From an uncultured Alphaproteobacteria bacterium (lineage in GTDB: Bacteria > Pseudomonadota > Alphaproteobacteria > MPNO01 > UBA2964), in contig CALIBP010000092.1 of assembly GCA_938048165.1 (NCBI GenBank), positions 1-39,935 of the forward strand: 39,935 nt of DNA. The letters run 5' to 3'. Each line of letters starts with the position of its first letter. Positions within the stretch are counted from its first letter, which is position 1. The translations under genes were made by a program, and so were the position numbers. Below the pieces are notes generated by a model. That model was not told the DNA's origin. It saw nothing but the letters and a program-made list of their open reading frames with translations, and made no database searches. This document shows, piece by piece, positions 1 through 39,935 of this stretch.

Positions 1-778
1 CCACCAGCACAACCTTATGCTTCCACTCTTCCTTTTCAGTGAAATCCACAAATACATAACCCTCCATCTTTTCTTGCCCGAAGATGATTGCCTGCGAATA
101 ACCACCGGATCGCTGCAGAGTGTCAGCAATTGATCTCCTCAATTCCGGTATCGAGTTTATCGGCACCCCAGCCGCCGAGGCAGTTTGAGTGGAGCTGTCA
201 GTAGTCGATTTTGGAGATGACGACGAGTTGGCGAGCGTGACGGCAGGGGGTTTTGTATCAGTCGCCGCGTTGGATTGTGAAGCGTTCGCAAGCTGGTTGG
301 GCGCCGCTGGCATTTGATCCGCAAAATCGGCTATCTCCGCGAGAGTCATTTGTTTGGGGCTGTATTTGAAACTGAAGATGAACTTGCCCCGCTGCGAATG
401 TTTGCCTCGCATGAAACATTGTTCCTTTGACGAGCATGAAAAGGCAGATTTGAGTTCCCCGCCATTCAGACAGTTCAGTTTAAATGATCCGGTCCCCTGA
501 TTATTTCTAACTTCCCCTGCGCATCGGTCATCCTTGAACACCATCATCATGTCGATGCTTGCCGAATCTATATTCGACATTATGACAATGACTTGTTCCT
601 GCTGTTTCGGGCTCAGGAATTTGATGTCCATGAAGGTGGCAGTTTTATTGCCCTGCAAGAATTCCTCGATGCTCATGCCGTCATTTGCGAAGGCGGTATT
701 CGAGATGCAGTGAAGCAGGAAGGCTGACAATGCGAGGGCTTTCGCGATTTTCAGGCTGAATATTTTTAACTTTGTCAT
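1..778 (-). CDS. Secreted protein of unknown function, 3' end outside window
   Basis: An open frame starts with ATG at 778-776 and stays open to base 1, giving 259 visible residues with no stop, so the C-terminus lies outside the window. The N-terminus has Lys residues followed by a hydrophobic stretch (roughly residues 12-24) ending in a TAFA/N-type cleavage site near residue 29, so I read it as a Sec-exported protein. The mature part has several Cys residues (around residues 86, 103, 114 and 121) that could form disulfides. A Ser/Thr/Ala/Asn-rich low-complexity linker spans about residues 155-195, and a second folded part begins around residue 200. I recognise no family. It is divergent from the integrase remnant and has no obvious link to the catabolic genes. 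Confidence 0.7.
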   Translation of the reverse strand, partial: MTKLKIFSLKIAKALALSAFLLHCISNTAFANDGMSIEEFLQGNKTATFMDIKFLSPKQQEQVIVIMSNIDSASIDMMMVFKDDRCAGEVRNNQGTGSFKLNCLNGGELKSAFSCSSKEQCFMRGKHSQRGKFIFSFKYSPKQMTLAEIADFADQMPAAPNQLANASQSNAATDTKPPAVTLANSSSSPKSTTDSSTQTASAAGVPINSIPELRRSIADTLQRSGGYSQAIIFGQEKMEGYVFVDFTEKEEWKHKVVLV

Positions 779-1085
779 TGCGTTTTAACCCCGGGACTTG
801 GTTGCCAGATGGTGCCACAAAATTATCTGTGATGACTCTAGTGAACCAGCACTATGTTGCAGATACGAAAAAAAGTGAGGATTTCAAGTGGCCGCTTTCG
901 CCTGAAGCGCGGGGCTTGGCACCAGATTCCGCGTCCATCAGTATAAACGCATATTCAAAATCGCATGCCCGCCCGTACCCGTTATCCCGCCCGCAGTCAG
1001 ACGCATCCCGGTTGGGCATCTGTTCTCGGGCATCTGTTCTCTGGCATATCCGGTGTTGCATATTTGTCTGGCAATAGCGTCGCTG
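779..1085. other. Gap with no convincing gene; 14-bp tandem duplication inside
   Basis: I find no supported gene, tRNA or terminator in these roughly 300 bases. Short open frames on both strands resemble nothing and overlap each other. A 14-base unit beginning gggcatctg occurs twice in perfect tandem at 1014-1027 and 1028-1041. The stretch may hold decayed upstream sequence of the integrase remnant that follows, but no integrase similarity is readable before about 1089. Confidence 0.5.
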
Positions 1086-1364
1086 GTCGCAATGCCATGG
1101 CAATAGGCGCCAGCATTCTATCAGTCACTGGATGATCAATCGCTTCCACAGCTGGTGCTGAGTTTGCTTGTGCTTGCCGGTCTCAGCCGTCACCCGATGA
1201 GGTATGCCCATCTTAATGAGCCCGACCGGGATATCTGGACAATCCCCGGAGGGAAAATGAAGGGCCGAAAGGGGAAGACGCCAAACTTCCGCGTGCCCTT
1301 ATCGCCGCAGGCCTTGAACGTCATAGAGCTTGCAGGTCAGCAACAGCGGGATGGCTACATCTGG
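1086..1364 (+). pseudogene. Remnant of P4-type tyrosine recombinase (integrase)
   Basis: The plus-strand reading frame has the core of alphaproteobacterial P4-type integrases: AMPWQ, then an in-frame TAG at 1104-1106, then APAFYQSL, a hydrophobic helix ending LLVLAG, a PMRYAHL segment, DIWTIPGGKMKGRKGKT, FRVPLSP and RDGYIW. This is the start of the catalytic domain. The N-terminal domain and the C-terminal part with the H-R-H and catalytic Tyr motifs are missing. The position usually holding the catalytic Arg (GLRxxE in typical members) reads GLSRHPM, so it also looks altered. Similarity ends at about 1364, immediately beside the stop codon of the dimethylformamidase gene at 1365. I read it as a dead integrase truncated by a rearrangement at the edge of an acquired segment. 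The family assignment is by motif recognition. Confidence 0.75.
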
Positions 1365-3548
1365 TCAGACAGGCGCCGGATCGCAAAACCGTTTGAGAAC
1401 ATTTTCGGTGATTTTCGAAACATTATTGTCACAATCATTCCAGGTCATGGATGTTGGCCATGCAATGGACCCGGCAGACCAGACAGCGCCATTCCCCTGC
1501 GTGGCAAAAATCACCATATCCGCCCGTACAAGCCCATTCTGGCCGCCATCCAGCGCTCTGGTCGTGGTGATGAATTCCTCACCGCTTAAAAGCCCGCCTT
1601 TGTCTATTCCATGACTTGTGGCAACCACAATCGCATCATGCGGAGAGCCCAGATGAACATCAAACCTGTCGATTTCCAGGCCCACGGCACCGCCGCCGCG
1701 ATACCCGAAGTCACCGATTTTCTCATCATCAACACCGTCAAAGATAAAGCCGACCCTTTTGTCGAATGAAGCTGTTGTTCGCTTATAGTAGGTTGACCTT
1801 ACAAACAGGGTTGAACTGAAGCCGACCCCGACAAGGCTTTGCGGGGGCCGGCCACTGCTACGCCACAGACCGCCCGGCTCACCGGTGCTTGCCAGGTGAT
1901 GCTCCCCGGGCTCTCCCTCCCAGGTGCGGACACCGGAATTGCCGCGCCGGTTTTCCACGACGCCCGGCATATTTTCCGGCCACCCGATGCGCCAGTAAAA
2001 ACCGTTGCCACCAAGATAAAGATGCCGCCCACCATGTTCCTGAAATTCATGAACTGCATCCCACATCGGGGTTGAATAATATTCAGGATGCGAAGCCGTG
2101 ATGATCACACGATAGCGCGACAGCAATGCAGCGCCATGTTCATGAAGCTCTTTGTCGGTGGCAACTTCATATCTGAAATTCTTTGCTTCCAACCATTTGA
2201 TGATGTGCGTGTCATTCACATAATTGAAGGTATACAGGCCCGGTTTCATGTTCAGCATCGGGCGCCGTTCGCTGACATGGACAACTCCGGAATTGTCGCT
2301 GTGGGTGTCATAATGTGACAGGCCAAGCTCGCGATGTTCGTTCAGATACATTTCCTCTTCGCTGATGACCATCGGCGCTTCATAGAGGTTTTCGGTGTTG
2401 TGACTGTCGAACTTGATATGGGTGTTGGCATAGGACAGATAGGTTGCGGTCGGCGCGATAAACAGAATATCAGCCGCTTCCGGCTTGCCGGTGGTCTCTT
2501 TGCCAGAGTTTTGCTCAGGTCTTTCCGATACGAAAAACGCAACATCACTGGTGCATTGTGATGTGGTCATGCGGGCAATGTAATATCCCGATCTTGCGTC
2601 TGCCGGGATATTGATCTTCCTTGTGGTTTCCCAGTGGCAGTCTGTCAAATCATCATCATGGAAATGGATCGCCGAATACTGGTCCGGGTGATGAACCCAG
2701 CTTTCTGTATTGCCCTTCCACCGGTGGCCTGTTGCAGCACGCATTGGACCGTTTACCAGAATCAGATCGCACCCTTGCATGCCGATATCGCAGGCTGTAT
2801 TGCCGGATTGGTTCTGGCTGAAATCCCATTCGCAGATTGCCACTTTCTGTTGCCAGATTGCGGGGCTGTCAATCTTGCCGTTGAAATGATGTCTGGTACT
2901 GGAAAGGCGGGTGCCGGTTGCGTCTTTGTCCCCGGTTCCGCTGGCAGCCATGATCAGCGGCACATTATCTCCGGGCATCAGGTGTTTCCTGTCAAGGTCA
3001 CCCTCCGCCCTGTCGGTCTCATTCAACATCCCGGGCTTTATCTGTCTTTCATATGACAGGGACATCTTATGTGTCTGCAGGTTCACAGCCAGACAGACTT
3101 TAATCCATCGGCGCTCGAGAAGTGCGGTGCCACAGCAGACTTCATCGGTGCCATATTTCGCATACAGCCTGCCTTGCCGGTTGATCCCGATTTCCAGACC
3201 ATCCCACGACAGGACTGTTTGCAGCCCGCCATCCACACAAGTCGGCCACAGATAGGCGGTAAATTCAAATGGGATAGACCAATCGATTTCCGGTGTTTTC
3301 AGGCTCAAGGCATAGGAGCCTGCATTGATGGGCTGGTGGAAGATTTCAACATCCGGGTGGGCGCACCACTCCTGCGTTTCAAATTCGGCACCGGGGCCAT
3401 TGGGGTCTATGTCGGCGCAGATCACACGGAAAATTCCGATATCGCACGTGGCAGGCCCGTTACTTGATATCTTGAGCTCGGTTGTTCCGCCGGGATGAAC
3501 TGAAAGCGGCTGGCAATAACCAAGAATATCGGTGGGCCTACGCATCAT
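1365..3548 (-). CDS. N,N-dimethylformamidase-like amidase, large (beta) subunit
   Basis: This 727-residue protein resembles the large subunit of N,N-dimethylformamidase, which hydrolyses dimethylformamide to dimethylamine and formate using a mononuclear iron held by two Tyr and one Glu. The matching positions are all present: Tyr373 in the LSYANTH motif, Tyr413 in SHYDTHSDNSG and Glu489 in SHPEYYS, with spacings close to those of the characterised Paracoccus enzyme. The N-terminal half (about 90-240) looks like a LamG/concanavalin-type beta sandwich, and the C-terminal half (about 360-700) is the catalytic domain. It overlaps the small-subunit gene by 11 bases, so translation is probably coupled. 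It is the last gene of a five-gene minus-strand operon. The family is secure. The natural substrate is not, because many marine homologues have never been assayed and may act on other small N-substituted amides. Confidence 0.88.
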   Translation of the reverse strand: MMRRPTDILGYCQPLSVHPGGTTELKISSNGPATCDIGIFRVICADIDPNGPGAEFETQEWCAHPDVEIFHQPINAGSYALSLKTPEIDWSIPFEFTAYLWPTCVDGGLQTVLSWDGLEIGINRQGRLYAKYGTDEVCCGTALLERRWIKVCLAVNLQTHKMSLSYERQIKPGMLNETDRAEGDLDRKHLMPGDNVPLIMAASGTGDKDATGTRLSSTRHHFNGKIDSPAIWQQKVAICEWDFSQNQSGNTACDIGMQGCDLILVNGPMRAATGHRWKGNTESWVHHPDQYSAIHFHDDDLTDCHWETTRKINIPADARSGYYIARMTTSQCTSDVAFFVSERPEQNSGKETTGKPEAADILFIAPTATYLSYANTHIKFDSHNTENLYEAPMVISEEEMYLNEHRELGLSHYDTHSDNSGVVHVSERRPMLNMKPGLYTFNYVNDTHIIKWLEAKNFRYEVATDKELHEHGAALLSRYRVIITASHPEYYSTPMWDAVHEFQEHGGRHLYLGGNGFYWRIGWPENMPGVVENRRGNSGVRTWEGEPGEHHLASTGEPGGLWRSSGRPPQSLVGVGFSSTLFVRSTYYKRTTASFDKRVGFIFDGVDDEKIGDFGYRGGGAVGLEIDRFDVHLGSPHDAIVVATSHGIDKGGLLSGEEFITTTRALDGGQNGLVRADMVIFATQGNGAVWSAGSIAWPTSMTWNDCDNNVSKITENVLKRFCDPAPV

Positions 3549-3885
3549 GGTTGCTATCCAGAATGACGTCGTGGCCGGTCAAATCCTTCCACCGGCGTTT
3601 GAAAATGTCCCACTCAGCCTCGGCGATGGATGAATAGACTATGTTATCGACAATGGTTGGTGGAATGCCGCGTTTGCCGCTCAGGCGGCACAGGCGAAAG
3701 GACTCAAACGGTTTTTCCACCAGAAGGGCATAGCGGCCCTGCATGGGCGTGCAGCGCATTCTGTCGAGAATCTGCTGTAATTCGGTACTGTAGGGGCCGC
3801 GCGGGTTCATCTTGTATTCGCGCGCCAGATCCATGGATCGACCATCGAAACGATAGATTGCATTGTCTGCGTCATAAATAATCAT
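3538..3885 (-). CDS. N,N-dimethylformamidase-like amidase, small (alpha) subunit
   Basis: A 115-residue protein directly upstream of the large subunit and overlapping it by 11 bases. The pattern NPxG, then L-x-x-I/V-x-x-x-x-R-x-x-P-x-x-GRY followed by a short beta strand and a basic helix near the C-terminus, follows the small subunit of dimethylformamidase, which is usually about 130 residues. The small subunit packs against the large one and has no catalytic residues of its own. It is shorter at the N-terminus than the characterised protein. ATG at 3885-3883 is preceded by AGGG at a reasonable distance. Gene order and overlap support the assignment more than the sequence alone. Confidence 0.8.
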   Translation of the reverse strand: MIIYDADNAIYRFDGRSMDLAREYKMNPRGPYSTELQQILDRMRCTPMQGRYALLVEKPFESFRLCRLSGKRGIPPTIVDNIVYSSIAEAEWDIFKRRWKDLTGHDVILDSNHDA

Positions 3886-3926
3886 CTGCTATACGCCCTG
3901 ACAGGCATTACAAGCCTTTCCTGTGG

Positions 3927-5309
3927 TCAGTCTGTGGTCATGCCCGGTATGCGGAACATGGCCCCGCTATCAGGATACAGGAAACCCAGCACCTCCGGAA
4001 TGGCGCGTTCATCCATCGCCCCGTCTTTGTCAAAAGCCGTGATGATGCGCTCGGCCAGTTCAGGAATGATGATATTATCGGTAAAGATACGGAACTTGTC
4101 CTGCAGATCTGATCGTGACATCGGATTCAGAGGGTCGCCATGCGCATCGATGATGCATGTTTCATATGTGCCATCAGGTGTTTTGATCGTGACACCCGAA
4201 GGCGCTTTCTTGGGAAACATGGCTGTTAGATCGGGTTCGTGCCTGACTTTGATTCTGGCGGCCAGTTCCTGCACTGCCGGATCGTTGAAAAGCTCATCGG
4301 CGATAGGCATCAGTGCTTTGGGACCGTGAACCAGTGCCGCAGCGATGCAAAAAGGTACCGAGAATTGTGCTTCGGCCTGCGAATGCGGGGTAACCTTGTT
4401 ATCAAGCTCGAATGCACGCAAAAAGGTGGCGACGGTAACGTTGTTAATCTGGCTCACGGGTATTGTGTTTTCCGCCTGCAGCCTCAAAGCACCTTCGATT
4501 GCTGCATGTATCCAACGGCAGCATGCATAGGGTTTAAAGAACAGGCCGTCGATTGCCCATGAATGTCCAAGGTCTTCAACCAGTATGTCGGCATCATAAA
4601 GAATACCGTTATCAAAAGTGTCTGGATAACCTTTAAAACCTTCGCGCGCCAGCAAGGCCCCTGTGATGCCGGCATAGGTCGACCAGGCGATGCTTTCCTT
4701 GACGTCTGAACCGGCAAAGCCATGGAAAATGGCCGAGGCGTTTCTGGGGGCATGCTGTTCGGCAATCAGGATTGCCTCTGTCATCTTGGCAGCGCCGAAG
4801 CCATTTAATCTGGCAAATGTCGCGGCTGATCCCGTGCCACTCCAGCGCCCGCTGACTGTGGACTTATGATGTTCAGGGTTGCGCGCCAATGCGATGCGGA
4901 CAGCCGCTTCATAGCCAAGAATTATGCTGGTGAGAAATGTTCTGAAATCTGCATTTGCAGCTTCAGCTGCGGCAATGGCCGCACTGATCACAGCAACACC
5001 CGGGTGCCCGGCTGCCATGCGGTGCCCGTCGTCAATATCCAGCGCGGTTGCCGCCATTGCATTCACGCTGGCTGCGGTAACCGGATTGGTATGTTCATGG
5101 GTGAACCAGATGCCAGCCTTGCCGGGACCGGCAAACTGCATCAGGGCGCGGCGCATTGATTGATAACTGGTGGAATGAAGGCCGGCTATCGCAGCGCCAA
5201 GAACATCAAGCACGCAATCCATTGCCCGCGCATATAAACGCTCAGGGATATCATCTTGGGTGGTGGTGACAAGAAACCGCGAAAGCGTATCGACAGCGCG
5301 TTCAGACAT
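3927..5309 (-). CDS. MmgE/PrpD family protein
   Basis: 460 residues, the usual length for the MmgE/PrpD family (2-methylcitrate dehydratase PrpD, cis-aconitate decarboxylase, iminodisuccinate epimerase). The N-terminal helical domain starts with RFL..T.., then an LDVLGAAIAG segment. The conserved DIDDGHRMAAGHPG segment at about residues 92-105 provides the active-site Asp and His residues, and KPYACCRWIHAAIEG at about 270 is the second signature. The start ATG lies 8 bases inside the end of the upstream dehydrogenase gene, and 41 bases separate it from the dimethylformamidase small subunit. There is no citrate synthase or PrpB nearby, so a role in the methylcitrate cycle is unlikely. I infer a dehydratase, epimerase or isomerase acting on a carboxylic acid made in this pathway. 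Confidence 0.85.
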   Translation of the reverse strand: MSERAVDTLSRFLVTTTQDDIPERLYARAMDCVLDVLGAAIAGLHSTSYQSMRRALMQFAGPGKAGIWFTHEHTNPVTAASVNAMAATALDIDDGHRMAAGHPGVAVISAAIAAAEAANADFRTFLTSIILGYEAAVRIALARNPEHHKSTVSGRWSGTGSAATFARLNGFGAAKMTEAILIAEQHAPRNASAIFHGFAGSDVKESIAWSTYAGITGALLAREGFKGYPDTFDNGILYDADILVEDLGHSWAIDGLFFKPYACCRWIHAAIEGALRLQAENTIPVSQINNVTVATFLRAFELDNKVTPHSQAEAQFSVPFCIAAALVHGPKALMPIADELFNDPAVQELAARIKVRHEPDLTAMFPKKAPSGVTIKTPDGTYETCIIDAHGDPLNPMSRSDLQDKFRIFTDNIIIPELAERIITAFDKDGAMDERAIPEVLGFLYPDSGAMFRIPGMTTD

Positions 5310-6267
5310 GGCTGAAACGGCTGATGTGATCTTTCAGCAGCCTGATACCGGCTATCATCAGATTGTCGATTGACTGATCCGTGTACCATGCCGAATGCGG
5401 TGTCACGATGACATTGTCAAGCGATAGCAACGGATCATCAACGCGTGGCGGTTCCTGATGGAATACATCAAGGCAGGCGACACCTATGTGCCCGGATTGC
5501 AAACCCTGCAACAGCGCATCCTGATCAATGATGCCGCCACGGCTGCAATTAACCAACACAACTCCGGGTTTCATTTTCCGGATATGTTCAGTGGTGATGA
5601 AGTTTCCGGTCATATCATTCAGCGCCAGACTTGTCGAAAGCATGTCCGACTGACGCAAAACCTCATCAAGCGGCATCTGTTCAACAAACGAGGCAGGCGC
5701 GATCTGACTTCGGTTCCAGCCGATAACCCGGGCACCAAGCGCATGCGCAACACGGGCAGTCTGAAGCCCGATACCACCAAGTCCGATAATGCCAAAAACC
5801 GAACCACGAAATTCTTTCGTGCGGGTGAGCTGCCAATGCCCGTTGCGCACGGCCTTGTCCATCGCGGGCAATCTTTTCAACCCCGACATGGCAAGTGCAA
5901 CCGTATGTTCCGCAACAGCATGGTCGCAATAGCCCTGCACACCTTCAAAGGGAATGCCTGCCTCACGCGCATGATCTAGGTCGCCATGTGTGGCAATTCC
6001 CGTTGAAAGGTAAGCGATCGATTTCAGCTGCGGGCATGACTTCATCACATCGGCGGACATATATCCCATATAGACAAGCACGTGGCGGCGATCGCCTATG
6101 CGGCTGACAAGCTCGCTTTCGGACCGGACTTCACCATGGATCACCTCCATGCCGGGGCACAGATCGACCATCGCCGGCGTCAGTCGGTCGCTCAGGACCC
6201 CGTAACAGTCGATAAAGGCAGGTGTATCCGGCAACAGATTATCCCACGACCGAGAAGCTGCTCTCAC
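5302..6267 (-). CDS. D-isomer-specific 2-hydroxyacid dehydrogenase
   Basis: NAD(P)-dependent oxidoreductase of the D-2-hydroxyacid dehydrogenase family. It carries the Rossmann motif GLGGIG, the catalytic Arg in NCSRGGIID, the Glu in DVFHQEPP and the His in TPHSAW, which form the Arg-Glu-His triad of the family. The frame stays open up to 6381, but that longer form runs far into the oxidoreductase gene upstream. The GTG at 6267-6265 follows a GGGAAA-type ribosome site and gives 321 residues, the normal family length, so I chose it. It overlaps the upstream gene by 29 bases and the downstream MmgE/PrpD gene by 8. It probably interconverts a 2-keto and a D-2-hydroxy acid; the substrate is unknown. 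Confidence 0.82.
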   Translation of the reverse strand: MRAASRSWDNLLPDTPAFIDCYGVLSDRLTPAMVDLCPGMEVIHGEVRSESELVSRIGDRRHVLVYMGYMSADVMKSCPQLKSIAYLSTGIATHGDLDHAREAGIPFEGVQGYCDHAVAEHTVALAMSGLKRLPAMDKAVRNGHWQLTRTKEFRGSVFGIIGLGGIGLQTARVAHALGARVIGWNRSQIAPASFVEQMPLDEVLRQSDMLSTSLALNDMTGNFITTEHIRKMKPGVVLVNCSRGGIIDQDALLQGLQSGHIGVACLDVFHQEPPRVDDPLLSLDNVIVTPHSAWYTDQSIDNLMIAGIRLLKDHISRFSHV

Positions 6268-7540
6268 GGTTAATTTCCCGGTTGCGTGAGAAAAAGCGCA
6301 GATCCAGTTCATAGTCCATGTTTGGCAATGCAAAGCGCATGGGATCGTCGTCATGGTCGTTCCCGTCTTCGACATAGTCAATCAGGTCGGCCATCATCAT
6401 GCCCACAACCGGTGCGTTCTTGAATTGATTGCCACTTGTCCCAATCGCCATGTAGAAACCGCCAAGGCTGGATTTATCGTAAATGGGTATCCAGTCATCC
6501 GCGACATCATAGAGGTCGGCGATCCCCTGCACATTGTTGGGGATGCCCATCGACGGGAAGCGCTGCGCACCGCGAAGCGCCTGAAGCCTTGCCTGGTCGG
6601 TGACCGAGGTTTCATAATCGTCGGGATCAACCCATTCCAGCGGATCACAAGATGGCTCTTCACTGCCGATAAGAATTTTATTGCCGATTTCCGGCCGCCA
6701 GTAGCCACCGATATCGGCATCCGAACAGATATAGCCATTATTCTCAAAATCAAAGTCTGCCGGTGCCGGCACATGTGCGACCTCGACACGAAGCGCCTTG
6801 GTCTTGATATTCATCTCGTCTTCAACACCGGCCATGCGGTTGATCTTGAAGGAGTGAGGCCCGGCGGCATTGACCACAACCGGCGCCGTGAACTGCCCCT
6901 TGCCTTCGACCTCGACTCCCGTGACGCGGTCTCCGTCACTGGTGATGTCCGATACCGATGCGCCCATCAGAAATTCCGCACCATGCCTTTTCGCGGCTGC
7001 CTGAATGTTCTGCGTTGCCAGCCCCGGATCATTGATGAATCCGGCTTTCGGGAAAAACAGGACATAGCGCAACTCACCATTCTGGCTGCCGAAACCGGCA
7101 TCGCTGAGAGCCTTTGGCGGATGGAAATGGCCGGGATTCACTATGGGGAGCTGAGCCCGAAACTTGGAGGGTGTCCAGACTTCGTAAGGAATGCCGATTT
7201 GATTGGCAATCTCCTCCAGCTTGATCCCGTATTTATTATCCTCAAAACAGGTGTAGCAGCATCCGACTTCCCGGTAGCTCGCCAGATTGTCATCAGCGGC
7301 CGCGCCAAGATACCCTGTCCAGTCTTCCCAGAACGGGTAATTGGCCTTGGCCAGCGCAGCGCCATTCAAGGTTGAGTAATGGGTCCTGATGATAGCGCAA
7401 GAATTCGTCGTTGACCCGGCGCCTGCAGTGACATTCCTGTCTATGCAGAGAACCTTTTTCTTGGATTTTGCCATCTCATAGGCAATGGCGCATCCAATGA
7501 TGCCGGCGCCGATGACAATTGCATCATATGTTTGTGGCAT
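6239..7540 (-). CDS. FAD-dependent oxidoreductase, DAO (D-amino-acid oxidase) fold
   Basis: 433 residues from ATG at 7540-7538, which follows GGGG at a workable distance; an in-frame TTG at 7567 is less likely. The N-terminus has the dinucleotide-binding motif GAGIIGCAIAYEMA, then an acidic residue ending the second strand (CIDR) and a GSTTNSCAIIR segment typical of the DAO superfamily, which includes sarcosine oxidase, glycine oxidase and dimethylglycine dehydrogenase. The C-terminus has the expected GGFYMAIGTSGNQFKNAP FAD-contact segment. It is the first gene of the minus-strand operon and shares the divergent promoter with soxB. It probably oxidises an amino or N-methylamino acid. The exact substrate cannot be read from sequence. 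Confidence 0.85.
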   Translation of the reverse strand: MPQTYDAIVIGAGIIGCAIAYEMAKSKKKVLCIDRNVTAGAGSTTNSCAIIRTHYSTLNGAALAKANYPFWEDWTGYLGAAADDNLASYREVGCCYTCFEDNKYGIKLEEIANQIGIPYEVWTPSKFRAQLPIVNPGHFHPPKALSDAGFGSQNGELRYVLFFPKAGFINDPGLATQNIQAAAKRHGAEFLMGASVSDITSDGDRVTGVEVEGKGQFTAPVVVNAAGPHSFKINRMAGVEDEMNIKTKALRVEVAHVPAPADFDFENNGYICSDADIGGYWRPEIGNKILIGSEEPSCDPLEWVDPDDYETSVTDQARLQALRGAQRFPSMGIPNNVQGIADLYDVADDWIPIYDKSSLGGFYMAIGTSGNQFKNAPVVGMMMADLIDYVEDGNDHDDDPMRFALPNMDYELDLRFFSRNREINRESSFSVVG

Positions 7541-7676
7541 GATGTTCAACCCCGAAATATATTGCAAATATATTTAATCAATATAATAGTAATCGAATAC
7601 ACGCAAGCCACAAATAAACATCCCATTGGCGTCACGTTTTTCGCATGGCTACCCTGCTTTTCAGAGACCGCTTCCC
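7541..7676. promoter_or_regulatory. Divergent promoter region between amidase and sox operons
   Basis: This 136-base stretch separates the first genes of two diverging operons and is markedly AT-rich around 7555-7590. It contains the near-palindrome AAATATATTGCAAATATATTT at 7555-7575 and a TATAAT at 7582-7587 that could be the -10 element for soxB, about 90 bases before its ATG. A TTGCAA at 7562-7567 sits too close (14 bases) to be a canonical -35. The TTGCAA plus ATATAT words recur in the other divergent promoter at 18500-18532, so a shared regulator is possible. Confidence 0.4.
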
Positions 7677-8936
7677 ATGACTGATTATTCGATTCTGAGC
7701 CTGGCAAAAAATGCGCTGAACGGGCAGGCCGGATGGGCTCCAGCCTGGCGAAAGCCGGACCCGAAACCCGAATATGACGTTGTCATTGTCGGCGGTGGCG
7801 GGCATGGGCTTGCAACCGCGCATTATCTTGCCAAAGATCATGGCATCACAAATGTGGCGGTGCTGGAGAAAAACCTCATAGGTTCCGGCAATGTCGGCCG
7901 GAATACAACGCTGGTTCGCTCCAACTACATGCTGGACAGGACACTGCCATTCTACGAGCATTCGCTCAAGCTGTGGGAAGGCCTGTCGCATGACCTGAAC
8001 TACAATGTCATGTTTTCCTCGCGCGGCATTATAAATCTTGCCCATTCGCCGGGTCAGCTGGATGTATTCAGGCGCCGCGCCAACTCGATGCTGTTGAATG
8101 GTGTCAAAGCCGAGATTCTGAGCGCTGCACAAATTGCTGAGAAAGTTCCCGCCCTTGATGTCAGTGATGCGGCGCGTTTCCCGGTTCTCGGCGGTCTTTA
8201 TCAGGCCAGAGGCGGTACCGCCCGGCATGATGCCGTTGCCTGGGGTTTCGCGCGAAGCGCTGACCGTCGGGGCGTTGATATCATCGAGCAATGCGAGGTA
8301 ACAGGATTCCTGAAAAAGGATCGCCGGATTGTTGGGGTGTCCACATCCAGAGGTGAGATCAGAGCAAAGAAAATCGCAGTCGTTGTGGCCGGCAGCTCAA
8401 GCCATGTTCTGCAACAAGCCGGCCTGAACAATCTGCCAATTGAAAGCCATGTTCTTCAGGCCTTTGTCAGCGAAGGGCTTAAACCTGTTCTTGATGTCGC
8501 CATAACCTTTGGTGCCGGTCACCTTTATATCTCGCAGTCCGACAAGGGCGGGCTGGTGTTCGGCGGTGACCTTGATGGCTATAATTCCTATGCGCAGCGC
8601 GGGAACCTGCCAGTTGCAGAGGATGTGGCAACCGCGCTTCTGGCAATGTTTCCAGCCTTCGCCAAAGTCCGCGTGCTTCGCAGCTGGGGCGGCATTATGG
8701 ATATGTCCATGGATGGACAGCCCATTATTGATGTCGGGCCTGTTCCGGGTCTCTATATAAATTGCGGGTGGTGCTATGAGGGGTTCAAGGCGACCCCTGC
8801 ATCCGGGTACACCTTTGCCTGGACCATCGCAAATGACGCACCGCATGAACTGAATGCTCCGTTCAGCCTGTCACGTTTTCAAAATGGTTACGTCCTTGAT
8901 GAAAAAGGCCGTGGGCCGTTTCCCGGGCACCACTAG
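7677..8936 (+). CDS. soxB: Sarcosine oxidase, beta subunit family
   Basis: 419 residues from ATG at 7677; an in-frame TTG at 7626 is rejected because the family's N-terminal YSILSLAKNAL segment starts right after this ATG. The subunit carries the site that demethylates sarcosine to glycine and formaldehyde with O2. Visible features are the LSLAKNAL start, a GWAPAWR stretch, the FAD motif VVIVGGGGHGLATAHYLA at about 35-52, GRNTTLVRSNY at about 75-84 and ARHDAVAWG at about 182-190. In heterotetrameric sarcosine oxidases the His of that last segment (His184 here) covalently binds FMN. It is the first gene of soxBDAG. N-methylglutamate dehydrogenase subunit MgdA is a homologue, but its partners GmaS and MgsABC are absent here. 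Confidence 0.9.
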   Translation: MTDYSILSLAKNALNGQAGWAPAWRKPDPKPEYDVVIVGGGGHGLATAHYLAKDHGITNVAVLEKNLIGSGNVGRNTTLVRSNYMLDRTLPFYEHSLKLWEGLSHDLNYNVMFSSRGIINLAHSPGQLDVFRRRANSMLLNGVKAEILSAAQIAEKVPALDVSDAARFPVLGGLYQARGGTARHDAVAWGFARSADRRGVDIIEQCEVTGFLKKDRRIVGVSTSRGEIRAKKIAVVVAGSSSHVLQQAGLNNLPIESHVLQAFVSEGLKPVLDVAITFGAGHLYISQSDKGGLVFGGDLDGYNSYAQRGNLPVAEDVATALLAMFPAFAKVRVLRSWGGIMDMSMDGQPIIDVGPVPGLYINCGWCYEGFKATPASGYTFAWTIANDAPHELNAPFSLSRFQNGYVLDEKGRGPFPGHH

Positions 8937-8947
8937 GAGTTGGGTTT

Positions 8948-9220
8948 ATGATCATTGATTGCCCATGTTGCGGCCCCCGGCCGGTGAGTGAGTTTTCCTA
9001 TATCGGTGATGCCGAGGTGGAAAAACCTGATATGCAAGCCCCGGTGGCAGACTGGGTAGAAGCGGTCTACACACGCACCAACCCGCGCGGCACGCATCTG
9101 GAACATTGGCAGCATCTTCATGGATGTCGCCAGTTCCTGAAGCTGCAACGCGATACACTCACCCATGAAATATTTGCGGTCGAACTTGCAGGTGTATACG
9201 CAAGCGGAGCAGGCGAATGA
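8948..9220 (+). CDS. soxD: Sarcosine oxidase, delta subunit family
   Basis: A 90-residue zinc-binding accessory subunit of the heterotetrameric oxidase. The start MIIDCPCCG has the Cys pair, and HGCRQF near residue 60 has the His and Cys expected to complete the zinc site. An AGGAG at 8936-8940 lies at a good distance before ATG 8948. The gene begins 11 bases after soxB and overlaps soxA by 4 bases (ATGA), so the subunits are made in a coupled way. The small size, the Cys/His pattern and the position between the beta and alpha genes leave little doubt. Confidence 0.93.
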   Translation: MIIDCPCCGPRPVSEFSYIGDAEVEKPDMQAPVADWVEAVYTRTNPRGTHLEHWQHLHGCRQFLKLQRDTLTHEIFAVELAGVYASGAGE

Positions 9221-12189
9221 CATCATTTCGCATCGACAAGCCGTCAGTTGTGGATTTTGAAACACCTGTAAACTTCACTTTTGACGGGCATTCCTATCGC
9301 GGCTTTGCCGGTGATACGGTGGCATCGGCGTTACTTGCAAATGGTGTTTATCTGTTTGGCAGGAGCTTCAAATATCATCAGCCAAGAGGTGTTATGGGTG
9401 CGCATGTTGAAGAGGCAAATGCACTGATAACCATTGGCAGGGGCGCACATGCCGAGCCAAACCTGCAAGCGACCACGATACCGGTTGCTGAAGGTATGGA
9501 AGTGTTCAGCCAGAATCGGTGGCCGTCACTCAAGCTCGATTTGCTTTCCATCAACCAGCTGGCGGCACCATTACTGTCAGCCGGTTTTTACTACAAGACT
9601 TTCATGGGCCCCACGAAAAGATCATGGATGTTGTACGAACCGTTCATCCGGCGTGCCGCCGGTCTTGGCGCGGTGTCAACCTCGGCTGATGATCAGGCCT
9701 ATGAAAAGGACCATCGCTTCTGTGATGTTCTGATAATCGGCGGCGGTGTAACCGGTATAGCTGCCGGCCTTGCCGCAGCGCGTTCCGGGTTGCGGGTCAT
9801 GCTTGTCGATGACCGCAATGTCTGGGGTGGCCAGATGGCCGGTGTTGACGATGATCTGTCCGGGCAGCCACTTGATCAATGGATCGGTCATTCCATCAGG
9901 GAATTACAGGAACTTGGCGCAGAACTGCTTTCCCGCACAACCGTGTTTGGTGTTTATGACGGGCATGTCCATGGCGCGGTGCAGCGGCTGGCAGATGTAA
10001 GCAGCCATGATGGCGTCAAACGTCCCTTGCAGCGGTTTCTCAAAATTGTTGCAAAGCATTCGATCCTCGCTACAGGCGCGTTTGAAAACCCGATGCTTTT
10101 CAAGAATAATTCGCTGCCCGGTGTGATGCTGGCTGATACAGCACGGCATTTCATGGACCGTTTTTCAGTCGCATGCGGTAAACAGATTGTAATCTATACC
10201 AATAATGACAGTGCGTATGATGCTGCCCGCAGGCTGGCAGAAGCAGGGCTGAATGTTACAACCCTGATTGACACTCGCCCGTCGGTATCGGCCGCGTGTC
10301 AGTCACTCGCCAGACATATTGGTGCTTCCCATCTTGTCGGGTGGCAGGTGGAAAAGGCCCATGGACGTCATAAGGTCAAGGCCGTCAGCGTCTGCAAGAT
10401 CGATGATCGGCGGCAGAAACAACGGATCAGCAGTGATTGTCTCGCTGTATCTGGCGGCTGGAATCCGGTTGTGCATCTGGCCAGCCATATGGGCATGGCG
10501 CCAGTCTATAGTGAACCGATGGGGGCGTTTATTGTTGATCCCGACAGCCTTCCTTGCCATTGCCATGTGGCAGGTCCCGTAGCCGGATCTCTTGATCTGC
10601 CGTCATGTGTGAATGGCGGGTTTGCCGCTGGTATAAAAGTGGCGCAGCAGCTTGGTTCAACGCCGCCTGATCCTATTGAAGCAACTGCCATGCACGGCTT
10701 TATTGGTGACTGGCCGATGAAAGCCGATGTGGAAACATTGTCCGAAAAGGTCATGCTCGATTTTCAGAATGATGTGACCCTCGGTGACATCAAACTCGCC
10801 GTGGTCGAGGGATATTCGGCTACCGAGCATCTGAAGCGTTACACGACGCTTGGCATGGGAACCGATCAGGGGCGCACATCAAATATCAATGCCATATCGC
10901 TTCTCACCCAGCTGACCGGTCAGCAGATAGAAAACATACGCCCCACCAGATTTCGGCCGCCATTCACACCGATAACGCTTGGCGCGCTTGTGGGTCACCA
11001 TGTTGGTGACCACGCACAGCCAACACGCCTGACACCAATGCATGACTGGCACGCGGCGCAGGGCGCTATGATGGTTCCGGTAGGTTTGTGGTGGCGGCCA
11101 AGAGCCTATCTGAAACCCGGTGAGACATTGCGTGAGGCCTATATCAGGGAAGCAGGGAATGTCCGTGAAAATGTGGGGATATGCGATGTGTCCACACTTG
11201 GCAAGATCGCCGTGCAGGGACCTGACGCAGGGGTTTTTCTGGACCGTGTCTATACCAATAATTTTGCCACACTGCCGGTCGGAAAGGCACGCTACGGTCT
11301 GATGCTTCGCGATGACGGAATGGTTCTTGATGATGGTACAAGCTGGCGGCTTGGTGAAAACGACTATCTCATGACCACCACAACCGGCGGGGCCGGTGCT
11401 GTAATGCAGCATCTCGAAAGGCTGCATAATCTTTATTGGCCCGACCTTCGGGTCAGCTTCGTGTCGGTGACCGGGCAATGGGCTGGCATGTCGGTCGCCG
11501 GGCCAAAGTCACGCCAGGTTCTTGGCAAGGCATTCAGCGGCACCGACTTCTCCGATGCGGCACTTCCAATCATGGGGGTCATGTCTATACAGACCGCATC
11601 CGGCACCATACTGGTCGCGCGCCTTTCATTTTCCGGCGAGCTTGCCTATGAGGTTTTCTGCCCTGCTTGCATGGGCACGGAAATCTGGTGCGATTTGTTA
11701 TCGCATGGTGCTGATTCTGGCATTCAGCCCTACGGCACCGAAGCGCTTGGTGCGCTTCGCATCGAAAAGGGGCATGTCGCAGGCGGTGAGCTAGATGGCC
11801 GGGTATCGCCCTATAACCTGCGCCTCGACGGCATGCTGTCGAAAAAGAAATGGTTTTTTGGCAAGCCGTTGCTGGAGCGGGACGGGCTTTATGGTGATGA
11901 TCAATATCGACTGGTCGGTCTGATCAGTGAGGACAAGCAGCCGCTTCAGGCCGGCGCTCATGTGGTTTTTGGAGACAAGGCCAGCCCGGGCCCGTCACAA
12001 GGCTGGGTGTCTTCGGTGACATACAGCCCGTCACTTGACGAGGAAATCGGCTTGGCGCTGGTGAAGAAGCAGGCGCTTGAGAAAGACACCGGCATGTATG
12101 CTGCAAACCCGGTTGCCGGAATTCACCGCAAGGTGCGGATAGTGTCGCATCATTTTCTTGACCCTGAGGGTCATCGCATGCGGCTGTGA
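9217..12189 (+). CDS. soxA: Sarcosine oxidase, alpha subunit family
   Basis: 990 residues, the usual size of the alpha subunit. Domain order: an N-terminal ferredoxin-like module (about 10-90, containing RSFKYHQPRG but lacking iron-sulfur Cys residues, as in the family), then a pyridine-nucleotide/FAD Rossmann region with GGGVTG at 175-180 that binds NAD+, then a GcvT-like tetrahydrofolate domain from about 600 to the end, beginning near TPMHDWH and including TLGKIAVQGPDA and the GELAYE segment. The folate domain captures the formaldehyde unit as 5,10-methylene-tetrahydrofolate. It overlaps soxD by 4 bases and is followed 10 bases later by soxG. All segments are intact with no frameshift. Confidence 0.94.
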   Translation: MTSFRIDKPSVVDFETPVNFTFDGHSYRGFAGDTVASALLANGVYLFGRSFKYHQPRGVMGAHVEEANALITIGRGAHAEPNLQATTIPVAEGMEVFSQNRWPSLKLDLLSINQLAAPLLSAGFYYKTFMGPTKRSWMLYEPFIRRAAGLGAVSTSADDQAYEKDHRFCDVLIIGGGVTGIAAGLAAARSGLRVMLVDDRNVWGGQMAGVDDDLSGQPLDQWIGHSIRELQELGAELLSRTTVFGVYDGHVHGAVQRLADVSSHDGVKRPLQRFLKIVAKHSILATGAFENPMLFKNNSLPGVMLADTARHFMDRFSVACGKQIVIYTNNDSAYDAARRLAEAGLNVTTLIDTRPSVSAACQSLARHIGASHLVGWQVEKAHGRHKVKAVSVCKIDDRRQKQRISSDCLAVSGGWNPVVHLASHMGMAPVYSEPMGAFIVDPDSLPCHCHVAGPVAGSLDLPSCVNGGFAAGIKVAQQLGSTPPDPIEATAMHGFIGDWPMKADVETLSEKVMLDFQNDVTLGDIKLAVVEGYSATEHLKRYTTLGMGTDQGRTSNINAISLLTQLTGQQIENIRPTRFRPPFTPITLGALVGHHVGDHAQPTRLTPMHDWHAAQGAMMVPVGLWWRPRAYLKPGETLREAYIREAGNVRENVGICDVSTLGKIAVQGPDAGVFLDRVYTNNFATLPVGKARYGLMLRDDGMVLDDGTSWRLGENDYLMTTTTGGAGAVMQHLERLHNLYWPDLRVSFVSVTGQWAGMSVAGPKSRQVLGKAFSGTDFSDAALPIMGVMSIQTASGTILVARLSFSGELAYEVFCPACMGTEIWCDLLSHGADSGIQPYGTEALGALRIEKGHVAGGELDGRVSPYNLRLDGMLSKKKWFFGKPLLERDGLYGDDQYRLVGLISEDKQPLQAGAHVVFGDKASPGPSQGWVSSVTYSPSLDEEIGLALVKKQALEKDTGMYAANPVAGIHRKVRIVSHHFLDPEGHRMRL

Positions 12190-12199
12190 GGAGATGGTG

Positions 12200-12787
12200 A
12201 TGTCGGCAGCAGAACCCAGGAAGCCTGTGACACCCCTGACAGCAGAGCCCGGCAAGGCGGAACTGCAGCAGATCGGCAACAGTGATGTTGCGGCGCTGCG
12301 GCTTCCACCTGGCCGGTTCCATGTCGTTACTGCATGGCCTGAAAGTCTTGATCTGTGCAGCAAGGCGTTGTCGCGCCTCGGGCTTGGGGTGCCGGAAAAG
12401 GTTGGTGATGCCATTGTCACAACTGAGGGCAGCGCTATGCGGGTCGCGCCGGGAAGGTGGTTTTTCGATGGTCTGGATCCAACGCCGGCAGCAGACGGGT
12501 CTGAAAAATTTGCCGTCACCGACCTGTCGGATGGCACGGCGATGTTCAGCATCCATGGCGAAAAGGCCACACGACTTGCACAAAAGCTGATCATGGTTGA
12601 TCTATCGGGCGACACAGCTGCACCTCCGAGGGTAATGCAAACCGGCAGTTCGCATGGTATCGGGCTGACAATGCTCTGGTCAGAACGCAACCAGTTCAAG
12701 CTTTTCTGCGAAAAGTCATATGAAAGAGATTTCTGGCACATGCTGCAGGCCGAACTTGCCGAATTCACCATTGATGAAACAGCGTGA
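12200..12787 (+). CDS. soxG: Sarcosine oxidase, gamma subunit family
   Basis: 195 residues from the ATG at 12200, chosen because GAGGAG at 12188-12193 lies 6 bases upstream; the ATG at 12194 is too close and an earlier in-frame TTG at 12158 lies inside soxA. The gamma subunit is a small GcvT/YgfZ-like protein that stabilises the complex. Visible segments are the LRLPPGRFHV strand, an APGRWFFDG turn around residue 90 and DLSDGTAMFSIHG, all in the order expected for SoxG. It is poorly conserved in general, so position as the fourth gene of soxBDAG is an important part of the call. Confidence 0.88.
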   Translation: MSAAEPRKPVTPLTAEPGKAELQQIGNSDVAALRLPPGRFHVVTAWPESLDLCSKALSRLGLGVPEKVGDAIVTTEGSAMRVAPGRWFFDGLDPTPAADGSEKFAVTDLSDGTAMFSIHGEKATRLAQKLIMVDLSGDTAAPPRVMQTGSSHGIGLTMLWSERNQFKLFCEKSYERDFWHMLQAELAEFTIDETA

Positions 12788-12813
12788 TCACCGCATCTTG
12801 ATGAGCAGGGAGT

Positions 12814-13497
12814 ATGCAAATGTATGAAGTTGAGTTCCCGCAATGGGCGATAGATCGGAATATCAGGAATCGTGGCCGTGAGCATGCTGTGATTTCGATC
12901 GAGCCTGCAAAGACGGCACTGATCATTATCGATATTCAGAATGCCTGGGTAGAGCCGGGATACAGTCCTCTCTATATCGAGGCTGCGAAGGATATCGTTC
13001 CCAATATCAACCGGCTGTCAAACGTCATGCGCGCGATCGGCGGCCATGTGGTGTTTACCCAGCACTGCTGGGGTGAATGGCCTGAATTTTTTGAGATGTT
13101 TTCAAATCAGGCGTTTCATGATGAGGTCATCGAGAAAACGCAGGTGGGTACGCACGGTCATGCCTTATGGCCGGAACTTGACGTTGCGGATAATGACATC
13201 ATGGTCGTCAAAACACGACCAAGCGCCTTTATTCAGGGATCATCGGACATGGATGCGGTGTTAAAAAGCAAGGGCATCGACACGGTGATCATCACAGGCA
13301 CGCTTACAAATGCCTGTTGCGAATCCTCGGCACGCGATGCTGCAGCCCTGAATTACCGCGTTATATTCGCTGCCGATGCAACGGCGACAAGAAACGCGCA
13401 GGAGCATAACTCAACGCTTGTCAACCTTGGTCAGTATGTTGCGGATATCCGCTTTACCGATGAGTTGGCAGGCTTTCTTGAAGGTCAGGCAAGCTGA
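12814..13497 (+). CDS. Isochorismatase-fold cysteine amidohydrolase
   Basis: 227 residues with the Asp-Lys-Cys catalytic triad of the isochorismatase-like hydrolase superfamily: Asp40 in IIIDIQNAW, Lys133 in VVKTRPSAF and a Cys at 168 in TNACCESSARDA. Members include nicotinamidase, ureidoacrylate amidohydrolase, biuret hydrolase and N-carbamoylsarcosine amidohydrolase. It starts 26 bases after soxG on the same strand and is probably co-transcribed with it. Because N-carbamoylsarcosine amidohydrolase makes sarcosine, the substrate of the preceding oxidase, and a hydantoinase pair lies in the same block, that activity is an attractive guess. The second half of the Cys motif (TNxCCES) is the generic form rather than the AAGCVRHT seen in the Arthrobacter enzyme, so the substrate is open. 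Confidence 0.8.
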   Translation: MQMYEVEFPQWAIDRNIRNRGREHAVISIEPAKTALIIIDIQNAWVEPGYSPLYIEAAKDIVPNINRLSNVMRAIGGHVVFTQHCWGEWPEFFEMFSNQAFHDEVIEKTQVGTHGHALWPELDVADNDIMVVKTRPSAFIQGSSDMDAVLKSKGIDTVIITGTLTNACCESSARDAAALNYRVIFAADATATRNAQEHNSTLVNLGQYVADIRFTDELAGFLEGQAS

Positions 13498-13591
13498 TTT
13501 CATCTGCTACTTCCTGACATGTGCCAGTAACCGAATAACCCGATGACCCAGTGTGTCCCGGTGTCCCTGTATCGGGGCCGGCGGTGCCTGC

Positions 13592-14671
13592 CTATGACTG
13601 ATTTTCAGCTTCACGCTGTGGCAGGACAAAGACAGCGCTTGCATCTATGTCCAACATCACCATGTCGCCTTCAGATGGCTCGTGATTGCTTTTGTTCGTT
13701 GCCGCCGTAACGCTCAGTGTGCTGCCATCCTGACTTTCAACTGTATATTCGATCAGGCTGCCAAAATATTGTTTGTCGATGACCTTGGCCTTTGCCCCGG
13801 TGCCTTTCGGTGGCTGCAGGCTGATGCGCTCGGGGCGTATCAGGACTTCGGGCTGTTTACTGTCCATATGCGATGGTGCATCGATCTCCAGCGTCGCACC
13901 TGCAACCTGGATTGTCACCGTCTTGCCGCCTGACTTAACAACGCTGGCTGGCAGAATGTTGGACTGGCCCATGAACTCAGCAATGAATTTGTTTGCCGGC
14001 GTCCGGTAGACTTCCTCGGGCGTACCAATCTGGTTAACGTGACCATGATTCATGATGCAGATACGGTCTGACATGCTCATGGCTTCATCCTGATCGTGGG
14101 TCACAAATATTGTGGTGATGCCAAGCTCGATTTGCAGCGCCCTCAGCTCGGCCCGCATATAGTCACGAAGCTGCTTGTCGAGCGCGCCAAACGGCTCATC
14201 AAGAAGCAGAACATTTGGCCGCAGGATCAGTGATCGTGCCAGCGCCACACGTTGCTGCTGGCCGCCTGACAGTTCACGCGGCATCCTTTCAACAAGCCCC
14301 TCAAGCTGCACCAGCTTCAGCGCTTCCTTCAGTCTTGTTTGCTGCTCAGCTTTGCCGACTTTTGCCATTTTCAGGCCGAAGGTGACATTCTCGCCAACAG
14401 TCATATGAGGGAACAATGCGTAATTCTGGAACACCAAACCAATGGAACGTTTTTCCGGAAGAACACCCGTAATATCGGTATCACCGATGAAAATGCGCCC
14501 GGAAGTCGGTTCAACAAAACCGCTGACCATGCGCAGGCTGGTCGTCTTGCCACAACCTGACGGGCCAAGCAATGTGAGAAATTCACCATCATTTACCGAC
14601 AGATTGAGGTCGGCAACAGCACAGGTCTCACCATAATACCGAGAGACATTCTCGAACGTAAGTTTGCTCAT
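13592..14671 (-). CDS. PotA-type ABC transporter ATP-binding protein
   Basis: 359 residues. Walker A GPSGCGKTT at 36-44, the Q-loop in VFQNYALFP at about 80-88, signature LSGGQ at 134-138, Walker B LLLDEP at 155-160 and the switch His192 in FVTHDQ are all present. The C-terminal third (from about 240) is a TOBE-type regulatory domain. This is the architecture of PotA/FbpC/UgpC-class ATPases. It overlaps the permease gene by 4 bases (ATGA) and is the last gene of the importer operon. Together with the two permeases and the exported binding protein it makes a complete spermidine/putrescine-class importer. Such systems also carry other small cationic or N-substituted solutes, and the context favours an N-methylated amine or related compound. 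Confidence 0.9.
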   Translation of the reverse strand: MSKLTFENVSRYYGETCAVADLNLSVNDGEFLTLLGPSGCGKTTSLRMVSGFVEPTSGRIFIGDTDITGVLPEKRSIGLVFQNYALFPHMTVGENVTFGLKMAKVGKAEQQTRLKEALKLVQLEGLVERMPRELSGGQQQRVALARSLILRPNVLLLDEPFGALDKQLRDYMRAELRALQIELGITTIFVTHDQDEAMSMSDRICIMNHGHVNQIGTPEEVYRTPANKFIAEFMGQSNILPASVVKSGGKTVTIQVAGATLEIDAPSHMDSKQPEVLIRPERISLQPPKGTGAKAKVIDKQYFGSLIEYTVESQDGSTLSVTAATNKSNHEPSEGDMVMLDIDASAVFVLPQREAENQS

Positions 14672-15501
14672 TTTATGATTTTTCCAAAGGAGACAAGCTG
14701 GCCTCTCGACATCAGTAATAAGGTTAACAATGCCGTCAGGGCTAGCATCAGCGTTGAGATGGAGGCAATCGACGGTTCCAGTTGAAACATCAGCGTCGAA
14801 TATATCTGAATGGGAAGGGTCTGGTTAAAAGTCGCCAGAAAATAGGTAACGATGAATTCATCAAAAGAGATGATGAAACTGAAGATAAAGGCACCGATCA
14901 GGCCGGATTTGATCAAAGGGATGGTGATGAAGAAAATCGTTTTGAAATAGCTGGCACCAAGAATTTGTGCAGCTTCTTCCAGATTGCGATCAAGGGTCTG
15001 CAAGCTGGCGCCAATGGTGATGATGGCATAAGGAATTGTGATTGTAGTGTGCGCTACAACATAAAACCAAAGGCTGTCCGTGGCATTCAGCGCGAAGCCT
15101 TCGGATGTGTCAAGGAACAGTCCTATGCGGAACAGCGCCATACCAAGAACGATATGCGGCAAGACCATCGGTGCGATCAAATAGGAAAACACAGCCTGTT
15201 TACCCCTGAAATCGCTACGATCCAGCCCCAGCGCTGCCATGCCGCCGACAATCATCGAAAGCGGGGCCACAATACTTGCAACAATAAGTGAGTTCATGAA
15301 TGAGTTCTGCCAGTCATCATCGGTCATGACATAGGCATACCATCTGACACCGTAGGATTCCGGTGGAAAGCCCATATGGTTCTCGTTGGTAAAGCTCTGG
15401 ATTACCACGATAACCAGCGGCGCAAAGATGAAGATGAAGATCAATGCGTTGATAATGAAAAGCAACTTCGAAGAGGCTCGGTTTTTAGTGCTTGCTGCCA
15501 T
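14668..15501 (-). CDS. PotC-type ABC transporter permease
   Basis: 277 residues with about six hydrophobic membrane segments. The EAA-type loop that contacts the ATPase is visible at about residue 170 (NLEEAAQILGASYFKTI, ending FITIPL). The N-terminal cytoplasmic tail is basic, the first membrane helix is very hydrophobic (LLFIINALIFIFIFAP), and a periplasmic segment containing GFPPESYGVRWY follows; that F-x-x-x-x-Y-G-x-R-W-Y pattern is typical of PotC-like permeases. The gene abuts the PotB-type gene directly and overlaps the PotA-type gene by 4 bases. Confidence 0.9.
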   Translation of the reverse strand: MAASTKNRASSKLLFIINALIFIFIFAPLVIVVIQSFTNENHMGFPPESYGVRWYAYVMTDDDWQNSFMNSLIVASIVAPLSMIVGGMAALGLDRSDFRGKQAVFSYLIAPMVLPHIVLGMALFRIGLFLDTSEGFALNATDSLWFYVVAHTTITIPYAIITIGASLQTLDRNLEEAAQILGASYFKTIFFITIPLIKSGLIGAFIFSFIISFDEFIVTYFLATFNQTLPIQIYSTLMFQLEPSIASISTLMLALTALLTLLLMSRGQLVSFGKIIK

Positions 15502-16371
15502 TCAGACTTTCACACTTCGTTGCAGGAGACGTGAGATATAAACGGTAAACAGGATCGTGATCAGAAGCATCACCGAAAACGCTGATGCCGTGGGCCAGTT
15601 ATATCGGTCACGCACCAGACCGGTGATAATCATGGGAATTGTGACAACCTTGTTGCCACCCATGATAACCGGGGTGACGTAGAGCCCCATCGACAGAATG
15701 AAGACTAGCGTGCAACCCGCAATCACGCCTGGCAGGCTGAGCGGCCAGGTTATGTTGCGAAACAGCTGCATGCTGGAAGCGCCGAGATTTCGCGCGCTTT
15801 CCTCGATTGAGGGATTGATTGCCGACAGGGATGCGTAAATAGGCAGCACCATGAATGGCAGATATACATGCACGGTGCCCAGAACAACGCCAAACACATT
15901 ATTCATCAGCGGCAGACCGGCAAAGCGCGAGATAAGACCCATATCGCGCAAAACATCGTTCAACCCGATATAATCAGCGAACTGATTGATGATGCCCTGA
16001 TTGCCAAGCACCAGCATCCACGCCGAATTACGTACGATGATGCTCGTCAGCAAAGGTGATATCACACAGAACAGAATTATGTTCTTCATGAACGGTTGTA
16101 CCCTGCGCATCAGGATAGCGACCGGGAAGCTCAGGATCAGGCAAAAGAAGGTGATATAAAGCGAGATGAAAAAGGTATCAAAAAAGACGCGTAAATAAGT
16201 AGGCTCAAAGAATTTGATATAGCCGTCCAGATGGAAACCAAGCGTGGTTATGCTCTTGTCAAACCGGCCGAAGCTCAATACCAGAAGAACAACCAACGGC
16301 GCTGTAAAGGTTATAAGATAAAGAACAAGGGCGGGAAGCAATAACGTCATGCTTCTTTTATTGGCTGTCAT
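15502..16371 (-). CDS. PotB-type ABC transporter permease
   Basis: 289 residues from ATG at 16371-16369. The open frame extends to an ATG at 16434, but that codon lies inside a strong hairpin, and the added 21 residues carry no family feature, so I chose the later start, which follows a GGCAGGG ribosome site. About six membrane segments are visible, and the EAA loop reads SIEESARNLGASSMQLF followed by ITWPLSLPG near residue 190. PotB-class permeases pair with PotC-class ones in the same heterodimer. The ATG of the downstream permease follows immediately. Confidence 0.88.
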   Translation of the reverse strand: MTANKRSMTLLLPALVLYLITFTAPLVVLLVLSFGRFDKSITTLGFHLDGYIKFFEPTYLRVFFDTFFISLYITFFCLILSFPVAILMRRVQPFMKNIILFCVISPLLTSIIVRNSAWMLVLGNQGIINQFADYIGLNDVLRDMGLISRFAGLPLMNNVFGVVLGTVHVYLPFMVLPIYASLSAINPSIEESARNLGASSMQLFRNITWPLSLPGVIAGCTLVFILSMGLYVTPVIMGGNKVVTIPMIITGLVRDRYNWPTASAFSVMLLITILFTVYISRLLQRSVKV

Positions 16372-16412
16372 CGCTGCCCTGCCTGAAAAATAATCTTGTC
16401 TGTAATTTAAAA

Positions 16413-16440
16413 CAGCTGATGGCGTTGCCGCCATCAGCTG
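16413..16440 (-). terminator. Hairpin between binding-protein and permease genes
   Basis: A perfect 12-base inverted repeat (16413-16424 and 16429-16440, arms CAGCTGATGGCG/CGCCATCAGCTG) encloses a 4-base loop. Read on the minus strand it is followed by TTTTAAATT, the layout of an intrinsic terminator. It sits just after the PotD-type gene and before the PotB-type gene. It probably acts as a partial terminator or as an mRNA-stabilising stem, so that more binding protein than permease is made. Confidence 0.75.
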
Positions 16441-16458
16441 GAAAGTGAAGGTTCAGAT

Positions 16459-17535
16459 TTAGGATGACTTCCAAGCCGTCCACATATCGTTCCAGTCGCC
16501 GCTCTTGTCGAGAATTGTCTGGAAGTCCTCGTTGATAGCAAGCTTCACAACCTCAGGATCTGCGACCACAACCGCCTTGGCCTGTTCAGGTGTGTATTTG
16601 ACCAGCTTGGATGGTGATCCGTAACCGAATATCTCAACAAGCTTCAGCTGCTGTTCCGGTTTCAGGATGAAGTCAAGCCATTGTGCCATCAACTCGGGGT
16701 TCTTGGCATGTTTTGCCACGCCATACAGCGAGGCGCGAACCATGAAGCCCTCCTTCGGTGCCACAAACTCAAGCGGCAGCCCTTCACCACGAAGCTTTGT
16801 CACGCGTCCGTTCCAGAATGGTGTCATGACAATTTCACCGTTTCTGAAAAGCTGTTCCGCCTGTGATCCTGATGTCCAGAGTGACACAAGGTTAGGCTTC
16901 AGCTTGTCGAGGTGGGAAAATGTCTCGGCGTCGACTGGCTGGGCTTTACCCTTCCAGGCAAGATTGACCATCTGCAGTGTCTGGTCTTTCAGCGCTTCAT
17001 TGATCGCAACACGACCGGCATATTGCTCGTCCCAAAGTGCCCGCCATGATGTTGGTGCAGGCTTTACCAGTTCAGTGTTATAGGCAAGGCCATAGCACCA
17101 CAGCACCAGCCTTGGCCCGTGCGGTGTGACAAAGCTGGAATAAAGATTGTTCATTTCAGGGACCATATCTGGCCCGACTTCCATGAGCAGATTGTTACGC
17201 TGTGCGTAGATGTACTGGTCAGGGTGCAAAGGAAGAAAGTCTGATTCCGGACGCTTGGCGTTGATTTGCGCCTGCACTTTTTCCAGTGGCGCGCGGCTGC
17301 CGGCAAGCTTGATTACATTCAGCTTGACGTCGAAAGCTTCCTCGAACGGCTTGTGCCAGTGCTCGACATAGAAATCACCAAGGTTTCCGTCCCAGTTGTA
17401 AATGTTCAACTGTTTTGGGTCAGCCTTTGCTGATCGCATGAAGAAATATGGTGTGGCCAGAGCACTACCGGCAACAAGGCTGGTCTGGAGCACCTTTCTT
17501 CGGCTGATGTTTCTACCCGCTAACTTATCACTCAT
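16459..17535 (-). CDS. PotD-type extracellular solute-binding protein with Tat-like signal
   Basis: 358 residues. The N-terminus has SRRKVL followed by a moderately hydrophobic stretch and an SAKA cleavage site near residue 38, which looks like a twin-arginine signal. The mature protein opens with LNIYNWDGNLGDF, very like the NIYNWxxY start of PotD/PotF-type polyamine-binding proteins, and keeps the alternating domain pattern of periplasmic binding proteins, with the LWTSGSQAEQLFRNGE hinge region. It lies 27 bases after the alpha/beta hydrolase gene and is followed by the hairpin and the permeases. The ligand is not known; family ligands include polyamines, and the context suggests a small amine, amide or betaine-like solute. 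Confidence 0.88.
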   Translation of the reverse strand: MSDKLAGRNISRRKVLQTSLVAGSALATPYFFMRSAKADPKQLNIYNWDGNLGDFYVEHWHKPFEEAFDVKLNVIKLAGSRAPLEKVQAQINAKRPESDFLPLHPDQYIYAQRNNLLMEVGPDMVPEMNNLYSSFVTPHGPRLVLWCYGLAYNTELVKPAPTSWRALWDEQYAGRVAINEALKDQTLQMVNLAWKGKAQPVDAETFSHLDKLKPNLVSLWTSGSQAEQLFRNGEIVMTPFWNGRVTKLRGEGLPLEFVAPKEGFMVRASLYGVAKHAKNPELMAQWLDFILKPEQQLKLVEIFGYGSPSKLVKYTPEQAKAVVVADPEVVKLAINEDFQTILDKSGDWNDMWTAWKSS

Positions 17536-17562
17536 TTTACCCTCCTTCTATTGTTGCAATGA

Positions 17563-18420
17563 TTAAAGGCTCATCTGGGAGAAAAGGCATGCCGTCAATG
17601 GGCTTAGGCGATTTCGGTAAGCTCCGGCAAGGTGGACATGGTCGTGGTTTTCCACCTCGAGGTAACTTACTTCAAAGCCCGCAGCCCTACAGGCATCGGT
17701 GTAAATTCTACTTTGTCTCTTGAATTCGTCTGTTTCACCCCCGCCAACTGCGATTGTCGTTGGTGGCATCCAGTCAGGCAGCTGGTGAATGGGGCTGTTT
17801 CGGCGGCAGACCTCTTCGTTCATATGCAGGTCAGCGTTGAGATAGGAAATGCGCAGCGGTTCCAGATCAAAAAGGCCACTCACCGGAACGGCCCCGTTTA
17901 TGACGTCAAACGGTAGACCGTAATCCGCCCATTTCGTAGCCATCAACATAGCCGTCAGATGCCCGCCTGCTGAATGTCCGGTAACATGGATACGCCCCGC
18001 ATCACCACCGATGGCGCTGGCGTTGCGGTAAATCCATTGCAGCGCCATGCGGTTTTGCTGGGTAATGTCGTCCATCGTGACAGACGGGCAAAGATCATAG
18101 TTATTCAGCACCACACAAGCACCGGCCTCGACGAATCGTTCAGCCACAAAGCGAAACATATCCTTGTCGAAAGCTTTCCAGTAGCCGCCATGAATAAATA
18201 ACAGGATAGGTGAATTGCCCCTGCCTGGCCAGATATCCAGCTTTTCGCCATTTGTTTCGCCAAACGGAACATCAAGCTGGCATTCGTATATATCGACTAC
18301 CCGCTTGTTATGGACCTCCATTGAGGCGAAGGTTTCGGCGAAGTGAGGGCAGCGACGACGCATATCATATTGCAGGTCCAGTTCGTCCTGAGTGTAGTCT
18401 GCGTATACCGCGTCACCCAT
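17563..18420 (-). CDS. Alpha/beta hydrolase, formamidase (arylformamidase)-like
   Basis: 285 residues. HGGYW at 77-81 is the oxyanion-hole motif characteristic of kynurenine formamidase-type hydrolases. The nucleophile elbow is GHSAGGH at 148-154 (Ser150), the acid is probably Asp231 in GGGETDEF, and the base is one of the His residues in NHDHVHL at 259-263. AAGGGGG precedes the ATG at a good distance. It is the first gene of the operon with the PotD-B-C-A importer, so the imported solute is probably its substrate or a precursor. There are no other kynurenine-pathway genes, so a role in tryptophan breakdown is not supported. I infer hydrolysis of an amide, formamide or ester bond in the imported compound. 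Confidence 0.8.
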   Translation of the reverse strand: MGDAVYADYTQDELDLQYDMRRRCPHFAETFASMEVHNKRVVDIYECQLDVPFGETNGEKLDIWPGRGNSPILLFIHGGYWKAFDKDMFRFVAERFVEAGACVVLNNYDLCPSVTMDDITQQNRMALQWIYRNASAIGGDAGRIHVTGHSAGGHLTAMLMATKWADYGLPFDVINGAVPVSGLFDLEPLRISYLNADLHMNEEVCRRNSPIHQLPDWMPPTTIAVGGGETDEFKRQSRIYTDACRAAGFEVSYLEVENHDHVHLAGAYRNRLSPLTACLFSQMSL

Positions 18421-18563
18421 AATCTGCCCCCTTCAAAGCCAACCGGCTCACGTTCAGTCTCATTTCCTAGGTTTTCACGTTAGGTAAGTCAGACAAATCT
18501 TGCAACAAAAATATATGTGAGATATATGTTGCCCACTGCGGGACCAGAGAGGATTTGAAAAAA
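18421..18563. promoter_or_regulatory. Divergent promoter region with inverted repeat
   Basis: This intergenic region drives the hydrolase-importer operon leftwards and the ABM-DinB-oxidoreductase-hydantoinase operon rightwards. At 18502-18532 there is an imperfect inverted repeat: GCAAC, then ATATAT at 18511-18516, a GTGAG spacer, ATATAT at 18522-18527 and GTTGC. The left half carries four extra bases. The TTGCAA and ATATAT words also occur in the 7541-7676 promoter. It may bind the GntR/FCD regulator encoded in the rightward operon (24507-25226). Confidence 0.4.
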
Positions 18564-18878
18564 ATGATCGTGAGACTCGCATTCTGGGCGTGCAAACAAG
18601 CCCAGTGGGGAAACGACAAAAAGCTGTTTGAAAGTTCTGCCGTTCCCTTGATGCAGGCGCATCCCGGCTTCATCCAGGCGAAGTTGCTTGGCAAAAAGAA
18701 CGACACAGAACGCATTGCGTTCACTGTTTGGGAAGATGAAGCATCCTATGAAGCTTTTCTTGCCAGCGATGCTTTCCGCGACATCACCGAGATGTTTGCA
18801 CCCATGTATGTCGACGGTTCACTTCCACAAGGTCAGACATACGAGGTAAGGGCCAGCAGCCAGGAGTTACGACAATAG
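18564..18878 (+). CDS. Small ABM-like (dimeric alpha/beta barrel) protein
   Basis: 104 residues from ATG 18564, chosen because GAGAGGA at 18547-18553 is correctly spaced for it and too close for the in-frame TTG at 18555. The pattern fits the antibiotic-biosynthesis-monooxygenase/dimeric alpha-beta barrel fold: PLMQAHPGFIQAKLLGKKND around 30-50, then FTVWEDEASYEAFLASDAF at about 55-75. Members range from cofactor-free monooxygenases to heme-degrading and purely accessory proteins. Nothing here shows catalysis. It leads an operon containing a flavin-dependent oxidoreductase, so a helper or small monooxygenase role is possible. Confidence 0.65.
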   Translation: MIVRLAFWACKQAQWGNDKKLFESSAVPLMQAHPGFIQAKLLGKKNDTERIAFTVWEDEASYEAFLASDAFRDITEMFAPMYVDGSLPQGQTYEVRASSQELRQ

Positions 18879-18896
18879 CGTATTGGGGATGGGGAC

Positions 18897-19424
18897 ATGG
18901 CACTTCTTTTTGATCTGAAACTTGCAGCTGACTATAATCAGTGGGCAAATTCACGTATTTATAATGCCGCGTCGAAACTTACCGAGGCGCAGCTGAAACA
19001 GGACCGGCAGGCATTCTTCGGGTCTATTCACAACACAATGAACCATATCCTCCTTGCCGATTTGATTTATCGCGAAAGGCTGGAACACAAGCCGACCACT
19101 TTCACTCGGCTCGACGACGTGCTGTATGATGATTTCACCGCGCTTGAAAAGGCGCACCGCATCAACGATGGCTGGTATGTTGATTATTGCCGTGATGTCT
19201 CCGATACGATGCTGGATGACATATTGTCGTTCACCCCGGTCGGCCTCGATAACAGCGAGAAGTTTTCGCTGCCACTCAGGACTTGCCTGACCAATCTGTT
19301 CCAGCACCAGATCCATCATCGCGGGCAGGTGCATAATATGCTCAGTCAGACGGGCATTGAACCTCCACCGGTGGATGTTGTGTTATTCCAGCGCGGCGAT
19401 GTTGACGATTGGTCTGACCGTTAA
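18897..19424 (+). CDS. DinB-family metal-binding protein
   Basis: 175 residues with the four-helix DinB/YfiT fold. The metal-site His residues are visible: His50 in NHILLADLIYRERL and His137/His141 in QHQIHHRGQVHNML. This H...HxxxH arrangement with HRGQ is the hallmark of the family, which binds a divalent metal (often Ni or Zn) and includes thiol-dependent transferases such as bacillithiol or mycothiol S-transferases and maleylpyruvate isomerase-like enzymes. It starts 18 bases after the ABM-like gene and ends 2 bases before the oxidoreductase gene, so it is clearly co-transcribed. The substrate is unknown. Confidence 0.85.
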   Translation: MALLFDLKLAADYNQWANSRIYNAASKLTEAQLKQDRQAFFGSIHNTMNHILLADLIYRERLEHKPTTFTRLDDVLYDDFTALEKAHRINDGWYVDYCRDVSDTMLDDILSFTPVGLDNSEKFSLPLRTCLTNLFQHQIHHRGQVHNMLSQTGIEPPPVDVVLFQRGDVDDWSDR

Positions 19425-19426
19425 TA

Positions 19427-20686
19427 ATGGAAACCCGAACTTCTGATATCTTGATCATCGGCGCTGGGCAGGCCGGGTTGTCTGTGAGCTATTTCCTGTC
19501 AAAGAAAAACAGGAATCATCTGGTTGTTGACAAGGGCGGTATTGGCAATGCCTGGAAGCAACACAGGTGGGATTCGTTTTGCCTTGTAACGCCGAACTGG
19601 ACAATCAGGCTTCCGGGCAAAATCTATGCCGGTGACGACCCGGACGGATTTATGCCGCGCGATGAATTTGTTGCGTATCTGGAAGAATGGGCGCGGTCAT
19701 TTGATGCCCCGGTGGAAAGTGGTGTTGAGATACGCCATCTCGCCAGACAGGACGGAATGTTTCGTGCCGAAACCCGCAATGGTGATGTTTTCGCAGCTGA
19801 AAAAGTTGTTGTTGCAACAGCGACATATCAAAAACCACGCATTCCGGCCCTTGCCGGCGATCTGCCCGCGCATATCACCCATATCCATGCTGAAAATTAC
19901 AAGAATGTTGACCAGCTGGGTGACGGTGCAACGCTTGTGGTCGGTTCAGGCCAGACAGGTTGCCAGATTGTCGAAGACCTTCTTCGCGCTGGCAGGAAGG
20001 TATTTCTGGCTGTCGGCAGCAACGGACGGCTGCCACGCCGTTACCGCGGGCGGGACTGTCTTTACTGGCAGGAGCAGATGCAGTTGCTTGAGCGCACCCC
20101 CGATATGCTTGCAACGCCAAAGGACCGGTTCAAGGGTGATCCGCATGTATCCGGGCGTGACCGGGGAACGACCATCAATCTCAGATCATTTGCGGCCAGA
20201 GGCTGCGTTCTTACCGGGCGTCTTGCATCGGTGTCGGGAACCCTGGCCCGTTTCAATCCGGATCTGGCTGACAGCCTGAAGATGGCTGATGACTATGCCG
20301 CAGATTTCCTGATGAAGGTTGATGCCCATATCGAGGCGCATAACCTTGATGCCCCGACAGAATCAAAAGCTTCGCTCGAGGAGAGGAACATCCTGTCGGT
20401 TGATGATCCCGGTGCCAAGGCGATCCGAGCGCCGGTAGAACTGGATATGGATGCGCAAAACATCAAGACAATAATCTGGGCAACGGGCTTCAGCTTTGAC
20501 TTTTCCTGGATTGAAGGCCTTGAAACCGATGCCTCTGGTTATCCGGTAACCCGTGACGGCAAAAGCTCGGTGGAAAATCTCTATTTTTGTGGCCTCAACT
20601 GGATGCGCAAACGCAAATCCGGGATCATTTATGGTGTGGGTGAAGATGCAGAAATCGTCGCCTCAAAACTGCTTGAGGCTGTATAG
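19427..20686 (+). CDS. Flavin-containing monooxygenase-like NAD(P)/FAD oxidoreductase
   Basis: 419 residues with two dinucleotide-binding motifs, GAGQAGLS at 12-19 for FAD and GSGQTG at 173-178 for NAD(P)H. RWDSFCLVTPNW at about 47-58 and HITHIHAENY at about 149-158 are typical of the FMO-like single-component flavoproteins (CzcO/MSMEG_0569-type). The C-terminal ATGF segment near residue 347 is the usual FMO/BVMO C-terminal motif. The full FxGxxxHxxxW Baeyer-Villiger fingerprint is absent. It starts 2 bases after the DinB gene. It probably oxygenates or oxidises a nitrogen-, sulfur- or carbonyl-containing substrate of the same pathway. Confidence 0.83.
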   Translation: METRTSDILIIGAGQAGLSVSYFLSKKNRNHLVVDKGGIGNAWKQHRWDSFCLVTPNWTIRLPGKIYAGDDPDGFMPRDEFVAYLEEWARSFDAPVESGVEIRHLARQDGMFRAETRNGDVFAAEKVVVATATYQKPRIPALAGDLPAHITHIHAENYKNVDQLGDGATLVVGSGQTGCQIVEDLLRAGRKVFLAVGSNGRLPRRYRGRDCLYWQEQMQLLERTPDMLATPKDRFKGDPHVSGRDRGTTINLRSFAARGCVLTGRLASVSGTLARFNPDLADSLKMADDYAADFLMKVDAHIEAHNLDAPTESKASLEERNILSVDDPGAKAIRAPVELDMDAQNIKTIIWATGFSFDFSWIEGLETDASGYPVTRDGKSSVENLYFCGLNWMRKRKSGIIYGVGEDAEIVASKLLEAV

Positions 20687-20762
20687 GCAGCACGCAGGGG
20701 CGAAGATTGACGGGCAAGCAAATTGTGAATCAAGTTGTGAATAGGGACAAGGAATTTCGGTT

Positions 20763-22802
20763 ATGTATATTGGGGTAGATGTTGGCGGAACATTCACTGA
20801 TATAGCCGTGAATCGAGATGACGGTACCACTCTCTTGCTTCACAAGCTTTCGTCAACGCCGGCAGCGCCGGAAGAGGCCATTCTGCAGGGTCTGCATTCT
20901 CTGTTCGCCCAGCATGATCTGAAATTCACGGATACCGAACGCCTTGCCCATGGCACCACGGTTGGCACCAATGCCATAATTCAGCGCAAATGCGGCAATG
21001 TTGCGCTGGTTACGTCACAAGGATTTCGTGACCTGATAGAGATTGGCAGGCAAACAAGGCCAACCGTCTATGACATGCATCTTGATCACCCGCCGGTCTT
21101 GGTTGATCGCGGCATGCGTTTTGAAGTCCCGCAACGCCGGCTTGCCGATGGCCGTATTCATGTGCCACTGGATGAAACGGCGGTTGAAGAACTGGCTGGT
21201 CGTTTTGACGATGCAGATCTTGACTGCATTGTCATTTGTTTCCTGCATTCCTACGCGTTTCCAGAAGATGAGGAACGCGCAGCAGAAATCATGCGAAAGC
21301 ATGTTCCGGACACGATCAAGGTGATCACCTCATCGTCGGTTTATCCCGAATTCAGAGAGTTCGAGAGGTTCTCGACTGCTGTTCTCAATGGTGCATTGCT
21401 TTCGGTAGTGGGTTCATATCTTGACCGGCTGACCGACGAGGCAGGCAAGCTTGGATTGCCGACCGATGTGAAAATATCACAAAGTTCAGGCGGGCTTATG
21501 TCGGTTCGTACGGCGCGCGAATTTCCGGTCAGGGCATCGCTCTCGGGTCCTGCCGCGGGCGTTCAGGGCGCGCTTTACCGGGCGCGTGTTGCCGGATTTC
21601 AGGATATCATCACACTGGATGTTGGGGGCACGAGCGCCGATGTAGCGTTGCTGAAAGACCTGACACCGTCAGAAGTCAACGAAAGAACGATCGGCGGTTT
21701 TCCTGTCAGAATACCGTGCATGGATGTGAACTCGGTGGGTGCCGGTGGCGGGTCAATTGCGTGGATTGACACAGATGGCTTGCTGAAGGTCGGGCCGCAG
21801 AGCGCCGGCGCTGTTCCAGGTCCGGCCTGTTACGATCTTGGCGGCACGCAAGCCACGGTCACAGATGCCAATATTGTTCTGGACCGGCTCAACAGCGAGG
21901 CGTTGCTTGATGGCAGGATGCCAATCAACAAAGCGCGGTCAGTCGCGACAATTGATGATCTTGCTGAAAAATTGCAAATGGACAGTGATGATGTCGCTCT
22001 TGGTATCATCCAGGTTGCCTGCTCGCGCATGGTAAAGGCAATCCGTTCGATATCCATCGAGCGTGGGCATGATCCCAAGGATTTTGCGCTTCTTGCCTTT
22101 GGTGGTGCTGGCGCCCTGCACGCTGTCGATGTTGCCCGCGAGCTTGGTATGAATACCATTCTGATCCCGCCGAACCCCGGCATTCTATGCGCTGAAGGTG
22201 CCATGAATGCGGACATCACTGCCGATTTTGTCAATACTGCCTTTTGCGAGCTTGCCAAGGACAATGTGCCCACCATCCAGGCGCTCGCCGGCACGTTGGC
22301 CAAAGAGGTTGAACTCTGGTTTGAAAATGAAGCTGTAGAACCGCAGCAAAGGCGCCTTTTCTGGTCGGTTGGTGCCCGGTATTTCGGGCAGAATTATGAA
22401 CTGACGCTGAATGTCGATATGACTCTCGATGCGGACGAGTTTGTTGCCAGAACAAGACAGGACTTTCAGGAAGCCCATGTCGCACTATATGGCTTTGCTT
22501 CCGAGGACGAGCCAGTTCAGATCGTGAATGTCATGGCCAAGGCAGTTGGTGAATTACAACAGGGCCAGTTGCCTTTAATCCAGGCCAAATCTGATGCTGA
22601 ACCTGTGGAATATCGAAACAGCCTGTTCAAGAGTGGCGTGCGCCAGCGTACCCCGGTTTTGCGGCGGGTGGACCTTCATGCTGGACAGGAAATCTCCGGG
22701 CCGGCGATTATTGAACAGCTGGACTCAACAGTGATTATCTTTCCAAACGACACCTGCCATGTGGACGAATGGGGCAACCTGATCATCAGGCTGGAGGACT
22801 AG
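20763..22802 (+). CDS. hyuA: Hydantoinase/oxoprolinase family, subunit A
   Basis: 679 residues, the normal length of HyuA (N-methylhydantoinase A-type). The actin-like ATPase fold starts with DVGGTFTD at residues 6-13, then HGTTVGTNAIIQR around 63-75, a LSGPAAGVQGA segment at about 262, TLDVGGTSADVAL around 284-296 and the AFGGAGALHAVDVA segment near 445. The family hydrolyses ATP to open or carboxylate strained substrates such as N-methylhydantoin and 5-oxoproline, and includes acetone carboxylase and caprolactamase. AAGGAA precedes the ATG. It pairs with HyuB 2 bases downstream. In the context of the sarcosine oxidase and amidase genes, N-methylhydantoin is the most interesting candidate substrate, but the sequence alone does not settle it. 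Confidence 0.9.
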   Translation: MYIGVDVGGTFTDIAVNRDDGTTLLLHKLSSTPAAPEEAILQGLHSLFAQHDLKFTDTERLAHGTTVGTNAIIQRKCGNVALVTSQGFRDLIEIGRQTRPTVYDMHLDHPPVLVDRGMRFEVPQRRLADGRIHVPLDETAVEELAGRFDDADLDCIVICFLHSYAFPEDEERAAEIMRKHVPDTIKVITSSSVYPEFREFERFSTAVLNGALLSVVGSYLDRLTDEAGKLGLPTDVKISQSSGGLMSVRTAREFPVRASLSGPAAGVQGALYRARVAGFQDIITLDVGGTSADVALLKDLTPSEVNERTIGGFPVRIPCMDVNSVGAGGGSIAWIDTDGLLKVGPQSAGAVPGPACYDLGGTQATVTDANIVLDRLNSEALLDGRMPINKARSVATIDDLAEKLQMDSDDVALGIIQVACSRMVKAIRSISIERGHDPKDFALLAFGGAGALHAVDVARELGMNTILIPPNPGILCAEGAMNADITADFVNTAFCELAKDNVPTIQALAGTLAKEVELWFENEAVEPQQRRLFWSVGARYFGQNYELTLNVDMTLDADEFVARTRQDFQEAHVALYGFASEDEPVQIVNVMAKAVGELQQGQLPLIQAKSDAEPVEYRNSLFKSGVRQRTPVLRRVDLHAGQEISGPAIIEQLDSTVIIFPNDTCHVDEWGNLIIRLED

Positions 22803-22804
22803 CA

Positions 22805-24466
22805 ATGGCAATAAACCCGATAGATGCCGAACTTATGCGCAACCACATGGCAAGCATTGCCGATGAGATGTATGTCGCCCTGATGAAAAGCGCCTATTCC
22901 ACAAACATCAAGGAGCGCAAAGATCATTCAACGGCATTGTTTGATCACACCGGGCGTGTTGTGGTGCAGGGCGAGAGCATGCCGCTTCATCTTGCATCCA
23001 TGCTTGGCCTTGTTGAGATCATTCTGGAAAAATACGGGGTCGATGGAATTCGCGATGGCGACATGTTTCTGTCGAATGATCCTTATGTTGGGCGCGGCTC
23101 GCATCTTCCGGATGTTGCCATAGCCGCGCCGGTTTTCGCGAATGGAAAACTGCTTATGTTTGTCTGCAATATTGCGCATCATGCGGATATGGGAGGCATG
23201 GCACCGGGTTCGATGGCAGGCGGCATGACCGAGATCTATCAGGAAGGGTTGCGTATTCCGCCAATAAAGCTTTTCGAGAATCATCAACTAAAGCAGGATT
23301 TGCTGGAGATGATCCTGCTTAATGTGCGCGTTCCAGAAGAACGGATCGGTGACTATAACGCTCAGATCGCTTCCAACCAGCTTGGCATCAGACGTTGCAA
23401 GGCCCTGATAGAAAAATGGGGCGGCGACATGATAACCGAGGGCTGTGACGCCATTATCGCGGCGGTCAAGAAACGCACCCGCGCAGGTATAAGCGGCCTG
23501 CCAAATGGCGTTTACGAATTCGAGGATATCGTGGATGATGATGGCCTCTCAAGATTGGACATCAGGATCAGGGTCAAGATAACAGTCGCAGATGATGAGA
23601 TAGAGTTCGACTTTGCCGGCACCGACCCGCAGGTTGAAGGAAACAATAACGTCACCATGGCCGGTCTTCAGGCCAGCTGCCTTTATTGTGTCAAAGTGCT
23701 GATTGACCCTGAATGCCCGCAAAACCATGGCATGCTTGACCCGATAACCATCAAGGCTCCCGAAGGTAGCGTGGTGAATGCCGTTTTTCCGGCTGCATCT
23801 GCTGCCCGGGCTCAGACCGCGCAACGCATTGTTGACTGTGTTCTGGGTGCGTTTGCCGATGCCTGTCCCGACAGGGTCATTGCCGCTGGTAACGGCGCCA
23901 ACACATCGGCAGCCTTTTTCGGCCAGTCGCAGACAGGCAAATATTATGTGTATCTTGAAACGCTTGGCGGCGGCGCCGGCGCGCGCGCATATAAGGATGG
24001 AACCGACGGTGTGCAGGTGCACATGACCAACACGTCCAATCTTCCGATTGAGGCGCTGGAGACCGAATATCCGTTAATGATCGAACGCTACGAATTTGTG
24101 CAGGATTCCGGTGGCAGCGGAAAATATCGGGGTGGCCTTGGAATCCGTCGGGATTACCGGCCAATTGGTCATACCATGACCTTTTCCGGTCAGGGGGAGC
24201 GCTTCAGGAACCAGCCCTGGGGTATTTTTGGCGGTGGTGCCGGTGCGGCCGGAAAGTTTACGCTGATCCATGACAATGGTGAGGAAAAGCGTCTTGCCAA
24301 CAAGCCGGCAGCATTGAAGCTGGATGAACATGCAATCATCAGCGTTGTTACCGCTGGCGCAGGCGGTTATGGCGACCCTGCCGAACGTGCCGAAGCCGGT
24401 CTTCAGGAAGATGTCGAGAGTGGCAAGTTTTCTTCGGATTTCATGACTCGAAACTATCAACAATAG
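22805..24466 (+). CDS. hyuB: Hydantoinase/oxoprolinase family, subunit B
   Basis: 553 residues from ATG 22805, which follows GGAGG at 22793-22797; the in-frame start at 22769 lies inside hyuA. The family signature is visible: ERKDHSTALFD near 37-47, MPLHLASM near 60-67, DMFLSNDPYVGRGSHLPD near 85-102, the metal-site-like NIAHHADMGGMAPGSM near 124-139 and the EYPLMIERYEFVQDSGGSGK segment near 420. HyuB together with HyuA forms the ATP-dependent hydantoinase complex. The pair is intact. It is followed 40 bases later by the GntR/FCD regulator, which probably controls this operon. Confidence 0.9.
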   Translation: MAINPIDAELMRNHMASIADEMYVALMKSAYSTNIKERKDHSTALFDHTGRVVVQGESMPLHLASMLGLVEIILEKYGVDGIRDGDMFLSNDPYVGRGSHLPDVAIAAPVFANGKLLMFVCNIAHHADMGGMAPGSMAGGMTEIYQEGLRIPPIKLFENHQLKQDLLEMILLNVRVPEERIGDYNAQIASNQLGIRRCKALIEKWGGDMITEGCDAIIAAVKKRTRAGISGLPNGVYEFEDIVDDDGLSRLDIRIRVKITVADDEIEFDFAGTDPQVEGNNNVTMAGLQASCLYCVKVLIDPECPQNHGMLDPITIKAPEGSVVNAVFPAASAARAQTAQRIVDCVLGAFADACPDRVIAAGNGANTSAAFFGQSQTGKYYVYLETLGGGAGARAYKDGTDGVQVHMTNTSNLPIEALETEYPLMIERYEFVQDSGGSGKYRGGLGIRRDYRPIGHTMTFSGQGERFRNQPWGIFGGGAGAAGKFTLIHDNGEEKRLANKPAALKLDEHAIISVVTAGAGGYGDPAERAEAGLQEDVESGKFSSDFMTRNYQQ

Positions 24467-24506
24467 GAAGCCTCAGGACAGGGTCCGCCATCGTGCCTTA
24501 AGACAA

Positions 24507-25226
24507 ATGAAAAACAACATAATCAAAATGGAAACTCTCTCGCTGACAGACAGGGTTACGGAAATTCTCCGTAACAAAATCCTTGATCTGTCGTTGACAC
24601 CGGGAACGCAGCTAGATGAAAAAATGCTGCAAAGCCAGTTTGACTTCGGGCGCACCCCCATGCGTGAAGCGCTTGGGCGTCTTGTGTCTGAAGGGTTGGT
24701 GGAGGCACGTGCCAGCCGGGGACTGCGCGTAACACCGTTTAGCCTGGTTAACACTCTGGAGTTGGTCGATGCCTATATCCTGTGTGAAAGAATGGTGTCC
24801 TATAATCTGCGCATGTTCGATGATGGCCTTGTTGATGATCTGTTGGAAATCGATCAAGCGTATCTGAAATCCAGCCTTAATGCCGAGCTTCTTGAAATCA
24901 CGCAACAGAATGCCCTGTTTCATGCGCGCCTCGCGCTGGCAACACGCAATAAATATATAATTGAATATTCGACGAAACTTCACAATCTGGGCCGCCGGTT
25001 GTCTTTCTATATCTATGAGGAAGAGGATGCATTGCCTGACAAGCTCCAAGGTCTGTTCGACCGTACCAGAGGCGATCACAGCAGTATAATCCGTTGCATC
25101 AGGGATCAGGATCGTGAAGGTCTTGTCGCTAATATGACAGATCATGCAAAGCTGTTTCAGGAGCGGTTGGGAGCGCTACTCAATTTGGAAAAGAAGTTCG
25201 AATTTGATCTTTCACTGGAAAAGTGA
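24507..25226 (+). CDS. GntR-family transcriptional regulator, FCD type
   Basis: 239 residues. The N-terminal winged helix (about 12-78) has the GntR pattern L..RV.E.LRNKILDLSLTPG, GRTPMREALGRLVSEGLVE and a G-L-x-V-T-P wing. The C-terminal helical FCD domain starts near ELVDAYILCERMV and has scattered Asp and His residues (HARLALA, DHSSIIRCIRD, MTDHAKLF) that usually bind a metal and a carboxylate effector. ATG 24507 is used; an in-frame ATG at 24528 is also possible. The last codons overlap a 14-base tandem repeat. It sits between hyuB and the aminotransferase and probably senses an acid intermediate. A candidate operator is the inverted repeat at 18502-18532. Confidence 0.9.
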   Translation: MKNNIIKMETLSLTDRVTEILRNKILDLSLTPGTQLDEKMLQSQFDFGRTPMREALGRLVSEGLVEARASRGLRVTPFSLVNTLELVDAYILCERMVSYNLRMFDDGLVDDLLEIDQAYLKSSLNAELLEITQQNALFHARLALATRNKYIIEYSTKLHNLGRRLSFYIYEEEDALPDKLQGLFDRTRGDHSSIIRCIRDQDREGLVANMTDHAKLFQERLGALLNLEKKFEFDLSLEK

Positions 25227-25257
25227 CACCGGGATTGTGACACCGGGATTGTGACAC
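25223..25257. repeat. 14-bp tandem repeat, 2.5 copies
   Basis: The unit GTGACACCGGGATT occurs at 25223-25236 and 25237-25250, and a third partial copy GTGACAC follows at 25251-25257. The first copy includes the stop codon of the GntR gene, and the array lies 47 bases upstream of the aminotransferase start. It may be a slippage product or a binding array for the adjacent regulator; there is no internal dyad symmetry that favours the second. Confidence 0.8.
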
Positions 25258-25304
25258 ATCGTTTTGCATTACGACGACTGCTATTGTGACGGAAGGAAAC
25301 CAGC

Positions 25305-26510
25305 GTGCTTGCCAAACGGCTGAATGCCATCAAACCATCCCCGACGGTCGTTGTCTCCAATCTCGCAGAACAGCTCAAGCGTGAGGGAAGGGATGTCATA
25401 AATCTTGGCGAGGGCGAACCTGACTTTAATACGCCAGACCATATAAAGGAAGCAGCGGTCAAAGCCATTGCCGATAACAAGACACGCTATACTCAGGTAG
25501 ACGGCATAGATGAACTTAAACAGGCTGTCGTGGAGAAATTTGCCCGCGAGAATAATATCGACTGCAGCCCGCAGAGCGTGACGATCGGCTCAGGTGCCAA
25601 GCATGTTATCTATAATGCTTTCATGGCAACGCTTGACCCGGCAGATGAAGTCCTGATCCCCGCGCCATACTGGGTTTCCTATCCCGATATGGTGCTTCTT
25701 GCAGGCGGGGTGCCGGTGCCCATTGACTGCACCGCGGATGCGCGGCTGAAACTTCGTGCAGAACAGCTTGAAGCCGCGATCACTCCGCGAACCAAATGGC
25801 TGGTAATGAATTCACCGGGCAACCCGGCTGGTGCAACCTATAGCAAGCAAGAATTGCTGGAGCTTGCTGAAGTATTGGTCCGTCATGATGATATCCTGAT
25901 ACTGATGGATGATATTTACGAGCATATCGTTTTTGATAATTGTGAATTCAGGACCCTTGCAGAGGTGGCGCCCGACCTGCAGCACAGGATACTGACATTG
26001 AACGGGGTTTCAAAAGCCTATTGCATGACGGGCTGGCGCATCGGATATGCCACCGGCCCGGAACAGATGATCAAGGCCATATCAAGTATCCAGTCCCATT
26101 CGACAAGCAACCCGAACTCGGTTGCGCAATATGCGGCGGTGGCGGCGCTGACCGGTCCTACCGATTTTATCGCCAGCAATAACAGGCGTTTTTCTGAGCG
26201 TCGTGACTATGTTGTTGAAAGCCTCAACCGTATCAGGGGCCTTGACTGTACCCTGCCGGAGGGTGCCTTTTTTGCCTTTCCGTCCTGTGGCGCTCTTATT
26301 GGTGCTACCTGCCCGGATGGGCAACAGATCAGGTCAGACGTTGATTTTGTCAATTATCTGCTGCGTGATGCCGGTGTGGCAACGGTTCCCGGTGCGGCGT
26401 TTGGCACAGATGGTTTCTTTCGAATTTCATTTGCGACAAGCATGGAAAATCTCGAACTTTCCATGCGCCGTATCGAACGCGCTTGCGAGGCGCTTCAGGT
26501 TGCAGGATGA
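25305..26510 (+). CDS. Class I PLP-dependent aminotransferase (aspartate aminotransferase-like)
   Basis: 401 residues starting with GTG 25305 behind a strong GGAAGGAA site. It has the aminotransferase class I hallmarks: GEGEPDFNTP at about 35-44, SGAKH near 96-100 for the PLP phosphate, Asn173 in NSPGNPAG, the DDIYEH segment with Tyr205, the Schiff-base Lys237 in NGVSKAYCMTGWR with Arg245, and a C-terminal FRISFATS Arg for the substrate alpha-carboxylate. It is closest in feel to subgroup I-beta aspartate/prephenate aminotransferases. As the last gene of the hydantoinase operon it probably transaminates an amino acid formed in the pathway. The acceptor is unknown. Confidence 0.9.
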   Translation: MLAKRLNAIKPSPTVVVSNLAEQLKREGRDVINLGEGEPDFNTPDHIKEAAVKAIADNKTRYTQVDGIDELKQAVVEKFARENNIDCSPQSVTIGSGAKHVIYNAFMATLDPADEVLIPAPYWVSYPDMVLLAGGVPVPIDCTADARLKLRAEQLEAAITPRTKWLVMNSPGNPAGATYSKQELLELAEVLVRHDDILILMDDIYEHIVFDNCEFRTLAEVAPDLQHRILTLNGVSKAYCMTGWRIGYATGPEQMIKAISSIQSHSTSNPNSVAQYAAVAALTGPTDFIASNNRRFSERRDYVVESLNRIRGLDCTLPEGAFFAFPSCGALIGATCPDGQQIRSDVDFVNYLLRDAGVATVPGAAFGTDGFFRISFATSMENLELSMRRIERACEALQVAG

Positions 26511-26527
26511 ACACAGCTATGGAACAG

Positions 26528-26550
26528 GGCAGGCTGATCAACAGCCTGCC
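26528..26550 (+). terminator. Hairpin after the aminotransferase gene
   Basis: A perfect 9-base inverted repeat (GGCAGGCTG at 26528-26536 and CAGCCTGCC at 26542-26550) encloses a 5-base loop, 18 bases after the aminotransferase stop. No T-run follows, so it is either a weak or Rho-assisted terminator or an mRNA 3'-end stabilising stem. It separates the hydantoinase operon from the class V PLP gene. Confidence 0.5.
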
Positions 26551-26599
26551 GTCCTGACCCGCTAGTGATTAAGCCCTTATATTGGGAGGGATAGTGATT

Positions 26600-27844
26600 A
26601 TGAATGAAGAGATGATAAATCAGGTTCGAAACCGCTTTGCCCAGGTCGATGCCTGTCCGCAACAGGGGCCGCGCGTCTTTTTCGAGAATGCCGGTGGTGC
26701 GCTGACGCTGAACAGCGTTGTCGACACCTCGAAGGCCTATGCCGCCATTCCCGACAATCAGGGCCGGGACAATGCCGGCTCGCACGAACTCGTTCGCGTC
26801 ATCACCAAGGCCAAGGACGATATGCGGGTTTTCATGAACGCGCCTGACGGTCAGTTCTTTGTCGGTGAGAGTGGTACCGAATTGTTGTTCCGCGTCATCA
26901 TGAACGCCTGTCTTGGCACGGCTGGTGACGGCATTGTTCTTGGCTCCACCGTCGAACATCCGGCGACACGCAGCGCCTGTCACCGCTGGTCGAGGATTTC
27001 CGGCAAGACGCATCGGCTGGTCACCCATGATGACGCGCTCGGCCTTGTCACGGCGGAGGATTATGCGGTGCAGGTCACACCTGACACGCGCGTCGCCACC
27101 ATCCTGCACACATCACCGGTCACCGGCATGGGCATGGATGTCGCCGCCATATCAGGGGCCATTCGCGCGGTCGCGCCGGACTGTATCATCATAGTCGACG
27201 GCATCCAGCACGCGGCCCACGGACAGATCGACCTCGCCAGCTATGACGTCGATGGCTATGTGATATCGCCCTACAAGATGTTTTCCCGCCATGGTTATGG
27301 TCTTGCCTGGATTTCCGACAGGATGACGGCGATGGAGCATGACTCACTGGTCGGTGGGCCAGACGGCAACTGGGAGCTTGGCACACGCGATACCGGTGCC
27401 TATGCCACGCTCTCGGACGTCACTGACTATCTGGAATGGCTTGGCACGCAGTTCACCGACAGCACCGACAGGCGGGAGCGCTTCAAGGCGGCTGGCGCTG
27501 CCATTCACGCGCATGAGAAATCCCTTACGGATGCCATGATCCAAGGCACCGGCAACCTGCCGGGACTTGCCAGCATGCCGCGCGTCCGGATTATCGGCGG
27601 CATCGACAATCCGGCCCGTGAAGGGCTGGTCTCGCTCTATGTCGAGGGCATGGATTCGGCCGATGTGGTGACAGCTCTCAACAAGGAGGGCATTCGCACG
27701 CATCTGCGAAAGGCCGATCATTATTCGGGCAACATCCTTGACCCGCTCGGCCTTGACGGCTGCGTGCGTGTCTCGATGTGCCACTATAACAGCCTGCACG
27801 AGGTGGCGCAGTTCCTCGCTGTGATGAAATCCATCGCCGAATAG
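26600..27844 (+). CDS. Class V PLP enzyme (cysteine desulfurase-like aminotransferase)
   Basis: 414 residues from ATG 26600, which follows GGGAGGG at 26584-26590; the in-frame TTG at 26582 is too close. The N-terminal FFENAGGAL segment is the class V substrate-loop pattern, GESGTELLFRV binds the PLP phosphate side, TVEHPATRSA gives the His stacking on PLP, VDGIQHAAHGQID gives Asp200 and His204, and ISPYKMFSRHG gives the Schiff-base Lys226. The Cys on the mobile loop that true cysteine desulfurases need is not evident, so this may be a lyase, kynureninase-like or aminotransferase member. It stands alone between two hairpin-bounded operons, and its link to either system is unclear. Confidence 0.83.
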   Translation: MNEEMINQVRNRFAQVDACPQQGPRVFFENAGGALTLNSVVDTSKAYAAIPDNQGRDNAGSHELVRVITKAKDDMRVFMNAPDGQFFVGESGTELLFRVIMNACLGTAGDGIVLGSTVEHPATRSACHRWSRISGKTHRLVTHDDALGLVTAEDYAVQVTPDTRVATILHTSPVTGMGMDVAAISGAIRAVAPDCIIIVDGIQHAAHGQIDLASYDVDGYVISPYKMFSRHGYGLAWISDRMTAMEHDSLVGGPDGNWELGTRDTGAYATLSDVTDYLEWLGTQFTDSTDRRERFKAAGAAIHAHEKSLTDAMIQGTGNLPGLASMPRVRIIGGIDNPAREGLVSLYVEGMDSADVVTALNKEGIRTHLRKADHYSGNILDPLGLDGCVRVSMCHYNSLHEVAQFLAVMKSIAE

Positions 27845-28011
27845 GTGGGTGAAAAGGATTTTCGGAATCTGAATCGGTAGCGGATAGCGACATTCTTGCT
27901 CGCCAGGCGGCGCATTGGGCTACCGTCCACCTGCTCCTGAAACCATCATACCAATGTATCAGAGGCCAAATATGCACTGATATTCAATATGGATCAGTCA
28001 GATCAGGCTGC
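27845..28011. other. Intergenic region with nothing recognised
   Basis: Together with 28244-28491 this forms the largest mostly non-coding stretch in the window, about 650 bases broken only by the small HGGxS gene and a hairpin. I see no tRNA, no insertion-sequence ends and no clear intrinsic terminator for the class V gene here. The short open frames on both strands look like chance frames. It lies where the catabolic block of the left part meets the SnoaL/ABC system of the right part, so it could be a junction. Confidence 0.4.
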
Positions 28012-28215
28012 TCACGCCGCCGAGATCCGCGCGCGGCCCCCTTCGGTCTTTGCTCCCGTGCTAGCCCCGCCATGCAGACGGCAACGGCCATTCTTCTTAT
28101 TCGCCGGACGCTGGCACGCGGTGCCTTGACGGGTCCTTGTCCCACATCGCTGCCCCGGCCAGTCAGGCCCGAACCGACACTCAATACCGGTGGTCATCTT
28201 CTCTTTTGTCAGCAT
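28012..28215 (-). CDS. Small HGGxS-motif protein, probably C-terminally shortened
   Basis: About 67 residues. The segment CGTRTRQGTACQRPA, then KNGRCRLHGGASTGAKTEGGRARIS, is the unmistakable pattern of short HGGxSTG proteins found near phage genes and in islands, with three Cys and one His that could bind zinc. Their function is unknown. Homologues normally continue after RARIxxA with a basic tail, but here a stop follows two Ala residues later, so the gene is probably frameshifted or truncated. The start is uncertain: ATG at 28215-28213 is listed, ATG at 28197 is possible, and the GTG at 28224 lies inside the adjoining hairpin. Confidence 0.6.
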   Translation of the reverse strand: MLTKEKMTTGIECRFGPDWPGQRCGTRTRQGTACQRPANKKNGRCRLHGGASTGAKTEGGRARISAA

Positions 28216-28217
28216 GA

Positions 28218-28243
28218 ATAACACCCCGCCTGTGGGGTGTTAT
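28218..28243. repeat. Perfect 10-bp inverted repeat (hairpin)
   Basis: ATAACACCCC at 28218-28227 and GGGGTGTTAT at 28234-28243 form a perfect 10-base stem with a 6-base loop, just upstream of the HGGxS gene on its strand. There is no clear T-run on either side. It could terminate transcription from either direction, act as an operator, or be a scar of a repeated element. Confidence 0.65.
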
Positions 28244-28491
28244 CATACCGCAATATGAATGGGGCTTCGAAGTGGGTGGTTCCCGGTTGCCAAACAAAGT
28301 CCCGAGGTCTGCGAGCCGCGAGGCTTGGAGCTTTGTAACGGTAAGTTGTCGGATTGCAGATAAATTTTTGCAACAAGGTCTTTAGAGCGATGTCATGAAG
28401 ATAGAATAGGCGGCAGTGATTCATGTTTAACTTCCGAAGCATCTGTCTGACAGTGTCAGAGTGTTCGACACCCTGGTCCCGACATTGACTG
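28244..28491. other. Intergenic region with nothing recognised
   Basis: No supported gene. A short palindrome TCTGACA-G-TGTCAGA at 28446-28460 is the only symmetric element noticed, and its one-base spacer makes it a poor hairpin. It lies downstream of the SnoaL gene that ends at 28492 on the minus strand. Confidence 0.35.
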
Positions 28492-29535
28492 TCACTGCTG
28501 CGGCAGGTCGGTTGGCGCGGCGCCGCGAAGGTGGCGAAGGCGCGCAAAGACATCGACGCCCATTTGCAGCATGATGTGGATAATGTCGATTGGCACCCAG
28601 TTCTCGTGAATCCGGCCATCCACCAGATGGTAGAAATCCATCACCCGCATATCGACCTTGCGGCCTGTCGGCGGCAGGCCAAGCCACTCGCCAAGATGCG
28701 TTCCACGAACCGAAGGCCAGCCACCTGTCACAACAAAATTGGCATCGGCGATCCGCACATAATGGCCTGCCCCCTGACGGTCCGGCCACCCGACAAGAAA
28801 CGGGATCTGATGATGTTGCTGGAACCCGGCCATGCCGCGGGTGCTGCCGATGCCGGCCGGGCCATACCAGAGAAAATCCCCGGTCCAGGCATCGCCATGT
28901 TTCATTGAATGCACCGATTTCCCGTCGAAGCTGCCAAGCGCCTCATGCATGCCGAGGACGATATCCATTGAGTTCTGGCCAGCCTTGCCGTCATTCTCGG
29001 TGATCCTGACACCTTGCGTTGTCGGGGCGGGCCACATGCCTTCGGCGCCGAGTGAAGGGGCCATCGGCCAGACGCCGGCCTGGCGCATCAGATCCAGAAA
29101 ATCGAACAGCACATAGCTGTGCGCGATCCGCCCGTCACGCAGATGATGCACTTCGCAGACACGAAGATGGACAACCCCGTTTGTTGCGGGAATGTCGAAC
29201 AGATCGCCGGTCATCGTGCCCTGTATCACCCCCATGCTGGCGACAAGCTGTCGTCCCGCCACATCCGCCGGCATGCGCGAATCAGGCTTGCCGATCCCGC
29301 CAGTGAAAATGCTGTCGCGCCGTTCAAGATCCGGCATGGCATGTCGCAGCTTTGTCCATACATCTGCGATGGCATCCATGCCGGCAATTTCATTGATCGG
29401 GTGACTGCCCCAATATCTGGCATCGGCATGATAGATATCTGAAACCGAGCAGCGCCCCGAAGCCAGATTGTGAAGCGCTTCATAGGCCCGGGTCTTGAAA
29501 GAGATAATGTCAGCGTCTGGCATCTGAACAGGCAT
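28492..29535 (-). CDS. Double-domain SnoaL/NTF2-like protein (ester-cyclase-like), divergent copy
   Basis: 347 residues from ATG 29535, which follows AAGGA at a good distance; the frame extends to 29790 but that tail resembles nothing. Two SnoaL-type (NTF2-like, cone-shaped) domains can be seen, about 15-165 and 205-335. The second ends with MDFYHLVDGRIHENWVPID, the polyketide-cyclase-like strand pattern with a conserved NW. Much of the second domain (WYGPAGIG, HHQIPFL, GWLGLPP-like) is shared with the protein at 36038-37081, so the two are paralogues. It is transcribed away from the ABC operon and shares its control region with it. SnoaL proteins catalyse aldol cyclisations, isomerisations or hydrolyses on small molecules. 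The reaction here is unknown. Confidence 0.82.
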   Translation of the reverse strand: MPVQMPDADIISFKTRAYEALHNLASGRCSVSDIYHADARYWGSHPINEIAGMDAIADVWTKLRHAMPDLERRDSIFTGGIGKPDSRMPADVAGRQLVASMGVIQGTMTGDLFDIPATNGVVHLRVCEVHHLRDGRIAHSYVLFDFLDLMRQAGVWPMAPSLGAEGMWPAPTTQGVRITENDGKAGQNSMDIVLGMHEALGSFDGKSVHSMKHGDAWTGDFLWYGPAGIGSTRGMAGFQQHHQIPFLVGWPDRQGAGHYVRIADANFVVTGGWPSVRGTHLGEWLGLPPTGRKVDMRVMDFYHLVDGRIHENWVPIDIIHIMLQMGVDVFARLRHLRGAAPTDLPQQ

Positions 29536-29658
29536 GGTCTGGTCCTTGATAGGCATTGTGCGTGATGATTGAAGGGCCCTGATGGCAGGCCTGTCAACGA
29601 AAAGCGGTGTCGTTGTGACAAGCTGAATGGTCACGCCGCCACGAAAGGGCTTTACAAA

Positions 29659-29676
29659 TTTGCATACGTATTCAAA
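29659..29676. promoter_or_regulatory. Probable LacI-family operator, 18-bp palindrome
   Basis: TTTGCATACGTATTCAAA matches its own reverse complement in 8 of 9 base pairs and has a central CG step, the usual form of LacI/PurR-family operators. It lies in the 294-base region between the divergent SnoaL gene (starting at 29535) and the binding-protein gene (starting near 29830), where one site could control both directions. The natural candidate to bind it is the LacI-type protein encoded at 37845-38882 in the same operon. Confidence 0.65.
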
Positions 29677-29829
29677 GGTTGTCCACAACAGGAATCCCGC
29701 TTCAGGAAAATCCGCTCTGACCGGACACTGGGGCATGATGGGTGCCTGTGGGGCTTGGTGCCCGTTCATGCAGGGGCCCGACACCGTCATAACGACAACG
29801 TCACAACATTGAGTTCTAGGAGGAACATG

Positions 29830-31065
29830 ATGAATATGGTTTCCAAACTTTCCGTTTCCGCGGCCTTCGTGCTTGCTGGCGCGTCGACAGCCTATGCCGG
29901 TTGCGGCATCGCGTCAGGCTCGGCGAAGCTTCTTGCAAATGACTTTCCGGCGACTCAGGCCATTGCCGCGGCGGCGACTGCCTGTGACGGTGGCGGCGCC
30001 AGCGTTACCGCCAACCTGAACAAGGACCACAAGGACCTGATCGTGGCGGCCTTTACCGCCAACCCCCCTGAATTCACTGCCTCGCATGTCACCAACAGCA
30101 CCCTCGTGGCGGTAATGAATGACGGTCTGGCACAGCCACTGGACGGCCTGATCGCCAAACATGGTGCCGGCATTCAGGACATGCAGAAGATCACCATCGA
30201 CGGCAAGGTAATGGCCGTGGCCTTCATGGCCAACGCCCAGCACCTGTTCTACCGCAAGGACATTCTTGAGGCAGCCGGTGCCGGTGTGCCGACCACCTAT
30301 GAAGGTGTTCTGGCCGCTGCCAGGAAAATCCGCGACAAGGGCCTGATGGAATATCCGATCGCCGGCACCTACAAGGCGGGCTGGAATCTCGGTGAAGAGT
30401 TCGTGAACATGTATCTTGGCCATGGGGGTGAGTTCTTCAAGCCTGGTTCGGCACAGCCGGCAATCAACAATGCCAAGGGTGTGGCCACGCTGAATATGAT
30501 GAAGGCGCTGACCGAATATATGAATCCCGATTACCTGACCCACGACTCGAACGCCGTGCAGGCCGAATGGGAAGCTGGCAATGTCGCAATGACCAACCTG
30601 TGGGGCTCGCGCGCCGGTGCGGTCACCGACGGTGAAGGATCAACCGCCGAAATCGAGAGCAACACCATGTTTGCCGCCGCGCCAACCGTATCCGGTGGCT
30701 CGATCCCGGCTACAACGCTTTGGTGGGACGGCTTTGCAATTGCCAAGAACGCATCCGCAGCCGACGCCGAGGCGTCCTTCCTTGCCGTGATGAACGGCAT
30801 CTCGCCAGCCATGGCAACCAGCAATGCAGATGCCGCCAACTGGCTGATCGCTGGCGCAAAGCCGCGGCCTGTCGGTAAAGGTGTTGTCGAATCTGCGGCT
30901 GGCGGTGCCTCGCCATACCCGATGCTTCCCTACATGGGCGCAATGCATGGTGCGATTGGCGCCGAGCTTGCCGATTTCCTGCAGGGCAAGGAAAGTGCTG
31001 ATCAGGCACTGGCCGATATCGAGGCCGCCTATGTGGCCGCCGCCACCGAAAAAGGCTTCCTTTAG
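29830..31065 (+). CDS. CUT1-type ABC transporter solute-binding protein
   Basis: About 411 residues. AGGAGG at 29818-29823 precedes closely spaced ATGs at 29827, 29830 and 29836; the second has the best spacing. A Sec signal peptide ends at STAYA/GCG near residue 23. It does not fit a lipobox, because the residue three before Cys is Tyr. The mature protein is a family 1 extracellular solute-binding protein of the sugar/glycerol-phosphate class, with the FYRKDILEAAGAGVPTTYE segment (about 140-158) and TLWWDGFAIAKNA near 300 typical of the group. Two early Cys residues may form a disulfide. It is the first gene of the rightward operon. Its ligand is unknown; CUT1 systems carry sugars, polyols and glycerol-phosphate-like compounds. 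Confidence 0.88.
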   Translation: MNMVSKLSVSAAFVLAGASTAYAGCGIASGSAKLLANDFPATQAIAAAATACDGGGASVTANLNKDHKDLIVAAFTANPPEFTASHVTNSTLVAVMNDGLAQPLDGLIAKHGAGIQDMQKITIDGKVMAVAFMANAQHLFYRKDILEAAGAGVPTTYEGVLAAARKIRDKGLMEYPIAGTYKAGWNLGEEFVNMYLGHGGEFFKPGSAQPAINNAKGVATLNMMKALTEYMNPDYLTHDSNAVQAEWEAGNVAMTNLWGSRAGAVTDGEGSTAEIESNTMFAAAPTVSGGSIPATTLWWDGFAIAKNASAADAEASFLAVMNGISPAMATSNADAANWLIAGAKPRPVGKGVVESAAGGASPYPMLPYMGAMHGAIGAELADFLQGKESADQALADIEAAYVAAATEKGFL

Positions 31066-31080
31066 GCCTGACATCCTTGC

Positions 31081-31107
31081 GACCGGGAGCGCGCCGCGCT
31101 CTCGGTC
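31081..31107 (+). terminator. Hairpin between binding-protein and permease genes
   Basis: A 12-base stem with one G-U pair (31081-31092 and 31096-31107) and a GCC loop begins 16 bases after the stop of the binding-protein gene, followed by CATTTCT. Placement is the same as the hairpin of the PotD-type operon at 16413-16440, consistent with partial termination or stabilisation that gives an excess of binding protein. Confidence 0.6.
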
Positions 31108-31172
31108 CATTTCTCAACCAATAGCCTTTATTATTCATCCGCTTCATTGGCCCGCTTCATTGGACTAGCCGC

Positions 31173-32204
31173 ATGCCGCATCGCACATTCATCAGCTTCA
31201 TCTGGCCGTCGGCGCTGGCGATGATGCTGTTCATTGCGCTGCCGATTGTTTCAGTGGCGGTGCAGTCGATGTTTATCGCGCATGAGCAGGTGATCGAGAC
31301 GGTCGAGAATTGCGGTCCGTTCGGATGCAAGACCGTCGAGGTGGTGAATGCCGAGGCGACGGCGCGGCTGCGCACCGACGAGCCGCTTGGCCGGTTCAAC
31401 GGGGCCGGCACCTACACCAACCGTAATCACCTTGCTTTCAAGGAAATCGGCCTTGCCTTGGCCGAGGCGACAGGCCCGGTAGACTTTTTCGGCCGCATCC
31501 TCAACCTGCCATTTTACAAGGCGCTCGCCTTTACGCTGACCTATACCTTTATTGTCACGCCGCTGGTGATCATCCTCGGCTTTGTCATCGCGCTGGCGGT
31601 CAACCGGATCCCCGGAATGTTCAAGGGGCCAACGATCTTTTTCTCGTTGTTGCCGATGATCGTGACGCCGCTGATCGGCTCGCTCGTCCTGTTCTGGATG
31701 ATTGATTCCAAGGGCATCATTGGCGCGACATTGCAGTTTCTTTTCGACAACCCTGATCTGTCACTAAAGGCGTCGACAACACTGACCTGGCTGACCCTGA
31801 TCGTCTATGGCATCTGGCATTCGGCGCCCTTTGCCTTCGTGGTCTTCTATGCCGGTCTGCAGACGGTGCCGCAGGATACGCTGGAAAGCGCGATGATTGA
31901 TGGCGCCAGCCGCTGGCAACGTGTCCGTCATGTCGTGATACCGCATCTGATGCCGTTGGCGGTGTTCGTCACCCTGATCCAGCTGATGGACAATTTTCGG
32001 GTGTTCGAGCCGATCATCGGTTTCAACGCCCAGGCCAATGCCACCTCGCTGTCATGGATCATTTATAATGATCTTCGTGGCAGTGATGGAGCGATGCTGT
32101 TCGGCTCCGCCGCCGCCACATCGATGCTGACGATCATCGGCGTCTGCATCCTGCTGGCACCTGTCGTGCTGCGCACATGGCGCGCCAACCGGCGGGCGGC
32201 ATAG
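31173..32204 (+). CDS. CUT1-type ABC transporter permease 1 (MalF/UgpA-like)
   Basis: 343 residues with about six membrane segments. The EAA loop is visible at about residue 230 (TLESAMIDGASRWQRVRHVVIPHLMP). After the first membrane helix there is an unusually long periplasmic stretch of about 80 residues with a close Cys pair (ENCGPFGCK near 46-54). This insert is smaller than the MalF P2 domain but longer than in ordinary UgpA-type permeases. Just before the gene a 12-base unit CCGCTTCATTGG occurs twice (31139-31150 and 31152-31163). The ribosome site is weak. The next permease starts 9 bases after this gene. Confidence 0.9.
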   Translation: MPHRTFISFIWPSALAMMLFIALPIVSVAVQSMFIAHEQVIETVENCGPFGCKTVEVVNAEATARLRTDEPLGRFNGAGTYTNRNHLAFKEIGLALAEATGPVDFFGRILNLPFYKALAFTLTYTFIVTPLVIILGFVIALAVNRIPGMFKGPTIFFSLLPMIVTPLIGSLVLFWMIDSKGIIGATLQFLFDNPDLSLKASTTLTWLTLIVYGIWHSAPFAFVVFYAGLQTVPQDTLESAMIDGASRWQRVRHVVIPHLMPLAVFVTLIQLMDNFRVFEPIIGFNAQANATSLSWIIYNDLRGSDGAMLFGSAAATSMLTIIGVCILLAPVVLRTWRANRRAA

Positions 32205-32213
32205 GAGGGGCGC

Positions 32214-33086
32214 ATGGCACGAAAATCACCCATCTGGCTGAGCGTGTTGAGCCTTGGTTTTCTTGTTTTGTGGCTGGCGCTGGCCTCGGTTCCGTTCCTC
32301 TGGACATTATGGGGAAGCTTCAAGGTAGAGGCGGATTTCTTCTCGCGGCAGGACTGGCGCAATGCCCTGTTCGGCATGCGCACGCTGGCCGAGACGGGCG
32401 CCACCTCAACCGGCCTTGGCTATGAAGGCGCCTGGATAAAAGAGGAATTCTGGAAAGCGACAATCAATACCGGCATTATGACCTTGTCGGTGGTTGCGAT
32501 CTCGCTGACGCTTGGCACGCTTGGTGGCTATGCGTTGTCACGGTCCGGATTCCGTTACGCGTTCTGGATCCTTATCATCGCGTTGGTCTTCCGCGCGATG
32601 CCGCATATCACGCTTGTGTCCGGCTATCTTCTTCCCTTCTTCGAGCTGAATCTGTGGGGCCATCTGACAACCACCATTATCGTGATGGTGGCTATCAACC
32701 AGCCTTTCACCCTGTGGATGCTGCATTCCTTCTTCCAGAACATCCCCAAGGATCTGGATGAAAGCGCGATGGTCGATGGTTGCACGCGCTTTCAGGCGTT
32801 CCGCTATGTGATCATTCCGGTGATGTGGCCGGGGGTGATCACCACCGGACTGTTCAGCTTCCTGCTCGCCTATAATGATTTCGCGCTGACCGGTCTGCTG
32901 CTGACCGAGGAAAACCGGACAATGGTGCCGAAGATCGCCAGCTTCCTCGGCAATGCCCAGGAACAGGGCAATGTGATGTATGCGGTGGCCGCGGTCGTGT
33001 CGGCCACGGCGCCGCTGTTTGTGCTGGTGATGTTCTTCCAGCGCCAGATCGTCAGCGGGCTGACCGCCGGCGCGGTGAAGGGATAG
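32214..33086 (+). CDS. CUT1-type ABC transporter permease 2 (MalG/UgpE-like)
   Basis: 290 residues, about six membrane helices, first helix at roughly 10-35. The EAA loop is at about residue 183 (DLDESAMVDGCTRFQAFRYVIIPVMWPG), the standard ATPase contact. The early region holds the usual LWGSFKVEADFF segment of MalG-class permeases. GGAGGGGC lies before the ATG. It pairs with the upstream permease and is followed 11 bases later by the ATPase gene. Confidence 0.9.
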   Translation: MARKSPIWLSVLSLGFLVLWLALASVPFLWTLWGSFKVEADFFSRQDWRNALFGMRTLAETGATSTGLGYEGAWIKEEFWKATINTGIMTLSVVAISLTLGTLGGYALSRSGFRYAFWILIIALVFRAMPHITLVSGYLLPFFELNLWGHLTTTIIVMVAINQPFTLWMLHSFFQNIPKDLDESAMVDGCTRFQAFRYVIIPVMWPGVITTGLFSFLLAYNDFALTGLLLTEENRTMVPKIASFLGNAQEQGNVMYAVAAVVSATAPLFVLVMFFQRQIVSGLTAGAVKG

Positions 33087-33097
33087 GGGGGCGTGAT

Positions 33098-34177
33098 ATG
33101 GCAGGTATCCGGCTGAAAAATCTGACCAAGAGGTGGGGCGACTTCGTCGCCGTCGACACCCTCAACCTGGATATTGCCGATCAAGAATTTCTTGTCCTTC
33201 TCGGCCCGTCGGGATGCGGCAAGACAACAACCATGAGGATGATCGCCGGCCTCGAGGAAATCACCAGCGGTGATGTCGAAATCGATGGCCGGGTGGTCAA
33301 TGACCTTGAACCGAAGGATCGCGATATCGCGATGGTGTTCCAGTCCTATGGCCTGTATCCGAACATGAATGTCTATGAGAATATCCGCTTTCCGCTGAAG
33401 GTCCGCAAGGTCGATCCGGCGACGCATGACGAACGCGTACGCCGCGCCGCCGCGATGGTCGAGCTTGACGATTTCCTGCACCGCCGTCCGGCCGCGTTGT
33501 CCGGAGGCCAGCGGCAGCGGGTGGCGCTGGCGCGCGCCATTGTCCGTGAGCCGAATGTCTTTCTCATGGATGAGCCGCTGTCGAACCTCGATGCCAAGCT
33601 TCGCGTCTCGACCCGTGCCCAGATCAAGCACCTGCATCACGAACTGAAGGTCACCACGATCTATGTCACACATGACCAGATCGAGGCGATGACCCTTGCT
33701 GACCGCGTGGTGGTGATGAACCGGGGCATTGTCCAGCAGGTTGGCAGCCCGACCGAGATCTATGACCGGCCGGCAAATGTCTTCGTCGCCGGCTTCATCG
33801 GCAGCCCGGCAATGAATCTGGTTAAGGGCACAGTATCCGCCGGCGCTTTTGCGGCCGGCGATATGGTGGTGAAGGGGCTGAAGGGCGTTGAAGGACAGGT
33901 AACACTCGGCTTCCGTGCCGAGGATGCCGCCATTTCCACCTCCGGCGGCAAGCCGCGGCTGACCACCTCGACCGGGGTGATCTCGGCGCCTGTCTATGCG
34001 ATGGAGCTTCTTGGTGACGCCACAATGGTGACGGTGCGGGCCGGTGATTCCATGGTCGCAGTGAAGGCGCACAAGGAATTTCGCGCCAAAATTGGTGAGG
34101 AGGTGCATATCACGCTGCCGCGCACCGCCTGCCACCTGTTTGACGCAACCGATGGCCAGCGTCTGGGGGCGGGGTGA
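33098..34177 (+). CDS. CUT1-type ABC transporter ATP-binding protein (MalK/UgpC-like)
   Basis: 359 residues. Walker A GPSGCGKTT at 36-44, Q-loop VFQSYGLYP near 80, signature LSGGQ at 134-138, Walker B FLMDEP at 155-160, D-loop SNLDAK and switch His in YVTHDQ near 192. The C-terminal third (from about 235) is a TOBE/OB-type regulatory domain that in MalK/UgpC proteins contacts regulators. It ends at the start of the next gene: the TGA at 34175-34177 lies 2 bases before the ATG at 34180. It completes a full importer with the three preceding genes. Confidence 0.92.
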   Translation: MAGIRLKNLTKRWGDFVAVDTLNLDIADQEFLVLLGPSGCGKTTTMRMIAGLEEITSGDVEIDGRVVNDLEPKDRDIAMVFQSYGLYPNMNVYENIRFPLKVRKVDPATHDERVRRAAAMVELDDFLHRRPAALSGGQRQRVALARAIVREPNVFLMDEPLSNLDAKLRVSTRAQIKHLHHELKVTTIYVTHDQIEAMTLADRVVVMNRGIVQQVGSPTEIYDRPANVFVAGFIGSPAMNLVKGTVSAGAFAAGDMVVKGLKGVEGQVTLGFRAEDAAISTSGGKPRLTTSTGVISAPVYAMELLGDATMVTVRAGDSMVAVKAHKEFRAKIGEEVHITLPRTACHLFDATDGQRLGAG

Positions 34178-34179
34178 TC

Positions 34180-34716
34180 ATGGCTGGTGCAAGACCTGAA
34201 CAGGCCGCCCTGACGCGCGACACCGACATGACCAAGACCGCCGCGACGCGGCGTGTCATTGAGAGCATGGTTGACGGGCTGAATGACCATCGGATCGATG
34301 ATATCGGCGATTTCTTTGCCGAGGGGTTCCGCTGGATGGGCAACGCTGGATGCGGCACCAAAACCGGTCTGAAGGAATTTCAGGATAACTGGCAGCGCCC
34401 TTTCCAGGCGGCTTTTTCGGACAAGGTCTGTATCGACGAGGCGCGGCTGTATATGGGGGAATGGGCGGCGGCTTTCGGGCGCCAGGAGGCCCTTCATTCC
34501 GGCACCTTCATGGGGATTGAGGCAACTGGCAAGACAGTTGAGATCCGCTATATGGATTTCTGGAAGGTGGTCGATGGCAAGATTGTCGACAATTGGGTGA
34601 TGGTCGATTTCCCGCATGTGATGGCGCAGCTTGGTGTCGATCTTTTCAACGGTGAGGGGTGGGAGGCGTTCGACCGCGGTGACCGGACGGCACCACGCCC
34701 CAATAACAAGAGTTAA
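34180..34716 (+). CDS. Single-domain SnoaL/NTF2-like protein
   Basis: 178 residues from ATG 34180 (a GTG at 34174 is possible). One NTF2-like domain spans about 20-150: helix [14 protein letters not shown], the [13 protein letters not shown] strand and the closing strands [23 protein letters not shown], matching the second domain of the two double-domain proteins (MDF/LDFW, DG-I, NWV). A DLF segment near the C-terminus echoes the GVDVFAR segment of the others. It is co-transcribed between the transporter ATPase and the HisD-like dehydrogenase (11-base gap). The reaction is unknown. Confidence 0.82.
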
Positions 34717-34727
34717 CGGAGCTATTC

Positions 34728-36038
34728 ATGGCAGTACGATATCTGAAAAGCGGCAAACCGCAGCAGGAACGCTCGGATGATGACGCCAAGGTGCGCGCTG
34801 TCGTCGAGGGCGCGCTGGCCGAGATTGAGGCGCGCGGCGATGTCGCGGTGCGTGAACTGGCGGAAAAATTTGACAATTTCTCGCCTGCCAGCTACCGGCT
34901 GTCGCAGGACGAGATCGATGAACTGATCGCGCAGGTCTCGCCGCGCGACATGGATGACATACGCTTTGCGCAGGACCAGATCCGCAAATTCGCCGAGATC
35001 CAGCGCGACTCTATGAAGGATGTCGAGGTCGAGACGATGCCCGGCGTCATTCTCGGTCATCGCAACATTCCGGTGCAATCCGTCGGGTGCTATGTGCCGG
35101 CCGGCAAGTTCCCGATGGTGGCGTCGGCGCATATGTCGGTCCTGACCGCCGCGGTGGCCGGGGTGCCGCGCATTGTCGCCACCACCCCGCCATTCGAGGG
35201 CAAGCCCAACCCGGCGGTGATCGCCGCCATGCATCTTGGCGGTGCGCATGAAATCTACACCCTTGGTGGCATTCAGGCCGTCGGTGCGATGGCCATTGGC
35301 ACCGAAACGATTGAGCCGGTACATATGCTTGTCGGGCCCGGCAACGCCTTTGTCGCCGAAGCGAAGCGCCAGCTCTTCGGGCGTGTCGGGATTGATCTGT
35401 TCGCTGGACCAACTGAAACGATGGTCATTGCCGATGACACGGTTGATGCAGAAATCTGCGCCACCGACCTGCTTGGTCAGGCCGAACATGGCTACAACTC
35501 GCCTGCTGTCCTGCTGACCAATTCAGAGACGCTGGCGAATGATACGCTTGCCGAGATCGACAGGTTGCTGACGATCCTGCCAACAGCCGAGACGGCGGCT
35601 GTCAGCTGGCGCGACTATGGTGAGGTGATCGTCTGTGACACCTATGATGAAATGCTCAGCGTGGCCGATGATGTGGCTTCGGAACATGTTCAGGTTATGA
35701 CCGACCGTGATGACTGGTTCCTCGACAACATGACATGTTATGGGGCGTTGTTCCTTGGCGCGCGCACCAATGTGGCGAATGGTGACAAGGTAATCGGCAC
35801 CAATCATACACTGCCGACGAAAAAGGCTGGCCGGTACACAGGTGGTCTGTGGGTTGGTAAATATCTGAAGACGCACAGCTATCAGAAGGTCGTAACTGAC
35901 GAGGCCGCGACCTTGATCGGGGAATATGGATCCCGCCTGTGCATGCTTGAAGGGTTTGTCGGTCATGCCGAGCAGTGCAATGTCAGGGTTCGCCGCTATG
36001 GTGGCAAAAACATACCCTATGGCGAGGCGGCAGAATAA
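34728..36038 (+). CDS. HisD-family NAD-dependent dehydrogenase, resembling sulfopropanediol dehydrogenase HpsN
   Basis: 436 residues of the histidinol dehydrogenase family. The zinc and catalytic residues of E. coli HisD have matches here: Gln251 and His254 (LLGQAEHG), Glu319-His320 (ASEHVQ), Asp353 (NGDK) and His413 (VGHAEQ). [17 protein letters not shown] and DLFAGPTE are the family signature. There are no other histidine-biosynthesis genes. The overall sequence style, with [20 protein letters not shown], is that of the HpsN branch, whose characterised member oxidises (R)-2,3-dihydroxypropane-1-sulfonate to sulfolactate in two steps. I infer four-electron oxidation of a primary alcohol to an acid; the precise substrate is uncertain. 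The stop overlaps the next ATG (TAATG). Confidence 0.85.
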
Positions 36039-37081
36039 TGTCATCCCACGCTGCAAATATCGCAACGCTGCAGCCGCTTCTCGCGGCTCAATATGACTGG
36101 GCAGAGCAGGATCTGCGGCGCGCGCTCGATGCGGTTGTGGCAGATGACGCGGTGTTTCGGCTGGCGCACCCCTTTGGCGACATGACAGGGCCGCAGGACT
36201 TTCATGACCAGGCTCTGGCTGTGCTGAAGAAAGCCTGGCCGGATGTCGAGCGACGTGACTGGCTTGTGATGGCCGGTCGCGATCATCACGGCGCCGACTG
36301 GGTTGGCTGTGGCGGGCATTTCATCGGCACCTTTGCCTCGCCGTTTCTCGATATTCCGCCAACCGGCCATCTCGCGCATATGCGATTTCATGAATTCTAC
36401 CGGATCGAGAATGGACAGGTGGCTGGCTATCAGGCGCTGTGGGACATTCCCGAAGTCATGATGCAGGCCAATGCCTGGCCGCTGGTGCCGTCGCTTGGAC
36501 GCGAATTCTGCGTTCCCGGTCCGGCGAGCGGTGACGGTCTGGTGAGGCCGGTGCGTGATGAAGCGGCGAGCGCGGCAAGCTGCGGGCTGATTGTCGATAT
36601 GTTGGAGCATATGAAACGCCATCCGCGGGAGGGTGGGCCGGAGGTGATGGAGATGCCGCGCTTCTGGCATCCACGGATGAACTGGTATGGGCCAGCCGGA
36701 ATCGGCACCGGGCGGGGCATCGAGGGCTTTCGCAACTGGCACCAGATCCCGTTTCTGAAGGCGATGCCCGACCGTGGCAGCAAGGTTGATCAGGTGACCT
36801 ATCATTTCTTTGGCGACAATGACTATGTCGGCGTGACCGGCTGGCCAAACATGATCCAGACCATCAGCCATGATGGTTGGCTCGGGCTGCCGCCGCTTGG
36901 CAAGGAAATCACCATGCGAAGCCTTGATTTCTGGCGGCTTGAAAATGGCGTGATCCGCGAGAACTGGGTGCTTGTCGATCTGCTTCACATGTATGACCAG
37001 ATTGGTGTGGATGTGTTCGCGCGAATGCGTGAATTCAACAAGGCACGCGGGATGCCGATGTCGCAGGGAGATGCAGCATGA
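36038..37081 (+). CDS. Double-domain SnoaL/NTF2-like protein, operon copy
   Basis: 347 residues from ATG 36038, which shares a base with the stop of the HisD-like gene; the longer frame to 35975 lies inside that gene. Two NTF2-like domains occupy about 20-165 and 205-335. Segments WYGPAGIG, WHQIPFL, GWLGLPP, LDFWRLENG, NWVLVD and GVDVFARMR match the divergent paralogue at 28492-29535 closely, and both are 347 residues long. It ends overlapping the SDR gene by 4 bases (ATGA). Two so similar copies suggest two related substrates or a heteromeric enzyme. No characterised function is known to me. Confidence 0.84.
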   Translation: MSSHAANIATLQPLLAAQYDWAEQDLRRALDAVVADDAVFRLAHPFGDMTGPQDFHDQALAVLKKAWPDVERRDWLVMAGRDHHGADWVGCGGHFIGTFASPFLDIPPTGHLAHMRFHEFYRIENGQVAGYQALWDIPEVMMQANAWPLVPSLGREFCVPGPASGDGLVRPVRDEAASAASCGLIVDMLEHMKRHPREGGPEVMEMPRFWHPRMNWYGPAGIGTGRGIEGFRNWHQIPFLKAMPDRGSKVDQVTYHFFGDNDYVGVTGWPNMIQTISHDGWLGLPPLGKEITMRSLDFWRLENGVIRENWVLVDLLHMYDQIGVDVFARMREFNKARGMPMSQGDAA

Positions 37082-37845
37082 CCACGCTTCCCACGACCCC
37101 CTCCTTTTCGCTTGCAGGCCGACGGGCGCTTGTGACAGGCGGATCGTCCGGTATCGGTCTTGGCTGCGCGGTGGCGCTTGCCGAGGCGGGCGCACATGTC
37201 ATCATCATGGCGCGGCGCCGGGCGCAGCTTGATGATGTCGCCGCGGCGATGAAGGCCGCTGGCCAGGCTGTTGAGGTGATGGTCGGTGATATTGCGGACA
37301 TCGATTCCATGGCGGCGTCGATTGAATCGCTTCGCCCGCTGGACATCTTTGTCAACAGCGCGGGACTTGCCCGGCATTCGCCCGTGCTTGACACCGATCC
37401 CGCCGATTTCGACGCGGTGATGAATGTCAATCTCCGCGGCGCCTATTTCGCCGCCCAGGCCGTTGCCAGGGCGATGATAGCCGATGGCCGTCCAGGCTCC
37501 ATCATAACCATATCCAGCCAGATGGCCGTTGTTGGCGGCATTGACAGAGCTGTCTATTGCGGCTCGAAGCACGCCGTCGAAGGCTTTACCAAGGCGATGG
37601 CCATTGAATTCGGTCCTCACGGGATACGGGTGAACACCATCTGTCCGACCTTTGTGCGAACGCCGCTCACCGAACAGACATTCGCCCGCCCCGAACGCGT
37701 GCGCTGGATCGAGGAGAAGATCAAGCTTGGCCGTGTTGGCGAGGTCGAGGACATCATGGGCGCGGTGAATTTTCTTGCCTCCGATGCCGCAGCATTGATC
37801 ACCGGCACGGCGCTGTTGATTGACGGGGGGTGGACAGCGGACTGA
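37078..37845 (+). CDS. SDR-family NAD(P)-dependent oxidoreductase
   Basis: 255 residues, the classical SDR length. The cofactor motif TGGSSGIG is at 20-27, NSAG at 93-96, catalytic Ser147, Tyr160 and Lys164 in YCGSK, and the C-terminal GTALLIDGGWTAD end is typical of the FabG-like group. It is in a tight operon: 4-base overlap with the SnoaL gene before and a shared TGATG with the LacI gene after. It probably oxidises or reduces a secondary alcohol, while the HisD-like enzyme acts on the primary one. Confidence 0.9.
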   Translation: MTTLPTTPSFSLAGRRALVTGGSSGIGLGCAVALAEAGAHVIIMARRRAQLDDVAAAMKAAGQAVEVMVGDIADIDSMAASIESLRPLDIFVNSAGLARHSPVLDTDPADFDAVMNVNLRGAYFAAQAVARAMIADGRPGSIITISSQMAVVGGIDRAVYCGSKHAVEGFTKAMAIEFGPHGIRVNTICPTFVRTPLTEQTFARPERVRWIEEKIKLGRVGEVEDIMGAVNFLASDAAALITGTALLIDGGWTAD

Positions 37846-38882
37846 TGGCACGCGAAACTGCGACATCCCTTGATGTGGCCCGCCATGCCGGCGTCAGCCA
37901 GTCGGCCGTCAGCCGGGTATTCACGCCCGGTGCGTCGGTATCGCGGGAAATGACGGATCGTGTCCGTGCCTCAGCAGAAGAGCTTGGCTATCGCCCGAAT
38001 GTTCTGGCACGCACGATGATCACCGGGAAATCGCGCCTGATCGGTCTGGTGGTGGCCTATCTCGACAATCAGTTCTATCCGGAAATTCTAGAAAAGCTAT
38101 CAACCCGTCTGCAGTCGCAGGGCTATCATGTCCTGGTTTTCATGGCCCAGCAGACAGCTGGCAATGTCGATGCGGTATTGCAGGAAATTCTGGATTATCA
38201 GGTCGATGGGATCGTTCTCGCCTCGGTGGCCATTTCATCGTCACTTGCCGAGCAATGCGATGCGGCCGGCATTCCGGTGGTGCTGTTCAACCGCGCCCAG
38301 AAGGATGACCGGTTTTCCACCGTCACATCGGATAATTTTGGGGGCGGTCGCGAGCTTGCCGGTTTCCTTGTTGCCGGTGGTCATCAGCGGATTGCCTATA
38401 TCGCGGGCTGGGAAGGTGCCTCGACACAGCGTGACCGAGAGGCCGGGTTCCGCGCCGGCCTTGCATCGCGCGGCCGTGATCTGTTCGCGCGGGGTGTTGG
38501 CAATTTCCAGTCCGACATGGCAGCCGAGGCGGCGCTGGAGATGTTTTCGTCGGCCGACCGGCCGGACGCGGTCTTCGTTGCCAACGACCATATGGCCTTT
38601 GCAGTGATGGATGTATTGCGGCATAGGCTGAATCTTCGGATTCCCGAAGATGTCTCGGTCGTCGGGTTTGACGATGTGCAGCTTGCCGCCTGGCCAAGTT
38701 TTGATCTGACAACAGTACGCCAGCCATCCGGGCGGATGGTGGATGCGACTGTCGCCGCGCTTGTCGACAAAATCGAGAATGGAGACGGTGTACCTCAACG
38801 CGTTCAGGTGGACGCCAGATTGATTGTTCGCGGATCCGCACGTCGGCCGGAAACGCCTGTGGCAGACTGGGAAAGGGAGTAA
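37845..38882 (+). CDS. LacI-family transcriptional regulator
   Basis: 345 residues. The N-terminal helix-turn-helix reads SLDVARHAGVSQSAVSRVF at about 7-25, followed by the hinge helix LGYRPNVLARTM near 50-61. The rest is the type I periplasmic-binding-protein-like effector domain, with PDAVFVANDHMAFAVMDVL and VPEDVSVVGFDD-like segments (here IPEDVSVVGFDDVQLA) that form the effector pocket. It starts in the TGATG overlap with the SDR gene. It is the probable ligand of the palindrome at 29659-29676 and would repress the importer-SnoaL-HisD operon and the divergent SnoaL gene until the substrate appears. Confidence 0.92.
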   Translation: MARETATSLDVARHAGVSQSAVSRVFTPGASVSREMTDRVRASAEELGYRPNVLARTMITGKSRLIGLVVAYLDNQFYPEILEKLSTRLQSQGYHVLVFMAQQTAGNVDAVLQEILDYQVDGIVLASVAISSSLAEQCDAAGIPVVLFNRAQKDDRFSTVTSDNFGGGRELAGFLVAGGHQRIAYIAGWEGASTQRDREAGFRAGLASRGRDLFARGVGNFQSDMAAEAALEMFSSADRPDAVFVANDHMAFAVMDVLRHRLNLRIPEDVSVVGFDDVQLAAWPSFDLTTVRQPSGRMVDATVAALVDKIENGDGVPQRVQVDARLIVRGSARRPETPVADWERE

Positions 38883-38886
38883 GGCA

Positions 38887-39855
38887 ATGAAGGGTTTCGA
38901 TCCGAAATGGAAGAATTTCCCTGATTACATTCTGGGGATAACTGCCGAAATCTGGGAAGGCCGCGGGATCGCTACGCTGCATGATTACTACGCAGCTGAC
39001 ATCCCGGTACGTTCACCCGGCTCGGTTGTCAGTGGCAATCAGGGTGTGATCGCGGCCACCATGGCAACCCTTGCCGAATTTCCCGATCGCCGGCTTCTCG
39101 GCGAGGATGTAATCTGGTCGGGTTCACCGGAAGAGGGAATGCTGTCCTCGCATCGGATTCTGTCAACCGCCACCCATGCCGGAGACGGGGTATACGGCAA
39201 CGCCACCGGCCAAAAGCTGGTCTATCGGATCATCGCCGATTGCCATGCTATCAACAATCAGATCAATGATGAATGGCTGATCCGTGATCAGGGCGCCATT
39301 GTCCGCCAGCTTGGCTGGGACCCGAAGGCCTATGCCGCCGATCTGATTGATCGCGAGGGCGGTGTCGAACACTGCACACCACCTTTTACACCGGCCATTG
39401 ACATACCGGGTCCGTACAAGGGTCGGGGCAACGACAATGAATGGGGTGCGTCCTATGCCGATATCCTGACCCGGATGATGGGGGCTGACATGGCGGCAAT
39501 CCCGGCCTGTTACGACCCTGCCTGCCATCTGGAACTGCCTGGCGGCACAACCGCACATGGCCATGACGCGGCCGACCGTTTCTGGATGGGGCTTCGGGCC
39601 AGTTTTCCCAATGCCACTTTCACCATTGAACATCAGATCGGTCGCGATGATCCGGATATGGTGCCGCGTGCTGCGATCCGCTGGGGACTTCATGGTCTGC
39701 ATGACGGGTGGGGAAGCTTTGGCGCGCCGTCGGGCGCCGAGGTATATGTGATGGGGATCAGCCATGCCGAATTCGGCCCGCGAGGTTTGCGCCTGGAATA
39801 TGTGCTTTTTGACGAAACGGCGATCTGGAAACAGATCATCATGAAGACGGGGTAA
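38887..39855 (+). CDS. Double-domain SnoaL/NTF2-like protein, diverged copy
   Basis: 322 residues from ATG 38887, 4 bases after the LacI stop, with GGGAG upstream. Two NTF2-like domains are present: about 15-145 (IATLHDYYAADIPVRSPG, IIADCHAINNQINDEWLI) and about 185-310 (PACYDPACHLELPGG, FWMGLRASFPNATFTIEH). It is only distantly related to the other double-domain proteins: the NTF2 core pattern is kept but the WYGPAGIG segment is not. The gene after it starts 4 bases downstream. Function unknown; its position ties it to the same pathway. Confidence 0.78.
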   Translation: MKGFDPKWKNFPDYILGITAEIWEGRGIATLHDYYAADIPVRSPGSVVSGNQGVIAATMATLAEFPDRRLLGEDVIWSGSPEEGMLSSHRILSTATHAGDGVYGNATGQKLVYRIIADCHAINNQINDEWLIRDQGAIVRQLGWDPKAYAADLIDREGGVEHCTPPFTPAIDIPGPYKGRGNDNEWGASYADILTRMMGADMAAIPACYDPACHLELPGGTTAHGHDAADRFWMGLRASFPNATFTIEHQIGRDDPDMVPRAAIRWGLHGLHDGWGSFGAPSGAEVYVMGISHAEFGPRGLRLEYVLFDETAIWKQIIMKTG

Positions 39856-39859
39856 AGAC

Positions 39860-39935
39860 ATGAATGCCATTGATCTGAACCAGCGCATTGTCCGGTACGG
39901 CGACCTGGTGCCATGCCGCACCGCCTTTATCGACG
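39860..39935 (+). CDS. Start of a further operon gene, cut by window end
   Basis: ATG at 39860 opens a frame that runs to the last base (25 codons), 4 bases after the preceding stop and with GGGGTAAAGAC upstream. The visible residues start MNAIDLNQRIVRYGDL. The spacing matches the rest of the operon, so it is very probably a real gene. I do not assign a family from so little sequence. Confidence 0.6.
   Translation, partial: MNAIDLNQRIVRYGDLVPCRTAFID

Follow-up and report, generated by a model that had tools for sequence, protein, structure and literature searches.

The structure of N,N-dimethylformamidase (DMFase) from Paracoccus is known for both subunits (PDB 6LVB/6LVV), and the residues that matter in this enzyme have been identified with mutants (PMC7686228). 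In Paracoccus aminophilus, the gene of a proven DMFase lies on plasmid pAMI2 with no amine-oxidation genes beside it; this organism carries dmm, mgs/gmaS, and mgd on pAMI6, and its mau genes are chromosomal (PMC4543880). Likewise, no dimethylamine or methylamine gene is present among the named neighbours of the DMFase on Methylobacterium pLVM1, which is identical in sequence to a proven DMFase. Another solved member is the N-acetyl-(R)-beta-phenylalanine acylase (8HUY, 8I59, 8I5A), which, together with a second dmfA-like locus of P. aminophilus that is unlinked to DMF use (PMC4543880), sets a precedent for family members with substrates other than DMF. Our literature searches returned no paper on this acylase and none that connects DMFase to N-acyl amino acids or to gene clusters.

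Operon organisation

The window analysed here is a 39,935-nt stretch of contig CALIBP010000092.1 from an uncultured alphaproteobacterium. An earlier note on this DNA had described five genes at 1365-7540 on the minus strand, and both their presence and their order were confirmed (Table 1), as were, by Pfam, the three partners that it had placed in front of a DMFase-like pair: an FAD amino-acid-type oxidoreductase, a D-2-hydroxyacid dehydrogenase, and an MmgE/PrpD protein. The genes are tightly packed, with overlaps of 11 nt between the small-subunit gene (Sm) and the start of the large-subunit gene (Lg) and of 8 nt between the MmgE/PrpD and dehydrogenase genes. Ka/Ks values against the one relative genome that carries the same set (L038) are 0.11 for Lg, 0.08 for Sm, and 0.18 for MmgE/PrpD, which indicates purifying selection on all three. 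In L038, a TAG interrupts the 5' extension of the dehydrogenase reading frame, so that this gene starts downstream of the stop codon, probably at a TTG at 6234. The putative divergent promoter region contains a perfect 9-nt inverted repeat (7555-7575) that is also present in L038; no convincing further copies of it were found in the window.

Table 1. Positions of the amidase operon and of neighbouring features in the window
Feature	Position	Strand	Evidence and remarks
DMFase-family large subunit (Lg)	1365-3548	-	727 aa; Pfam DMFA2_C 1e-85
DMFase-family small subunit (Sm)	3538-3885	-	115 aa; profile match and predicted fold
MmgE/PrpD family protein	3927-5309	-	Pfam MmgE_PrpD_N/C
D-2-hydroxyacid dehydrogenase	5302-about 6234	-	Pfam 2-Hacid_dh_C 3e-51
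DAO-type FAD oxidoreductase	6239-7540	-	first gene of the operon; Pfam DAO 1e-44
Divergent promoter region, amidase operon/SoxBDAG	7541-7676		putative, from sequence
SoxB	7677-8936	+	SoxBDAG, four-subunit N-methyl-amino-acid dehydrogenase/oxidase; TIGR01373 687 bits
SoxD	8948-9220	+	SoxBDAG operon subunit
SoxA	9217-12189	+	SoxBDAG; TIGR01372 1159 bits
SoxG	12158-12787	+	SoxBDAG operon subunit
Isochorismatase-family hydrolase	12814-13497	+	downstream of SoxG; Pfam 9e-39
ABC importer of the polyamine type (ATPase, two permeases, and a PotD-like solute-binding protein at 16459-17535)	13592-17535	-	
HyuA/HyuB hydantoinase-oxoprolinase-type pair	20763-24466	+	Pfam 8e-90 and 9e-184

A predicted iron amidase of the DMFase family

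Among solved structures, Lg matches the N-acetyl-(R)-beta-phenylalanine acylase (8HUY/8I5A, about 1e-104) and DMFase (6LVB, 2e-97) best. Its AlphaFold2 model (pLDDT 86.5) superimposes on 6lvb_A with a Z score of 52.0 (rmsd 2.0 Å over 706 residues, 33 % identity in the structural alignment) and on 8huy with a Z score of 49.5 (35 % identity), and the fold match to 6lvb_A together with the Pfam domain DMFA2_C assigns Ig-like, pentraxin-like, and ThuA-like catalytic domains to it. Sm gave only a marginal match as a single sequence (E 0.048), whereas a 26-sequence profile found 6lvb_B at 4e-10; its predicted fold is that of the DMFase small subunit (Z 11.2 and 10.8 to 6lvv_B and 6lvb_B, respectively). 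The small-subunit gene lies directly upstream of Lg, and the two are paired in most relatives examined. The DMFase-like identity proposed earlier, with both subunits in the right order, is thus borne out by sequence, profile, and predicted fold.

The proposed iron ligands Tyr373, Tyr413, and Glu489 proved correct and align with Y399, Y440, and E521 of DMFase, while H487, N515, and E625 correspond to its H519, N547, and E657; all six residues are invariant in 40 homologues and the catalytic set is shared with the acylase. Since every residue proven by mutagenesis in the Paracoccus enzyme is conserved, the sequence supports the expectation that the enzyme should be active. Homology, fold, residues, and subunit pairing could be established directly, and, judged by sequence and models, Sm and Lg are an intact two-part iron amide-splitting enzyme and a new member of the DMFase family. 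The substrate pockets were compared by sequence positions only: Phe659 of Lg aligns with Phe693, which constricts the pocket of DMFase, whereas the acylase has a serine there, and the loop preceding this position differs from that of DMFase (SVEHSVVYTVIPDDKAF versus SHGIDKGGLLSGEEF).

In the phylogeny, Lg belongs to a separate 11-row clade (SH-aLRT 100) apart from the proven DMFases, and the solved acylase falls into a different clade (5 rows, SH-aLRT 100). Members of the Lg clade from Variovorax, Agrobacterium larrymoorei, Ferrovibrio, and Pseudoroseomonas (L048-L051, L047/L069; 40-44 % identity to Lg) likewise have the small subunit directly upstream and ABC importers adjacent. Their importers, however, are of the dipeptide type, and class III aminotransferases or SDRs replace the FAD enzyme, hydroxyacid dehydrogenase, and MmgE/PrpD protein. 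Overall, each of the eight clade relatives whose surroundings could be read has ABC importers nearby, of either the dipeptide or the polyamine type. As importer types and accessory enzymes differ, the clade relatives may have different substrates.

Accessory enzymes and the divergent SoxBDAG operon

The nearest solved structure to the MmgE/PrpD protein is IDS epimerase (4e-26), the catalytic residues of which are H85, D88, H99, H150, K198, and K266 (PMC12290011). The aligned positions hold T88, D91, H102, S157, V203 (with a lysine at 204), and K259, so that three of the six are kept and three are missing. Matches to this protein at E 1e-60 or better occur in only five of 385 genomes of the class (the window's own included) and on contigs other than those of the DMFase matches; broad conservation beside DMFase was accordingly not found in this set. 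The dehydrogenase has the Arg, Glu, and His of its family in SRGG, HQEP, and TPHS motifs. Orthologues of the FAD enzyme (45-55 % identical) are present in about 8 % of 385 alphaproteobacterial genomes, and at 20 such loci 12 lie beside a DMGDH-like demethylase, five near MttB, and none beside a DMFase gene; no neighbour family is shared among the eight loci that lack a DMGDH-like neighbour.

The earlier note had stated that no dimethylamine or methylamine dehydrogenase genes lie beside the amidase, which holds true, but it missed the divergent SoxBDAG operon (7677-12787). This enzyme probably groups with the N-methylglutamate dehydrogenase (NMGDH)-type enzymes of methylamine oxidation and not with classical sarcosine oxidase, being sister to the NMGDH-containing clade (bootstrap 100/SH-aLRT 99) on a long branch of 1.05. 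The NMGDH operons of Sinorhizobium pSymB, Rhizobium etli p42e, and P. aminophilus pAMI6 encode a four-subunit enzyme of the SoxBDAG type as well, with SoxB 60-65 % identical; the window proteins differ by their long separate branch, and neither mgsABC nor gmaS is found in the window.

Genomic context and distribution

The five-gene set recurs only in L038, and the surrounding island, including the polyamine-type importer and HyuAB, is collinear over about 21.8 kb in the two genomes at 92-93 % nucleotide identity. HyuA is 96 % identical and collinear there, and HyuB can be followed for a run of 138 aa (98.6 % identity) up to the end of the L038 contig. The large-subunit, FAD, and MmgE/PrpD genes are absent from eight genomes of the same genus, and a plasmid search with the MmgE-dehydrogenase-FAD DNA block gave no match. 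The expectation that the five genes would be conserved together therefore largely fails beyond one close relative, and the operon is possibly a recent assortment. Collinearity in two genomes and absence from the eight others support, as the best reading, that the amidase is carried in a horizontally acquired island of roughly 22 kb or more with genes for transport and the breakdown of amino compounds. In this large catabolic setting the locus differs from that of Paracoccus DMFase, as it does in having no LuxR-type DmfR gene upstream. A cluster on pTiS4 (L128) runs parallel, sharing HyuAB, a polyamine-type importer, the MmgE/PrpD subfamily, an amidohydrolase, and an FAD oxidoreductase, but its amidohydrolase is of the N-formylglutamate family and its proteins are only 31-42 % identical.

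Proposed function and alternatives

We favour, with a probability of roughly 0.55, that the island serves to import and degrade an amino compound carrying an N-acyl or N-alkyl (probably N-methyl) group, with the help of an Fe(III) amidohydrolase, for which metal and chemistry are taken over from the Paracoccus enzyme. Tyr373, Tyr413, and Glu489 would hold an Fe(III) that activates water, with Glu625 as base, Asn515 stabilising the oxyanion, and His487 assisting. For the pathway, we infer both the substrate and the order of steps: the polyamine-type ABC system would take up the compound and the amidase would open its C-N bond, while the isochorismatase-family hydrolase (relatives of which include RutB and N-carbamoylsarcosine amidohydrolase) and HyuAB might do so in related compounds of the ureido, lactam, or hydantoin type. 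Oxidation of the N-methyl or secondary amine thus set free would fall to the FAD enzyme together with the NMGDH-like SoxBDAG, and the acid skeleton would be handled by MmgE/PrpD and the 2-hydroxyacid dehydrogenase. This reading is supported by the position of Lg apart from both DMFase and the known acylase, the importers near all eight readable clade relatives, the FAD orthologues beside DMGDH-like demethylases together with SoxBDAG on the NMGDH side, and the parallel pTiS4 cluster; the retained Phe659, the divergent MmgE/PrpD residues, and the fact that FAD orthologues never adjoin a DMFase gene elsewhere count against it. Homarine catabolism was also considered as the pathway and dropped, as no supporting paper was found.

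If Sm and Lg instead hydrolysed small formamides (DMF or N-methylformamide), the neighbouring NMGDH-like enzyme could oxidise the released methylated amine. The retained catalytic residues and pocket phenylalanine would fit, as would the adjoining operon, the preference of DMFase itself for N-methylformamide by catalytic efficiency, and the distance of proven DMFase loci from amine genes. The distinct clade, the different loop before the phenylalanine, and the missing DmfR gene nevertheless make this quite improbable, all the more so as DMF is an industrial chemical of modern origin and as, in the 68 %-complete genome, no dmmA homologue was detected and no GmaS match exceeded the family cut-off. 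DMF is thus unlikely to be the physiological substrate, and the earlier conclusion to this effect probably stands on clade phylogeny and importer context; its original reason, the absence of amine genes, fails because the proven DMFase locus and the identical-sequence one have none either.

An N-acyl-(beta-)amino-acid acylase, like the N-acetyl-(R)-beta-phenylalanine enzyme, would agree with the marginally best PDB match of Lg and with the class III aminotransferases adjoining the Variovorax and Pseudoroseomonas clade members. We consider it unlikely, given that the solved acylase sits in another well-supported clade with Ser in place of Phe659 and that the operon in the window has no such aminotransferase. 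It is also improbable that amidase and FAD/SoxBDAG belong to two unrelated pathways, placed side by side by an accident of island assembly. The five-gene set in only two sister genomes and the FAD orthologues without a DMFase neighbour would be explained, but the overlapping genes, the divergent promoter region common to both operons, and the preserved and selected gene order speak against it.

That the substrate of this proposed pathway bears a carboxylic or other acidic group, which had been deduced from the MmgE/PrpD and dehydrogenase annotation, is plausible; the dicarboxylate argument is not directly transferable because MmgE/PrpD lacks three of the six IDS-epimerase residues. Very tentatively, an N-acylated or N-methylated amino-dicarboxylate that is common in the environment might be degraded by a so far undescribed route, with the iron amidase, the altered-site MmgE/PrpD, the DAO-type demethylase, and the NMGDH-like complex acting in series; the MmgE/PrpD protein would then catalyse a reaction new to its superfamily.

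Implications for the family

In databases, the annotation N,N-dimethylformamidase is given to many genes of the DMFase family, although action on DMF is known for only a few. Missing neighbouring amine genes are no criterion for whether a homologue does so. With its intact catalytic residues, consistent importers, and compact operon, the clade described here represents a tractable case for the natural substrates of a 2-Tyr/1-carboxylate iron amidase.

An Intact DMFase-Family Amidase

The amidase encoded in the window is intact and otherwise unremarkable for the N,N-dimethylformamidase (DMFase) family. Five genes occupy positions 1365-7540 on the minus strand; as the earlier note had read them, both subunits are present in the order it gave, and its gene names are backed by Pfam and NCBIfam.

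Genes of the amidase operon in order of transcription
Order	Gene	Position	Strand	Basis of name
1	DAO-type FAD enzyme	6239-7540	-	Pfam/NCBIfam
2	D-2-hydroxyacid dehydrogenase	5302 to about 6234	-	Pfam/NCBIfam
3	MmgE/PrpD protein	3927-5309	-	Pfam/NCBIfam
4	Small subunit	3538-3885	-	Pfam/NCBIfam
5	Large subunit	1365-3548	-	Pfam/NCBIfam

Both N-acetyl-(R)-beta-phenylalanine acylase (8HUY/8I5A) and DMFase (6LVB) come up as PDB matches for the large subunit; for the small subunit, a single-sequence search was weak and a family profile retrieved the DMFase small subunit (4e-10). Structure prediction, proposed earlier as a check, recovered the DMFase fold for the modeled large subunit (Z 52.0 to 6lvb_A, 706 residues, 2.0 Å), and the predicted small subunit resembles 6lvv_B/6lvb_B (Z 11.2/10.8). 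In the phmmer alignment to the DMFase sequence, Y399, Y440, and E521 align with Y373, Y413, and E489, the iron ligands as first read, while H519, N547, and E657, also essential by mutagenesis (PMC7686228), have H487, N515, and E625 as counterparts; across 40 homologues, none of the six residues varies. Phe659 is equivalent to DMFase Phe693, which is contributed by the adjacent subunit and makes the pocket narrower; the preceding loop, however, is unlike that of DMFase and follows a pattern (ATxD/ATSH...GG...EE) common to the window's clade.

In a tree of 43 sequences, this clade comprises 11 rows (SH-aLRT 100) and contains neither DMFase nor the acylase. ABC importer genes lie near all eight clade relatives with readable surroundings: dipeptide-type in Variovorax, A. 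larrymoorei, Ferrovibrio, and one Rhizobiales genome, polyamine-type in G207 and G304, and a substrate-binding protein plus a class III aminotransferase in Pseudoroseomonas. Among other family loci, three related genomes carry two or three large-subunit genes in tandem behind a single small-subunit gene (L064 9650-16695, L063 2689-9889, L065 9614-14534). Near-identical family genes (L041-L045; end branches about 0.03 or less), each with a 2-hydroxyacid dehydrogenase ~1 kb downstream, occur in MAGs labelled Latescibacterota and Gemmatimonadota, which may reflect either inter-phylum transfer or binning error.

A Probable Catabolic Island

The window is collinear with L038, from a related MAG labelled Rhodobiaceae (G407), over a stretch that starts at 1358, 7 nt beyond the stop codon of the large subunit, and reaches 23182 or further (92-93 % nucleotide identity). 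The shared block encodes HyuAB, a flavoprotein, a DinB protein, an alpha/beta hydrolase, a polyamine-type ABC importer, an isochorismatase-family hydrolase, SoxBDAG, and the five amidase-operon genes. The large-subunit, MmgE/PrpD, and FAD genes were not found in eight other same-genus genomes at the thresholds used, and G+C shifts from 50-56 % over the first ~27 kb to 58-60 % beyond. Together, these observations fit an acquired island whose left edge lies right beyond the large-subunit gene; Ka/Ks of 0.08-0.18 for the large-subunit, small-subunit, and MmgE/PrpD genes between window and L038 shows selection for function. Next to this edge at 1358, the translation of 1155-1589 looks by eye like the C-terminal portion of a tyrosine recombinase; with no Pfam match, it can be no more than a remnant. 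The L038 flank differs and, again by eye, is pseudoazurin-like. The isochorismatase-family hydrolase (12814-13497, after SoxG) and HyuAB (20763-24466) are reminiscent of the N-methylhydantoin to N-carbamoylsarcosine to sarcosine route. At 28492-37081, where G+C (58-60 %) is unlike that of the island, a second ABC importer, of the sugar type, and a histidinol-dehydrogenase-like gene are surrounded by several SnoaL-like genes.

Conservation of the five genes together, the check proposed earlier, extends among the genomes searched only to the sister genome L038. Counting the window's own, 32 of 385 class genomes have an orthologue of the FAD enzyme, nearly all at 45-55 % identity; none of 20 inspected loci has a DMFase gene alongside. 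Instead, 12 adjoin a DMGDH-like demethylase, five lie near MttB, and one also has SoxBDA, which suggests that the FAD gene serves in oxidising N-methyl amines. At L116 (5233-12831), MttB, DMGDH-like, FAD, and MmgE/PrpD genes (the last 29 % identical to the window's) are clustered.

The window's MmgE/PrpD protein groups in one subfamily with those of pTiS4, Mesorhizobium, Pelagibacterium, and R. sullae, in which three of six IDS-epimerase catalytic residues are missing at aligned positions. On pTiS4 it accompanies HyuAB, a polyamine-type importer, N-formylglutamate amidohydrolase, and an FAD oxidoreductase, by analogy a parallel set with a different amidohydrolase taking the amidase role.

Role and Substrate

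The earlier note had argued against DMF from the missing dimethylamine and methylamine dehydrogenase genes. This argument fails, since DMFase loci on two plasmids likewise lack them and absence is thus non-discriminating: pAMI2, whose DMFase is required for growth on DMF, carries no amine-oxidation genes (in P. aminophilus, pAMI6 bears dmm, mgs/gmaS, and mgd, and the chromosome bears mau; PMC4543880), and Methylobacterium pLVM1, whose DMFase matches the solved enzyme at 100 % identity over a catalytic-domain segment, has no amine-oxidation gene named as such, though most of its genes are annotated hypothetical. DMF is nevertheless an unlikely substrate, and a carboxylate on the true one, as suggested earlier, is plausible. 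The general idea of non-DMF members is already known from the acylase 8HUY and a second P. aminophilus locus on pAMI5.

The divergent SoxBDAG operon adjoins the amidase operon. Its best matches are annotated 'sarcosine oxidase', and their neighbours in S. meliloti and R. etli are mgs and gmaS-type genes; the window's SoxBDAG enzyme falls, on a long branch, on the N-methylglutamate dehydrogenase side of the tree, separate from operons with glyA/sdaA-type neighbours. A perfect 9-nt inverted repeat in the divergent promoter region (7555-7575, AAATATATT-N3-AATATATTT), also present in L038, is possibly an operator. Most likely, the amidase, as part of the catabolic island, would hydrolyse an N-acyl or N-alkyl amino compound taken up by import, and the FAD enzyme and SoxBDAG would oxidise the amine that is freed.
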